In this document: one piece after another, positions 1 to 45,453 of the stretch
Position numbering within the stretch: position 1 is the first letter of the stretch
Layout of the letters: every line of letters starts with the position of its first letter
IMG/VR virus record: IMGVR_UViG_3300044710_000040
Coordinates: 1-45,453 of that record
Length of the DNA stretch: 45,453 nt
DNA from: a virus
Strand: one strand, 5' to 3'
The notes under the pieces: generated by a model
What the model saw: only the letters and a program-made list of their open reading frames with translations
The model's database searches: none
Told to the model about the DNA's origin: nothing
Translations under genes and position numbers: made by a program

Positions 1-5
1 CACCT

Positions 6-608
6 TTATTGGCTGTACGCGCCACCTAAGCATTGATCCGCTTCCTTGCAACGATCCGACGTGCAAGGAACGCCGCTGGGGCACAGTCTTCCGTACTCGA
101 AAGGACCGTCATATCGCGGTCTATCCTTTATCGTGATGCGTTCGCGAGATTCACCACCGAAATTTTCTGTTGGCTTTGGTCCCGGTGTCACTGTTTTGGC
201 TTCGACCTCGGCCTCATCCCATATCAGCGTCTTCGGGTCCGGCATCTTGTCAGTAGGTACGAGGCCGATCACATCTTGGAAGCTGGACAGGTAACGCCAG
301 TTGCTTACGGAAAGTTTGCCGCCGGTTGTTTGCGTTCCGGCGTACGGACGGAAGATAACCCAATCGCCAACGTTCACAGGCTGCCGCGCTAGATTGCCCT
401 CTGCGTCTTTGTAGACAAACGCAAGCGGCCCCATGGCGACAACGCGGCCAACCATGACGTTATGCTGCGCCATGTCACGGAACCCGTCAGGAACGTAAAA
501 GCTTCCTACTTTCTTAGGTGACAGTGGCAACCGAACGAGCACCATATCCCGCGTCGGCTGTACGTCGCCGTGAGGTATAGCGAAATCATGTACGCCGATG
601 TTGCTCAT
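6..608 (-). CDS. GroES-like (Cpn10-fold) phage protein
   Basis: Residues 18-117 follow the co-chaperonin barrel pattern: VLVRLPLSP, YVPD, GRVVAMGP, VNVGDWVIFRPYAGT and a closing VIGLVP. GroES-type proteins cap a GroEL ring during folding, and phage versions usually assist capsid folding. The protein is 200 residues, about twice a normal GroES. The extra 80-residue tail is Pro-rich and ends in four cysteines (LCPSGVPC, SDRC, DQC) that could bind metal. It is the last gene of a minus-strand unit running portal, small gene, this gene, and its start overlaps the upstream gene by about 20 bases. No GroEL-like gene is visible, so it would have to work with the host ring. The fold call is from motif pattern only; the role in head assembly is inferred from position. 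Confidence 0.7.
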   Translation of the reverse strand: MSNIGVHDFAIPHGDVQPTRDMVLVRLPLSPKKVGSFYVPDGFRDMAQHNVMVGRVVAMGPLAFVYKDAEGNLARQPVNVGDWVIFRPYAGTQTTGGKLSVSNWRYLSSFQDVIGLVPTDKMPDPKTLIWDEAEVEAKTVTPGPKPTENFGGESRERITIKDRPRYDGPFEYGRLCPSGVPCTSDRCKEADQCLGGAYSQ

Positions 609-834
609 TTAATTCTTTCGCTGCGTTTTCAAAGGCTGCACTGATTTTCTCTGGCGGCTCCCGCAATAGCCGCTCAATCTCATTAAACCCCGCCGCCTTG
701 CCCTGCACCGTTTGGCTGACCCCCTGTCCCTTGAGGAAGTCCGCCAGCGGCCCCGCCTGCCGGAACTTGAGGTACGTTACCAGGGCTTTGGTTTCCGGGC
801 TGTTGAGCCATTCCGTCAAGGATGCCGTTTGCAT
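586..834 (-). CDS. Small protein overlapping the portal 3' end
   Basis: An 82-residue, largely helical protein of unknown function (starts MQTASLTEWLNS). It lies in a different frame from the portal and overlaps its last 152 bases; its own end overlaps the GroES-like start. ATG at 834 was chosen over a GTG at 843 because an AGGTG sits 7 bases upstream of it. The sequence has normal protein composition (regular hydrophobic spacing, many Leu, Glu and Lys), whereas the portal end in the same DNA is low-complexity Gly/Gln/Pro. That suggests the overlap is genuine and that the portal tail tolerates it. I do not recognise the family. Confidence 0.6.
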   Translation of the reverse strand: MQTASLTEWLNSPETKALVTYLKFRQAGPLADFLKGQGVSQTVQGKAAGFNEIERLLREPPEKISAAFENAAKELNEQHRRT

Positions 835-2614
835 TGTTCGCACCTGCCATCAGCTCTTGTACGGTTTGCTCTATCTGTGCCATTTGCAGCAAAGCCGCTC
901 GATTGTCAAGCATTCCGCCGCTGGCTTCGACCATATTCAGCAATGCTTGGGTAAGCTGTACGGCCACCATCGCCTTGGCTTTCATCTGGTCGATTTGCAG
1001 CTTACCTAGGCCAATCATGCCTTTCATCTTTTCGTTAGGCGTGGCTTGCGGCGGCTGCGGACCTTGGCCTATCAATTTTTGCGGGTCAGGAAGTCGCAGC
1101 GTGCGGTATAGCCGCATACGGACCTCGTCCCATTTCGTCATAGGGTCCTTCATCAACTCCATGTAAATGCCAGCCAATGCCGTACGTTGCATTTCGGTTG
1201 CCAGTGACGGGTCCGCCGTGACTGCTACGCCGTCTTTGCCGGAAGCCGATATGCCTTCGGGCAGCATGCCGTAGGCATCCGCCATCTGGACGAACATGCG
1301 AAATTCTTGCGTCATGGACGCGATGAGCCGCCGATGTACAGCGGATTGGACTTGCGTGCCAGTGTCTATGATGCCCTTCGCCATAGTAGCAGTCATGGAC
1401 GACGGCGCATTTTCCAAAAGGTTCAGCGTGCCGGCAAGACGGTCGCCAAGCGTCATCAATTTTTCGAGCGTTGCGACGGAACCGGGCGACACTGATTTGA
1501 CCGGGAACGGCGAAAACCTGTTAGCGAGTGGGGCGCCGTCCGTATTGACAGTGGCAATGCGATTGTTTTTCAGTTCAACCTTGTCGGGCAGCCCGAAGCC
1601 ACCGCCGGCAAGTACGCCGCCATTTTCGCTTTCGCTCTTAGCGGTGTCTACGATGGACCCTAAAAGCCGATCGGCAGAGCTTTCCGTACGATCAAGCAAC
1701 TTGCCAAATCCCATGGGCAGGAAAGTACCCTTCGGGTCCGGCAGGAATCGGTACGGATAAAATCGGCGAATTGGATTAAAATACAGAACATCGTCCGTAC
1801 TTACGACAGTCTTTTTGGACCATCGCGGCTTTATACGTACGATTTCCGGCGTATCGTCCCGCGAGATAACGACAGTCCAAGGTTCGTCTATTTCGTCACC
1901 GTCAAGATCAAGCCATAAATCGACATCGTAAAATCGTTTCGGCGCTTGTGGGTCGCGTTCATCATAAACAGGTTCGTAGGCAACCCATTTTTTGCGTTCG
2001 ATCAAACGATCTATTTCGTACGGGTAGCGTTCAAACATATCCGTGATACGCGGAGCGCGCTCTACGGAACGAACGCTGCTATTTATGATAACATCCGTAC
2101 ACGGACGAAAGGCCGAATGAAATACGCGGTCTTCATCGTCAAAGTCGCGCTTGCGCCAGCCCAAACCGGTAACGGACATATGAATTACGAGCGGGTCCGT
2201 GTCCAAAGTCCAGTTTGGGTCTTTTGTACGGAGTTGACTGGATACCCACGCTGCTAAGTCTTCGCTACCCGGCTCGCTGGCCCGCGCTAAATCCGGTTCG
2301 CCTAGCAGAGCATCGGTCGCGCGGGCTGAAAACTGAATGACCGCAGACAATGTCATTTCGGTTTTTGGCGGCGGTTCTTCCCCAGCGCCTTCTTGTTCGC
2401 GGTCGTTGGGGTTATCGTTTTCGTCGTTTTCGATTTTGTCCAGATAGCCTTTGGCCTTCCCAAGCCAGTCCGACATTGATTGTTCGTCAACACTAATCAG
2501 CGCGATAATATCGGTTGCGAGCGTACGGCGCTCATCGGGGCCGAGTTTTTCAGCGACGTTGCCGAAATCTTGCGGCTTCGTCAGGTCCAACTTTAAAACG
2601 GGAAGATCGCGCAT
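683..2614 (-). CDS. Portal protein (head-tail connector)
   Basis: A 643-residue portal, the dodecameric ring at the capsid vertex through which DNA is packaged and ejected. Recognisable portal blocks are the WRKRDFDDEDR region, the long FYPYRFLPDPKGTFLPMGFG segment followed by LLDRTESSADRLLGSIVDTA, and the helical stretch with QVQSAVHRRLIASMTQEFR. The C-terminal 60 residues are Gly/Gln/Pro-rich. ATG at 2614 is preferred over an upstream TTG because AAGGGG lies 6 bases before it. The gene diverges from the capsid gene, and its leader carries two GTCATAC boxes. No terminase lies immediately upstream, unlike the usual terminase-portal order. Portal identity is strong; closeness to P22 gp1 is inferred from the neighbouring tail genes. 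Confidence 0.88.
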   Translation of the reverse strand: MRDLPVLKLDLTKPQDFGNVAEKLGPDERRTLATDIIALISVDEQSMSDWLGKAKGYLDKIENDENDNPNDREQEGAGEEPPPKTEMTLSAVIQFSARATDALLGEPDLARASEPGSEDLAAWVSSQLRTKDPNWTLDTDPLVIHMSVTGLGWRKRDFDDEDRVFHSAFRPCTDVIINSSVRSVERAPRITDMFERYPYEIDRLIERKKWVAYEPVYDERDPQAPKRFYDVDLWLDLDGDEIDEPWTVVISRDDTPEIVRIKPRWSKKTVVSTDDVLYFNPIRRFYPYRFLPDPKGTFLPMGFGKLLDRTESSADRLLGSIVDTAKSESENGGVLAGGGFGLPDKVELKNNRIATVNTDGAPLANRFSPFPVKSVSPGSVATLEKLMTLGDRLAGTLNLLENAPSSMTATMAKGIIDTGTQVQSAVHRRLIASMTQEFRMFVQMADAYGMLPEGISASGKDGVAVTADPSLATEMQRTALAGIYMELMKDPMTKWDEVRMRLYRTLRLPDPQKLIGQGPQPPQATPNEKMKGMIGLGKLQIDQMKAKAMVAVQLTQALLNMVEASGGMLDNRAALLQMAQIEQTVQELMAGANNANGILDGMAQQPGNQSPGNVPQVPAGGAAGGLPQGTGGQPNGAGQGGGV

Positions 2615-2624
2615 GCGGCCCCTT

Positions 2625-2664
2625 GTATGACAATCGGTATGACAAATCAAGAGCCTCTATACCA
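2625..2664 (-). promoter_or_regulatory. Portal promoter with two GTCATAC boxes
   Basis: On the minus strand an extended -10 (TGG then TATAGA, 2656-2664) is followed after exactly 12 bases by GTCATAC (2637-2643) and, 12 bases further on, a second GTCATAC (2625-2631). No good -35 is visible. The boxes would fall in the first transcribed bases, an operator-like place. The same arrangement recurs before other genes. Confidence 0.55.
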
Positions 2665-2762
2665 CATATTGCGCCCGGCCGCATTGGGTGCTAAGTTCCC
2701 TTACCCGCTATAGGGTTTTGGCGTCCTTTGGCCTCGCGAGGCTGCGATATACGGAGATTAAC

Positions 2763-3695
2763 GTGCAAGTAATCGATCGCTCTTTGCAGCCTTCGCAATA
2801 TTGGCCGGGCTTGTATGCCCTGTTCGGGATGGATTACGAGCGCCTTCCGATCATTTACACTCAGTTCTTCGACACCAAGCCCTCGGAAAAAGCGTTCGAG
2901 GAATTCATGACCGAACGCGCCGGCCTTGGCCTCGCCGTGCAGCAGCCGGAATTGGAGCCGGTGCAATTCGACGTACCGAACGAAGGCTACCGCACTCAGG
3001 TCACCCATGCTTCGTACGGCCTCGCCGTTGCGGTGTCCCGCGAAGCCGAAGACGACAATCTGTACGAAGACGTTGGCGCCCGCATGATGAAAGAATTGGC
3101 TTTCAGCGCGCGGCAAACCGAAGAATACATCGCCCACGCGCCGCTTCAGGTCGCTGTCGATACTGTGAACGGCATTCGCGCGGACGGCGTGCCGCTGGGC
3201 TCCGCAAGCCATCCGACCGCTTCCGGCCTGCAAAGCAATCTGCTCGTTTCGGCCAATGTGTCGGAACTGGCATTTGAGAACGCCGTCATCCAAATCTCGT
3301 ACACACGCAACGGTCGCGGCTTCATCATCAACGAGCTGCCACGCCGCGTCATCCTGTCGCCGGAAAGCGGCCCGGAGACCCGGCGTATTCTCGGCTCGCC
3401 GTTGCAGTGGAACGCGCAGACGAACAACATCAACGTGCTGCGATCGACTGGCGCGCTGCCGGAAGTGATCGAGACGCCGTACCTCGTCGATAAGGACAAC
3501 TATTTCATCCAAACGTCCGAGCAAGACAAGGACAACGGCCAAGGCTTTACTTTTTGGGAGCGCTCCGCGCTGGAAATGCGCGAAGACAGCAACTGGAGCA
3601 ACCAAGCGAAACTCATGGCGCTTTGGTTCCGGTGTGCCGCTTCCATCGTTGATTGGCGTTGCTGCTATATCTCCCCTGGCGCGGACAACGCGTAG
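2763..3695 (+). CDS. Major capsid protein
   Basis: A 310-residue HK97-fold-type major head protein. Family landmarks are the early YYxxY-type region (YWPGLYALFGMDYERLP), an ERAGLGLAVQQPELEPVQFD strand, HASYGLAVAVSREAEDDNLY, the domain around DGVPLGSASHPT, the P-loop-like NELPRRVILSPE, and a C-terminal ending close to VDWRCCYISPGA, which matches the usual DWRG.YGSPGA end of this capsid group. The GTG at 2763 is chosen because GGAG lies 7 bases upstream; the longer frame upstream is not protein-like. It is followed by a strong terminator. No scaffold gene is recognisable next to it, so scaffold function may be elsewhere or internal. Confidence 0.88.
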   Translation: MQVIDRSLQPSQYWPGLYALFGMDYERLPIIYTQFFDTKPSEKAFEEFMTERAGLGLAVQQPELEPVQFDVPNEGYRTQVTHASYGLAVAVSREAEDDNLYEDVGARMMKELAFSARQTEEYIAHAPLQVAVDTVNGIRADGVPLGSASHPTASGLQSNLLVSANVSELAFENAVIQISYTRNGRGFIINELPRRVILSPESGPETRRILGSPLQWNAQTNNINVLRSTGALPEVIETPYLVDKDNYFIQTSEQDKDNGQGFTFWERSALEMREDSNWSNQAKLMALWFRCAASIVDWRCCYISPGADNA

Positions 3696-3725
3696 CAGTG
3701 GCGTAAGGCGTTAACCTCCCAACTC

Positions 3726-3759
3726 AGGCCTCTGGTTTTGGCGAACCGGGGGCCTTTTT
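3726..3759 (+). terminator. Rho-independent terminator after capsid gene
   Basis: A 12-bp stem (3726-3737 with 3744-3755, two G-U pairs) closes a 6-base loop and is followed by a run of T. It lets the abundant capsid message end separately from the tail genes. Confidence 0.85.
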
Positions 3760-3790
3760 ACATCGCAGCCGGTGTGATACAATTCCCGGC

Positions 3791-4408
3791 ATGTCAACGC
3801 CGCACCATACGGGCGTCCCAAAGTTCCCCAGCTATGCCGTATGGGGCGCGTGCTCACGCTGCAACGCCCGCGTCCTTTACAGCACCCTGAAGCGTGAGCG
3901 TCTGACCGGCTTGCTTGTGTGTACAAAAACAAGCGGGCGTTCTACTCGTCCGTGTTTTGATCCCTGGCCAGAAATTTACGACTTTCAAGCGTTCCCCGAT
4001 AAATCGACTGAACCGCCACCGGAACCGCTGCCACTCCGTTACAATCTCGACGCCATATGGGGCAACGGCCCCGTGAGCGGCACCACGGCGGTATTCGCTG
4101 CCGCACCTGTTGCCGCGCCGGACGATGCAACGCGGCTCGCCAAGCTGCTTACGTCGGTTCCGTACTACGCCAGCCTTGGAAAGTCGGCGGCGTTCATGGG
4201 GCCAAACGCGCCACTATCGAGTAAGGTCTTTAATCTGACAACCATCGTACCGCAAGATTACGATGGCACTTTCATCCCGAGCAATTCCGTGCGTACAGTG
4301 ACACCGCCAAATGAAGCGGGTGAGCTGGCGGGTGTGACGCAGACGGACCCAGATTTGCCGAACGATCAACTATGGTCGCCACCTTGGGCTGCCGTGAAGC
4401 AGGTGTAG
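3791..4408 (+). CDS. Zinc-ribbon virion protein next to capsid
   Basis: A 205-residue protein with an N-terminal cysteine cluster (C21, C24, C44, C55) in the pattern CSRC, then TGLLVC. This resembles the small phage proteins that read RCDRC, then TGL.VC and sit between capsid and connector genes in many podoviruses and siphoviruses. The remaining 140 residues are Pro/Ala/Thr-rich with no known fold visible. The exact role is unknown; position suggests a head or head-tail component. It starts 30 bases after the capsid terminator and is followed 2 bases later by the next gene. Confidence 0.65.
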   Translation: MSTPHHTGVPKFPSYAVWGACSRCNARVLYSTLKRERLTGLLVCTKTSGRSTRPCFDPWPEIYDFQAFPDKSTEPPPEPLPLRYNLDAIWGNGPVSGTTAVFAAAPVAAPDDATRLAKLLTSVPYYASLGKSAAFMGPNAPLSSKVFNLTTIVPQDYDGTFIPSNSVRTVTPPNEAGELAGVTQTDPDLPNDQLWSPPWAAVKQV

Positions 4409-4409
4409 G

Positions 4410-4664
4410 ATGACCGTAGTTACTCTAGTTTCAAAACCAAAAGCATCTGACGAAGTTAGGGAAAGCGTGGTGCGACTTCTCCGCGAATCGCTTGAACAAG
4501 CTGAAAGGGGCGAAGTTGATACTGTCATTATCATTCTGAGCCATCCTGACGGTGAGTGGTCCGATCGGTGCAGCAACACCGACAAGCTATCAACCGCCAT
4601 CGGGCGGTTAGAAATAACTAAGCAAGAATGGATTGCAAAGTACCTTAAAGAGCGCGCACAATGA
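4410..4664 (+). CDS. Small hypothetical protein
   Basis: An 84-residue protein, mostly helix-strand-helix by composition (RESVVRLLRESLEQAERGEVDTVIIILSH). It begins one base after the zinc-ribbon gene and overlaps the gp4-like gene by 4 bases (ATGA), so it is translated with them. Similar small proteins occur in many phages without assigned function. Confidence 0.75.
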   Translation: MTVVTLVSKPKASDEVRESVVRLLRESLEQAERGEVDTVIIILSHPDGEWSDRCSNTDKLSTAIGRLEITKQEWIAKYLKERAQ

Positions 4665-5344
4665 CCACCGCCGCTCAAATCATCACGGAAGCCCTGCATC
4701 TATTCGGCATAGTAGACCAAACTGAATCGCCAACAGCTACGGACATAGCGAACAACGTCGCCACCCTAAATGATTTGCTCCGCAACGAACAAGCAGACGG
4801 CGCGTGTCAGTACCTCATCAAGCGCCTTGCGGTCACACTGCCCCCCGGTATTCCTTTGCAAATTTATTCGTTTGTAGTCGGCAGCGGCAGCCCCTTGTAT
4901 TTGGTCCAAGTTGACGCAGTAGCCGTACGCGCTATTTGGATGAACGATATAGTTTTGACAGTGAACCGCGAAACCCGCATGGTTCCTATTTCGGATGTTG
5001 TACGCACGACGTACCCCGGCATTATAACCAAATGGCATCAGGAACGACAGGCGGACGGTTCGGTGCTGATCACTGCATGGCAGCCGCCGCGCGCCCCTGC
5101 AAAGGCGCTGATCGAATACGGCGGCCGGCTGGCCTTGATTTCCGCACCGGATGGCAGCGACGTGGTTGCATTGCCGCCGGAAGGCATACACGACGCTACG
5201 CTGTTGCTCGGCCGCCGCATCATGGGCTCGTACGGTCGCGTGCTAAGCCCAACGGACCCTATCGTTGCGGACGCCGAACGTGTCAATGCGCGCTGGCGGG
5301 ATTATGCTCGCGGACAGCAGTGGCTCCGGTTTGTCAGGAACTGA
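4661..5344 (+). CDS. P22 gp4-like head-tail adaptor
   Basis: A 227-residue protein whose first 60 residues (AAQIITEALHLFGI, then ATLNDLLRNEQADG) match the helical N-terminus of P22 gp4-type tail accessory factors, the dodecamer that extends the portal and holds the tail machine. The C-terminal third has the repeated helix pattern ATLLLGRRIMGSYGR and a basic end (RWRDYARGQQWLRFVRN). P22 gp4 is 166 residues; this one has a longer central β-rich part. Position just before a gp10-like gene supports the call. Confidence 0.75.
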   Translation: MTTAAQIITEALHLFGIVDQTESPTATDIANNVATLNDLLRNEQADGACQYLIKRLAVTLPPGIPLQIYSFVVGSGSPLYLVQVDAVAVRAIWMNDIVLTVNRETRMVPISDVVRTTYPGIITKWHQERQADGSVLITAWQPPRAPAKALIEYGGRLALISAPDGSDVVALPPEGIHDATLLLGRRIMGSYGRVLSPTDPIVADAERVNARWRDYARGQQWLRFVRN

Positions 5345-5345
5345 T

Positions 5346-5501
5346 ATGACCTATTATGAAACCATTGCGCTTGCGGAAAAAGCCATCACGGATGCCGGCT
5401 ACGTACGTGATAGTCAGAGACATATTTGGGTGAACGGTAACAAGACAGCAAAAGTCATGCGCGAAGGACCGTCCTATAAATTCTATGTGCTGTGGGCGTA
5501 G
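5346..5501 (+). CDS. Small hypothetical protein between adaptor and gp10
   Basis: A 51-residue protein (starts MTYYETIALAEKAITDAGY). ATG 5346 follows the gp4-like stop by one base and has AGGA 8 bases upstream. The fold looks like a short α/β unit that ends in aromatic strands (SYKFYVLW). Unknown function; tightly packed between two connector genes. Confidence 0.65.
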   Translation: MTYYETIALAEKAITDAGYVRDSQRHIWVNGNKTAKVMREGPSYKFYVLWA

Positions 5502-5504
5502 CGC

Positions 5505-6983
5505 GTGGGCGCAATCGACATACTAGGTTCGTTCCAAGATCCTCTTAACTTAGATCAAGGCGCGGGGAAACTTGTCAATGTGCGCGTCGTCCCGCGCGAA
5601 CAAAAAGAAGGCAAGCCCGGTAAAGCGCGTCTTGTCGGTGCGCCAGGGCTTACGCAGGTTTGCCAGCCTACAGCAGCACCTTGCATTACCATAGGGCAGG
5701 CGCTTGAAACGGTATGGACCGGGCACGCGGACGGCTCGATATACTACGGTGCGGAAACCGGGGCGCCGACGTTGGCGGGTTTTGTCGCCGTGAATGCGCA
5801 GCAGCCGGTTATGCGTTTTGCCGAAGATCGTACGGCGCTCGCCATTGCGTCTAACGCGAATACCAATAACCCGGCAGAATACGGCACAGGCTACACGGCA
5901 ACGCCGGCCGCTGGCGTCGTCAACGCCGATTTTGACGCCAGTATTAACTTCGATCCGTCCGCCGTTGCTGAATTAAATAACATAACGGTATGGTCCGCCG
6001 CGTCCAATTTCTACGCTAATCAAGACGCCAAAATGTACAGCTCACAACCGCTGGACCCGGCTAACGTACTACCGAACAGCTTTGCGACGAAGGAAGCCCG
6101 CGCCGATCGCGTTGTCGATTTAGCCGTGTCGGGGTTGGTCCTGTGGCCGCTTGGCTCCCGCTCGCTTGAACAATGGTACAATCCCGGCGGACAGACGGAT
6201 TTCGCATTCACCGCCTATCCGAACTCGCTTTATTCCGTGGGGCTAGCTGCGCGCCTATCTCTGGCAATTTTACGCGATATAATCATGTTCGTAGGAACCG
6301 ACCGCCGCATATGGATGTGTACGGGGCAGACTGGCCAGCCGATATCGCCGGCATGGATTGATTTGCTCTTGCAACAACTCACGACTACGCAACTGGCGAC
6401 GTTGACGGCATACGCGTACGGGCAGGGAGGCGGCGATTTCTATATATTGACGCTGCCCGGCCAGTGGACTTTGGAACTGTGTGGTTCGACTGGCGTCTGG
6501 TCTTACCGACAGTCGCCGGGTGGACGGCTAGATCATGCAGGTCGTTGCGCTACGGAATATGTTGGCGGCATTACGTATGTGGGGCTCGACACCGGCCAAG
6601 TCTGTACGGTGAACATAAACAGCAATTCGGAACCGGCTGGTGCTTTACAGCGCATGATAATAACGCCGTGGGTGGGCGGCAGTCCCGGCAGTTTAATTAA
6701 GGCGGGCTCGAGCGGGCAGGAAACGCGGCAGACGTACGATTCAATCGACGTAACATCGTCCATGGGACCGGCAGCCGGAAATTTTCAACTGGACTGGTCC
6801 GAAGATAGAGCTGTAACGTGGCGTGGCGCTCGGCAAATCACGATGCCGCAGCCCGGCACCCGGCGTGCAATTGGTCGCAGTTTTGGTACGGGACGGCGGC
6901 GCCAATTCCGTCTGCAGTACAGCGGTGTACAAGCGCCGTTCACAATTGACGAGATATTTGCGCAAATATCGGCAGGTACGTAA
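5505..6983 (+). CDS. P22 gp10-like tail plug / DNA stabilisation protein
   Basis: A 492-residue β-rich protein matching the phage stabilisation family of P22 gp10 (472 residues), the hexameric ring below gp4 that closes the tail and binds needle and tailspikes. Signs include the early LVGAPGL segment, the WPLGSRSLEQWYNPG region, a block of FYILTLPG / WTLELCGSTGVW strands and the C-terminal W-R-G-AR-I then GRSFGTGRRRQFRLQYSG, a hallmark ending. It starts at a GTG three bases after the previous stop. A second very small gene follows. Confidence 0.8.
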   Translation: MGAIDILGSFQDPLNLDQGAGKLVNVRVVPREQKEGKPGKARLVGAPGLTQVCQPTAAPCITIGQALETVWTGHADGSIYYGAETGAPTLAGFVAVNAQQPVMRFAEDRTALAIASNANTNNPAEYGTGYTATPAAGVVNADFDASINFDPSAVAELNNITVWSAASNFYANQDAKMYSSQPLDPANVLPNSFATKEARADRVVDLAVSGLVLWPLGSRSLEQWYNPGGQTDFAFTAYPNSLYSVGLAARLSLAILRDIIMFVGTDRRIWMCTGQTGQPISPAWIDLLLQQLTTTQLATLTAYAYGQGGGDFYILTLPGQWTLELCGSTGVWSYRQSPGGRLDHAGRCATEYVGGITYVGLDTGQVCTVNINSNSEPAGALQRMIITPWVGGSPGSLIKAGSSGQETRQTYDSIDVTSSMGPAAGNFQLDWSEDRAVTWRGARQITMPQPGTRRAIGRSFGTGRRRQFRLQYSGVQAPFTIDEIFAQISAGT

Positions 6984-6993
6984 AGGGAAAAAT

Positions 6994-7143
6994 ATGCTTC
7001 TCTGGTATTTAACATGCAGAATAAACAAGCGGTGTCCTGACCGATTTTATTCGTACGTCGGTTTCGGTATTTGGTTAATTCCGCGTGTTGAAGGTTATGA
7101 TCCGTGGGGTTTCCCCGATTTTGAAACTGTGGCAGGCACGTAA
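6994..7143 (+). CDS. Small aromatic-rich protein
   Basis: A 49-residue ORF (starts MLLWYLTCRINKRCPD) with AAGGGA upstream. Its TAA overlaps the ATG of the next gene (TAATG), which supports translation. Rich in Trp, Tyr and Phe, with two cysteines. Function unknown. Confidence 0.55.
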   Translation: MLLWYLTCRINKRCPDRFYSYVGFGIWLIPRVEGYDPWGFPDFETVAGT

Positions 7144-7583
7144 TGGCGCTGAAATTACCGCCGCCACCACAGTTACCCGTATCATTCGGCGGATTCGGTC
7201 AGCAATTAAATCGGTGGCTGCTTGAAATTCAATCTATTTTGAACAGCCAAGGATTGATCGATCCTAACGAGGTTCAAGGACTGCCGGCACTGTTTACCCA
7301 AGTTGCCACTCTCGTTGCGGAGGTTGCGACGAACACTGCCGACATTGCGACGAACACCGCCGACATTACGATCAACACCAATAACATCGCGACGAATACC
7401 GCCAACATTGCAGCCAACACTGCCAGTATCGTAACTCTGACGGCGCGCAACCAGATCTTGAACGGTTCCGGCGCTCCTGGTGCTGGGCTTGGCAACAACG
7501 ACGATCTGTACATTAATAACACAGGCGGCGTTGGTTCGTATTTGTACGGCAAAATTGCCGGCACATGGGTTGCGTTTGCTTAG
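7143..7583 (+). CDS. Trimeric coiled-coil tail needle or fibre candidate
   Basis: A 146-residue protein in the slot where P22 carries its tail needle (gp26). After a Pro-rich N-terminus and an amphipathic helix (FGQQLNRWLLEIQSIL), residues 61-102 form six seven-residue repeats of the type IATNTAD. In five of the six repeats Asn occupies the fourth position followed by Thr, the IxxNTxx signature of trimeric coiled coils with a polar, anion-binding core. The C-terminus (DDLYINNTGG, then LYGKIAGTWVAFA) resembles the G-D-x-YI-D...LYG.K..GTW motif of phage fibre tips. Needle function is inferred from order and coiled coil; it could also be a short fibre. Confidence 0.6.
   Translation: MALKLPPPPQLPVSFGGFGQQLNRWLLEIQSILNSQGLIDPNEVQGLPALFTQVATLVAEVATNTADIATNTADITINTNNIATNTANIAANTASIVTLTARNQILNGSGAPGAGLGNNDDLYINNTGGVGSYLYGKIAGTWVAFA
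7323..7448 (+). repeat. 21-nt coding repeats (heptad coiled coil)
   Basis: Six 21-base units, the first two nearly identical, encode the IxxNTxx heptads of the needle-like protein. Such repeats can change copy number by slippage, altering needle length in steps of one heptad. Confidence 0.7.
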
Positions 7584-7584
7584 A

Positions 7585-7624
7585 GGCCCGCGCTCCTAAA
7601 GTTAAGCGGAACGCGGGCCCCCTC
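7585..7624 (+). terminator. Convergent-zone hairpin
   Basis: GGCCCGCG (7585-7592) pairs with CGCGGGCC (7612-7619) around a 19-base loop right after the needle-like stop, followed only by CCCTCTT. It lies between converging genes and probably ends the tail operon. The T run is weak. The rest of the gap up to 7697 holds nothing I recognise. Confidence 0.5.
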
Positions 7625-7696
7625 TTACTCCGGGGAGATTCGGCTCAACATAAGGTAAATCTGTGAGCGGACTTATTAGGCATCACCATCCTTTCT

Positions 7697-8074
7697 TTAA
7701 AACGAAAATTGCACCATGCTTATAATGAACTGAAAATCCTCAACCGTACGCGCGATAAAATAAAGACCGCCGGCAGCTTCCCAGCGCCGTTGAAATTTTA
7801 TTTGCTCCGCGTCTTGCACGCCCTTGCCGTCTTTCAGTTCGATCGCGAGTTTACGGCCATCGGCCGTAAACGCGAGAAAGTCAGCCACGCCGGCAAGCAC
7901 GCCTTTGCGCTTCATTTTGACGTGATATTGGACATGGGCTTTACGTTCGTTGGCGACATGAAAAATAAGCAGCGCCGGGTGCGCCTGCCTGACCCAAGCC
8001 CACGCCTTTACGTGAATCTCGTTTTCCGAAGGCCCCTTCGGCTTGGGCGTCTTCTTAACGGGTTTTCTTGGCAA
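7697..8074 (-). CDS. VRR-NUC family nuclease
   Basis: A 125-residue single-domain VRR-NUC endonuclease of the PD-(D/E)xK type. Motifs seen are HVANERKA (39-46), GVADFLAF with D65, IELKDG with E79 and K81, then the Q91 helix and AGGLYFIARTVEDF. Stand-alone phage VRR-NUC proteins cut branched or structured DNA such as replication or recombination junctions. The basic N-terminus (PRKPVKKTPKPK) suits DNA binding. The start is probably TTG 8074, since no in-frame ATG precedes the motifs; it overlaps the RHH gene by 20 bases, so the two are translated together. Confidence 0.85.
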   Translation of the reverse strand: MPRKPVKKTPKPKGPSENEIHVKAWAWVRQAHPALLIFHVANERKAHVQYHVKMKRKGVLAGVADFLAFTADGRKLAIELKDGKGVQDAEQIKFQRRWEAAGGLYFIARTVEDFQFIISMVQFSF

Positions 8075-8252
8075 GGATACCCAGCTCCCTTAACCGATCT
8101 TCGCGCCCCGGCAGCCATGCCTCCAGCGCCTCACGGAGCGCGGCAGAGCGGTTTTTTACCGTGTCGCTGTCGATATTGCGGGTCACGTAGTCTAGGCGCT
8201 CTACGAGCGCTCTAGGCAGCCGGCCCGAAATCATTATGGTGTTCACGGCCAT
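8055..8252 (-). CDS. Ribbon-helix-helix DNA-binding protein
   Basis: A 65-residue protein with the ribbon-helix-helix layout: a short β segment NTIMISGRLP, then helices ALVERLDYVTRN and KNRSAALREALEAWL. Such dimers bind short direct repeats and usually repress their own operon. It is divergent from the gp7-like gene, and GTCATAC lies in the shared upstream gap, a possible target. A longer upstream frame exists but overlaps the divergent gene and is not protein-like, so ATG 8252 is used. Confidence 0.7.
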   Translation of the reverse strand: MAVNTIMISGRLPRALVERLDYVTRNIDSDTVKNRSAALREALEAWLPGREDRLRELGILAKKTR

Positions 8253-8255
8253 AGG

Positions 8256-8280
8256 TGGTATGCTTACTGAAATGTCATAC
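8256..8280 (+). promoter_or_regulatory. Promoter and GTCATAC box before the gp7-like gene
   Basis: An extended -10 (TGG then TATGCT, 8256-8264) is followed 9 bases later by GTCATAC (8274-8280) in the 48-base divergent gap between the RHH gene and the gp7-like gene. The -10 match is 4 of 6 and no clear -35 is seen. Confidence 0.4.
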
Positions 8281-8300
8281 AAAATGCAAGGGTCTAATCG

Positions 8301-8945
8301 ATGAGCACGGCACCAACTACCGGCATGGGCAGCGGCCTTGGTGCCGGCATCGGTACGCTTATCGGCGCTCAAATCGGTTCCGAAGACATTACGCAAGGCG
8401 AAAACACCGTCACCAGCAATACGAATGCCGTACAGGGCATGCAGCAGCCCTTTATCAATTTTGGCCAATCATTCCTACCTACTGCTTCAAACGCTATCGG
8501 CGGCGCGTCAGCCTTTGCGAACAATACGCAAGGCTACAATCAGTTTATGTCGAGTTACACGAACACACCGGCTGCGCAGTACCAATTGCAGCAGGCGGAC
8601 GAAGCACAAAACAACAGCGCCGCCGCGAAAGGTGGTTTGCTTTCAGGCGCCAATGAACGCGCGCTGGGTACGATCAACAATGGCATCGTCGCTCAAAATG
8701 CTAACAACGCGTACAATGAATATCTGTCCGGTAATCAGCAACAGTTCGGACAGCTCGAAAGCGCGCTAGGCAATATGTTCCAGGCGATCGGCGTCGGGCA
8801 AACATCGCTTGGTCAGGACGTGAGTACAACTAACGCAGAGAATGCGGACGTGACCGCACTGGCGCAAGCACAGGCAAAGCAAGGCAACGCCAAAGGCAGC
8901 GGCCTTGGGTCCATCTTTAGCGGACTTGGCAGTTTGCGGTCTTAA
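8301..8945 (+). CDS. P22 gp7-like DNA ejection protein
   Basis: A 214-residue internal virion protein of the kind released ahead of DNA to build a channel across the envelope. The N-terminus is a glycine-zipper (GMGSGLGAGIGTLIGAQIG) able to enter membranes. The middle carries the family motif AAQYQLQQADEAQNNSAAAK followed by GGLLSG and repeated AQNANNAYNEYL helices; the end is Gly/Ser-rich. It is a lone plus-strand gene whose end meets the converging GNAT gene by 4 bases. Assignment rests on the motif and on the P22-type tail genes nearby. Confidence 0.65.
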   Translation: MSTAPTTGMGSGLGAGIGTLIGAQIGSEDITQGENTVTSNTNAVQGMQQPFINFGQSFLPTASNAIGGASAFANNTQGYNQFMSSYTNTPAAQYQLQQADEAQNNSAAAKGGLLSGANERALGTINNGIVAQNANNAYNEYLSGNQQQFGQLESALGNMFQAIGVGQTSLGQDVSTTNAENADVTALAQAQAKQGNAKGSGLGSIFSGLGSLRS

Positions 8946-9442
8946 CGAACGATTGAATAAATATAGCAGTCTTGCGGCTCTGTACTCACATTCGGAAAAA
9001 ACTCAAAACGCCGCAACAGCCCTTCGCACTGCGCACCTATGCGCTCCGTCACGCGCTGGCCTTGGATATTGTCAACGTGTACATACGTCCACAGCCGCCA
9101 CGTTTGCGGGTGTATAAAAATCCACTGTACGAACGGCCTGCAAAACTCGCGACCGGCACCGCGTACTTTCCAATCCGACCGAAACATAATCGACATGGTT
9201 GCTTGATGCCGCGCAACCTCCAAGCCGACTACGCCTAAAATCTCATTGTTAGAACACACGGCTTGCCATTTTGTCGGGCTGTTGCGGTATTGCTCTATGA
9301 GTTGCGTTGCTTCGTCCACGGATTTGTGCGTACGAAAGCCTAAATAGCGCGTCACGTCGGGATTACCTGTCAGTACGAATAACTGCGACCCTTCCCATGG
9401 GTTTAGATCGCGCATGGTGAAACGGCCGACTTGTGCGGTCAT
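8942..9442 (-). CDS. GNAT-family acetyltransferase (RimJ/RimL-like)
   Basis: A 166-residue GNAT protein. The fold elements are the RFTMRDLNPWEG start strand, the helix TQLIEQYR, ILGVVGLEV, the acetyl-CoA region around WKVRGAGREFCRPFVQWIF, and the RimL-type DNIQGQRVTERIGAQCEGLLRR. It would move an acetyl group from acetyl-CoA to an amine; the target is unknown. ATG 9442 overlaps the methyltransferase stop (ATGA) and has TGGGA upstream, so it is the last gene of the polymerase-helicase-methyltransferase unit. The tight pairing raises the idea of a DNA modification role, but the sequence looks like a protein or small-molecule acetylase. Confidence 0.8.
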   Translation of the reverse strand: MTAQVGRFTMRDLNPWEGSQLFVLTGNPDVTRYLGFRTHKSVDEATQLIEQYRNSPTKWQAVCSNNEILGVVGLEVARHQATMSIMFRSDWKVRGAGREFCRPFVQWIFIHPQTWRLWTYVHVDNIQGQRVTERIGAQCEGLLRRFEFFPNVSTEPQDCYIYSIVR

Positions 9443-10500
9443 GATTCCCACGGCATTTTTGGCGGCGCAAGAATGTCTGCAGGTACGATCTCCATACGAC
9501 GCGGAAATTGCATGTATCTTTCGACCTCAGGCACAATCTCACTCTTCGCACCGCGCTCGCAATTTTGTACAGCTTGGCGCCAGTACGACGGTTTTAGTTC
9601 GGCGCCGATCGCACGACGTCCCATTTGCAGAGATACGTACAATTCCGAGCCAATGCCAGCAAAAGGTGAAAGCACAGTATCGCCGGGGTTGCTCCAAAGC
9701 TCCAGGCATCGCCGGATCGGCGTGAGCTGTAGCGGCGATATGTGCGCTTCATCGGTTTCCTCACGCGCTTCTTTGCGAGATAGCACGTCGCCTTGTGCAA
9801 TGTCGTCCCATACCGGCTCTGCGTACCGCTGCCATACTGCAATGCTGTACTGCTTCGTGCCGGGTGACGCAATGCACGGTATCATCTTTTCTTCTTCTTC
9901 GCTCCATTCTCGACTTGGTAGCGTGCCGTTAACTGTAGTTTCAGAACCGTAGTAAGCGTCGAATTGTCCCGCAATCGGCTCTGGGTTGTCGCCGGGCTTG
10001 CGCATGGTGACGATGTAATCGGGGATTGCCATGCGCGACATGCTCGAATCCTTAACAATTTGCTTATGCAGCAAACCGATCGCTTTCGTTCGCTGCATCG
10101 CCGACACCGGGTCCTTTCGGATGCAGACCTCGGAGTGGTAGTAAAAACCTACCTCCTGGTGCGCTTTGATGATGTCGCCGCGAAAATCGCGCAGCCCGAT
10201 GAAACCATCCCGCAATTTGGACGTTGGCAAGTTCATGCAATGTATTGATACAAGCCGGCCGGGCTTGGTGACGCGATAGACCTCGGCAATTAAAAATTTA
10301 TAGTGTTGCCAGAAATCAGCATCCGCTCGGCAATTGCTCATGTCGCGCGGGTCGTCTGAGAACGTGTACAGCGAAATAAACGGCGGTGAATAGATAGTGT
10401 AGTGTACGGATTCATTTGGCAATGCGCGTATTACGGCAACGCAATCGCCGTTCCAAAGATGCCAGTCCTTACCGGACGCTTGGTCAATCACCGCAGCCAT
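9439..10500 (-). CDS. DNA methyltransferase, β-class (N4-C or N6-A)
   Basis: A 353-residue amino-methyltransferase. The catalytic motif SPPF lies at residues 38-41, and the AdoMet-binding motif SPFAGIGSE comes near residue 290, giving the β order (catalytic before cofactor site). The SPP form is commonest in N4-cytosine enzymes but also occurs in N6-adenine ones. The MGRRAIGAELKPSYWRQA segment follows, as expected. No restriction endonuclease is adjacent, so it is probably an orphan protecting phage DNA or marking it. A strong GGAGG precedes ATG 10500; the start overlaps the helicase end. It ends in KMPWES, a tail shared with other early proteins here. Confidence 0.85.
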   Translation of the reverse strand: MAAVIDQASGKDWHLWNGDCVAVIRALPNESVHYTIYSPPFISLYTFSDDPRDMSNCRADADFWQHYKFLIAEVYRVTKPGRLVSIHCMNLPTSKLRDGFIGLRDFRGDIIKAHQEVGFYYHSEVCIRKDPVSAMQRTKAIGLLHKQIVKDSSMSRMAIPDYIVTMRKPGDNPEPIAGQFDAYYGSETTVNGTLPSREWSEEEEKMIPCIASPGTKQYSIAVWQRYAEPVWDDIAQGDVLSRKEAREETDEAHISPLQLTPIRRCLELWSNPGDTVLSPFAGIGSELYVSLQMGRRAIGAELKPSYWRQAVQNCERGAKSEIVPEVERYMQFPRRMEIVPADILAPPKMPWES

Positions 10501-11879
10501 GAAGGAACCTCCATAGTGTTTTTATGTTGTGTAAGCGTACGGATGCCATGCAACGTCCGCGTCATTAATGTTCGGGTATGCTTAGACATTTCATCCGCCA
10601 TGCGATCGGCAGCGGCTTCCTTAGCGGCAAGATTGCTGACAACGGCGCCTTCCGCAGTCGAAGCGATGAAATACGCACGTACGTCCAATATCTGACCAAA
10701 TCGCCAGCAACGCCGAATGGCTTGGAATAGTTGTTCAAAGCTGTCGTTGAGCCCGACAAAAACCATATCGGCGCAGCGTTGAAAATTCATACCCCAGCCA
10801 GCGATTGACGGTTTGCTGACGAGCACACGCACGGTTCCGTTTGCAAAACCTAACAGACGTTGTGCTTTAAGATCGGGATGCTGGCTACCTCTAACCTCGA
10901 CTGCACCGGCAATTGCAGCCGTCAGCATTTCGGATTCCAGATTGGAATTGCACCATACCAGCCACGGCCGATCTGGTTGCATGTTAACCAGCGTCGCCGC
11001 CGCCCGTACGCGATCGACTGTGCTGTCACGCCGCGCTCGCAAACGTTCGGATAGCGTATGCGCAACGGGAAGATCTGACGGGACCGTGATAAAATGCTTA
11101 TGCAACGGCGGAAGATCGTAACCCGGTTCATCGTACCCCAATTCGTTAGGGTGCCGCAGCATTACGGACCACGATGAAAGCCAAGCCCAAAATTCCTGTT
11201 CCGCGTGGCCCTTAAGACGCCACTCCGCAGCCGGTTTCTTATCGTGGTTTTTGGCGCTTACGGCTTTCATCGAGCTGTTATGGACAAACCACGTTGCTAA
11301 CATTTCCTTGGCGCTGCATACGCCTAGAAATTCCGCATGGTTGCCAAGCTCAACGTAATCATTTGGTGCAGGTGTTGCCGTACATGGCAACCGGAACGGA
11401 ATGTCTCGCGTAAATTCGATTAGCTTCGCTCTGGTTTTGCTATCATGCGCTTTGATGATGCTGGACTCATCAAGCACGATGCCGGCAAAATCCGCAGGAT
11501 CAAAATTGTCGATGCGATCGTAGTTCGTCACTACGATGTTGGATTTGATTGAAGCACGATCCGGGGCGTACTCAACCGAATCAATATCGAACTTTTTGGC
11601 TTCTTGTACGGTTTGTTGTGCAACTGCCAACGGCGCCAAAACGAGTATTCGGCGCCAAGTATCGTGCTGGATTTCTTTCGCCCATGATAGCTGTTGAAAC
11701 GTCTTGCCGAGGCCGGTCCCGGCAAATATCGCAGCACGACCTTGCCGCAACCCCCAAGTGACAATATCACGTTGAAAAGGGCGCAGTTTAGGCGACAACT
11801 CCAAAGTACGGGATAGTCCCATATGAACAGGAAGCGCCGATTTGCGGACCAAAAAACCTTCGTACGTATCCCGCGTCAT
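10488..11879 (-). CDS. SNF2-like superfamily 2 helicase/ATPase
   Basis: A 463-residue SF2 ATPase of the SNF2-like phage group. Motif I is GTGLGKT (54-60), motif II LDESS, motif III TATPAPND, a specific VELGNHAEFLGVC segment follows, and motif VI is QAIRRCWRFGQ. Such proteins move on duplex DNA and are typical next to phage polymerases. ATG 11879 overlaps the polymerase stop (ATGA), and its end overlaps the methyltransferase, so polymerase, helicase, methyltransferase and GNAT form one translation chain. The longer in-frame start upstream lies inside the polymerase gene and is not needed. Confidence 0.88.
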   Translation of the reverse strand: MTRDTYEGFLVRKSALPVHMGLSRTLELSPKLRPFQRDIVTWGLRQGRAAIFAGTGLGKTFQQLSWAKEIQHDTWRRILVLAPLAVAQQTVQEAKKFDIDSVEYAPDRASIKSNIVVTNYDRIDNFDPADFAGIVLDESSIIKAHDSKTRAKLIEFTRDIPFRLPCTATPAPNDYVELGNHAEFLGVCSAKEMLATWFVHNSSMKAVSAKNHDKKPAAEWRLKGHAEQEFWAWLSSWSVMLRHPNELGYDEPGYDLPPLHKHFITVPSDLPVAHTLSERLRARRDSTVDRVRAAATLVNMQPDRPWLVWCNSNLESEMLTAAIAGAVEVRGSQHPDLKAQRLLGFANGTVRVLVSKPSIAGWGMNFQRCADMVFVGLNDSFEQLFQAIRRCWRFGQILDVRAYFIASTAEGAVVSNLAAKEAAADRMADEMSKHTRTLMTRTLHGIRTLTQHKNTMEVPSWLR

Positions 11880-13813
11880 CGCGACATCCTTTGACTTTCG
11901 TAGCCTTCGCAATCCAGCGGCAGCCCCGAAGTCCACGCACGCGGGCGCCGCATAATCTCACGCATCTGTTGCGACCGTACACTGGCAACGTCAGTACGCG
12001 CAAGAGATAAAATTGAATCGTACACGTCCAAGATCAGCACTACGTCGGGCAGCTCGCGTTCAATGTCGGCCTCAGCCGCCGTTACTAAGTCCCGCGTCAT
12101 GGACTGGCAGGCAATTTCGAGCAACGAACCACCAAATGCTTTTTGCCGCAACATCGTACCGAACTTGGCCCGGAAAAACGCCATTTCACCGCCGTACGTG
12201 ATATGCGCGGAATAGTGCGGTACGGCGCGGCCGGACGGTAGCAGCATCCATACGGTGCCGTGGCTATCTTTCTGAAAAGCGACTTTGCCAGCAGGAAATA
12301 TGCGGCCCGGTTGCTCATAAATCGCGAACTTGAACGCGTCGGCGAGCGCAAACCAAAGAGACACGAGAAGTGGGTTTGCTTGCCGGTAGCCGTCAATATC
12401 GGAGCGGGCTTTGATTTCGTCTACGTTGTTGCCGGCGCGACGCTGGTGCGCCATGTATGTCTTCCATCCGAGCTGATAATTACCGCCCAACGTCACAGAT
12501 TTGTAGCTCTGGCGTTCGTGCGGGTGCGTCTTTTTAGTTGATCCAGGCGGGCAGCGTCCCATGGCAATTGCGTTATACATATAAGGGTCACCGCCGGTCG
12601 CTAGTACGGTCAAACGTTCGGTATCGCCGGCCATCCACAGAGCAATACGATACTCTGCATTCGATAGATCGTTATCGCAAACCATCCAATTTTGCGGAGC
12701 TACGATCGTACTGCGAAGGCAATCGGTAAGCGCGATGTTGTTGTATTTGAAGCCGGCTTTAAGGCCTTGAATCACGCTGTCGATTGTCGGGCGTCCGTCC
12801 TGACCATCGTACTTACCTGACGGCCGGGCAATGTTAAACATATTGGCGCCCTCTGAGGTACCCCGACCCGACCGAGCGCCGAAGTACCGAGTGGCGTCTT
12901 TGTAGAAGCCGTTAACATGCCGATCTAGCAAAGCCTGTGCTTTGAGCGACGCGGAGCCGCCCTCGGATTGTAACAGTTCCAGAACAATCCGTACGTCGGG
13001 GTGCAAATTTTCATCGGCCAGTTTTTCAGCAACGATGTGTTTTTGCGTGCTTTCCAGTCCGGCAGCGTGATCGCCGCTGTTGCACCATTCGATAATCCGT
13101 TGGCGCTGCGACAATTTCGTTACCGCGTTCTGTGTCAACTCCATTAACGTCGCGGTGCTCTCTTGTTCGATTTCCTGCCGGCGCATGGCAATCGCGGTCG
13201 CCAGATGCACATCGATCGGTAAGCCAATCTCGTTTTTTCGCCACGTACGTTCAAAAATCAAACGCTCATCCGGCGTGAGCGGCGGCAGTCGGCTGTCCAA
13301 ATCAATGAGACAATCAACATCAACGTCGTTGTATTCCAGTAATTCGCGGAATGTTTGTACGTCTTCATTGAAAGTGCCGTCGCGCTGCGGCCGGCAGGTT
13401 TTCATGACAAGTTCGCGCCCGCGCGGATCTTTACCCCGAATGCCGAGTGTCTTACAGACTTGATCTAGACCGCCGGGGAGCGCGAGCGATTGTGCGCGTG
13501 CCATTGTGCAGTCAATTTTCGATAGCGGTAAATCGAGGAAAGGATTGACCGCACGCAGAATGCTCACGTCAAAATTTGCGTGGTGTGCAACGAACCGGCG
13601 GCATTGCCGTACGTCGGCGTACAAGTCCGCAAGCGCATGCGTGCCTAAATGCGGGTGTACGGGGCAGGCACGTTTCCGTACGCCACGGAATTGCCAGACG
13701 ACGGATGTTATCCCGGTCGAAGGATCGGCAGCGTAGCGTCTCGCGCCGGCCTTTTTAAGATCGCAGCGGCTGCGCGTCTCAAAGTCGGCCAATAGGTCGT
13801 CAGGATGTGGCAT
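11876..13813 (-). CDS. Family A DNA polymerase with 3'-5' exonuclease
   Basis: A 645-residue replicative polymerase. The exonuclease motifs are intact: DFETRS (D10, E12), NFD (80-82) and YNDVD (161-165). Polymerase motif A is DLSNAEYR (D382, E387, R389). Motif B is R434, K438, L442, Y446, where the usual Phe is Leu. Motif C is VYDS (597-600): the catalytic Asp599 is kept but the usual His and Glu of HDE are Tyr and Ser. There is no 5'-3' nuclease domain. The start at 13813 is set by the exonuclease motif beginning ten residues later; it has no Shine-Dalgarno and sits directly after a terminator T run, which is odd. An upstream extension would read through the preceding gene's antisense-like Pro/Arg sequence and is rejected. 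Confidence 0.92.
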   Translation of the reverse strand: MPHPDDLLADFETRSRCDLKKAGARRYAADPSTGITSVVWQFRGVRKRACPVHPHLGTHALADLYADVRQCRRFVAHHANFDVSILRAVNPFLDLPLSKIDCTMARAQSLALPGGLDQVCKTLGIRGKDPRGRELVMKTCRPQRDGTFNEDVQTFRELLEYNDVDVDCLIDLDSRLPPLTPDERLIFERTWRKNEIGLPIDVHLATAIAMRRQEIEQESTATLMELTQNAVTKLSQRQRIIEWCNSGDHAAGLESTQKHIVAEKLADENLHPDVRIVLELLQSEGGSASLKAQALLDRHVNGFYKDATRYFGARSGRGTSEGANMFNIARPSGKYDGQDGRPTIDSVIQGLKAGFKYNNIALTDCLRSTIVAPQNWMVCDNDLSNAEYRIALWMAGDTERLTVLATGGDPYMYNAIAMGRCPPGSTKKTHPHERQSYKSVTLGGNYQLGWKTYMAHQRRAGNNVDEIKARSDIDGYRQANPLLVSLWFALADAFKFAIYEQPGRIFPAGKVAFQKDSHGTVWMLLPSGRAVPHYSAHITYGGEMAFFRAKFGTMLRQKAFGGSLLEIACQSMTRDLVTAAEADIERELPDVVLILDVYDSILSLARTDVASVRSQQMREIMRRPRAWTSGLPLDCEGYESQRMSR

Positions 13814-13814
13814 G

Positions 13815-13840
13815 GAAAAAGCGGGGACCGAAGTCCCCGC
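13815..13840 (-). terminator. Terminator abutting the polymerase start
   Basis: On the minus strand an 8-bp perfect GC stem closed by a C(TTCG)G tetraloop (13821-13840) is followed by five T and then, two bases later, the polymerase ATG. It should end messages from the ssDNA-binding gene, so the polymerase is reached mostly by read-through or antitermination. Confidence 0.85.
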
Positions 13841-13853
13841 CCTCTCTGACGGT

Positions 13854-14627
13854 TTAGCGCGGTGCGAAGGGGTTAGAAGGGTATGTCGCATTCCCACCGA
13901 AACCCGGACCAGTGGGGGCCGGGGCAGCGAAGGCCGGGGCTGCAGGGGCGCCCGGAGTAGGGGCAAAGCTGCTTCCCGGCGGCGTAAAACCCCCTTGCGG
14001 TTGCTGGCCAAAGGGCTGTTGCGGCACAAAGCCTCCAGGTGACGGGCTGAAGCCCGCCGGACGCAAGCCTTGCTGTTCCGCCATCCGCATGAGTTCGGCA
14101 CCGCTCACCGAGTTGGCGAACACGATTTCTTCACCCGGCGATGAAAACACGACGGCGTTGAGGTAGAGCTTCACGCCGCGCGGATCGTTCTGTTTTACGG
14201 CCGCAGTCACGCCGGCCATGACGTAGTCACCGGATTTTACACCGACTTTGTTCGTCAGCTTCGTAAGTACACCGCCGGCTTGTACGATTTCGACGTTCGG
14301 CGGGTTGCCACTGGACGCCGAAAACAGCCAGTGCCCCTTGGCGAACTCGGACGACTTGCCTTCCGGGCTCGGCATGTCGCCATCCACGACGGGCCAAACG
14401 AGGATGTGCGGGTTGTTCTGGTAGATCTTGCCGCACGCCGCCGATATGCCCGCGAGTGCCGGTTCCTGAAACCACTGCGCCACGGTCTTCTTGACCAGAA
14501 ACATGGCGAAGTAGTTGGGCTTTTGAGTCGGCTGCCCTTTGTACGTCGTGCTCGGTGTGAACAGGTGCCGCATGTCCGCAATGCGAGCGTTGAACACTGT
14601 TGCAGCTTCATATTGTCTGTTAGCCAT
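13854..14627 (-). CDS. DUF2815-type single-stranded DNA-binding protein
   Basis: A 257-residue protein of the DUF2815 family, which sits between DUF2800 and polymerase A genes in many phages and acts as an OB-fold ssDNA-binding protein. Core signs are TVFNARIADMRHLF, KPNYFAMFLVKK, GHWLFSASSGNPP and KSGDYVMAGVTAAVKQN. From about residue 195 the tail is Pro/Gly/Phe/Gln-rich and disordered-looking, ending NPFAPR, comparable in style to SSB tails that recruit partners. ATG 14627 has AGGTGA upstream. It has its own promoter and is followed by the strong terminator, so it can be made in excess over the polymerase. Confidence 0.8.
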   Translation of the reverse strand: MANRQYEAATVFNARIADMRHLFTPSTTYKGQPTQKPNYFAMFLVKKTVAQWFQEPALAGISAACGKIYQNNPHILVWPVVDGDMPSPEGKSSEFAKGHWLFSASSGNPPNVEIVQAGGVLTKLTNKVGVKSGDYVMAGVTAAVKQNDPRGVKLYLNAVVFSSPGEEIVFANSVSGAELMRMAEQQGLRPAGFSPSPGGFVPQQPFGQQPQGGFTPPGSSFAPTPGAPAAPAFAAPAPTGPGFGGNATYPSNPFAPR

Positions 14628-14679
14628 TTTATCACCTATCATTTATCAATCCGGCTAACCCAGCCGGCAGGGAATTTGG

Positions 14680-14708
14680 AGTGTACTGACAAAGGCAGGT
14701 AGGGTCAA
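14680..14708 (-). promoter_or_regulatory. σ70-type promoter for the ssDNA-binding gene
   Basis: TTGACC (14703-14708) and TACACT (14680-14685) are 17 bases apart on the minus strand, in the gap before the DUF2815 gene. The leader carries a small hairpin, CCGGCT with AGCCGG, before the ribosome site. Confidence 0.65.
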
Positions 14709-14715
14709 GTGAGTC

Positions 14716-15078
14716 TTATAGGGGGTATGGCAAAAAATGAACATCCTTCCCGGCGTCTGTGAAATAGTCGATTTCGTGTTTAATGCCCTTGCTGGTTTGC
14801 CAGCCCGTCATTTCGGCGACCAGTAGCGCCTCAGAAGCGTCCATCATTGCAGCATCGAATGGCAACCAAATATCGAGGTTTAACGGATCGATGTTGCCGT
14901 AAATTGCGAGCGGGTGCGTGTGAGCGATCGGGCTATAAACTTTAACGCCAAGCGCGAGCAATCTCGCAGCGAAGATCGACGCTTCGACAAACGCACAGTG
15001 GATGCCGCTGGGAAATTTGCTATACGGCGTTGCCAGATAACACAGCCGATACTTGGTCAGTTTTTCAATGCCGATCAT
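14716..15078 (-). CDS. DUF1937 protein (deoxyribosyltransferase-like fold)
   Basis: A 120-residue DUF1937 protein. The start LCYLATPYSKFP, the segment VYSPIAHTHPLA and the acidic LPFDAAMMDASEALLVAEM with a final GIKHEIDYF are diagnostic. The fold is related to nucleoside 2-deoxyribosyltransferases, so action on nucleotides or glycosidic bonds is plausible but unproven. It lies between the DUF2800 nuclease and the ssDNA-binding gene, one base after the nuclease stop. In this setting it may trim or remodel the nucleotide pool during replication. Confidence 0.8.
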   Translation of the reverse strand: MIGIEKLTKYRLCYLATPYSKFPSGIHCAFVEASIFAARLLALGVKVYSPIAHTHPLAIYGNIDPLNLDIWLPFDAAMMDASEALLVAEMTGWQTSKGIKHEIDYFTDAGKDVHFLPYPL

Positions 15079-15079
15079 A

Positions 15080-16060
15080 CTAATAACTCGCTTTCAACTG
15101 CCCTTCGGGCTTGTGGGCCCCGACAGCCGCATATTGTTTACCAGCCGGTCCCAGCTTTTCAGCCTGTGCCGGCGACACCGGCTTAATGCCGCGCGGGCCG
15201 AATTGTTCGTACAGCACCTTGGCAGCCTGCTCGGTGTCGTTCCAGGCGCGGAACGCGCGCCCCGGCTTCAGCACCGCCCCCGGCGTCGCGTAACCCAGCT
15301 TCAGCTTTGTAACCAACGCGTCGTCATAAACGGCCTTCACATCGTCAAGCGCACGGATGATTCGCAACAGCCGTACAAGTTCTTCACTGGTCAGACTCTC
15401 GGGAGCGCGCGACATGGCGCCCATGACGAAGCCGGCATCGATTGACATGGCGGGGCATTGCTGGAATGCGTTACACCAGCGGCACCACGGGCCGGGACGC
15501 GGGGCGCTGCGATCGGCAATCTGTCGCAGCACGCGGTCGCGGTGCGCAATCACTTCGCTGCGGTGCGCAACCCATTGCTTAAACGGAGTCTCGTCCAAGC
15601 CATTTGGTTGAAAAATAACAAGGCGCCACCATTCGGCGTCGCACTCGTTAAGTAATGCAGCGGCGTATGTCAGCATCTGCTTGTTGTGGTACGCGTCAAC
15701 ATCCCACTTGCCAAACTTATAATCCATGATAGTGGCGATGTACGGATGATCGTTAAATAGATCGGCCGTACCGCCGCATTCGTGCGCCAGTTCTACCGTT
15801 AACTCTGTGTACGTATCGCCGGGCTCCAGTTGCCGTACAAAATCAATGCCCAATGCGACGGCTTCCGCTTTACTGTCGTTGTCGTCAGGAAAAGCATTCT
15901 CCGCAACGGCAGCGGCTAGTAATTCGTGACCGCGCGTGCCTTCGTCCGCTGCAAGTTGCGTCTTCAATGGCTTTGGCGCTTCCGGTATGCTGTTGCGGGC
16001 GCTGAAAGAGCACTCTAGCCACGTCGCGGCGGACGATGGTGCGAATAGGGCGTGGGGCAT
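15080..16060 (-). CDS. DUF2800 Cas4/RecB-like nuclease with Fe-S cysteines
   Basis: A 326-residue nuclease of the PD-(D/E)xK superfamily. Visible elements are GTRGHELLA (H45), GGTADL (D100), DYK (D113, K115) and the Q128 helix. One cysteine near the start (C17) plus C193-x2-C196-x5-C202 reproduces the four-cysteine iron-sulfur arrangement of Cas4 and AddB. The last 75 residues (PGAVLK, W-x-D-x-E-x-AA, SPAQAEKLG, HKPEG) form a separate module found again alone at 28.5 kb. It likely resects DNA ends in phage recombination or replication. ATG 16060 has AAGG upstream; the longer TTG start is less likely. Confidence 0.85.
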   Translation of the reverse strand: MPHALFAPSSAATWLECSFSARNSIPEAPKPLKTQLAADEGTRGHELLAAAVAENAFPDDNDSKAEAVALGIDFVRQLEPGDTYTELTVELAHECGGTADLFNDHPYIATIMDYKFGKWDVDAYHNKQMLTYAAALLNECDAEWWRLVIFQPNGLDETPFKQWVAHRSEVIAHRDRVLRQIADRSAPRPGPWCRWCNAFQQCPAMSIDAGFVMGAMSRAPESLTSEELVRLLRIIRALDDVKAVYDDALVTKLKLGYATPGAVLKPGRAFRAWNDTEQAAKVLYEQFGPRGIKPVSPAQAEKLGPAGKQYAAVGAHKPEGQLKASY

Positions 16061-16062
16061 GT

Positions 16063-16371
16063 TCAACCTTCAATTAAGAAAATTTCTTGTAGTTGCATCG
16101 ATAAGGACGGGTGGCCGGATACGTTGGTATCAACTACTAATGATAGCACAACCTCGCGGCCTGAATTGCGCATTTCCTTGACGAACTTTCGACACTGTTC
16201 CGCGTTAATCATCCAGGACGATACGTACACGCCGGGCGCACTTTCTTTGACGTACAGCGGATACGCACCGCCTTCGCGGTGCTCCATCTTCGTAGAGCCT
16301 TCAAATTCAATCGGGCGTACGCGCACAAAACGCTGTACTACGTTGCCGCGTTTTCGACTTTCGAAGGCCAT
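16063..16371 (-). CDS. Hypothetical early protein
   Basis: A 102-residue protein with β-rich middle (GAYPLYVKESAPGVYVSSWMI) and hydrophobic strand EVVLSLVVDTN. Its ATG follows the previous stop directly, and its stop lies 2 bases before the nuclease ATG, so it is part of the same operon. I do not recognise it. Confidence 0.75.
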   Translation of the reverse strand: MAFESRKRGNVVQRFVRVRPIEFEGSTKMEHREGGAYPLYVKESAPGVYVSSWMINAEQCRKFVKEMRNSGREVVLSLVVDTNVSGHPSLSMQLQEIFLIEG

Positions 16372-16551
16372 CTAGGCGTCTTTCAAATGCAGTTGTTCAG
16401 GTCTGTAGATATGAAGCGCACCTGCTACTTCAGTAACCGTACACTCTACCACAATACGTTGTTCTTTTTTAGTAGTATAGAAAATTGAAACCACTACACC
16501 CGGCCATTTATAGCCGCTGACTTTTTCAACGTGATCGCCGATAAAGAACAC
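16372..16551 (-). CDS. Small SH3-like phage protein
   Basis: A 59-residue ORF starting at GTG 16551 with AAAGG 8 bases upstream. It reads FFIGDHVEKVSGYKWPGVVV, then a β strand pair and GALHIYRPEQLHL. This is the common phage early pattern of GD.VEK..G....G.VV..F....G..R.VVE....LHI. The fold should be a small SH3-like barrel. Its TAG touches the ATG of the next gene. Confidence 0.7.
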   Translation of the reverse strand: MFFIGDHVEKVSGYKWPGVVVSIFYTTKKEQRIVVECTVTEVAGALHIYRPEQLHLKDA

Positions 16552-16572
16552 TGTACAGACCTTTGAAAATTC

Positions 16573-16636
16573 AGGGGCGGCGGGTAACGCATTGTACCTG
16601 TAAGCTGCCGCCCCTAGGACGCCATTGTGCGTCCTA
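16573..16636. other. Two adjacent hairpins downstream of the Pro-rich gene
   Basis: AGGGGCGGC (16573-16581) pairs with GCCGCCCCT (16607-16615), and directly beside it TAGGACGC (16615-16622) pairs with GCGTCCTA (16629-16636). Neither has a T run on either strand. They may slow polymerase, protect the upstream message end or act with a factor. The surrounding 16552-16751 holds no convincing gene. Confidence 0.5.
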
Positions 16637-16751
16637 ATTATGAAAACGGTGCAGAGGTTGATTACTTTGAACGCCTATCGCCTTGTACCCGACACGAACG
16701 CAAGTAATCTTTCTTTGCCGACCCCTCTGCTAACCGACGGTCAATGTCGCG

Positions 16752-17204
16752 TCAGGCGTTCATCAATTTCGCGATATTCTCCAACCCCGGCACCGCAACC
16801 TTGGGGAGGAAAATGGTCCTGATTTGGTCCATGGTCGCGGCCGATGCTTCCGCACCGCATTGCCCACGGAACCAATTCAGCACCGCGTCGGCGGGTTGGC
16901 CACCGGCAATGGCGCTGTCAATGCGGGTGACGATGCGTTGGACGAGGGCGGCAACCACCGGATCGGCTGCAGGCTGCCCAACAGGCGCGCCAGGGAAGCC
17001 TTGGGACGGCGTAAACGCGGCTGTCTGGGGCGGCGGCGGGGTCGGATTGAACGCAGGCTGCGTCTGAGGCGGCTGCAAGGGCGGCGGGGCTTGCGTCGTC
17101 TGCCCGGCGGTATCGCCGTCGTCAGCTCCTGATCGGCTGCCGCGCGGGTTTTTAATCCGCGCCTTGAACTCTTCCTCGCTGTCAAACTCAACTGTTATTT
17201 TCAT
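16752..17204 (-). CDS. Pro-rich hypothetical early protein
   Basis: A 150-residue protein with a short α/β start (MKITVEFDSEEEFKARI), a long Pro/Gln/Thr/Gly linker (residues 35-85) and a helical C-terminal domain (VVAALVQRIVTRIDSAI, then MDQIRTIFL). The layout of a folded end on a flexible arm is like adaptor or SSB-partner proteins. AAGGAG precedes the chosen ATG. It has its own promoter inside the upstream small gene. Family not recognised. Confidence 0.75.
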   Translation of the reverse strand: MKITVEFDSEEEFKARIKNPRGSRSGADDGDTAGQTTQAPPPLQPPQTQPAFNPTPPPPQTAAFTPSQGFPGAPVGQPAADPVVAALVQRIVTRIDSAIAGGQPADAVLNWFRGQCGAEASAATMDQIRTIFLPKVAVPGLENIAKLMNA

Positions 17205-17224
17205 GGTTCCGTTCTCCTTTGGGT

Positions 17225-17377
17225 TCAGGGCGTAAATGTATGACAAAACTTTAGGGCCGTGTCAACCGTACAAGCGATAAATAAAACGATGCTTGGATAC
17301 TCGCGGTACTCGGTCAAATGCGACTCCGGGCGCAGTCGGCGCATGTTTTTATCTAGCACAGATCCGATAGGTTTCAT
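17225..17377 (-). CDS. Small ORF coupled to helicase stop
   Basis: A 50-residue frame whose ATG overlaps the helicase TGA (ATGA), the usual coupling in this block. It starts MKPIGSVLDKNMRRLRPESH and has a hydrophobic stretch IVLFIACTV. The promoter for the next gene lies inside it. No family recognised; the overlap is the main support. Confidence 0.45.
   Translation of the reverse strand: MKPIGSVLDKNMRRLRPESHLTEYREYPSIVLFIACTVDTALKFCHTFTP
17237..17265 (-). promoter_or_regulatory. Promoter for the Pro-rich early gene
   Basis: TTGACA (17260-17265) and CATACA (17237-17242) are 17 bases apart on the minus strand, 33 bases before ATG 17204. The -10 overlaps a TTGTCATACA sequence like the boxes seen elsewhere. 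Confidence 0.55.
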
Positions 17378-19008
17378 TTTTGATGAATAACGCCGTTTTT
17401 GTCGTACAGCCCGGCCGCCACGTAGCGACCGTTCGGGGACCGTTTAAGATAAACTGAGTGTACGTCAGGCAGCACTTCATAATTCCATAGTGCCGTTGTA
17501 TAGCGGGTTGTCAACGTCCAACCGCCTGAAGGATTTTTGACCGGCGGACTGACGACTTCCTGCCAAGGCGCGGCCTCGACCAGCTTGCGAATGCTCACGG
17601 CTTCACTTGCACCGCCGCGCATTTTCAAATCTTTGCCGGCTGCCATCGTCACGGTATTGTCGAAACCGCAGAACGGACAGAGCGGGTGCAAAAATGCGGC
17701 GTACGTTTCCTCGCAGGCTGCGCACGTCTTAATCTCGGATTGCTGTTGGTGGCAATGCGGGCAACGCATGCCATGGAAATGCGGATCGAATTGCTCGCCG
17801 CAACTTTTGCATTTCGGCGCGCTACGATGCAGTGTTTGACACTTTGGACAGGTTTTTCCGTTTTCCCATGTCTCCCACTCTGCGGCACAGTTTTCACATT
17901 CCAGCAAGCGCCCTGGAGCTGCCATTACGGCGTCAAGCGTGCCGTGGCGTTGAATGTTGCCGCCAAAATCCGATACGAGGCAGTTAGCGGCGTACGGCGT
18001 TATACGGGCGCCACGGCCTAGGCTTTGTGCGTACAGCACGGCGGATTTGGTAGCGCGGCAGAACGCCATGTAATCAATATCCACAACGTTAAAGCCCGTC
18101 GTGAACATATTGCACGAAACGAGGATTTCAGCGCGGCCGGCTTTGAATGCTTCAACGGCTTTGTCTCGTTTGCCGGTAAGCGAACGTGAATGTACGCCAA
18201 CAACTGAGGCGTTGAGTTTTTGCAGCTCCGCGTCCATCCTATCAACGTGCTCGATATTGCAACAGAACACCAGCACGCGACGGCGCCCGTACTTTTGCAT
18301 GACCTCCAAAATTGTTTTCGCATGGCTTGGCGACAGCTTGATCGCACGCGGCGCCATTTCGTCCATATCGAAGTCGCCGGCTACGGTCTTCAGTCCTTCG
18401 ACCTCAATAGTTTCGTCCTCGCCGGCATCCACGGGAACGAGCGGCTTAACATAGCCGTCGCGGAGTGCATCAAGAAACGAGTATTTGAAAACAACCGGCC
18501 CAAATGTACGGTTAAGATCGCCGGTGCCGTCTGAGCGGAACGGCGTTGCGGTCAAGCCGTGGACTTTGGTTTGCGCGAGCTTATCGAATAGCCGCCGGTA
18601 CTGTGACGACTTAGCGGGTGGCGTCCGGTGAACCTCATCCACAAGTATCGCCACTACGTCACGGAAAAGGTGGAGTCTACTAACGATTGTTCCGATAGTT
18701 CCAACGGTGACTCTGGCGAAGGCGTTGACGCTAATGGATGCGGAGCAGACGCCGGGGACACACCCAAGCTGTTTACAGGCTTCGGCATTTTGGACCACCA
18801 ATTCCTTGTTGTGTGCAACTATCAGTACGCGACCGAACTGGCTGTAATGCAGCGCCAGCATTCCCAACATCGCGCTTTTGCCACCCGCGACGCTGACTTC
18901 GGCGACGCTGAATCGGCCGTCGTGGTTTATAAGCGTCTGTACACCTTCGGTTTGATGCCGGCGCGGTACGAACAGCGGGGGCGGTGTTATGGGGAAGCCG
19001 GCGTGCAT
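17374..19008 (-). CDS. DEAH-type helicase with zinc ribbons
   Basis: A 544-residue superfamily 2 helicase. Motif I reads VAGGKS, with Ala in place of the first Gly of GxGKS. Motif II is VDEVH, motif III TATPFRSDG, and motif VI QSLGRGARITPY. From about residue 385 come at least four CxxC pairs (CENC, CPKC, CKSC, CPHC, CAAC, CPFC), a run of zinc ribbons that probably grip DNA. This design is common in phage replication blocks and acts as an unwinding or branch-processing enzyme. It starts 2 bases after the upstream gene and is coupled to the small gene downstream. Confidence 0.88.
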   Translation of the reverse strand: MHAGFPITPPPLFVPRRHQTEGVQTLINHDGRFSVAEVSVAGGKSAMLGMLALHYSQFGRVLIVAHNKELVVQNAEACKQLGCVPGVCSASISVNAFARVTVGTIGTIVSRLHLFRDVVAILVDEVHRTPPAKSSQYRRLFDKLAQTKVHGLTATPFRSDGTGDLNRTFGPVVFKYSFLDALRDGYVKPLVPVDAGEDETIEVEGLKTVAGDFDMDEMAPRAIKLSPSHAKTILEVMQKYGRRRVLVFCCNIEHVDRMDAELQKLNASVVGVHSRSLTGKRDKAVEAFKAGRAEILVSCNMFTTGFNVVDIDYMAFCRATKSAVLYAQSLGRGARITPYAANCLVSDFGGNIQRHGTLDAVMAAPGRLLECENCAAEWETWENGKTCPKCQTLHRSAPKCKSCGEQFDPHFHGMRCPHCHQQQSEIKTCAACEETYAAFLHPLCPFCGFDNTVTMAAGKDLKMRGGASEAVSIRKLVEAAPWQEVVSPPVKNPSGGWTLTTRYTTALWNYEVLPDVHSVYLKRSPNGRYVAAGLYDKNGVIHQK

Positions 19009-19010
19009 TG

Positions 19011-19217
19011 TCAGGCGTTTTCTTTTATGAACTCAATTTCTCGTTCCAGATTGACGCCAACAAATCCCATGCGCTTCAGCCGTATTTTAAGCAACACCAC
19101 ACCGGAATAAGTCTTCAGGCTGGCGTTGAACTCTGCGGCATGCGACGTGTACAGGTCGCGCCAATCCATCCAACTGTCAAAGTTTGGCGGCAACGAATTT
19201 GGTTCAGTGTTGGGCAT
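19011..19217 (-). CDS. Hypothetical early protein
   Basis: A 68-residue protein (starts MPNTEPNSLPPNFD) with a C-terminal amphipathic helix ending LEREIEFIKENA. GGAAGAG precedes the ATG. It overlaps the upstream gene by 14 bases and ends 2 bases before the helicase. Unknown. Confidence 0.65.
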   Translation of the reverse strand: MPNTEPNSLPPNFDSWMDWRDLYTSHAAEFNASLKTYSGVVLLKIRLKRMGFVGVNLEREIEFIKENA

Positions 19218-19482
19218 GTTCTCTTCCCAAATGCCTCAAATCCCGGTCCACAGCTTCACGCAACTTAGTTACCGTTGCGTTAATTACGTCGTCCTTGCTG
19301 CCGTGACCGCTTACGATAGTCAACGCCACAGCGCCCGCCAAGCCGTCAACATACGCTGCTACGACGTTTTGGCCGGCTACACGATCTGTACGGATCGTAA
19401 GAGCGAACGACTGCATGTGCTGACGAATCAAATCGCGCAGTGTGAACGCGGCAGCCATTTCGATTTTTAATCCGTCGTGCAT
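19204..19482 (-). CDS. Hypothetical early protein
   Basis: A 92-residue α/β protein (LRDLIRQHMQSFALTIRTD, then NVVAAYVDGLAGAVALTIV and KDDVINATVTKLREAVD). AGGT lies about 10 bases before ATG 19482; an internal ATG at 19458 is possible. Part of the chain of overlapping small genes. Unknown. Confidence 0.65.
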   Translation of the reverse strand: MHDGLKIEMAAAFTLRDLIRQHMQSFALTIRTDRVAGQNVVAAYVDGLAGAVALTIVSGHGSKDDVINATVTKLREAVDRDLRHLGREHAQH

Positions 19483-19514
19483 GTAAGTACCTGTACAGTT
19501 ATTTTAATGGAAAG

Positions 19515-19799
19515 TCAATGCAGTGCGTCCATGACAAACCCGAACTCGTCCCACATTTCCACAAAGCCGCCACGCTCCAGGGCGGTCCATTGCTCGAAGT
19601 CAGGGTAGTTGAGGTAGACACGACGCATCCCGGCACCTTCCGAACAAATCAACGCCAGCGACGTACAGGCAGGTATCTTGCTCGTTAAAGCATGACACGC
19701 TGCTATCGTTTGCAGCGACGCGCCGAAATTCATTATTTCGACTTTCTGTCGCGGCTCTAGGCGGTGCATCACTGCGGATGTTGGCCAGTAGGAAGTCAT
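19515..19799 (-). CDS. Hypothetical early protein
   Basis: A 94-residue protein (starts MTSYWPTSAVMHRLEPRQ) whose ATG overlaps the preceding TGA (ATGA). Four cysteines or so and an aromatic end (FEQWTALERGGFVEMWDEFG). No recognised family. Confidence 0.65.
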   Translation of the reverse strand: MTSYWPTSAVMHRLEPRQKVEIMNFGASLQTIAACHALTSKIPACTSLALICSEGAGMRRVYLNYPDFEQWTALERGGFVEMWDEFGFVMDALH

Positions 19800-19987
19800 G
19801 GCTGTCCCCTGCATCGTTCTTTTATCAAGTCTGACGCACGAGACAAGGAATCTGCAACAGCAAACCGACTGCGAGGGTCATCTTGTACGTCATGCACTTC
19901 AACACTGAAATAGCCGTCCCAGCCTTCAGTTATCGTGACTGAATAAACAACAGGACTGCGATGATCGCTTAGTTCGATAATCGTCAT
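19796..19987 (-). CDS. Hypothetical small early protein
   Basis: A 63-residue protein, β strands first (PVVYSVTITEGWDGYFSVEV) then a helix. ATGA overlaps at both ends place it in the translation chain. Unknown. Confidence 0.65.
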   Translation of the reverse strand: MTIIELSDHRSPVVYSVTITEGWDGYFSVEVHDVQDDPRSRFAVADSLSRASDLIKERCRGQP

Positions 19988-20313
19988 TTCACAATCTCCA
20001 ACCCCAAATCACTCGCCAGTTTCCATACGCGAGACACTACACTTTGTACGGTCATATATGGCACGTTAGGCTGTGGCATTCCGATATCCAAAAACTCAAC
20101 CGTCGTTCCGTCCGATAGTTTAACCTCTCCGCGCGGTATGAGCTGCCCCCGCAACGTGTTTGTGATGAAGGCGAACGCCGGATTATTGGAGTGTATCACA
20201 ATGCAAGTGTTCGCAACAGCGTAGGCAAAATCGTTTCGCACCAGTTCGAGGGTGTCTTCCACCGATCGTTTCGGCGGGTCCCAGGGAAATACGTCGTCGG
20301 CGGGAGTGGTCAT
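19984..20313 (-). CDS. Hypothetical early protein
   Basis: A 109-residue protein starting MTTPADDVFPWDPPKRS, with ATG 20313 overlapping the previous TGA. Helix DTLELVRNDFAYAVANTC is followed by strands (GQLIPRGEVKLSDG) and a C-terminal helix. It carries an FPW element near the N-terminus. Unknown. Confidence 0.65.
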   Translation of the reverse strand: MTTPADDVFPWDPPKRSVEDTLELVRNDFAYAVANTCIVIHSNNPAFAFITNTLRGQLIPRGEVKLSDGTTVEFLDIGMPQPNVPYMTVQSVVSRVWKLASDLGLEIVK

Positions 20314-20480
20314 TTGTTTTTCGGCTTGTCGTTTGCTACGCACGCGAGGCCAATGCCGCTCATGTCGATTGTGCCGTCTTTCATAAAAACATGGTCGTAA
20401 CCGGCAGCGCGCAACAGTAGCGCGATTTCATCGTACGCGGCTTTTGACACTGTAAGCGTCGCTATTGTGTATGTCACCAT
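20310..20480 (-). CDS. Small hypothetical early protein
   Basis: A 56-residue α/β protein (MVTYTIATLTVSKAAYDEIA, then AAGYDHVFM). The ATG lies just before the upstream stop, and it ends in an ATGA overlap. A longer frame upstream is an Arg-rich shadow of other genes and is excluded. Confidence 0.6.
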   Translation of the reverse strand: MVTYTIATLTVSKAAYDEIALLLRAAGYDHVFMKDGTIDMSGIGLACVANDKPKNK

Positions 20481-20680
20481 GGAAATTCCTTGCTCAGATA
20501 ACCTGCGTCCATCGGGTACGTTATCGGCTTGCCATCGTCGCTGTCTTCCCAAACTACTCCCATGGTAGCCTTGTCTGCGTCCACGGTAACGACGGTTCCG
20601 CGCTCGCGGCCGGAATAGACGATGTCTCCCACGGCATAGAGCGCGGCTTGTACGGTTGATGTGTCGCCCCAAGGAAACAT
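20474..20680 (-). CDS. Small SH3-like early protein
   Basis: A 68-residue protein beginning MFPWGDTSTVQAAL with YAVGDIVYSGRERGTVVTVD, then MGVVWEDSDDGKPITYPM, a typical phage small-barrel early protein. It ends KEFPW. Its first 127 bases overlap another ORF (20554-20751) in a different frame. The ribosome site is weak, so it may be reached by coupling or by a frameshift from that ORF. Confidence 0.6.
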   Translation of the reverse strand: MFPWGDTSTVQAALYAVGDIVYSGRERGTVVTVDADKATMGVVWEDSDDGKPITYPMDAGYLSKEFPW

Positions 20681-20751
20681 CTGATTCCGTCCGCTTCTCT
20701 CTTGCCACAAGCGCACACACCGTCCCATTCGCCGTTTACGTCCAGGGCCAT
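20554..20751 (-). CDS. Overlapping cysteine-containing small ORF
   Basis: A 65-residue frame that begins in TAATG overlap with the upstream stop, so initiation is well supported. The first 30 residues (VNGEWDGVCACGKREADGIR, then CF) look like a real small protein with three Cys; the remainder overlaps the next gene and looks less natural. Either the two genes overlap, or a -1/+1 shift joins this start to the downstream frame. Confidence 0.45.
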   Translation of the reverse strand: MALDVNGEWDGVCACGKREADGIRCFLGATHQPYKPRSMPWETSSIPAASAEPSLPWTQTRLPWE

Positions 20752-20942
20752 TAAACCTGCCTTTCAAGCCTCGCAGCTTCACGCCGCAGTTCGGCAATTT
20801 TCTTCAAGGTTTTGTCGTGCTCTTTGAGCTGATTGATGCAATTCATGACGGTCGTGCGTCCGTATCGCTTGACCAACTTTTTCACTTCGGGCATCGCAGC
20901 TTTACGCAACGCACGGCGCTTTTCGATTGGATTCACTGCCAT
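20751..20942 (-). CDS. Small basic helical protein
   Basis: A 63-residue, Lys/Arg-rich protein (MAVNPIEKRRALRKAAMPEV then KKLVKRYGRTTVMNCINQLK and a Leu-spaced helix). It could bind nucleic acid. It overlaps the end of the primase-helicase by 10 bases and is coupled to the next ORF by TAATG. Confidence 0.65.
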   Translation of the reverse strand: MAVNPIEKRRALRKAAMPEVKKLVKRYGRTTVMNCINQLKEHDKTLKKIAELRREAARLERQV

Positions 20943-22999
20943 GGAAAACTCTCCTTTGGTATGTCGATTGCAAACGGTATCGTCAATTCCTGCCGTACAC
21001 TACCGCTTGGCGCATATATCGTCAAAAATGGGTGCCCATGGAGTGTACGGAAATGTCCACTCTCAAGCAAGCCCTTTATGCCATCCTCGAACATCTTTTT
21101 AGCGGCATCCTTGCTGACGACATAGCCGGGCACTTCGCCTTTAACGGCATGGCCTATCTCGGCAGCCACACTATCGAATCGGACGATACTGCCGGCGCGC
21201 AAGGCGTCCATACCAGCGGCGGTCACACCGGGCAACATCGCGGCGAGTCTAAGCACGGCGGACTGTTCCTTGTTCTCTTTGATGACTTCGAAAATTCGTT
21301 TGAATATGTTTACGGTAGTTGTACGTCCCTTTATGTCTTTCCCATAGTTCTCTGATACAATTCTGCCGGCGTAACTTCTAGCTTTCGGAGCACCACGCGC
21401 CTTGCCGCAATCGACCGACACGAAATCATTGCGACCGCCGGTCACGCGGTAGACAAAACCGGCATTGCCGGTTTTGGCACCATTGCCTTTTTGCCACGCA
21501 TCTTCATTGCCGAGCGGCAAATGATCGGTAACGAGTACAGCCGCGCCGGTACGCCGCGCCACGCTTTTCAGAATAAACATGGCTTTTAGCACGGCTTCGG
21601 TGTCGTTGTCGGCGAAGCAAAGACCGCTCGCGCCCCAGGTATCCAACGTGATTATGTCGACGCGCTTGTTCATCGCGGCCATGGCTTGAACTTGCGCTAC
21701 GCATTGTTGCTCGAATGCCAGCGGTTCGTTGACGCTGCGTATCATGTGGAAGCGTGATGCCAGCTCGGTTGCGTTAGGCTCTTGGCGCAATAGGTGCCTT
21801 ACGCGTCGTTCTGTGCCGTAGTCATCTTCAGCGGCAACCCACAATACATGACCGTCTGTACGTTCGTTGTCAGCATCCAACCACGCTTGGCCCCGAAGAA
21901 ATTGGAAGGCCAAATCAGTAACAAGCGCGGACTTGCCGGCGCCGCTGTGCCCGGTGAAAAAGTGAACCTCGCCGCAAAGTATCCTCTGATATAATAGCCA
22001 TGGCAGCTCGGCACTGTCGTCCTCCAAGGATATTTCAAAGCCACTGCGTAACGCCAGCGTCGGCGCTGTCTGCGCATCGTGCAAACCCTGCAACATCGTA
22101 CGGCGCGACATGACCGCTTGCATAATCAGGTTGCCGCGCAGTACCGGCAATTGATCCTGCCGCGTTATTTCTTCACCCAGCGTACGGCCACCGATGCCTT
22201 CGTCCAAACTATGTCCGGCTTCGGTAATGGCATCTTCGATTTCGCGCCGTGTGCACATGCCGTGCTGTTCGGCAAATTTCAATACGCCGACAATGGCAAA
22301 GATTGTAGATCCGCGCCCTTCGGTTTTACCTAGCAGCTCATGCTTAAGCATTCCGAGATAGCGTTCAGCGGCTTCGCGGCCGGCTTCCCATTCGTCGTAT
22401 GTCTGCGGTGTTGCGTATTTCAGCTCATCGGCACTGGCGGTTTCGTAATCGGCTGCAAAGCGCAATGACGTGCCGGCTCGCAACGGGACTTCGGATAAAA
22501 TCGTTTGCAATTGTTCTGTCGTCAGCCGAGGCCATTCAACGTTCCAGTTTTCCCAGCGGTAATTCTGGCCGGTATCTTTATGTGGTCCAAAGGCGACGAA
22601 CTGGCCGCCCATTAATTGCAGCTTATTGCCATCGGGAAATGTAAATGTGCGGCCTTGTACGGGTGCGTCAACGAGATAAAATGGGATTAAGAATTTTGGT
22701 TCACGGCCCCAACGCACGGGAATGTTCGGACCTAGGACAGAACGAAAAGCCGCCAGCAGACGTTGCGATATTTGCGGGTCCGCGTGGTCGCAATCGAAGG
22801 CGGTCAGGCCGTTGTCGCCACAGCGGAGTCCAACACTGCCGGCGCCAGGGTGAACTATTGGGTGCGTCCATAGGTTCCAACCCGCACCGATCGGCGCTTT
22901 GCTACTGCGGGCTATGGCAAGGGGAAAAAGACCGCGTGCAATCGCGGCGTCCCAAAAGGATTGTATGTCGTACGCAATTGTGCTAGTGGGGGCAAGCAT
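20933..22999 (-). CDS. Primase-polymerase / RepA-like helicase
   Basis: A 688-residue fusion. The N-terminal 200 residues are a prim-pol type primase: the metal-binding FDCDHAD (68-74), the VRWGREPKFLIPF basic strand and the FVAFGPHKDTG segment. A linker leads to a RepA/AAA_25-type ATPase with Walker A GHSGAGKS (350-357), ALVTDLAFQFL, the AEDDYG segment and Walker B IITLDTWG near 436. It would unwind DNA and lay primers for the family A polymerase. It ends ESFPWQ. Its own promoter and a leader hairpin lie upstream, making it the first gene of the long replication unit. Confidence 0.88.
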   Translation of the reverse strand: MLAPTSTIAYDIQSFWDAAIARGLFPLAIARSSKAPIGAGWNLWTHPIVHPGAGSVGLRCGDNGLTAFDCDHADPQISQRLLAAFRSVLGPNIPVRWGREPKFLIPFYLVDAPVQGRTFTFPDGNKLQLMGGQFVAFGPHKDTGQNYRWENWNVEWPRLTTEQLQTILSEVPLRAGTSLRFAADYETASADELKYATPQTYDEWEAGREAAERYLGMLKHELLGKTEGRGSTIFAIVGVLKFAEQHGMCTRREIEDAITEAGHSLDEGIGGRTLGEEITRQDQLPVLRGNLIMQAVMSRRTMLQGLHDAQTAPTLALRSGFEISLEDDSAELPWLLYQRILCGEVHFFTGHSGAGKSALVTDLAFQFLRGQAWLDADNERTDGHVLWVAAEDDYGTERRVRHLLRQEPNATELASRFHMIRSVNEPLAFEQQCVAQVQAMAAMNKRVDIITLDTWGASGLCFADNDTEAVLKAMFILKSVARRTGAAVLVTDHLPLGNEDAWQKGNGAKTGNAGFVYRVTGGRNDFVSVDCGKARGAPKARSYAGRIVSENYGKDIKGRTTTVNIFKRIFEVIKENKEQSAVLRLAAMLPGVTAAGMDALRAGSIVRFDSVAAEIGHAVKGEVPGYVVSKDAAKKMFEDGIKGLLESGHFRTLHGHPFLTIYAPSGSVRQELTIPFAIDIPKESFPWQ

Positions 23000-23029
23000 T
23001 GCAGGCCATAGCTGTAGTGCTACTTCTAG

Positions 23030-23069
23030 CCCCGGCGCGACGGCGAGCCGCGCTGGGGTTTTTCTTTTT
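23030..23069 (+). terminator. Strong hairpin opposing the primase promoter
   Basis: CCCCGGCGCG (23030-23039) pairs with 23049-23058 (one G-U), followed by TTTTTCTTTTT on the plus strand. It is a textbook terminator in plus sense, although no plus-strand gene precedes it. On the minus strand the same hairpin falls at the very start of the primase message, where it may cap or fold the leader. Confidence 0.7.
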
Positions 23070-23093
23070 ATGCTCGCGTCATTGGATTGTCAA
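23065..23093 (-). promoter_or_regulatory. Promoter of the primase-helicase unit
   Basis: TTGACA (23088-23093) and TAAAAA (23065-23070) are 17 bases apart on the minus strand. The start site would be near 23058, just before the GC hairpin and about 60 bases before ATG 22999. Confidence 0.65.
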
Positions 23094-23101
23094 ACAGCCA
23101 A

Positions 23102-23305
23102 TTATTTTAGCGGTAGCCTCTTAGCCAACCGCTTATCAATTCGTTGCACCGTATCAAGCATCCGACGGACGCGGAAGCAATTGAGTTTGTTGTTTAGTTC
23201 TTTCAGCTCGTCGCGGATGTCCATCAGCACGGCTAAATTTGCGTAGCCTAACGATGGCGGGTTTTTATTAGGTAGGTACCAGTTAGTGTCTTTGTGCCGT
23301 GCCAT
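23102..23305 (-). CDS. Small early protein of a widespread phage family
   Basis: A 67-residue protein, MARHKDTNWYLPNKNPPSLG, then ANLAVLMDIRDELKELNNKL, matching the common small phage protein with WYLP and LMDIRDELK. Helical, with a basic C-terminus. AGGA precedes the ATG, so the longer Cys-rich upstream frame is not used. Function unknown. Confidence 0.75.
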   Translation of the reverse strand: MARHKDTNWYLPNKNPPSLGYANLAVLMDIRDELKELNNKLNCFRVRRMLDTVQRIDKRLAKRLPLK

Positions 23306-23309
23306 TGTC

Positions 23310-23408
23310 CTAGCCCCCAATGATCGCTGACCACGATAGCACCATGGCCAGGAACAGCGACAGCACAACAAGCGTTAGGAGTTCGCTAGCTTGTTCGTTG
23401 CTGGTCAT
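23310..23408 (-). CDS. Single-span small membrane protein
   Basis: A 32-residue ORF: polar start MTSNEQASE and one hydrophobic span LLTLVVLSLFLAMVLSWSAI. Its stop lies 4 bases before the next ATG, and its ATG overlaps a preceding TGA. Likely inner-membrane; role unknown. Confidence 0.55.
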   Translation of the reverse strand: MTSNEQASELLTLVVLSLFLAMVLSWSAIIGG

Positions 23409-23464
23409 GATACGCTCGCCTTCACAGCTTCCTGATACAGTTCAAAACAGTGACCGCGGCTCAT
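23405..23464 (-). CDS. Possible 19-residue peptide
   Basis: MSRGHCFELYQEAVKASVS ends in an ATGA overlap with the membrane protein gene. The peptide looks helical and natural, but the length makes this tentative. Confidence 0.3.
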   Translation of the reverse strand: MSRGHCFELYQEAVKASVS

Positions 23465-23522
23465 TGTACAAATACGGATAGCGTTCTAAACGCCTCACAG
23501 CTGGGTTGTTCAGATTGAACAT
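23442..23522 (-). CDS. Possible 26-residue peptide
   Basis: It starts MFNLNNPAVRRLERYPYLYN one base after the preceding TAA. Basic and aromatic. Support is only the coupled start and spacing. Confidence 0.35.
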   Translation of the reverse strand: MFNLNNPAVRRLERYPYLYNEPRSLF

Positions 23523-23523
23523 T

Positions 23524-23748
23524 TTAATCCTCCGCGCGCAAAGTATCGTACTCGCGCGACTCAAGCACTTCCATCAGTTCAATAGCAGTTTTCCATTGCC
23601 AAATAAATTGCTTCGCTAAGACAGCATTTCCGACATGCTCTCTAGCTTGCGTATGGTATGTTTCCGCAGCAATGCGTAGCGCGTCTGTCAGTACATAACG
23701 TTTTACAACGAGGCGGAACCCTCTCCAGTCTACGTTCTCAACTTTCAT
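23524..23748 (-). CDS. Hypothetical early protein
   Basis: A 74-residue helical protein (starts MKVENVDWRGFRLVVKRYVL). Its ATG overlaps the previous TGA (ATGA). Helices DALRIAAETYHTQA and FIWQWKTAIELMEVLE. Unknown. Confidence 0.65.
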   Translation of the reverse strand: MKVENVDWRGFRLVVKRYVLTDALRIAAETYHTQAREHVGNAVLAKQFIWQWKTAIELMEVLESREYDTLRAED

Positions 23749-23864
23749 GATCGTCCCTCAATTTCTAGCGCGTCCAGTATTTCCATAGCTGCAAAATCAT
23801 AATTCGGCGCGTCAAAGGCGCCGGCTATCTGAAACGCGATGTTTATCAGGTTCTGGTTGCACAT
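23745..23864 (-). CDS. Small hypothetical protein
   Basis: A 39-residue ORF (MCNQNLINIAFQIAGAFDAP, then NYDFAAMEILDALEIEG) that starts one base after the membrane protein stop and ends in ATGA overlap. Amphipathic helices; unknown. Confidence 0.55.
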   Translation of the reverse strand: MCNQNLINIAFQIAGAFDAPNYDFAAMEILDALEIEGRS

Positions 23865-23865
23865 T

Positions 23866-24042
23866 TTATATCGTCCCCATCACAACACGAAACATGACAT
23901 ATACAAAGAACGCGGTAACGATTAGCAACGCACCGCCGACGATAATGCGCGCTGTACGTATGCCGAAGGCGAATGCAACGGCGGCGACGATGGCAAAGAT
24001 GCCGAGCGTGCCGCCGTGTCTGTGGTGACCGCCGTAGCTCAT
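23866..24042 (-). CDS. Two-span small membrane protein
   Basis: A 58-residue ORF with a His/Gly start (MSYGGHHRHGG) and two hydrophobic spans, LGIFAIVAAVAFAFG and IIVGGALLIVTAFFVYVMF. ATGA-coupled to the gene before. Early membrane proteins of this size often block superinfection or alter the host membrane, but nothing here proves it. Confidence 0.65.
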   Translation of the reverse strand: MSYGGHHRHGGTLGIFAIVAAVAFAFGIRTARIIVGGALLIVTAFFVYVMFRVVMGTI

Positions 24043-24224
24043 AGTGCAGCTCTTTTATTTATCGCAATAGCCTCTTTATAAAGCTTAATGGCGTCCCATG
24101 CGAAGTTGCGCTGGTAAGATTGTGCATGGCGCCATGCTTCCGCCTCGCCGTCCTTAAGTAGCGTTTGCGCAACATCTTGAGCGCATGATTCAAATGATAA
24201 CATACTATGTTTAATATTTGTCAT
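24039..24224 (-). CDS. Hypothetical early protein
   Basis: A 61-residue helical protein (MTNIKHSMLSFESCAQDVAQ then AWRHAQSYQRNFAWDAI). ATG 24224 shares bases with the upstream TGA (TGATG). Unknown. Confidence 0.6.
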   Translation of the reverse strand: MTNIKHSMLSFESCAQDVAQTLLKDGEAEAWRHAQSYQRNFAWDAIKLYKEAIAINKRAAL

Positions 24225-24409
24225 CACACTACCTCCCGCTCGAACTGTCCGTTATCATCTTCCCATTGCTGCTTAAGGTCGTCAATCGCGTCCTGCTCGG
24301 TGCGACCGTAACCGACATGGGCGCCCGGCTCGTAGCCCTCAAACACTGCGGCCCAGTCGAACTGCCGTACAGGTACGGGCGGGAAAACGTGATTGGTGAT
24401 GATCTTCAT
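24224..24409 (-). CDS. Small conserved phage protein (PPVPVR..DW type)
   Basis: A 61-residue protein with the pattern FPPVPVRQFDWAAVFEGYEP, then GYGRTEQDAIDDL, a well-spread family in phages and prophages of proteobacteria. ATG 24409 overlaps the preceding TGA. Function unknown; an α/β fold is likely. Confidence 0.75.
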   Translation of the reverse strand: MKIITNHVFPPVPVRQFDWAAVFEGYEPGAHVGYGRTEQDAIDDLKQQWEDDNGQFEREVV

Positions 24410-24618
24410 GACGCGGTCTCGCTTCTGCACCTGTCAGGGTAGCCTACCCAACGCGGGACGCATTTTTCCCATGTCGGATGAAATTTACGGCTGCCCTTAT
24501 GTGATGACACGTTCGATATGAAGCGCCAGCCGGGGCCGTTTGGGTAGTAGACAGCGGCACCTAATTTATACTCCGCGCCCTGGGCGAGCGTGCGGAAAAA
24601 TGTGATGGTTTTCGTCAT
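24406..24618 (-). CDS. Small conserved phage protein (CVPRWVGYPD type)
   Basis: A 70-residue protein with the widespread motif YYPNGPGWRFISNVSSHKGS, then RKFHPTWEKCVPRWVGYP. Common beside the preceding family in proteobacterial phages. ATGA overlaps at both ends. Role unknown. Confidence 0.75.
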   Translation of the reverse strand: MTKTITFFRTLAQGAEYKLGAAVYYPNGPGWRFISNVSSHKGSRKFHPTWEKCVPRWVGYPDRCRSETAS

Positions 24619-24782
24619 GGCGTTTCCCCTTCAACGCAGGGACCGACAACGCGGAGTCCGTCCACCAGCGAACAGTTCGCGTCCACAAGGCGCTCAAATC
24701 GCGCGGCGCCTTCGTAACTGCCGAACTCGCCCTCGTCGTTCATGTACAGGTCGGCATCGGGGGTGTAGACTACGTAGAACAT
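24615..24782 (-). CDS. Hypothetical early protein, first gene after promoter A
   Basis: A 55-residue protein (MFYVVYTPDADLYMNDEGEF) with the shared CTGGAGAG ribosome site 5 bases upstream. It heads a unit transcribed from the TTGACA/ATGTACGTACAA promoter. Unknown function. Confidence 0.7.
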   Translation of the reverse strand: MFYVVYTPDADLYMNDEGEFGSYEGAARFERLVDANCSLVDGLRVVGPCVEGETP

Positions 24783-24809
24783 GTCGCTCTCCAGCGGTTC
24801 GTTGTTTCG

Positions 24810-24845
24810 ATGTACGTACAATAACGATTTACGGGATGGTGTCAA
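24810..24845 (-). promoter_or_regulatory. Promoter-operator A (TTGACA plus TGTACGTACA)
   Basis: TTGACA (24840-24845) and a -10-like TATTGT are 16 bases apart, and the palindrome TGTACGTACA (24811-24820) overlaps the -10 end and start site. It is one of three such elements in the window, followed by the CTGGAGAG leader. Confidence 0.7.
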
Positions 24846-24847
24846 TC

Positions 24848-24871
24848 CTACCAGCGGTGAATTAAGTCAAT
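24848..24871 (-). pseudogene. 3' fragment of the small membrane gene split by the IS
   Basis: Read through one copy of the target repeat, this fragment supplies the lost end IDLIHRW and stop of the gene whose 5' part lies at 26553-26620. Joined, they give a 27-residue protein. Confidence 0.65.
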
Positions 24872-24914
24872 CATGCTTTTCGGCTTTACACATACAGGCC
24901 CCATGGGTTGATGG

Positions 24915-25943
24915 TCAGGCATGATGACTAGCCGTTCCGTCGTACAGCCCGTCATAGGTGGGCGCTTCGCCGTTGGCGCCAATGCCGAGCAAAGAGCGGA
25001 ACGAATTGAACGGATAGAAACGCCGGTTAAACCGGAACACGAACTCGTTGAGGTAAGCCTGCAAGTGCTTGGGGCTGACGCGGCCGTGGTGCGTGCCCTG
25101 CAACCAGCTTTTGAGGTTGCTGAAAACCAAATGGACGATGGGCAGGTATTCCTCAGCGACTTCCGGCTTGCCGCCTTCGATGACGGGCAAATGTTGGTAG
25201 CCGCGCTTGCCCAGCGAATTGTAGCTCCGGTAGGCGTCCGTGATGACAATGGCGCCCGGCTCTACGGCCTGCTCGACAAAGCCGCACAGGTCTTTCTCGC
25301 TGCGACCTTCGACGATTTCCAAGCGCAGCCGACCGGCGTACCGGCCGCCGCGCCGCATGGGCTTGTCGCCCTTTTTGGCCGGGCGGGTACGGACCTCAAC
25401 GGCGGCGCAGACCAGCACGGTATGATCGGGCTTGGGACCGCTGCCTTCGCCCCGCACCTTGCCGCCTATGTACGTTTCGTCGATTTCGACGTGATCGCCG
25501 CGCGCCAGATTGCCACCTATTCGGTCGCGGTTCTGGCGCACCATGCCCGCTCTCAGCTTGTGCAGAATTTGGAACGCCGTCTCGCGGGTAAGGCCAAGCT
25601 GGCGTTCGAATTGGACCGTCGAAATACCCGGTGTAACCGTGGCGACCAGATAGGCGCCCCAAAACCATGTCGTGAGCGGCGAATGCGTCCGGGCCATCAC
25701 GGTCCCGGTTGTCAGCGACGTTTGCTTGCGGCACTTGCGGCAGGTCAGCACGGCCGTCCGCGTCGCCATGCGGAATGGCTCGCCGCGCTCATGGCAATGC
25801 GGGCATTCAAAGCCCTTCGGCCACTTGGCACCCTCCAAATAGGCTGCGCAGGCCGTATCGTTCGGGAAAAGCCGCTGAAAATCCCGAAGCGACTTGGGGA
25901 ACGGCAGGTGTTCCCATTGCAGCACGTCGGCGTGCGGGGGCAT
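24915..25943 (-). CDS. IS1595-family (ISXO2-like) transposase
   Basis: A 342-residue transposase. The N-terminus has the zinc ribbon CPHC...CRKC (residues 47-73 or so) and the helical LTTGTVMARTHSPLTTWFWG region. The DDE domain shows EIDETYIGGK, VITDAYRSY, the HLVFSNLKSWLQGTHH block and FRFNRRFYPF. AAGGAGG precedes ATG 25943, which follows the upstream gene stop directly. All expected parts are intact, so the element should be active. Confidence 0.95.
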   Translation of the reverse strand: MPPHADVLQWEHLPFPKSLRDFQRLFPNDTACAAYLEGAKWPKGFECPHCHERGEPFRMATRTAVLTCRKCRKQTSLTTGTVMARTHSPLTTWFWGAYLVATVTPGISTVQFERQLGLTRETAFQILHKLRAGMVRQNRDRIGGNLARGDHVEIDETYIGGKVRGEGSGPKPDHTVLVCAAVEVRTRPAKKGDKPMRRGGRYAGRLRLEIVEGRSEKDLCGFVEQAVEPGAIVITDAYRSYNSLGKRGYQHLPVIEGGKPEVAEEYLPIVHLVFSNLKSWLQGTHHGRVSPKHLQAYLNEFVFRFNRRFYPFNSFRSLLGIGANGEAPTYDGLYDGTASHHA

Positions 25944-26285
25944 TTATGCCTCCTTCGCCTTGGCGGCTGGCAACGGGTCGCCATCGAACATCGCGAAGCC
26001 GCCGCGATTGGTCCGCTCGTAGAACAGGTCTACGCCCTTTCGCCGCATAACCTCGTTGGCGTCGATAAACGCCTGTTCAAGGCCAATAGGGTTGACCATT
26101 TCGTCTTGTGGGACAAGTTCCGCGACTCGGCCAAGCAGCCCAAGCGCGCCGAGATAGTTGCGATAGATGCGCGTTTGAAGATCGGGCCGCTTTTCGGCCG
26201 TGGCCTGACTATCAGGCGTCCAGAGCGTCCCCCGCTCGCGCAGGGGACGGTTGTCCCGTTCCACATAGGGGTTGGGGGCGCGCAT
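25944..26285 (-). CDS. IS passenger protein B, unknown
   Basis: A 113-residue protein inside the IS (starts MRAPNPYVERDNRPLRERGT). A charged start is followed by helices TRIYRNYLGALGLLGRVAEL and GLEQAFIDANEVMRRKGVDL. Its stop touches the transposase ATG, so both are made together. Most IS1595 elements carry only a transposase; this and the next gene are extra. I do not recognise a family. Confidence 0.75.
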   Translation of the reverse strand: MRAPNPYVERDNRPLRERGTLWTPDSQATAEKRPDLQTRIYRNYLGALGLLGRVAELVPQDEMVNPIGLEQAFIDANEVMRRKGVDLFYERTNRGGFAMFDGDPLPAAKAKEA

Positions 26286-26287
26286 GG

Positions 26288-26470
26288 TTATCGCCCCCGG
26301 CCTAGCGTGATGGTGCCGATGGACGACAACTCGCGGGCCATTTCTTCCGGGTCCCGCAGGTCGGTTTCTTCGGCTTCGCCATTTGCGACTGCATCCGAAT
26401 ACCAAGTGCGGATTTGGGCCTCTGACACAAAGCGGCGTTCGGGCCAGATAATCTCAAATCGACGGTCCAT
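26288..26470 (-). CDS. IS passenger protein A, unknown
   Basis: A 60-residue protein (MDRRFEIIWPERRFVSEAQI) with an aromatic basic start, a helix and an acidic middle (ETDLRDPEEMARELS). AGGAG precedes the ATG. First gene after the IS promoter, with 2 bases to gene B. It may be a small regulator or helper of transposition; unknown. Confidence 0.7.
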   Translation of the reverse strand: MDRRFEIIWPERRFVSEAQIRTWYSDAVANGEAEETDLRDPEEMARELSSIGTITLGRGR

Positions 26471-26509
26471 TTTGCCTCTCCTATCGGGGCGACCACCGCC
26501 CCATGCCCT

Positions 26510-26620
26510 CTATCTAGCACAGAGGGCTGTATGTGTCAACCCGAAAAGCATGAAGTCAATGATTTCGACTAGTAGGATTAACAGCAGCAGGACGTTATCG
26601 TACCGGCTCCAGTCGGTCAC
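26510..26620 (-). pseudogene. Small membrane gene truncated by the IS
   Basis: GTG 26620 overlaps the preceding TGA (GTGA). The frame reads MTDWSRYDNVLLLLILLVEI and would have ended IDLIHRW before the insertion; it now runs into the IS and stops at 26510 with 14 foreign residues. A single membrane span remains, so the product may still insert. Confidence 0.6.
26511..26539 (-). promoter_or_regulatory. IS promoter in the right inverted end
   Basis: TTGACA (26534-26539) and TAGATA (26511-26516) are 17 bases apart. The -35 lies inside the right inverted repeat and drives genes A, B and the transposase inward. The matching place in the left end reads TTTACA. Confidence 0.75.
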
Positions 26621-26814
26621 GGCTCGACAACAACGCCGGCGGTGTTAACCGTGTGGTCACCGATGGCGTCGCTAATCTTTTCGGCCAAGTCATTCGCGTC
26701 GCTCTCGGTGACCGCGTTCAGCGTCAAACCACCTATTTTGACGTTGTAAACTACCGAACCGTCACTCAAGGTTTCGGGAACCACGAAAACAATAAAGTCA
26801 GGTGCGTCTGCCAT
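26617..26814 (-). CDS. Hypothetical early protein, first gene after promoter C
   Basis: A 65-residue protein (MADAPDFIVFVVPETLSDGS) with strands and a helix DANDLAEKISDAIG. The shared CTGGAGAG lies 5 bases before the ATG. Expressed from the palindrome-bearing promoter C. Unknown. Confidence 0.7.
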   Translation of the reverse strand: MADAPDFIVFVVPETLSDGSVVYNVKIGGLTLNAVTESDANDLAEKISDAIGDHTVNTAGVVVEP

Positions 26815-26841
26815 GGTGCTCTCCAGCGTTAGGCGTCTTCG

Positions 26842-26879
26842 ATGTACGTACATGTACACCCACTCTAAAGCCTTGTCAA
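26842..26879 (-). promoter_or_regulatory. Promoter-operator C (TTGACA plus ATGTACGTACAT)
   Basis: TTGACA (26874-26879) is followed by the 12-bp perfect palindrome ATGTACGTACAT (26842-26853). The -10 is less clear (TACATG at 17 bases or ACATGT at 18). The -35 lies just past the stop of the upstream gene. Confidence 0.65.
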
Positions 26880-27407
26880 CTACTCCCAAGGCATTTTTAC
26901 ACCATTATTTGCCCGTAGGGCTTTTGTGGATTCTGCCATGGTCAGGGGTTCCGGCGGCAGCTTATACACAGGTTTTGGCACTGCGGGGGCCGGCGTGCGC
27001 TCCGCGAGCAGTTCCTTCAGTTGTGCGTACAAACCCGTCAGTTCCTCTTTCATGGTCGCGTTTGCCGATCGCAGCCGTTCCAGTTCCTCCGTTACGCTGG
27101 GCGCCACAGCCGTTTGTGCGGTCGCCGGTGCGTCACCGGCAACCGGCCTGGACTTACCGCCACGCGAGCCAGGACCGCCGGCCTTGCGCTCCGCTCTGCA
27201 CTTTGGGCAGTTGCGCAACAGCAGCCCGGCGTTCTTTTTGGTGCCCTCGAGCGCCTTTCTGGTTACGTCCAGGCTAATTTCAGTGCCGCACGTTGCACAA
27301 GGCCGTACAACACGGTAAAGATGGATGTAGTCGCCGTTCCAGTATTTCGTAACTGGCTCGCCACTTTGCCAGCCGTCCGGTAGTTGGCCTTCGTATTTCG
27401 CGTGCAT
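26880..27407 (-). CDS. Zinc-finger and coiled-coil early protein
   Basis: A 175-residue protein. Residues 37-70 carry CATC and CPKC pairs, a zinc ribbon. A Gly/Arg/Pro linker leads to a predicted coiled coil (VTEELERLRSANATMKEELT) and a Pro-rich tail ending NNGVKMPWE. It may bind DNA or RNA through the ribbon and partners through the coil or tail. AAGGAAG precedes the ATG. Unknown function; the PW tail is shared with the methyltransferase and primase. Confidence 0.75.
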   Translation of the reverse strand: MHAKYEGQLPDGWQSGEPVTKYWNGDYIHLYRVVRPCATCGTEISLDVTRKALEGTKKNAGLLLRNCPKCRAERKAGGPGSRGGKSRPVAGDAPATAQTAVAPSVTEELERLRSANATMKEELTGLYAQLKELLAERTPAPAVPKPVYKLPPEPLTMAESTKALRANNGVKMPWE

Positions 27408-27419
27408 GACGCTTCCTTT

Positions 27420-27701
27420 TCAGTCGCAATGGCCGGCTGCCTGGTGTTTCAGAGTCTGGATTCGGGTGAGCATTTCAGTGCGGTCGGTAAAGGTTTTTTC
27501 AAAAAGATGTTTGAGCTCAGTAGCTGCTCTGGTTGGGTCGGTTTCGCCTTTGCCATACGACATAACTATGCCGCCGTGCAACAGTGCCATGTACTTGCGC
27601 CATGGCTTGCCGTTGACGCGCCGCCGTACAATTTGAAACGTTTCGCCCAGGTGCTCGACTGTTGCCAGTATCCGGGCGCCTTTATAATCCTCGGTCTGCA
27701 T
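27420..27701 (-). CDS. Hypothetical early protein beside the control region
   Basis: A 93-residue protein (MQTEDYKGARILATVEHLGE) with strands, a basic RRRVNGKPWRKY stretch and a helical C-terminus. The leader has CTGGAGAG but no TGTACGTACA palindrome, so it may be driven from the TGTAAA control region instead. Unknown. Confidence 0.7.
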   Translation of the reverse strand: MQTEDYKGARILATVEHLGETFQIVRRRVNGKPWRKYMALLHGGIVMSYGKGETDPTRAATELKHLFEKTFTDRTEMLTRIQTLKHQAAGHCD

Positions 27702-27728
27702 GTCACTCTCCAGTGGTTTGTATGGCAC

Positions 27729-27973
27729 CCTTCTACATCCCTCAAAAAGAGTTGTAAAGAGTTTTTGTGAAAAACTGTGAATTTTATTTTACACCATAAA
27801 TTTGTTGTAAATTTACTACAGTGCAGGATTGTAAACTCACAGTGAAAAGCTGTAAATTTACAGCGTACATATTCAATCAGCCCCTCAAGTGGTGGGGTGT
27901 GCAAGCTAAGCAGTACACACCCACTAGACGAGGGGGACACAGGAAGAGTATCATCCAATCGGAGGCAGTTACT
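27729..27973. promoter_or_regulatory. AT-rich divergent control region
   Basis: This gap separates the two early arms. It is far more AT-rich than the rest and holds six TGTAAA/TTTACA boxes (27753, 27788, 27806, 27830, 27851, 27857). Minus-sense TTTACA (27753-27758) with TAGAAG 17 bases on is a possible leftward promoter. A factor binding the boxes could switch both arms; the AT content also fits an origin. Confidence 0.6.
27849..27864. promoter_or_regulatory. Perfect 16-bp operator palindrome
   Basis: GCTGTAAATTTACAGC is a perfect inverted repeat. A near copy, GTTGTAAATTTACTAC (27804-27819), lies 45 bases away centre to centre, as for cooperative dimers. Confidence 0.65.
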
Positions 27974-28438
27974 ATGAGTAACCTAGTCACTTTAAGTAAC
28001 TACGCACGGCTGCCCGAACTGGCCGTACAGACGGTTGCACGCAATAGCGCGGCCATTTATAAGCTTGTACGGATGAAAAGCCCGACTTTGACGACAGCCT
28101 GCAGGCAAGCCGGATTGCCGATTGAACTGGCGGAACTTTGCGGTGGATTGCTTGCAAGCGTGGTTGACGACCTTGTGAGCATCGGCAATCTGCGGCGTAC
28201 GGATTTTGAACGCACGAAGCGTAAGCAACGCGTTCTGGCGGCTGCCGACGAGCCTGCAGCGTCAGCCTTGCGGATTGCCATCGTTGCCTCGCCGGTCAAT
28301 GGGCGAGCGGCTGTGGCCCATTGGGACGCCATCTGTGAGGGTTACGAACTCGGCAAGCTGGCGTGGCTTTTGGGCATGGACACCGAAACGAGCTGGGGTT
28401 ACGGTCGGCGGTTGGAAAAGCGAAATAATCGTAATTAG
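27974..28438 (+). CDS. Candidate early regulator, unknown family
   Basis: A 154-residue protein starting MSNLVTLSNYARLPELAVQ. It is basic and helical, with RTDFERTKRKQR in the middle and a helix-turn-helix-like end (AICEGYELGKLAWLLGMDTE then TSWGYGRRLEKR). GGAGG lies 8 bases before ATG 27974; the longer frame upstream runs through the operator region and is rejected. As the first gene right of the control region, it is the best candidate for the protein that binds the TGTAAA boxes. That is inference; I recognise no family. Confidence 0.65.
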   Translation: MSNLVTLSNYARLPELAVQTVARNSAAIYKLVRMKSPTLTTACRQAGLPIELAELCGGLLASVVDDLVSIGNLRRTDFERTKRKQRVLAAADEPAASALRIAIVASPVNGRAAVAHWDAICEGYELGKLAWLLGMDTETSWGYGRRLEKRNNRN

Positions 28439-28441
28439 TGC

Positions 28442-28477
28442 TTGACAGGGTTTTGGCGCGTGCTAGTGTACGTACAT
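28442..28477 (+). promoter_or_regulatory. Promoter-operator B (TTGACA plus TGTACGTACA)
   Basis: TTGACA (28442-28447), 16-base spacer, extended -10 TGC then TAGTGT (28464-28469), and the palindrome TGTACGTACA (28467-28476). The leader then matches promoter A closely (CATCGAAACA, then CGCTGGAGAGCGA). Confidence 0.75.
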
Positions 28478-28504
28478 CGAAACACAAACCGCTGGAGAGC
28501 GAAA

Positions 28505-28915
28505 ATGAATACGAACATCCCCGCCTTAGCCACCGTCTACGCCGATCTCGAATCAGTGCTTGCCAAGTTGCAAGCCATCAACGCCGACGCCATCGAGAGC
28601 GCCAACCTCGTGCCGATGGTCAAGGCCGTACAGGCTATCGGCGCATTTCAGGCTGCTATCGACGCACAGATCCAGGCGCGTGCGATCGGCAATGGCGAAC
28701 TGATTCCCGGTGTTGTCGTCAAGGACAGCGTTGTGCATCGCCGCTGGTCTGATCCCGAAACCGCTGCACAGCTCGCACAAGAGACGCTCGGCGATAAGGC
28801 GTTCAAGCGCGAATTGCTGTCGCCGGCACAAATGGAAAAGCTGGGCGACGAAGGCAAGTCGTTTGTTGCCGTGGCTTCGTTCAAGCCGGAAGCTGGTAAA
28901 AGAGTCGTCTATTAA
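28505..28915 (+). CDS. Stand-alone DUF2800 C-terminal module
   Basis: A 136-residue protein. Residues 1-60 are helical (LESVLAKLQAINADAIESAN). Residues 62-136 repeat the C-terminal module of the DUF2800 nuclease at 15080-16060: both show PG.V.K, W.D.E.AA, SPAQ.EKLG..GK, AV and KPE, ending in Tyr. The nuclease domain itself is missing. It is expressed from promoter B, with CTGGAGAG before the ATG. It may guide, load or inhibit the nuclease, or bind the same partner. Confidence 0.75.
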   Translation: MNTNIPALATVYADLESVLAKLQAINADAIESANLVPMVKAVQAIGAFQAAIDAQIQARAIGNGELIPGVVVKDSVVHRRWSDPETAAQLAQETLGDKAFKRELLSPAQMEKLGDEGKSFVAVASFKPEAGKRVVY

Positions 28916-29362
28916 ATGCCACGTAAAAATAAAAAAGACGCTCTTGCGTGGCAACGTCAGTATGACGTGACGCACAAACAACAGAAAAGCGGCTACGCGT
29001 CGCGCACTGCTGACGTTGCTAAGAAACGCCGAAGGCGGTGCTACCACAAGAATATAATTCGTTCGATGTTGCACGCCGCGAAAGCCAGGGCCAAACAAAA
29101 AGGGCTTTTGTTTACAATAACTGAAGCCGATATTTTTATTCCGTACGTTTGCCCCTTGCTGCTCATACCGCTCGGGGCGAGTACGGAAAAGCGCGCACCG
29201 GGCTCTCCTTCGCTAGACAGGAAGGACAGCACTAAGGGTTACATTCCAGGCAACGTCTGGGTTATCAGTTACCGCGCCAACAGAATAAAGAACGACGCAA
29301 CGCTTACTGAATTTACGCTCATGGCGCATAATCTTCGGCTGTTGTTAGGTGACGTTCCATGA
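28916..29362 (+). CDS. HNH-like endonuclease (phage CP..IPL type)
   Basis: A 148-residue protein. The basic start (MPRKNKKDALAWQRQYD) and the block ARAKQKGLLFTITEADIFIP, then CPLLLIPL, SPSLDRKDSTKGYIPGNVWV and ISYRANRIKNDA match the phage HNH-type endonucleases related to recombination endonuclease VII. Only one cysteine of the usual zinc pairs remains, so the finger is reduced. It starts directly after the previous stop. It could be a resolving enzyme or a homing-type nuclease. Confidence 0.75.
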   Translation: MPRKNKKDALAWQRQYDVTHKQQKSGYASRTADVAKKRRRRCYHKNIIRSMLHAAKARAKQKGLLFTITEADIFIPYVCPLLLIPLGASTEKRAPGSPSLDRKDSTKGYIPGNVWVISYRANRIKNDATLTEFTLMAHNLRLLLGDVP

Positions 29363-29556
29363 CACGCTACCACCGCAAATGGGACCGGCGCGGCAGGCTG
29401 CTCAACGCCGTACAAAGGTTGCTGGCGAGCGTGATTATCGCCAGTGACAAGTCAGTGGTTGTTCATAACAGGCCGCGCAGTGACGAATCGGAGCGTCTGT
29501 ACGTGCGTTCCAAGTCGATGGTTGCCAGGATTAAGAGGGAGTTGAGCAATGGTTGA
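29359..29556 (+). CDS. Small basic protein
   Basis: A 65-residue basic protein (MTRYHRKWDRRGRLLNAVQR) joined by ATGA to the nuclease. Possible nucleic-acid binder; unknown. Confidence 0.6.
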   Translation: MTRYHRKWDRRGRLLNAVQRLLASVIIASDKSVVVHNRPRSDESERLYVRSKSMVARIKRELSNG

Positions 29557-29737
29557 TGAATCACCTTACATGAAAGGGTACCGTGCGGATAAGGAAGAAC
29601 GGCTGCGCACCGTCGATGACAAAATTGCGCGGTTGCGCAAACGCATAAAGCGGATTAAGGATAGAGGCACTACCGTTGAAATTGAAATTTCTGGCGTGCT
29701 GCTCGGCATCCTAGACTTGCTGGAGGATGAGCTATGA
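29549..29737 (+). CDS. Small coiled-coil protein
   Basis: A 62-residue charged helix protein (TVDDKIARLRKRIKRIKDRG) with a hydrophobic end. Overlaps both neighbours by a few bases. Unknown. Confidence 0.6.
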   Translation: MVDESPYMKGYRADKEERLRTVDDKIARLRKRIKRIKDRGTTVEIEISGVLLGILDLLEDEL

Positions 29738-29844
29738 GCAAACTTGACGAAGCGTGGCCTTGGATTGGCGTGCTACTATTCTGTGCGCTTGCAGCGACGG
29801 TGCCAACTGTCATCGTGCATATGCTTGTGCTGTACGGGGGTTGA
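29734..29844 (+). CDS. Single-span small membrane protein
   Basis: A 36-residue ORF, MSKLDEAW then one span from IGVLLFCALAATVPTVIVHM. ATGA overlap with the preceding gene. Unknown role in the host membrane. Confidence 0.55.
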   Translation: MSKLDEAWPWIGVLLFCALAATVPTVIVHMLVLYGG

Positions 29845-29845
29845 T

Positions 29846-29944
29846 ATGACCGACCACGAGCGTTCGCGCTATCGCTGCCTCATCGTATCGGGAATGATTT
29901 GCGCTTTTATGTTCGGGCTGTGCATCGGAGTCATCGTGTCATGA
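29846..29944 (+). CDS. Single-span small membrane protein
   Basis: A 32-residue ORF, MTDHERSRYR then span LIVSGMICAFMFGLCIGVIV. It starts one base after the previous stop and ends in ATGA overlap. It pairs with its neighbour as two tiny early membrane proteins. Confidence 0.55.
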   Translation: MTDHERSRYRCLIVSGMICAFMFGLCIGVIVS

Positions 29945-30138
29945 ATCTGCAAGAATTCTCCGCGCTCAAAGTCGGCGACAAGATCGAAAATCACGCCATC
30001 GGTGGCACCGGTCACGGCGAGATTGTCGAATGTACGCCCAGCGGTGTACGTGTCGTGTGGGGGCCGCGCCACGAACGCGAAACGAAGTTTTTCTATAGTG
30101 TTGTCGGCACGGCTTGGATGCCGTGGAGCAAAGTGTGA
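29941..30138 (+). CDS. SH3-like small early protein
   Basis: A 65-residue β-rich protein (ALKVGDKIENHAIGGTGHGE then IVECTPSGVRVVWGPRHE). It ends TAWMPWSKV. Coupled on both sides (ATGA, TGATG). Unknown function. Confidence 0.65.
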   Translation: MNLQEFSALKVGDKIENHAIGGTGHGEIVECTPSGVRVVWGPRHERETKFFYSVVGTAWMPWSKV

Positions 30139-30602
30139 TGGGCGCCCCGCAGGTAATTAAATGGACGATCGAGCGTGAAGCAAAATTTCGTAAGCTGCAC
30201 GCCCAAGGATATTCATTTAGCGATATTGCTGCTCAGTTAGGTTTTCCGGGGGAGCGTAATGCGTGCATCGGGAAAGCACACCGTCTTGGTTTAGGGGAGC
30301 GTCCGCAGAGCACCAAAGACAGATCGAAGACACGGCCAAAGGTTAAGCGCCTCACTAATCACGGCAACCGCTTCGATCATGTCGAAATAAATGCGCCGGC
30401 TCTATTGCCGATCCTTTCTGACGGTTCCGATACTCCAGCTGCACAGCGCTGTACACTATTGCAACTTAACAGTGGCGTTTGCAAATGGCCGTTCGGCGAG
30501 CCCGCGTCGCCTGATTTCTTTTTCTGCGGTGGCGACGCTATCGAGGGTAAGCCGTACTGTGCGGAGCATTGCAGGCTCGCTCATAAGACTTCTTGGGCCT
30601 AA
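30138..30602 (+). CDS. GcrA-family transcription regulator
   Basis: A 154-residue GcrA homologue. The N-terminal HTH reads KWTIEREAKFRKLHAQGYSF, then SDIAAQLGFPGERNACIGKA; the C-terminal part has the GcrA cysteine pattern CKWPFGEPASPDFFFCGGDA, then GKPYCAEHC. In alphaproteobacteria GcrA binds RNA polymerase with σ70 and works at promoters, often guided by GANTC methylation. A phage copy placed just before the giant ejection gene could switch on late transcription. ATG 30138 overlaps the previous TGA (TGATG). Confidence 0.85.
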   Translation: MGAPQVIKWTIEREAKFRKLHAQGYSFSDIAAQLGFPGERNACIGKAHRLGLGERPQSTKDRSKTRPKVKRLTNHGNRFDHVEINAPALLPILSDGSDTPAAQRCTLLQLNSGVCKWPFGEPASPDFFFCGGDAIEGKPYCAEHCRLAHKTSWA

Positions 30603-30660
30603 GTGACAAACCTGCCTTAACCGTGCTACCGTCCCGCAATTCGCATGCGGAGCGGTAAAA

Positions 30661-33600
30661 ATGTCTGACGCTATTACTAATCCCGGCAGCGTATTCGGCG
30701 GTGGCCTAGATACTCAATCGGGCTCGCCAGCATATAGCGGCGATGGCAGCGGCGCATTGCCGGCCGGCGGTTTGGATATGCCCACGGCAGCGCCGACAGC
30801 GCTTGCACCGCAAGACAGCGGGCCAACATTCGGTAGCTCGTTCGTCTCGCCGTTTCCGAATTACAAGCCGCTGGAAGATCCAAAAGCAACTGCGCTAGAC
30901 CAGTCGGCGAACCTGCTCGAACAGCGCGTCGATCGTACTAGTAAGATCGCGACGGCTAGCGGCTTTGGGGGTTTTCTTATGCAGATGTTTGCACCCGAAG
31001 CCGTGCAGGCGGCGCGCGACAACTTGCCAAAATTGACCGAACAACTGCAGGCTATCAAAACGCAAAAGCAGCAGCAAACCGACATCCAGAAAAGTGCGAC
31101 CAATTTTGGAATGCCGGCGTCCGCTCAAAACCCGTTCATGACGAATGACACGGTGGATAATTGGTTGCTCGACCAGTATAAGTCCGGCGATTTCAGTAAA
31201 GCCAAATATCTCCAGGCGCGCGGCAAGGGCGATTGGGTGCAGGATTTTGCCGGGACCGCTGTTGACGGTGCCGGGGCGCGGCTCGCCGCAGCCAGCACGG
31301 CCATCACAAAACTAAATGCTGCCGGCGACAATCAACCCGCGTACGCATCCGTGCTCCGCAGCCTAACGCCGGAAGAAAAACAGTCCATCACTTCGCTTGG
31401 ATTCCAAACGATACCGGAAAAAGTGTCGGACTGGCAGGCTGGAGTGCAACAACACGGCGCGGCGTTTACGCAAGCGCAGCAACTGCATTCTCAGGTTACG
31501 CAGAAACTTAACAACATCACGAATTTCGATGGCACGGCTCCAAAAGATGTGGAAGTCGCGTTGCAAGGCGATATTCGCGTTGGTAGCTCAAACGAGCCTG
31601 CTGGTTTTCCTGTCCGTACGCGGTCCATTGACGGGCAGACTGGCAATGTCGGCCCTAACGGTTCCGTACAGGTTGAAAAATACGGCCTCGCCCCGAAAGA
31701 CGGCGGCTGGAACGCAACGACGGCCGAACGCCTCGAAAAAAGCGATAAGATGTTTGCCGGTGACGATCAAAAAGGCGCCATCAATCAGTACAACATCGCA
31801 AATAAATTCAGAAACGAGGCGATGAACGACCAGATGTACAATTCATCGGCTGGTCTTGCGCTATTGAAAGACACGCTAGGCGCCGTCGGTCGTGACGTGG
31901 CCGAGAAATCGGCCGCCGCCGGCACCACAGGCTTGTCGCAGATGTTTGGAAAACAGCAGGGCGGTTTTGAAGGCTTCCTAAACCGTGCAACAAGCGAGCT
32001 GGGCGCGTACAAAAATTGGGTTGACGGTGGCCGGAAAGGCGACGCGCCGCGTATTTCAGATGAGACAAAGCGCGGCATGCAATTTATCGCGAACGAAAAT
32101 TACAAGTACGCACAAGAGCAGGCTACCGGGCGTCTCAGCGGCGCAATGCGCTATGCCGGGCAGATCGGCCGCCCGCTGGAAGACATACCGCTCGACGCGT
32201 CGCTGAAAGACAGCGTTGCGCAGTATCACGAGGAAGGCCGCGTTGACGCAATCAATGGCTGGCGATCATACCCCAGTGTCGTGCGCGGCAACCAGCGCAT
32301 ATTTTTCCCGCAGGGATCAAACGTAAACGGCGCTCAGCCGCCACGGCCCCCCTTGACACCCGTACAGCAGCCGGCGCAGAATACGAATGCACAGCCCCCA
32401 GCAGTGCAACCCGTACCGTCGCCGATTAACCCTCAAGCCCCTCAAACGCCGCCCGGCGGCGGTACGGGCCAGCCTTCCCAGCAACAACCAATCACGGTAG
32501 CCGGTCAGCAAGTCAACATGACGTTGCCGCCGGGCGCATCGCCTGCGTACGTCGCTTCGCTCCAGAATATTGAGACGCCCGGCAAAGCGAACCCGTGGGC
32601 GGCCACCACTGCGAACAGCAGCGCGTCGGGTGCGTTCCAGGCTATTGACCAAACATGGAACGAAAATAAGCCGGCCGGCGCTCCAGCGCGGGCAAAAGAT
32701 GCGACGCCGCAGCAACAAGCGGATTTTCTGTCAAATCTGACAACGAAGAACGCCGCGACGCTGACGAATCTTAAGCTGCCCGTGAACGATACCACGCTGT
32801 ACATGGCGCATAATGTTGGCGCAAATGGTGCGGCTTCGTTGCTGAGCACGTCGCCGACCGCAGACGCCCGTACGGTTGTTGGCGAGCAAGCCGCGAAGAA
32901 CAATCCGCTATTTTTCAGAGGGCGTCCGACCGTCGCTACGGTGTTGCAGCGCTACGCTGACGCTACGGGAGGCGCAGCGTTGCAGCCGCCGACAAGTCAG
33001 CCCCCGAACTTAACGCCGATGCAGCGCGAAGCAATGGCGCGGCGCGGAGTGGACACTTCGGCACCAGGACCGACGCCTGAGCAGCAAGCCGGGCAGTGGG
33101 CGCAGACGGGCCAGGACTTAGCCGGCGTCGCGCCTGCGGCTCTTTCGACGGCTGGCGCGGCTGGGGGCGGTCTTGTTGGCGGTCCTGTCGGCGCCGTTGT
33201 TGGTGGCGCGGCCGGCGGCTACGTCGGCAACGCCGCGAAGAATTACATGCGCGGGAAGCCGCAAAACCAAGTCGAGAATGTCGAGCAGGCCGCGCTTGGC
33301 GGTTTGCTCAGTGTTGCGGGGCCGGCGCGGTTGGCGACAAAAGCGGGTCTTGGGGTGCTTGCGGGCCAGACAGCCGGGAGTGCCGCTATCGAAGCAGGTA
33401 CGGCTGGGGCGGAAGGTGGCACTCCGGCCGACATGGTTGATGCCGGCTTGCGTGGCGGTGCTGAAGGTCTTGGCGGCAGACTGTTCGGGCATGCGCTCGG
33501 TATGGGGCTGAATAAAGTTTACAGCTTGTTCACAACTGACGCACAGAAGACCGTACAAGCCGCTGCGAAAGATCTGCACGAAGCAAATCAAACGCTGGCT

Positions 33601-34689
33601 ACGACGGAGCCGAAATTACCGGGTGACGGCGCTGGCGATAATCCGAAATACGTAGCTGCGCAAACTGCGAAGGACAAAGCCGAAGCTACGATCAAGGATA
33701 TGCTGCCGAACGCGAAGCCGGATGAAGTAGCGTACGCGCATAAAGTCACATCGGAAGGCGACGTGCCGCGCGGCGAAGCCGTAGTCATGGGCCGTGCGCG
33801 AAGTGCGGCAAATGAAACATCGCAGGGTTATAATCAACTTCGCCAGGATGTGCAGAACACTGGCGTTGGCGTCCCAAAAGCAAATCAACCGACGCCGGAC
33901 GGCCCGCTTGCGCAGATACGCACGTCGGAAAATCCGACTGGCACGGTTGAAGCTAAGTTCGTGCCCGATGCGGAGCACGCGGAAATGTTGGTTAAGGCTC
34001 CGGCCGATAACTGGAGTCAGAAATGGCAGCAACTGCAAAATGCTGGTTCTGAATTAATACAAAAGCGCATGGCGTTTTTGCAAAATGCCGATAAGCCGAG
34101 CGCGGATGCGATGGATAATATTTTTCAGGGCGTACGCAATCAACAGGTAGCGGCGGCAAAGTACGTGTTTGGCCCTGCTAGAGCTCCACAAGTTATCGAC
34201 CGTCTGGAGCAACTAGATAAAAACTGGGCGACGATCATGACAGGTTCGGGCGGCATGAACTACGCCCGGATGCAGCAACTGTTAGAAGGCGGTAATTCGC
34301 CAGCGCGCCGCGCGATGGAGACTGCTTTTAAGTCGTTTGCGGGTGACGACCCGGGCGCCATGCGTGCGTTTAACGCAATGAAAGTGGGGGCGCCTGCCGA
34401 CTGGAAATTGATGCTGCCAGTCATCGCGGGAGAGCTATCGGCGAATGCCGCAGGCGTCCCAACGCTCGGCGCTCTCTCCGCTACGGCTGCGGCAGGTATC
34501 GGCGGCCAGCGCATATACAGGGTAATGCGTCAGTACATGAACGCTAAGGTGCTTGGGCAGCCGGTACAGTTCAAGGATTTCTTCATGAAGGACTTGCAAG
34601 ACGACGGCACTTTGAAAGCCATCACCGGCAACGTAGCGCAGCGCGGTGCCGTACAGGGTGACGTGCTCCGCTCGGGGGCAGTGCAATGA
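30661..34689 (+). CDS. Giant ejection protein with transglycosylase-like domain
   Basis: A 1,342-residue virion protein. Residues 1-620 are Gly/Pro-rich at first, then long helices. A Pro/Gln linker leads to a lysozyme-like transglycosylase module at about 625-765: NIETPGKANPW with candidate catalytic E638, ASGAFQAIDQTW, MAHNVGANGAASLL and NPLFFRGRPTVATVLQRYA. Residues 831-861 are a glycine zipper (GGGLVGGPVGAVVGGAAGGY), followed by more membrane-prone helices, then long helical domains. This fits P22 gp16-type or T7 gp16-type proteins that open peptidoglycan and form a channel for DNA. GGAG precedes the ATG. No other wall-degrading enzyme is seen. Confidence 0.8.
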   Translation: MSDAITNPGSVFGGGLDTQSGSPAYSGDGSGALPAGGLDMPTAAPTALAPQDSGPTFGSSFVSPFPNYKPLEDPKATALDQSANLLEQRVDRTSKIATASGFGGFLMQMFAPEAVQAARDNLPKLTEQLQAIKTQKQQQTDIQKSATNFGMPASAQNPFMTNDTVDNWLLDQYKSGDFSKAKYLQARGKGDWVQDFAGTAVDGAGARLAAASTAITKLNAAGDNQPAYASVLRSLTPEEKQSITSLGFQTIPEKVSDWQAGVQQHGAAFTQAQQLHSQVTQKLNNITNFDGTAPKDVEVALQGDIRVGSSNEPAGFPVRTRSIDGQTGNVGPNGSVQVEKYGLAPKDGGWNATTAERLEKSDKMFAGDDQKGAINQYNIANKFRNEAMNDQMYNSSAGLALLKDTLGAVGRDVAEKSAAAGTTGLSQMFGKQQGGFEGFLNRATSELGAYKNWVDGGRKGDAPRISDETKRGMQFIANENYKYAQEQATGRLSGAMRYAGQIGRPLEDIPLDASLKDSVAQYHEEGRVDAINGWRSYPSVVRGNQRIFFPQGSNVNGAQPPRPPLTPVQQPAQNTNAQPPAVQPVPSPINPQAPQTPPGGGTGQPSQQQPITVAGQQVNMTLPPGASPAYVASLQNIETPGKANPWAATTANSSASGAFQAIDQTWNENKPAGAPARAKDATPQQQADFLSNLTTKNAATLTNLKLPVNDTTLYMAHNVGANGAASLLSTSPTADARTVVGEQAAKNNPLFFRGRPTVATVLQRYADATGGAALQPPTSQPPNLTPMQREAMARRGVDTSAPGPTPEQQAGQWAQTGQDLAGVAPAALSTAGAAGGGLVGGPVGAVVGGAAGGYVGNAAKNYMRGKPQNQVENVEQAALGGLLSVAGPARLATKAGLGVLAGQTAGSAAIEAGTAGAEGGTPADMVDAGLRGGAEGLGGRLFGHALGMGLNKVYSLFTTDAQKTVQAAAKDLHEANQTLATTEPKLPGDGAGDNPKYVAAQTAKDKAEATIKDMLPNAKPDEVAYAHKVTSEGDVPRGEAVVMGRARSAANETSQGYNQLRQDVQNTGVGVPKANQPTPDGPLAQIRTSENPTGTVEAKFVPDAEHAEMLVKAPADNWSQKWQQLQNAGSELIQKRMAFLQNADKPSADAMDNIFQGVRNQQVAAAKYVFGPARAPQVIDRLEQLDKNWATIMTGSGGMNYARMQQLLEGGNSPARRAMETAFKSFAGDDPGAMRAFNAMKVGAPADWKLMLPVIAGELSANAAGVPTLGALSATAAAGIGGQRIYRVMRQYMNAKVLGQPVQFKDFFMKDLQDDGTLKAITGNVAQRGAVQGDVLRSGAVQ

Positions 34690-34973
34690 GCCAAGTTAAA
34701 ATTAATCGGTTGCTTGAAGGTGCCCCATTCGTGCACCTCGGCCTGATGCGCGAGTTTGAAAAAGGACGCAAAGTCGCGGATTGGATGCATAGCATTCATT
34801 GCACGCCTAGTGGCGATCCGTTTGTCGTACTGAGTGGCTTAGGTGCTGAAGACGGTGCTAGGATCGCGTTCGCGGAGTACGCGAAGGGTCGTGATGGGGC
34901 GCTGCACTGGCGCATACTGCCGGAAATTAAGGACGGCACTTTTTACATGCGGCTGTTTATCGAAAAAGACTGA
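34686..34973 (+). CDS. Hypothetical protein after ejection gene
   Basis: A 95-residue α/β protein (MSQVKINRLLEGAPFVHLGL) overlapping the giant gene by ATGA. Strands LHWRILPEI and TFYMRLFIEK end it. Unknown. Confidence 0.7.
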   Translation: MSQVKINRLLEGAPFVHLGLMREFEKGRKVADWMHSIHCTPSGDPFVVLSGLGAEDGARIAFAEYAKGRDGALHWRILPEIKDGTFYMRLFIEKD

Positions 34974-34975
34974 CG

Positions 34976-35284
34976 ATGTTCCCGTGGCTGTACGCACAGA
35001 AACCTAAAGCAACAACACCACGCGAAATTATGATCGCGCGGTTGCAAGAAGGCGTGCCTTACGAACTGGCGGCGCGAGCTGCCGGCATTGATTGGGCGAC
35101 GGTGAAAGACGATCCTGAAATAGATAAGGCACTCGCGGAAGGTGAAATATTGCTATTCGAGCGGGCGCGCGATAGTGGCGTTACCGGCGTTGTACGTGCG
35201 GCACTCAGGAATGAGACGAATTCGTGGGTGCCCAAGGCGGAAGCCAATTTGGGGTTGAGTCTCGAAGATTATCTTCGTGATTAG
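34976..35284 (+). CDS. HTH-like small protein
   Basis: A 102-residue protein (MFPWLYAQKPKATTPREIMI). Residues 28-50 look like a helix-turn-helix (YELAARAAGIDWATVKDDPE), similar in style to small terminase or transposase-like HTH units. A role as small terminase is possible but there is no large terminase near. It ends tail-to-tail with a minus-strand ORF. Confidence 0.6.
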   Translation: MFPWLYAQKPKATTPREIMIARLQEGVPYELAARAAGIDWATVKDDPEIDKALAEGEILLFERARDSGVTGVVRAALRNETNSWVPKAEANLGLSLEDYLRD

Positions 35285-35372
35285 TGGGCTTTGGTAGTTC
35301 GCGTTTCAAAAAGTCTGGTATTTCGTTGTAGTCCGGCTGCGTTGATGGTTTTTCCCAAGGCATGAGGGTCAT
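35205..35372 (-). CDS. Small Pro-rich ORF coupled to the GIY-YIG gene
   Basis: A 55-residue frame starting MTLMPWEKPSTQPDYNEIPD. Its ATG overlaps the upstream TGA (ATGA). The last 80 bases overlap the converging plus gene. Disordered, with FLKRELPKPT; carries an MPWE element at the front. Unknown. Confidence 0.4.
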   Translation of the reverse strand: MTLMPWEKPSTQPDYNEIPDFLKRELPKPTNHEDNLRDSTPNWLPPWAPTNSSHS

Positions 35373-35806
35373 TTTCTGCGCCTCTTTAATTCTTGGTATA
35401 CCGCCGCGCGTATTAAGTCTGATTGACCTTCGCCACCTCGCAGCGCGGTATTAATTTCATGGGCGAGATACGCGGGCACGCGGAAAGACAGCATCGTACT
35501 TGTGCAGTCAGTTATTTTTGAGGGCAGTTTTTTAACACTTAAGACTGCCTCTTTCACAGCTTCTATCGCGAGTGCGGCACTAACATTAAACCACTCTCCC
35601 GAAGCTCTGTACTCATGCAGCAACCAGTGTGCGTGGTCTTCTACGCGCCCCGCTGTGTGGCTTTGTACGCCTACTGAAAAGTGTAAAGTCAAAGGTATCG
35701 GGCTTCCTGTCTGTAACTGCCCGAACCTAGCTGAGACGCTTTTCGCCAATCCTATTTTTAAGTGGCCTGTTTTCGGGCCTATCACGTACACGTACTTATC
35801 TGGCAT
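35369..35806 (-). CDS. GIY-YIG (MUG113/T5orf172-like) nuclease with RHH tail
   Basis: A 145-residue fusion. Residues 4-85 form a MUG113-type GIY-YIG domain: KYVYVIG, LKIGLAKS, the R27 helix, the catalytic-type E56 in RVEDHAHWLL and the GEWFNV strand. Residues 103-145 are a ribbon-helix-helix unit (TMLSFRVPAYLAHEINTALR, SDLIRAAVYQEL). The RHH would target the nuclease to chosen sites or let it repress itself. GAGG precedes ATG 35806. It is a lone minus-strand island between plus-strand structural genes. Confidence 0.75.
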   Translation of the reverse strand: MPDKYVYVIGPKTGHLKIGLAKSVSARFGQLQTGSPIPLTLHFSVGVQSHTAGRVEDHAHWLLHEYRASGEWFNVSAALAIEAVKEAVLSVKKLPSKITDCTSTMLSFRVPAYLAHEINTALRGGEGQSDLIRAAVYQELKRRRK

Positions 35807-35870
35807 GACATTTTCCCTCAAAGTCATACGCACCATAGAGTAATACAAAAACGAATACAACCCCCTATTT

Positions 35871-35895
35871 GTATGACATTTTACTCGCTAGCCTA
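35871..35895 (-). promoter_or_regulatory. GTCATAC box upstream of the GIY-YIG/RHH gene
   Basis: On the minus strand a weak -10-like TAGGCT (35890-35895) is followed after 12 bases by GTCATAC (35871-35877), the same spacing as at the portal. The same 130-base gap must also hold the plus-strand promoter for the next structural gene, which I cannot place with confidence. Confidence 0.35.
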
Positions 35896-35937
35896 CTAAT
35901 CACAGATTTTTCAATCACCACATAGGAGGGTATTCCA

Positions 35938-36675
35938 GTGGTCAATATCGTTAATTACGGTACGTTGGGGGGAGGGTTTCGGGCATATTCGGGACTCCTA
36001 CCTGTAACGCCTCGCGACGGCGGCCCCCAAGCGCAAGCGACTGTCCGTTATTTCCACATTCCGGCCGCCAACGCCGCAGCGATTTTCCGGGGCGATATTG
36101 TCGTCATGGCTTCCGGTTCGATCGGTACGCCGGGCGCGGCCGACATGCCGTACAACATCGGCACCCCGGCAACGCCATCAGTCGTCATCGGCAACGGCGG
36201 CGGTACGTTGCTTGGCAACCAATCCATGGCCCCGAACATCACCCGCTGGGTGCCCGGCGACACGACCAGCATCATTGCCGGCGTGGTTGTCAGCTTCGGC
36301 CCGATCGCGCTTTATCAGGCAAAGAACGGCTTTCAGTACGCGCCAGCTTCGACCGAGTGCTGGGCTGCCGTCGATACGAGCCCGAGCTTGGAAATGGAAA
36401 TCACGATGCCGACTGTGCCGGCTACCGCGTTCAACCTGATTCTTGGCGCCGGCATCGACGTGAAAGCAAATGCCGCACAGCAAGCAACGCGCTTCGGCAT
36501 TTCCGGCGTGTCGCTCGATCCGGCGACTTTCCAAACCACGTCAACGCTGCCGCTGCGTTTGCTCAGTTCGGGCAATCAAATCGGCAATGATCCGACTTCC
36601 GCCGGTTTCGTCGCCCTCGTGCAGTTCAATAGCAGCCGTCACTATCGCGGCGGCGCTGCGTTCGTGGAAGACTAG
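35938..36675 (+). CDS. Virion structural protein (possible decoration protein)
   Basis: A 245-residue β-rich protein starting at GTG 35938 with GGAGGG upstream. It contains RYFHIPAANAAAIFRGDIVV, then TSIIAGVVVSFGPIAL and ATRFGISGVSLD, in the style of phage structural proteins that coat heads or tails. The strong ribosome site suggests high expression. It is not similar to the capsid protein at 2.8 kb. Exact role unknown. Confidence 0.65.
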   Translation: MVNIVNYGTLGGGFRAYSGLLPVTPRDGGPQAQATVRYFHIPAANAAAIFRGDIVVMASGSIGTPGAADMPYNIGTPATPSVVIGNGGGTLLGNQSMAPNITRWVPGDTTSIIAGVVVSFGPIALYQAKNGFQYAPASTECWAAVDTSPSLEMEITMPTVPATAFNLILGAGIDVKANAAQQATRFGISGVSLDPATFQTTSTLPLRLLSSGNQIGNDPTSAGFVALVQFNSSRHYRGGAAFVED

Positions 36676-36715
36676 CCGTACAGCGCGCAATCATCGTAAC
36701 GAAGGAAACAGCACA

Positions 36716-37261
36716 ATGAAACTTATCGCCAATATCCGCGCTGCGTTGGCTGCACTGCTTTTGATGGCGCCGACTGTCGCGCTTGCGCAGACTGTTGTAC
36801 AGGTCCCGACAGTCATAGTCTCGAATACCGTCGTTGATTTGGGCAACGGCCCGACTGAAATTCGTACGCTTCAGGGCAGCTTGGGGCTGTTCACGTCCCA
36901 AGGATCTGGCGTCGGCAGCACGTCGGGTTCGTCCACCACACTCACGCTGACGGCGACTGCGGCGGCCGATCCGCCGTGTGTAGGGTGCATCATTTCCGGC
37001 ACCAGCATTACGTCGGGCACGACCGTCACGGCGTTCAACGGTACGACTGGCATCACCCTTTCGGCAGCCATGACCGTCGCGGCGTCCACCCCGCTCGCGT
37101 GGGGTCAAGCGTGTCCGGCCGCGCCGCCTACGGCGCCGCTCGCGCTGGTTCAAGCCGCAGTCGGTTCCGATCTTCCGATGTACACGCAGGCTCGCGTTTG
37201 CGCGTACGGCAATCGCGGTCCTGGCGGGCTGATTGCTCAATACCCCATCGGAGCGCACTAA
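36716..37261 (+). CDS. Secreted β-rich protein, paralogue 1
   Basis: A 181-residue protein with a clear Sec signal peptide: MKL.ANIR, hydrophobic ALAALLLMAPTV, cleavage after ALA-Q. The mature part has a module DLGNGPTEIRTLQGS, LFTSQGSGVGSTSGSSTTLT, SGTSITSGTTVTAFNGTTGI and a closing MYTQARVCAYG. The same module starts the 637-residue protein at 39297. GAAGGA precedes the ATG. Two Cys pairs could form disulfides in the periplasm. Fibre-like, but the signal implies export; role unknown. Confidence 0.7.
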   Translation: MKLIANIRAALAALLLMAPTVALAQTVVQVPTVIVSNTVVDLGNGPTEIRTLQGSLGLFTSQGSGVGSTSGSSTTLTLTATAAADPPCVGCIISGTSITSGTTVTAFNGTTGITLSAAMTVAASTPLAWGQACPAAPPTAPLALVQAAVGSDLPMYTQARVCAYGNRGPGGLIAQYPIGAH

Positions 37262-37284
37262 TCACCCAATGAGGGGCGCATCCG

Positions 37285-37596
37285 ATGGTTGCCAATCCTA
37301 TAAAGACCATACCGCGTAGCTATCAGTCCTGGGTCAATCTTGCCGCCACGCCAGCAACCGACTTTGAGCTGGACGCAGGCAGGTACGGGCTTACGATAGC
37401 GGCTGGTGGCTTTACCAGCTACCAATTGCAAAGGTTGCTGCCTGACGGAGCAACGTACGTGCCTGCCATGCCGGTGGCGGCTGCAGCCGGCTACACAGAA
37501 ATGCAGTTGCCGGCGGGGCGCTACAGCATGGTTGTTGTCGGCGCAACGGCGTTTACCGGCGTGATCGAAAAGATCGATACGGGGCGCGCGCGATGA
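37285..37596 (+). CDS. Small β-rich structural-type protein
   Basis: A 103-residue protein without a signal peptide (MVANPIKTIPRSYQSWVNLA) with repeated strands (GRYGLTIAAGGFTSYQLQRL, GRYSMVVVGATAFTG). Resembles small virion or fibre-associated proteins. ATGA-coupled to the next secreted protein. Confidence 0.65.
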   Translation: MVANPIKTIPRSYQSWVNLAATPATDFELDAGRYGLTIAAGGFTSYQLQRLLPDGATYVPAMPVAAAAGYTEMQLPAGRYSMVVVGATAFTGVIEKIDTGRAR

Positions 37597-38363
37597 AGAA
37601 ACTCTTATTCATCGTTTTGTTGGCGTTCAGTGTCGCGCCTGCGGATGCTCAACAGCAATTGCAAGTCCTGATCGTGTCGACTTGCGGTACGCCGCCTGTG
37701 TCGTACGTTGCTGGCACGTACGGCATTCTTACTATGGATACGACGGGGAAGCTGTGCGACGGCGGCGGGGGCGGGGGCGGCGGTACTCAAAATGTCAACT
37801 TGACGCAAATTCTTGGTGCCGCGCCGAGTGCGACGAATCAACTCTGGGTGTCCCCCGCAACGGGTGCGACGTTCCCGGTCAGTGGCACATTCTGGCCCTA
37901 CACACTCGGGCAGCAACTCGCCGCTGCTTCGGTTCCGGTAGTGCTGACGGCTGCGCAACTTACGACGCTTACGCCGCCGACATCAACAACGCCCATCGCC
38001 GGTACCACGGGCGGCGCGACGCCCGGCAATGAAATTGCGCCCAGTAACACGACTGGCGTCAACCTCAAAGGCACTCCGGGTACGGTGTACGGCGTACAGC
38101 TCGGCGGCATTGGTTCGGCGCCGGCCTATCTGAAGCTTTATAACAAAGCGACTGCGCCGACGTGCGGAACAGATACGCCGGTCAAGCGCCTGATTATTCC
38201 ATCGGCTCCAACAGCGGCAAACGGTGCGGGATCAAACATTTCATTTTCAGTCGGCATTAATTTTTCCCTTGGTATTGGTTATTGCGTCACGACCGGCATC
38301 ACGGATGCCGACACGACGGCGCCGGCTGCAAACACATTCCTCATCAACGTCGATTGGAATTAA
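37593..38363 (+). CDS. Secreted fibre-like protein with poly-Gly hinge
   Basis: A 256-residue protein. Signal peptide MKKLLFIVLLAFSVAPADAQ is followed by a short β part, a run of eight Gly, and a C-terminal phage module: YGVQLGGIGSAPAYLKLYNK, APTCGTDTPVKRLIIP, SVGINFSLGIGYCVTTG, found in phage tail or decoration proteins. The poly-Gly hinge joins two units. The presence of a signal on a virion-type module is unusual. Confidence 0.7.
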   Translation: MKKLLFIVLLAFSVAPADAQQQLQVLIVSTCGTPPVSYVAGTYGILTMDTTGKLCDGGGGGGGGTQNVNLTQILGAAPSATNQLWVSPATGATFPVSGTFWPYTLGQQLAAASVPVVLTAAQLTTLTPPTSTTPIAGTTGGATPGNEIAPSNTTGVNLKGTPGTVYGVQLGGIGSAPAYLKLYNKATAPTCGTDTPVKRLIIPSAPTAANGAGSNISFSVGINFSLGIGYCVTTGITDADTTAPAANTFLINVDWN

Positions 38364-38367
38364 GCCA

Positions 38368-39297
38368 ATGCGATGCCTGATCGCCGTCGCACTGTTTTGC
38401 GTCGGGCTGTTTTGCCTCGCGCGAGAGCCGCGCGCGCAACTTTCAATGACGGGTGCTGGTGCGGGTGGTTTTGGTGTCGGCGCTGCATCCTATTCCGGTC
38501 CCGGCGACATCACCTCTGGTGCCATCGCATTCTATAGCTGTGGTCGAGCCTACAATGCCGCATATGCTGCGGCACTCAATGCAGCCTGCGACGTAGTGGA
38601 CACCGCAACCGGGCTTGTGACTGGCACATTTAATTTTCTCTCGACTGGATTTGTAAGCCCGAATCAACTTTCCGGTGTTGGGCAAGCGTGTCATACTGCA
38701 TGCAGCGTCACAAAGATGTACGACCAGACCGGCAACGGCAATCACGTCGTCCAGGCGACGCTCGCCAACATGCCGGCGCTGACGTTCAGCGCGCAGAACG
38801 GATTGCCATGCGCTGCTGGGACGAATAATGCTGCAACGAGGCTAGTGACCGCAGGAAATATCTCACAGTCGGCTCCATATTCCTACACGGCAGTTGCCGA
38901 ACGCTCAGGTAGTTTCACAACGGTACAAAGAATAATGCGTAACGGTCTTATAAATGCTGCCAGTCTAAATTACACTGGCAGCGCCAACACAGTGGCGGTG
39001 AACAACGGAACGAATGTTCAGTTGACAGTGAGCGACAGCGCGCCGCACGCATTTTTGGTTGTGTCCAGTGCAACGGCGCCACTGTTCGCGGTAGATAGCA
39101 GCGCGAATACAAGCACATCTACAAACGGCACTACAGCGTTGTTGTCCACTCAAGCCGTCATGGGTAATAGTAACGGTACAGGTGGTATTCTGGCTGGTTT
39201 CGTCTGCGAAGCCGGCATCTGGCCATCCGATCTCAACTCATCTTATCAAGCCATGCTCGCCAATATGCGCAGCACGACCAATGGGTGGAACTTCTGA
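38368..39297 (+). CDS. Secreted lectin/glucanase-fold-like protein
   Basis: A 309-residue protein with signal peptide MRCLIAVALFCVGLFCLARE then RAQ. The mature part shows CGRAYNAAYAAALNAACDVV, CSVTKMYDQTGNGNHVVQA, PALTF and a final EAGIWPSDLNSSYQAML, the pattern of concanavalin/LamG-like and arabinofuranosidase-type β-sandwiches seen in phage fibres that bind sugars. Six or more Cys suggest disulfides. ATG 38368 follows the previous gene; the upstream longer frame is a shadow. Confidence 0.7.
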   Translation: MRCLIAVALFCVGLFCLAREPRAQLSMTGAGAGGFGVGAASYSGPGDITSGAIAFYSCGRAYNAAYAAALNAACDVVDTATGLVTGTFNFLSTGFVSPNQLSGVGQACHTACSVTKMYDQTGNGNHVVQATLANMPALTFSAQNGLPCAAGTNNAATRLVTAGNISQSAPYSYTAVAERSGSFTTVQRIMRNGLINAASLNYTGSANTVAVNNGTNVQLTVSDSAPHAFLVVSSATAPLFAVDSSANTSTSTNGTTALLSTQAVMGNSNGTGGILAGFVCEAGIWPSDLNSSYQAMLANMRSTTNGWNF

Positions 39298-41210
39298 TGC
39301 GCAGATTTCTACTCGCCTTATCGTTTCTGCTCTGTACGGCGTTTCACGCGCACGCACAGAACGCCATCACACTGCCGATCGCTGCAAATGCAGTCGCCGA
39401 TTTAGGTAACGGTCCGATCAAGGTCCGCATGATTGCGGGCAACGCGTCAATTTTCACATCCCAAGGTTCCGGCATCGGCAGCACGTCAGGCTCATCTACG
39501 ACTTTGACGCTGACAGCGACGCCAGCAATACCACCGATTGTTGGCGGCCTGATTTCCGGTGCGGGAATCACGTCGGGAACAACGGTTGCTGCGTACAACG
39601 GTACAACGGGCATAACGCTTTCCGCTGCGATGACTGTAGCTGGCGGTACGACGGTTTCGTGGAGCGCCGCGTGCCCATCAACGCCGCCCAGCAATGTAAT
39701 CCAAGCATCGCCGCAAGCTGACTACTATATGATGTACACACAAGCGCGCGTGTGTGCAGTTTCGCCGGGCGGCCCGGTCAATACGCTTTTGATCGAACCG
39801 ATTTTTTACGATCAGACAACGTCGGGCGGTGGGGGCGGCACGCCAGTAATACAGGCGGGGCAGGCGTTGGGCAACCCCACTGGAACTTCTGCGATACCGA
39901 CCGGGACTTTTTTAGATCAATTGTTTTTCGGTACTGACGGCAATCAGTTTCAAATCTTGCCGCGTCCTACGATTACGACGCATTCAGTTGCTGCTTTGCA
40001 GCCGACGCAAGCGAACACGATAGCCACATGGGACCTTTTCCCCAAGGGTTCGCCCAGCCCATCTGGCGAAGGTTTTATAACTTGGCATGACGATTGCGAC
40101 GCCGACTTAATTGCAAATGCAAGCGCTCCGGTCGGCTGCGCACGTTTCGGCGCCGACACCACACTAGGCTATTCTGCTTTTGGCTCTGTGGCTTACAACG
40201 GCGGAACGCTGCGGCCTCTTTGTTTGTTTTATGGAATAATTACGAACGTCGTGAACTGCGTTGCGACCTACGCAACCGGATGGACTTTTAACGGCGGCAC
40301 GGCCGCAGTTAATCTAAATGCCGCTCCGATTCCATCGGCTTTACTGGGCGGCGATGTTGCTTTCGCCGCTGCAAATGTGGACGGCCAAGGTACGCGATAT
40401 ATCGCTATCGCAACTCCTAACGGCGGCACTGACAGCCCGTCTTTCACCGGTATGTACGCCAACGGCACGCTGGCCGCGCCTACCGCGATCGTCAACGGCA
40501 ATAATCTCGTCTCCTTCGGTGGCGGCGGTGCGTACTGCGCAACCTGTGTTTCTGGCGGCCCAGGATGGGTATTTGGCCGCGGTAGTTTCCAGGTTTACGC
40601 AGATGCTAATTGGAGCAGTACGTCGGAGCCGACACGAGACTGTGAGTACACAACTGCAATAAATGCCGTAGTTCAAGCTCCGTGGTTTTGCGTTTTTAAT
40701 GACGGCGGCACTTATTTTGGTACGTTCTCAGGTACCACGCCGCCTGTGGGAGCAGATAAAGGACCGTCTACGGTCAACTTGGCTGCCGGCGGCGGTTACT
40801 ACTTAAACGGAAATCCGGCGTCAACGACGTTGGCTGTCATCGCCGCAGGAGTGAATTTCAATGCAGTCGGGGACACTCCGCTCTCAGTTAGTTTGCCAGC
40901 TTGGGCTTCGCGCTACCTCATAAACTCTATTCGCATTATTGGAGCGACGGGATCGCTTACGGCATCACAGGTTGGGGTATTTACCGCGACTAGCGGCGGC
41001 GGCACGCAGATCGTCACGTCGGGATCGGCAGTGACGGTGTCAACCGCATCGGACGGCACTGCTAATAATGCACAAAATTTAACTATTAATAATAATAACC
41101 TGGCTACGTATACAGTCGCCGGTTTCCCCACTTTATACTTCAGAGTTACTCAAACAGAAGGCAACAGTGCATTTGCTGATGTAGAACTTATCTTAACACC
41201 GACTCCGTGA
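39297..41210 (+). CDS. Large secreted fibre-like protein, paralogue 2
   Basis: A 637-residue protein with signal peptide MRRFLLALSFLLCTAFHAHA-Q. Residues about 38-150 repeat the module of the 36716 protein (LFTSQ-like segment, SGTTVAAYNGTTGITLSAAM, MYTQARVCA). A poly-Gly hinge follows, then a large β domain with paired Cys (WHDDCDADLI, YCATCV) and a C-terminal β sandwich (LINSIRIIGATG, LYFRVTQTEGNSAFADVELI) typical of fibre tips. It shares TGATG with the preceding gene. It may be a receptor-binding or surface protein; the signal peptide makes periplasmic or surface display likely. Confidence 0.7.
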   Translation: MRRFLLALSFLLCTAFHAHAQNAITLPIAANAVADLGNGPIKVRMIAGNASIFTSQGSGIGSTSGSSTTLTLTATPAIPPIVGGLISGAGITSGTTVAAYNGTTGITLSAAMTVAGGTTVSWSAACPSTPPSNVIQASPQADYYMMYTQARVCAVSPGGPVNTLLIEPIFYDQTTSGGGGGTPVIQAGQALGNPTGTSAIPTGTFLDQLFFGTDGNQFQILPRPTITTHSVAALQPTQANTIATWDLFPKGSPSPSGEGFITWHDDCDADLIANASAPVGCARFGADTTLGYSAFGSVAYNGGTLRPLCLFYGIITNVVNCVATYATGWTFNGGTAAVNLNAAPIPSALLGGDVAFAAANVDGQGTRYIAIATPNGGTDSPSFTGMYANGTLAAPTAIVNGNNLVSFGGGGAYCATCVSGGPGWVFGRGSFQVYADANWSSTSEPTRDCEYTTAINAVVQAPWFCVFNDGGTYFGTFSGTTPPVGADKGPSTVNLAAGGGYYLNGNPASTTLAVIAAGVNFNAVGDTPLSVSLPAWASRYLINSIRIIGATGSLTASQVGVFTATSGGGTQIVTSGSAVTVSTASDGTANNAQNLTINNNNLATYTVAGFPTLYFRVTQTEGNSAFADVELILTPTP

Positions 41211-41215
41211 TTCTT

Positions 41216-41320
41216 ATGCGCCCCCATGGCGACATCACCTTGGCACTCATCATGATCGCATTGTTCGTCTACGCGGCGGTAATTCTGACCAGAAACGTGC
41301 TCAGAAAAGGCACCCAATGA
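41216..41320 (+). CDS. Small one-span membrane protein (holin candidate)
   Basis: A 34-residue ORF, MRPHGD then span ITLALIMIALFVYAAVILTR and a basic end NVLRKGTQ. ATGA overlap with the next membrane protein. The pair could form a lysis unit. Too short for a sure holin call. Confidence 0.5.
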   Translation: MRPHGDITLALIMIALFVYAAVILTRNVLRKGTQ

Positions 41321-41604
41321 TTATCGACGCGGGGGCAGTAGCAGCCGGGGTTGCCGCCTTGAATCTCGTACTCACAATCGGGGGCGGTGGTTTCTTCGCC
41401 GGAAAACTGACGGGCAAAATCCAGCGTATTGAAACCGACGTGAAGGAAACCAAAGGTTTGCTTATCACGTCTGCAGTCGAGGCCGATCGGCTACGACGTG
41501 CGGAAGACGACATACAAAATGTCGAAGAAGATATTCGGAATTTGCGCAAAGGCGTGGGCTATATAAATGACGCGAATGCCAGGGGCATTAATCGGGAATA
41601 CTAG
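41317..41604 (+). CDS. Membrane-anchored coiled-coil protein (holin-like)
   Basis: A 95-residue protein with an N-terminal span (AGVAALNLVLTIGGGGFFAG) and a long charged coil (IQRIETDVKETKGLL, DDIQNVEEDIRNLRKG). This layout is like XhlA-type lysis proteins or spanin-like partners. With no endolysin nearby, the lysis role is inferred only from form and position after the fibre genes. Confidence 0.6.
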   Translation: MIIDAGAVAAGVAALNLVLTIGGGGFFAGKLTGKIQRIETDVKETKGLLITSAVEADRLRRAEDDIQNVEEDIRNLRKGVGYINDANARGINREY

Positions 41605-41605
41605 A

Positions 41606-41719
41606 TTGAAGCGCTACCGGCGGCTGGCGGAACGGCACCGACTGCTTGCCAAGGTGCATACGACGTTAGCGAAGTTGTACGAGCGAAAAGCTAGAAAAGC
41701 CGGGAAACAAGTGGTATAG
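41606..41719 (+). CDS. Small basic helical protein
   Basis: A 37-residue ORF from TTG 41606 with GGGA upstream: KRYRRLAERHRLLAKVHTTL, then AKLYERKARKAG. One amphipathic, highly basic helix. Starts 1 base after the previous stop. Unknown. Confidence 0.45.
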   Translation: MKRYRRLAERHRLLAKVHTTLAKLYERKARKAGKQVV

Positions 41720-41720
41720 T
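41712..41720 (+). promoter_or_regulatory. Extended -10 promoter
   Basis: TGG then TATAGT (41715-41720) is a 5 of 6 match with the extended TGn. No good -35. The start would be near 41727, just before the CAGGAG of the next gene. Confidence 0.5.
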
Positions 41721-41750
41721 AATTAAGAGGGAAACACAGGAGAACGAACT

Positions 41751-42179
41751 ATGAGCGACCTGAAGAACGACCTCCAGCATATTTTCGACGTGCTGAAGGG
41801 CATCGAAACCCGCGCTCGCGGGCTGAAAAACCAGAACCTTGCGGACATCGCAGCGTCGGCGCACGGCCGCGTGAAGCAGCTTATCGACCATCCCGATACC
41901 GAGCTGGTAGACGAACGAAAGGACCAAGCGCACGAAGGCAATCCGCTATACGTCGCACCCGCGACCAAGGACGAAGCGGTTGCAAAAATGCGAGCCGAAG
42001 GCGACGCGGACCCGGAAAATACGGCCCGGATGAATTGGCCGCATCTGTTCGGTCTGACGGGCTCGGATCATCCCGATACGCAGCTTCCGCACCCGAGCGC
42101 GCCGTTCCCGCACGCGATGCCGCCCAGCCCGCCACGTGTCCCGCTCGGTGCCGACGGGTACCCGCGTCAGGACCGCTAG
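41751..42179 (+). CDS. Hypothetical late protein
   Basis: A 142-residue protein. The first half is helical (LKNDLQHIFDVLKGIETRAR, DIAASAHGRVKQLIDH), the rest Pro/His-rich. CAGGAG precedes the ATG, and a promoter and terminal hairpin frame it as a single-gene unit. High expression is likely. Unknown. Confidence 0.75.
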   Translation: MSDLKNDLQHIFDVLKGIETRARGLKNQNLADIAASAHGRVKQLIDHPDTELVDERKDQAHEGNPLYVAPATKDEAVAKMRAEGDADPENTARMNWPHLFGLTGSDHPDTQLPHPSAPFPHAMPPSPPRVPLGADGYPRQDR

Positions 42180-42188
42180 AAACCCGAG

Positions 42189-42217
42189 TAGGCCCCTGCC
42201 AGCGTGGCGGGGGCCTA
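42189..42217 (+). terminator. GC-rich hairpin after single-gene unit
   Basis: A 12-bp stem (42189-42200 with 42206-42217, one G-U) closes a 5-base loop just after the stop. No T run follows, so termination may be partial or factor-assisted. Confidence 0.55.
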
Positions 42218-42235
42218 TGAAAGCCGGGAACCGAG

Positions 42236-42263
42236 TGATATGATGCTTTGAACGGCGTCATAC
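42236..42263 (+). promoter_or_regulatory. Late promoter with GTCATAC box
   Basis: TGA then TATGAT (42236-42244, 5 of 6 in the -10) is followed after 12 bases by GTCATAC (42257-42263). Spacing equals that at the portal promoter. It begins the fibre-like cluster to the right. Confidence 0.55.
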
Positions 42264-42281
42264 AAACCGGACAGAGGCACC

Positions 42282-42539
42282 ATGGGCACTCGATTTCGCG
42301 GTCTAAAAACTGGCTTCAATAAGACCGGCAATAACGATTGCGTACCCAATGAAATGGGGCCGCCGGCTACGAAATTCACCGGGCGCGGTGGTGTGCCGGA
42401 AGGGCAGTTGAAGCACTATCCCGGCGCGGTGGCGGACACCGGCATGGGCAACCGCCGGCTGGCAAAGTCCAATCACGGCGACGGTGGCGGCTCCAGTACG
42501 CGATATTCCGGCAATACGGCTTTCGACAAAGGCCGGTAG
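42282..42539 (+). CDS. Small Gly-rich protein
   Basis: An 85-residue basic Gly/Asn-rich protein (MGTRFRGLKTGFNKTGNNDC). Looks disordered. First gene after the GTCATAC promoter. Unknown. Confidence 0.6.
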   Translation: MGTRFRGLKTGFNKTGNNDCVPNEMGPPATKFTGRGGVPEGQLKHYPGAVADTGMGNRRLAKSNHGDGGGSSTRYSGNTAFDKGR

Positions 42540-42551
42540 GGCTGTACGGAT

Positions 42552-42968
42552 ATGTTCTATCGGCCGGGCGGCAGCGCAACGCGAATCAACAATCAGAACG
42601 ATACCGTGTACGCCGATTTCGTCGGCGGCGCGACCGGGTGGCTGCCGGTAAGTAAGGGCAATACCATTTCTGTTAATATAGCTCGCGCTTCGTTGGCGTT
42701 TGTTTCCGCCGCGTCGAGCACCATCACGCCGTCGCCGATTGCGCCCGAAGTCCAAGTCATCATGGAAATGAAGATGTATGGCGGCGACCCGGATGCTTCC
42801 GCGCGTCCAATCGATCAATGGCAGAATATCGTCGTTGCCACGTCCCGCCGTGCTCATCGTGAAGGTTGGGCGCGCTTGCGTATTGTTAATATCAACAATG
42901 CCGAAAGTACGGGCGTTGTTATGGATATGCAGATTGCCCGTACAGGCGATGTTGGTGCATCCACATGA
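42552..42968 (+). CDS. Structural-type β protein
   Basis: A 138-residue protein (MFYRPGGSATRINNQNDTVY) with many strands (PEVQVIMEMKMYGG, WARLRIVNINNAESTGVVMD). ATGA-coupled to the first of two duplicated genes. Probably virion; unknown role. Confidence 0.65.
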   Translation: MFYRPGGSATRINNQNDTVYADFVGGATGWLPVSKGNTISVNIARASLAFVSAASSTITPSPIAPEVQVIMEMKMYGGDPDASARPIDQWQNIVVATSRRAHREGWARLRIVNINNAESTGVVMDMQIARTGDVGAST

Positions 42969-43594
42969 GCGGTTTCGATCAAGGAACTGCGCAAGGCGGC
43001 ATTTTTGCCCAAACAAAGCAGTTTGGCTCGATCCTTCGCGGTTCCGGGCCGCCCGTGCCGGGGGCCGGCGTTGTCGGTGATTTATACATTGACGTACAGA
43101 CATGGTTTTTGTACGAAAAACGCAGCGCGGAAGGCACCGACCCGTGGGGCCACTATTTGTTTGCCGTTCCGGCGCAGTACCAATCCGGTTTGAATTGGTT
43201 TAGTTCGTCGCTGCCGACGAACAATTTTGGAGCGAACGGCGATTATTGCTTGCTTTGGGCTGGCTTCAATAACTACGGACTTCAACCGTCTTTCTGTGGC
43301 CCGGATGTCAACGGCTACTGGCCCGAAAGCGGTGACGGCTCGGATCTGTTGCTTGATCTGACAAACGCAGGCTACACGATTCCTGCCGGTCTGTCTGACG
43401 AAGGGGCACTAGTTCCGTTCAGCAATTCGTGGCAGCTCATCGTTGTCGGCGTCGATACGGAATATCTCTTGTCCATTCCGGTGTCGCAGCTTCCGAACTC
43501 ACCCGTTATTGAGCGCGGCTTGCAATCAGCGCCGGTTGTTGTGGCTGTCGCTTTGAATCCATTATATTCTGCCGAAGACGAGCATGCCGTATGA
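42965..43594 (+). CDS. Tandem paralogue 1, fibre-associated
   Basis: A 209-residue protein starting MSGFDQGTAQGGIFAQTKQF, with GDLYIDVQTWFLYEKR, WGHYLFAVPAQYQ, NGDYCLLWAGFNNYGLQPS. It shares both ends with the next gene, which lacks a 65-residue insert present here (from GYWPESGDGSD to about residue 190). The GD.Y.D..TWFLY.KR segment resembles fibre-tip motifs. The common ending is AVALNPLYSAEDEH. Confidence 0.7.
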   Translation: MSGFDQGTAQGGIFAQTKQFGSILRGSGPPVPGAGVVGDLYIDVQTWFLYEKRSAEGTDPWGHYLFAVPAQYQSGLNWFSSSLPTNNFGANGDYCLLWAGFNNYGLQPSFCGPDVNGYWPESGDGSDLLLDLTNAGYTIPAGLSDEGALVPFSNSWQLIVVGVDTEYLLSIPVSQLPNSPVIERGLQSAPVVVAVALNPLYSAEDEHAV

Positions 43595-44019
43595 GTGGCT
43601 TTGACAATGGCACAATTCAGGGCGGCGTGTTTGCGCAGACGAAGCAATTCGGTCCGGTGCTGCGTGGTACGGGCGAGCCTGTGCCGTCTGCCGGCGTCGT
43701 TGGCGATGTGTACGTAGACACGCAGACTTGGTTTCTGTACGCGAAGCGGTCCAATGACAAGACGAGTTCGTGGGGCAACTACCTGTTCGCCGTGCCTGCG
43801 ACTTACCAAGCCGCGTTGAGTTGGTTCAGTTCTGCGCAACCAACAAACGATCTGGGGTCGAATGGGGATTACTGCTTGATGTGGGGCGGCTATCCGAATT
43901 ATGGATTGCAGCCATCCATCCTGGGGCCGAAGGCGGCCGGTGTATGGCCTGCCAATCCTGCGGCAGTGGCGGTTGCGCTTAATCCACTCTATACCGCTGA
44001 AAACGAGCACAACATATGA
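43591..44019 (+). CDS. Tandem paralogue 2, fibre-associated
   Basis: A 142-residue protein (MSGFDNGTIQGGVFAQTKQF) with GDVYVDTQTWFLYAKR, NGDYCLMWGGYPNYGLQPS and the ending AVALNPLYTAENEH. It is the short version of the previous gene and is ATGA-coupled on both sides. The two may form mixed oligomers or specialise after duplication. Confidence 0.7.
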   Translation: MSGFDNGTIQGGVFAQTKQFGPVLRGTGEPVPSAGVVGDVYVDTQTWFLYAKRSNDKTSSWGNYLFAVPATYQAALSWFSSAQPTNDLGSNGDYCLMWGGYPNYGLQPSILGPKAAGVWPANPAAVAVALNPLYTAENEHNI

Positions 44020-44627
44020 GCTACAATTCAGCGACAGATTTCATTGGATTGTTACGGCTCGTTGGGAGCGCCGTGCGTTCGGAAAGAATGCCGGGGTTGG
44101 ATTACGTTGTTGCCGCGCTGGCTCGAGCTGGCATGTTTGCGCTCTCGGTTGGGCAGACGGCGCCGACTGTAAATCAGGCGAGCACGCTTTGGTTTCAGCC
44201 CGCCATCCCGTCATGGACGGCGGAAGGTACACTGTACATCTGGAATCCGGTAGCAGGGCAGTATCAAGTTGCGACGCCTGCGTTGTGGCAAGCATTCTTG
44301 TCGCCGTCCGGTTCGGTTTTTCAATCGCTGCCGAACGCGAACAACGTTATTAACCCCGGCGTATCACTTGCTGCCATACAACGCGCCGCGCCGGCTAACA
44401 CAGCCGTACAGCTCCCCTCGATTGCAGCGCAGTATCTTACGCAAAAGGATATTGTACTTACCGATTTTTCAACGGGTGTTGCTAACCATGAAATTTTAGT
44501 TTCGCCGGTTGGCGGCGCTACGATCATGCAGCAAGCAACATGGAATTTGCAATCCACCGCCGATTACTTGGCGCGTGTGCGTCTCCGTCCGTCCCCCGAT
44601 CTTAACGCTTGGATACTGATACCATGA
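44016..44627 (+). CDS. Virion-type protein
   Basis: A 203-residue protein (MSYNSATDFIGLLRLVGSAV) with MPGLDYVVAALARAGMFALS, then VGQTAPTVNQASTLWFQPAI and GTLYIWNPVAGQYQ, a combination found in phage fibre or baseplate-like structural proteins. ATGA-coupled to both neighbours. Role unknown. Confidence 0.65.
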   Translation: MSYNSATDFIGLLRLVGSAVRSERMPGLDYVVAALARAGMFALSVGQTAPTVNQASTLWFQPAIPSWTAEGTLYIWNPVAGQYQVATPALWQAFLSPSGSVFQSLPNANNVINPGVSLAAIQRAAPANTAVQLPSIAAQYLTQKDIVLTDFSTGVANHEILVSPVGGATIMQQATWNLQSTADYLARVRLRPSPDLNAWILIP

Positions 44628-45453
44628 AAATGCTCCGTACCGCTGCCGCTCTTGCGTTTTTGCTGGTTTGCGCGCCTGCGCTGGCGCAGCAGACGGCAAT
44701 CCACTCCGTGCCGATCGGCAAGGGCGCTGGCAACACCGGATTCAATGCCGCAGTACCCAGCACGGCAGGACAGCCGCTTGTCAGTAACGGCCCTTCCGCC
44801 GATCCAGGCTTTGGCACGATTGCCAACAGCGGCTTTACGCCCGGTGCTGCCAACACGGTGAAGGGGAGCCTGAACGGTACGACCGTAACGGATCTTCCGC
44901 TGCCGAACTGTACGGGCGTCAATCAAGCGCTGAAATACGTATCCGGCACCGGAGTTAATTGCAGTGCTGTTAGTACGACAGGCGGCTACGATATGCCGAT
45001 CAATCTCGGTTTGTCGGCTGTTGCTTCCGGTAACGCGCTTACCATCACGTTGACGCAAGCGAACGGCGCTGCGCCTAGCAGCGGCAGTCCGGTCATAGTG
45101 CCGTTCCGGTCTACTGTAGGAACGACAGGCACGATTACGTTTGCTTCCATCACTGCTACGCAGTCCATCACCATCCCCAACGGTGCGACGCTCGGCACTT
45201 CAAATGGCGTGCCGTTTCGTGTGTGGATTTTTCTAGAGTACAACGCGGGCGTTCCTGAGCTGGCGGTGGCGACGTGCAGTAACCAGACGACTATTTTTCC
45301 ATGTGCGGCTTGGGAACATACGCTACCAACCACTACAACCATTGGTGGGTCTTCTAACACTGGCGGTACTTTGTACGCCACAGCCGGCGTTGCTGCCGAC
45401 GCCGTACGGATAATCGGGTTTTGCAGTTTCGGAAGCGGACAGACTGTTGCCGG
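44624..45453 (+). CDS. Secreted fibre-like protein, cut by window end
   Basis: At least 276 residues; no stop before the edge. The signal peptide is MKMLRTAAALAFLLVCAPAL then AQQ. The mature part starts with a fibre-like repeat (GAGNTGFNAAVPSTAGQPLV, SNGPSADPGFGTI, VKGSLNGTTVTDLPLPNC) followed by a β domain. It is the fifth protein in this cluster with such a signal. ATG 44624 overlaps the previous TGA. Confidence 0.7.
   Translation, partial: MKMLRTAAALAFLLVCAPALAQQTAIHSVPIGKGAGNTGFNAAVPSTAGQPLVSNGPSADPGFGTIANSGFTPGAANTVKGSLNGTTVTDLPLPNCTGVNQALKYVSGTGVNCSAVSTTGGYDMPINLGLSAVASGNALTITLTQANGAAPSSGSPVIVPFRSTVGTTGTITFASITATQSITIPNGATLGTSNGVPFRVWIFLEYNAGVPELAVATCSNQTTIFPCAAWEHTLPTTTTIGGSSNTGGTLYATAGVAADAVRIIGFCSFGSGQTVA

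Follow-up and report, generated by a model that had tools for sequence, protein, structure and literature searches.

A repeated promoter-leader module with an operator-like palindrome precedes small genes in a family of uncultured phages

In T4-type phages, small genes are reportedly carried together with an early promoter and a conserved element, in the mobile regulatory cassettes of Arbiol et al. 2010, which are said to consist of a promoter and a stem-loop and to contain no series of operator palindromes. In the Cluster K mycobacteriophages, a short conserved leader (SAS) lies just upstream of many start codons, and a subset (ESAS) has in addition an upstream SigA-like promoter with a -35/-10 spacing of 17-18 and an inverted repeat (PMC3203893, PMC11373665). 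The consensus of the ESAS repeat varies by subcluster, and repression is deemed plausible by the authors of those studies (PMC3203893, PMC11373665). Here we describe a module of comparable layout in the window, that is, the whole 45,453-base stretch of viral DNA that was analysed, and in its relatives.

Three sites in the window, designated A, B, and C (Table 1), each comprise a TTGACA-N16/17-(-10) promoter, the palindrome TGTACGTACA spanning the -10/start region, and the leader CTGGAGAG preceding an ATG. Direct reading of the sequence agreed with the initial annotation, which had described the same parts at coordinates that proved correct, and placed the start codon of B at 28505. All three exact copies of TGTACGTACA in the window are those at A, B, and C, each at a TTGACA promoter followed by the CTGGAGAG leader and ATG; with at most one mismatch, 8 sites were found against 0.98 expected, a number reached in none of 100 shuffles. 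A window search for TTGACA-N17..25-GTACATCGAA, a variant of the search that the initial annotation had proposed, returned A and B, with 0.00 matches expected, and C contains the same parts with a spacing 2 bp wider. When the window was scanned for TTGAC[AG]-N16/17-TA, the four of the 8 matches having exact TTGACA were A, B, C, and the end of an insertion sequence (IS). The leader CTGGAGAG occurs 5 times (0.37 expected), namely at A, B, C, the gene starting at 27701, and 23721 inside a coding frame. The 27701 gene had been thought to keep the leader only, and the palindrome is indeed absent from its promoter.

Table 1 Features of the window and positions of a further element in relatives
Feature	Position	Strand	Details
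All exact TGTACGTACA copies	24811-24820, 26843-26852, 28467-28476		
Module A	24780..24845	-	-35 TTGACA 24845-24840; -10 TATTGT 24823-24818 (family pattern)
Module A, downstream parts		-	TGTACGTACA 24820-24811; TCGAA 24810-24806; leader CTGGAGAG 24794-24787; ATG 24782
ORF under A	24615..24782	-	55 aa; without family match; without homologue in relatives
IS1595-family element	24864-26560		Transposase 24915-25943; inverted ends CATGCTTTTCGG; 8-bp target repeat AAGTCAAT; passenger ORFs
Module C	26812..26879	-	-35 26879-26874; -10 TACATG 26856-26851
Module C, downstream parts		-	Palindrome ATGTACGTACAT, core 26852-26843; leader 26826-26819; ATG 26814
ORF under C	26617..26814	-	65 aa
Gene R	26880..27407	-	Predicted beta domain with conserved Cys C37, C40, C67, and coiled coil; ends directly before promoter C
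Fourth gene, leader and ATG	27699..27713	-	CTGGAGAG 27713-27706; ORF 27420-27701; promoter without palindrome
Central repeats	GTAAATTTAC 27807-27816; TGTAAATTTACA 27851-27862		Putative sites of R type I
27974 protein	27974..28438	+	154 aa, all-helical; ends directly before promoter B; candidate regulator
Module B	28442..28507	+	-35 28442-28447; -10 TAGTGT 28464-28469
Module B, downstream parts		+	Palindrome 28467-28476; leader CTGGAGAG 28492-28499; ATG 28505
ORF under B	28505..28915	+	136 aa; matches C-terminal part of phage exonuclease family (phrog_69, DUF2800)
GcrA-family protein	30114..30602	+	PF07750, 1e-33
TGTAACAATT-type sites in relatives	G008 5613; G012 24522, 29406; G015 27274; G016 36032; G021 locus L289 5170		

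Relatives were collected by pattern scans of viral contigs and by a scan with the 27974 protein family; they form one uncultured phage family with shared genes (34 anchored loci), and 117 distinct module promoters were gathered from 31 family records, which may be fragments. The family consensus reads TTGACA, 16-17 bp, TACANN or TANTGT, and AACCG-CTGGAGAG-CG before the start codon, conservation being much higher in the 15-bp core of the leader than in the bases that precede it. Among 102 promoters with exact TTGAC, the best-fitting -10s mostly begin with TA and lie at 17 bp in 76 and at 16 bp in 22, which is sigma70-type spacing. In this family-wide reading, the -10 is TATTGT in A, TAGTGT in B, and TACATG in C, each behind a spacer of 16-17 bp; the last bases of the -10 are therefore shared with the palindrome, which would reach about +1 at the predicted start sites. 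The ORFs under the module are mostly 45-110 aa, with a few longer, and are unrelated between positions and phages; the ORF under C is unrelated to the 56-57 aa MIxRIKTD protein found there in most close relatives. The IS1595-family element (24872-26552) now separates A from the C gene, and without it the A promoter would lie ~90 bp after the C gene; its transposase had no BLAST match in 16 relatives, and the element was not found in plasmids. Upstream of module promoters, several relatives have a sequence of the TGTAACAATT type that in many cases ends in TAGACA and is possibly a further shared element. Record G003 (IMGVR_UViG_3300043252_000011, 98,428 bp) is of double length with two GcrA genes, and may represent two phage genomes joined in assembly, because its TGTACGTACA sites match the positions in G002 with a shift of 267 bp.

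A near-identity search of INPHARED with the phage gave no match, a primase search gave only a weak match to a Proteus phage, and a capsid search gave 19 distant phages, several of them of alphaproteobacteria. A scan of genome contigs with the leader pattern returned matches in many unrelated phyla, which were taken as mostly chance. An alphaproteobacterial host is suggested by these capsid relatives, by the GcrA gene, and by the strong avoidance of GANTC in the window (64 against 173 expected). CGTACG is over-represented in the window (46 against 13 by base composition), and a phage DNA methyltransferase gene lies at 9439-10500, whose close homologues are confined to G001 and G002 (that of G007 is at 36%).

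The palindrome is concentrated at promoters. In the window and relatives G001, G002, and G004-G007, exact TGTACGTACA lies at promoters in 17 of 20 copies, one of which (G007 35265) has a weak -35 only, and the other three lie in coding sequence. Over all 17 records, the density of 10-bp palindromes was 3.6-14 per kb at promoters versus 0.6-1.9 elsewhere (0.6-1.2 in the window and G001-G008). Several records had first been found with the palindrome pattern, which inflates the apparent conservation of TGTACGTACA in them, and the count was therefore repeated on genomes met independently of it; there, 14 of 62 promoters contained a 10-bp palindrome, against a control mean of 3.2 and maximum of 10 (200 draws). 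The initial annotation had named, as an outcome that would speak against it, a palindrome no more frequent at promoters than in general, and the opposite was observed. Perfect palindromes of at least 8 bp are present in 48 of 106 module promoters, many promoters being without one. With gene R as anchor, exact TGTACGTACA was found at position C in six and at position B in four of the eight members of the window's clade; the copy of G006 lies ~150 bp further on from B, and G004 and G011 have one mismatch at B.

Other 10-bp palindromes occupy the same module in other clades. TCCCTAGGGA has 10 copies in G009, G010, and G012 and is absent from the other 14 of 17 records; nine copies are at promoters, one of these without the CTGGAGAG leader, and the tenth is in the central region of G012. 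CGTTTAAACG is at promoters in G007, G013, G014, and G015 and makes a weaker case, because it also occurs elsewhere in those records. Counted from the first -35 base, the distance to the start of the palindrome is 7-9 nt for TCCYTARGGA and CGTTTAAACG and 24-27 nt for TGTACGTACA; both positions, behind the -35 and over the -10/start region, are common for operators. As would be expected of operators, the palindromes thus hold set positions within the promoter and are more frequent there than in the background, and we read this as turnover of operator identity between relatives on what appear to be early promoters of host sigma70 type.

The main rival gives part of the block a function at the start site or in the leader. 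TACGTACATCGAA, the right half of the palindrome, might be a core promoter or 5' leader element (discriminator, start site, and first transcribed bases) and no operator, its palindromic look arising from the abutting TATTGT or TACATG. Several phages with TCCCTAGGGA keep this half without symmetry (TGTACA-NN-TACGTACATCGAA), which is why part of the block may have such a function; the block also leads into a leader that is itself conserved. On the other hand, the start of the palindrome shifts by 2 bp relative to the -35 (25 or 27), TGTACGTACA also stands at a promoter with a different leader (G006 24661), and perfect palindromes of unrelated sequence stand at other places in this module, so that we hold this explanation to be unlikely. 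Another possibility is that the repeats are recombination substrates, that is, a mobile promoter cassette homogenised by phage exchange, with a palindrome of no regulatory role, as might be suggested by the small ORFs, which at a given place are unrelated from one relative to the next. However, in the class C promoters the -35/-10 spacer is only 40% identical, a divergence that exchange of whole cassettes would not leave, whereas the -10 is 92% identical (the 100% identity of the palindrome is partly by construction), and recombination would leave unexplained why palindromes that differ by clade stand at defined distances. This origin therefore appears improbable. Collectively, we consider it reasonably likely, from the sequence comparisons, that each of A, B, and C is a copy of one phage promoter-operator-leader module and that its palindrome is bound by a regulator dimer.

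Two window proteins, 27974 and GcrA, remain candidates only for the reader of TGTACGTACA; a ribbon-helix-helix protein, which the initial annotation had also put forward, was not detected among the window proteins scanned against Pfam. The 27974 protein is conserved throughout the family and is modelled as helical (pLDDT 90.7), and Foldseek and VIA-align matched it convincingly to no PDB fold. INPHARED contained no homologue of 27974, and none was found in 385 genomes of one bacterial class, a negative that carries no information because the search had no positive control. Phage-borne GcrA is known from phiCbK (PMC3556154), and the phage GcrA, rather than a repressor, might read TGTACGTACA and activate the promoters with sigma70. 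Indeed, among records of at least 40 kb, GcrA is present in 9/9 with TGTACGTACA at promoters versus 1-2/14 without (Fisher 1e-5 to 7e-5 without tree correction), but this association comprises just two independent contrasts on supported branches, and no cognate protein for TGTACGTACA survives the tree in the co-variation analysis. Moreover, known GcrA binding depends on adenosine methylation (PMC3667746), at GANTC, whereas GANTC is avoided in the window and is absent at A, B, and C, which in this respect differ from GcrA/CcrM-controlled promoters. We therefore regard activation by GcrA as very improbable.

Gene R probably has partner sites of its own. Its N-terminal type, assigned by eye from the protein sequence, co-varies in all family records with the repeats in the central divergent region (27720-27880). 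GT[GA]AATTTAC is present there in 9/9 records with R type I versus 0/21 others, and 6/6 independent tree pairs agree (p = 0.031); central-region TCCYTARGGA accompanies R type III in 7/9 versus 0/21 (4-5/6 pairs, p about 0.06-0.13). The tree used in both pair tests was built on ~150 residues and has strong support for 10 of its 29 inner branches. In the near-identical phages G013 and G014, 27974 is near-identical, and the R type and the central repeats differ. Because of this co-variation, including the G013/G014 pair, the central repeats are probably the sites of R, which would be a repressor or a replication initiator. The structure model of R is moderate (pLDDT 78), and Foldseek and VIA-align gave no convincing fold for it. 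R was rejected as the reader of TGTACGTACA, which accompanies R types I, II, III, III', and IV. R type III as the sole reader of TCCYTARGGA was weakened by G010, G027, and G028, which carry this palindrome at or near B or C with other R types. The initial annotation had proposed that one regulator controls a gene set on both strands; the shared promoter-leader module on both strands and the operator-like palindrome enriched at its promoters bear this out in part, whereas R, the protein at 26880, is unlikely to be that regulator, since TGTACGTACA stays while the R type changes.

In ~30 uncultured relatives, often with another palindrome, the module probably serves as a common on/off switch of early genes. 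In the mechanism that we propose, a host sigma70-type RNA polymerase would use TTGACA and the TATTGT or TACATG -10, and a regulator dimer on the 10-bp palindrome over the -10/start region may block or tune initiation; on TGTACGTACA, it would most likely compete with RNA polymerase at -10/+1. The AACCG-CTGGAGAG-CG leader would supply a standard ribosome site. Because several small genes, on the two strands alike, lie behind the module, a single protein could switch all of them at once, presumably early in infection. The leader and palindromes offer a search handle for small, otherwise unrecognisable genes in uncultured phages, grouping them into a likely regulon, and the co-variation of R with the adjacent repeats gives a natural set of specificity variants of a protein that probably binds DNA and whose fold is unmatched.

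Nothing on phage operators was found when the literature was searched for TGTACGTACA. As reported for the T4-type cassettes, a conserved element and a promoter, presumably early, accompany small genes here. The nearest described arrangement is the SAS/ESAS of the Cluster K phages, which have in common with the present family a leader at the start codon, an upstream promoter, and a clade-dependent inverted repeat. However, ESAS repeats have imperfect arms of 15-17 bp and a spacer, whereas the palindromes described here are perfect, 10 bp long, and placed over part of the -10 or behind the -35; the SAS sequence 5'-GGGATAGGAGCCC differs from the family leader consensus, AACCGCTGGAGAGCG; and the Cluster K phages belong to a different host group. 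The module thus resembles SAS/ESAS in layout and is not a member of it, because the sequences are unrelated. In heteroimmune phages, such as the lambdoid phages and Cluster A mycobacteriophages (PMC6550527), the layout is conserved and the operators differ, co-varying with the neighbouring regulator. The counterpart in the window family is gene R with the central repeats, although, unlike the operators of heteroimmune phages, TGTACGTACA and its reader do not vary with R. Among the proteins scanned, none was seen to be an integrase or the product of a lysogeny gene. Tentatively, and as a possibility that we still doubt, this lytic-looking family may combine one promoter-leader chassis and interchangeable small genes with an operator palindrome (TGTACGTACA, TCCYTARGGA, or CGTTTAAACG) that is swapped along with R and 27974, both of unmatched fold, forming a heteroimmunity-like series without lysogeny.

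Follow-up and report, generated by a model that had tools for sequence, protein, structure and literature searches.

Signal-peptide-bearing fibre proteins of a P22-like soil phage: very likely export and a possible late step in virion completion

The array and its surroundings

The window, i.e., the whole stretch of DNA analysed here, is an IMG/VR virus record of 45,453 bases, and 3′ of a transglycosylase gene within it stands an array of five genes whose products carry signal peptides (SP1 to SP5 below). The lineage with this very likely exported fibre array is a soil phage, and our guess, from the style of its proteins, is that the host is an alphaproteobacterial soil bacterium. The array and its context are as follows.

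30661–34689, plus strand: transglycosylase-domain virion-type protein, 1342 aa, 5′ of the array
36716–37261, plus strand: SP1, 181 aa; signal 36716–36787; a stand-alone mature N-domain
37285–37596, plus strand: protein of 103 aa with neither signal nor cysteine; overlaps the SP2 start (ATGA)
37593–38363, plus strand: SP2, 256 aa; signal 37593–37649; C-terminal ‘YLKLYNK’ domain
38368–39297, plus strand: SP3, 309 aa; signal about 38368–38436, the weakest of the five
39297–41210, plus strand: SP4, 637 aa; signal 39297–39356; conserved N-domain of about 175 aa
42965–43594, plus strand: fibre-like protein, 209 aa, without signal
43591–44019, plus strand: paralog of the 42965 product, 142 aa, without signal
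44016–44627, plus strand: SP5 partner, 203 aa, no cysteine and no signal; overlaps SP5 by 4 nt
44624–45453, plus strand: SP5, running off the window end; signal 44624–44686

Elsewhere in the window Hc3 (5505–6983) is a P22-like stabilisation protein (PHROG 578, E 3e-37), and an ejection-type protein, a DNA polymerase and helicases are also encoded. From conservation and reading alone, 2688–3695, with a conserved 310-aa product, is the candidate major capsid gene, and 683–2650 on the minus strand is the candidate portal gene; adjoining the latter is a GroES-like co-chaperonin (6–608, minus strand; PHROG 3188, E 8e-5). A tRNA scan gave zero tRNA genes. A small minus-strand gene between two conserved genes (35369–35860, start KYVYVIGPKTGHLKIGLA) has a product that, by eye, resembles a GIY-YIG-type protein; in a longer relative, L003, the gene in this slot is unrelated to it and has paired Cys motifs, and the slot gives the impression of a place where mobile genes of the endonuclease type settle.

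In L003 the genes that come after the array encode a peptidoglycan-binding endolysin, two small membrane proteins and, next, the terminase. Another relative, G003, is 58,225 nt long with an identical direct repeat of 5,548 nt at both ends, from which a genome of about 52.7 kb, apparently complete, can be deduced. The contig IMGVR_UViG_3300043252_000011 (98,428 nt) is nearly the same phage as a 51,936-nt contig, its record being almost twice as long. Relatives have in addition, on the opposite strand between terminase and portal, a signal-bearing candidate outer-membrane barrel of ~220–270 aa (L003:20988-21794 and G003 14819-15628, both minus strand, and also L039, L041, L043, L046-L048, L051, L052 and L063). 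The L003 version has no Pfam or PHROG match, and the window ends where that gene would stand. Such a barrel could likewise alter the surface of the host.

Signal peptides and cysteines

The preliminary description had placed Sec-type signal peptides on the products starting at 36716, 37593, 38368, 39297 and 44624, and inspection of all five N-termini bears this out. With a slash for the predicted cleavage they read MKLIANIRAALAALLLMAPTVALA/Q (SP1), MKKLLFIVLLAFSVAPADA/Q (SP2), MRCLIAVALFCVGLFCLAREPRA/Q (SP3), MRRFLLALSFLLCTAFHAHA/Q (SP4) and MKMLRTAAALAFLLVCAPALA/Q (SP5). A basic n-region, a hydrophobic core and small residues at −3 and −1 are found in the five, with only the −3 residue of SP3 unusual. 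The A-x-A/Q site ascribed to them is clear in four, but SP3 reads P-R-A/Q or C-L-A/R and its score, 7.0 against a threshold of 8.9, is the weakest; the different proteins that occupy the SP3 slot in relatives have signals scoring 10.2 and 9.4. These calls come from a simple heuristic of our own, calibrated only on seven control phages, in which it called 3 of 164 annotated genes, compared with five within ~9 kb here. Two of the three control calls are lysis genes, for an endolysin and a spanin, and the third is the gene of a fibre-like protein in Acetobacter phage phiAX1. The lipobox pattern ([LVI][ASTVI][GAS]C) was searched for at the N-termini of the scored window proteins, and by direct reading in SP1, and was absent.

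Are the signals maintained? When homologs were retrieved with the mature part as query, the signal being left out, a signal peptide was present at all 36 homologous loci (some of them near-duplicates), and it ended where the conserved mature sequence starts. Thirty-five score above 8.5 and one scores 8.06. Mean identity is 49.6% in the signals versus 65.1% in the adjoining 45 mature residues, the signal being the more divergent in 144/153 pairs, with charge, hydrophobic core and cleavage site preserved, and to drift faster than the mature start yet stay signal-like is what is expected of real signals. The array recurs in relatives with varying protein numbers and bodies, and in G003 every recognised fibre-like protein above about 250 aa has a signal.

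The paired cysteines reported earlier also stand: of 32 array proteins, an 80% non-redundant set, 29 have an even number of mature cysteines, for which the binomial value of 1.3e-6 treats as independent proteins that are not. SP1, SP2, SP3 and SP4 have 4, 4, 6 and 10 mature cysteines, respectively, the full SP5 ortholog has 8, and the four of SP1 are conserved in all its orthologs. Density is 2.0 per 100 aa in the array versus 0.5 in the signal-free late genes of the window. The ‘YLKLYNK’ domain of SP2 is common to non-exported proteins of other phages, and its Cys pair is present in 2/2 exported copies but in 0/14 non-exported ones at the same columns. Similarly, the homolog of the SP5 body in Pseudomonas phage AH02, the ‘major tropism determinant’ (gp15), which is free of both signal and cysteine, has none where SP5 carries several. 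Parity, density, the SP2 pair and the AH02 contrast together point to folding in an oxidising compartment. High cysteine content does not always mean export, however, as a spike in the relative L065 has 16 cysteines and no signal. Taking signal conservation, the control rate, cysteine parity and the SP2 pair together, the sequences make export of these receptor-binding-type fibres very likely, and both signal conservation and parity lend good support to the periplasm, the proposed destination.

Fibre bodies and a non-exported partner

For none of the five did Pfam give a family above cutoff, and in tblastn against isolated phages SP2 and SP5 had a single match each, while SP1, SP3 and SP4 had none. 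The mature N-domain of SP1 is the same domain as the N-terminus of SP4, for which AlphaFold gave no usable fold (pLDDT 35). In SP2, SP4 and SP5 the N-terminal parts are fixed and the C-terminal parts swapped, that of SP4 being unrelated from relative to relative; a conserved N-terminal anchor with a variable C-terminus is the layout of receptor-binding fibres, and such an identity is suggested by these comparisons. The SP3 body matches a PHROG of virion structural proteins, and other proteins in its slot have an arabinofuranosidase/ConA-like family match below cutoff. Among further array members there are matches to beta-helix, tail-spike, tail-fibre, BNR and collagen families, several of which fall short of the curated cutoffs.

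The near-identical full ortholog of SP5 (L003:15332-16588, 419 aa) has a putative TNF/C1q-like knob at its C-terminus. The SP5 model has a mean pLDDT of 47.6, with the C-terminal 120 residues near 75, and that domain, of moderate confidence, matches TNF/C1q-like knobs in the PDB, among them the BC2L-C lectin, the PLTL lectin, Bdellovibrio Bd2734 and the tail needles of Sf6 and HS1. Fold evidence for the array comes from this one partial model, whose matches to trimeric knobs suggest that the array proteins may be trimeric. Folds of receptor-binding C-termini are thus represented by the modelled knob, and by Collar, pectate-lyase and beta-helix matches in array members or partners.

At all 22 loci examined an overlapping homolog of the 44016 gene lies directly upstream of the SP5-family gene, and in relatives the N-domain of the 44016 product, about 98 aa, also forms the start of Collar fibres and of pectate-lyase spikes: in L063 it is joined to a Pfam Collar domain (59 bits) and in L065 to a pectate-lyase-like spike (38.5 bits, above cutoff). 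At those two loci no SP5 gene follows the fibre or spike bearing the N-domain. We read 44016, from this distribution, as a probable virion anchor to which the tip is fused in some phages and beside which an exported tip is encoded in others. That the anchor-fused L065 spike shares its body with the SP5 spike was considered and rejected, homology between them being undetectable, and the shared N-domain is thus the whole basis of the argument for exchange.

The idea that phage structural proteins normally lack signals holds for the seven control phages, but signal-bearing fibres do occur in other phage lineages. Similar arrays stand between capsid and tail-tube genes in phages whose capsid protein is of another kind (PHROG 212). 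One of these, L033, a phage unrelated to that of the window, has six signal-bearing array proteins; among them is a Pfam Collar tail fibre that has 8 Cys and begins with a Sec signal. Twin-arginine-like signals (SRRSFLLG and TRRNALLG), which would permit export of already folded proteins, are carried by the array proteins L021:10392-13022 and L033:7894-8613 of such unrelated phages. In phiAX1, a phage obtained by induction from its host, two signal-bearing fibre-type genes stand in a row, and AH02 has one, weaker.

Proposed docking at lysis and its alternatives

What might exported fibres do? Of the roles suggested earlier, coating of virions during lysis fits best in view of the fibre- and tailspike-type bodies and the strict coupling of SP5 to a protein with a tail-fibre N-domain, with receptor decoy or exclusion a less likely role. 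A lytic P22-like podovirus would make the five late, from its tail/lysis operon, as receptor-binding fibres or spikes, which Sec would transport across the inner membrane and signal peptidase I would cleave. In the periplasm they would fold and their disulfide bonds form, and the exchangeable C-terminal domains would bind surface glycans or other receptors. Virions of tailed phages assemble in the cytoplasm, and docking must therefore wait for lysis, which would mix virions and periplasm; the conserved N-domains would then dock the fibres on virions, directly or through non-exported anchors such as 44016. We know of no tailed phage in which docking is delayed until lysis. P22 tailspikes can reportedly be attached to finished particles in vitro, which makes a late docking step plausible. 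What the sequences themselves bear out is signal conservation, cysteine parity, bodies of receptor-binding type and the strict coupling to the partner; actual export, trimer formation, docking on the virion and its timing we infer. That receptor-binding fibres are exported, fold in the periplasm and are docked on virions at lysis we hold to be evenly balanced between belief and doubt; that a tailed phage Sec-exports disulfide-bonded spikes and completes its virions only at lysis, on non-exported anchors, is a tentative proposal against which we lean slightly.

Next after docking, and the main rival to it, comes receptor masking, in which exported lectin-like fibres would stay off the virion and bind the envelope or debris of the producing cell, blocking superinfection and sparing progeny from loss on debris. 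Export parts fibres from assembling virions, the bodies are binding domains, relatives also encode the signal-bearing candidate barrel, and a phage lipoprotein, Llp of T5, has just this role (PMC12980165). Llp and the array proteins would be alike in being phage-encoded and sent out to the infected cell's envelope. Llp is small and lipidated whereas the array proteins are large, non-lipidated, multi-slot fibres of 181–637 aa, in which its combination of lipobox and small size is not found. Neither a lipobox at the cleavage sites nor any known path through the outer membrane was seen, the strict coupling to an anchor of tail-fibre type is left unexplained, and the late position of the genes, with large C-terminal domains that are swapped and occupy several slots, would fit host-range proteins better than exclusion proteins, so that masking seems to us unlikely though deserving serious consideration. 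Less probable again are soluble adhesins or depolymerases, released with the lysate to act on the extracellular polysaccharide or biofilm of neighbours and not parts of the virion: beta-helix, BNR and ConA-like/arabinofuranosidase-like matches among array members are in keeping with this, but most enzyme-family matches fall below curated cutoffs, making enzyme identity putative, and the conserved N-domains and the partner would have no explanation. That the hydrophobic N-termini are structural segments of virion proteins, e.g., a membrane-inserting tip, and not export signals, is very improbable: they do sit on tail-fibre-type proteins and their cleavage is predicted only, but the signals outpace mature sequence in drift while keeping charge, core and cleavage site, parity indicates an oxidising compartment, and twin-arginine-like signals take the same role in other phages. 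Single signal-bearing outer-membrane genes occur among phage tail genes, e.g., lambda lom, and this is the precedent for regarding the array as ordinary accessory genes for the host, lysogenic conversion adhesins like Lom; we give that reading equally little credence as one and the same position retains four or more slots and pattern-based scans of 84,980 bacterial and archaeal genomes found no relative of the terminase or the SP5 family, so that no lysogens were seen.

The nearest described design is that of the mosaic adhesive trimer (MAT) proteins of Bdellovibrio, which are encoded by the predator and have been shown on the bacterial surface (PMC10769870). They are phage-tail-fibre-like, with a signal peptide, a conserved beta-rich N-domain of ~130 aa and exchangeable adhesive tips, and one of them is the Bd2734 found among the SP5 knob matches; the likeness is of design and C-terminal fold, and the array, in contrast, belongs to the tail/lysis operon of a phage and not to a predatory bacterium. 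With the fibres, tailspikes and needle knobs of podoviruses (P22, Sf6, HS1; Pfam Collar; AH02 gp15) the array has body domains and modular layout in common, and the SP5 knob, as modelled, resembles the needle knobs of Sf6 and HS1, but the known podovirus fibres and spikes are without signal peptides. The podovirus protein gp40 of Xanthomonas phage PBR31 has an N-terminal signal peptide, resembles tail-associated hydrolases and adjoins lysis genes (PMC10975493). It is, though, one esterase proposed to help lysis, whereas the array comprises multiple fibres. Tail-type proteins of a streptococcal prophage, PblA and PblB, are said to act as bacterial-surface adhesins while having no signal peptide, reaching the surface through lysis-related permeabilisation, unlike the signal-carrying array proteins. 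No description of a set of tail fibres with signal peptides was found in the open-licence literature.

Tailed phages are taught as completing their particles in the cytoplasm, and fibres that were exported and then docked would depart from that. If several phage lineages do export a conserved set of disulfide-type receptor-binding proteins, then either virion assembly ends with a periplasmic step or phages have a new means of altering the host surface late in infection. Either outcome bears on the prediction of host range from phage genomes, since fibres with signals may be dismissed there as genes of the host.
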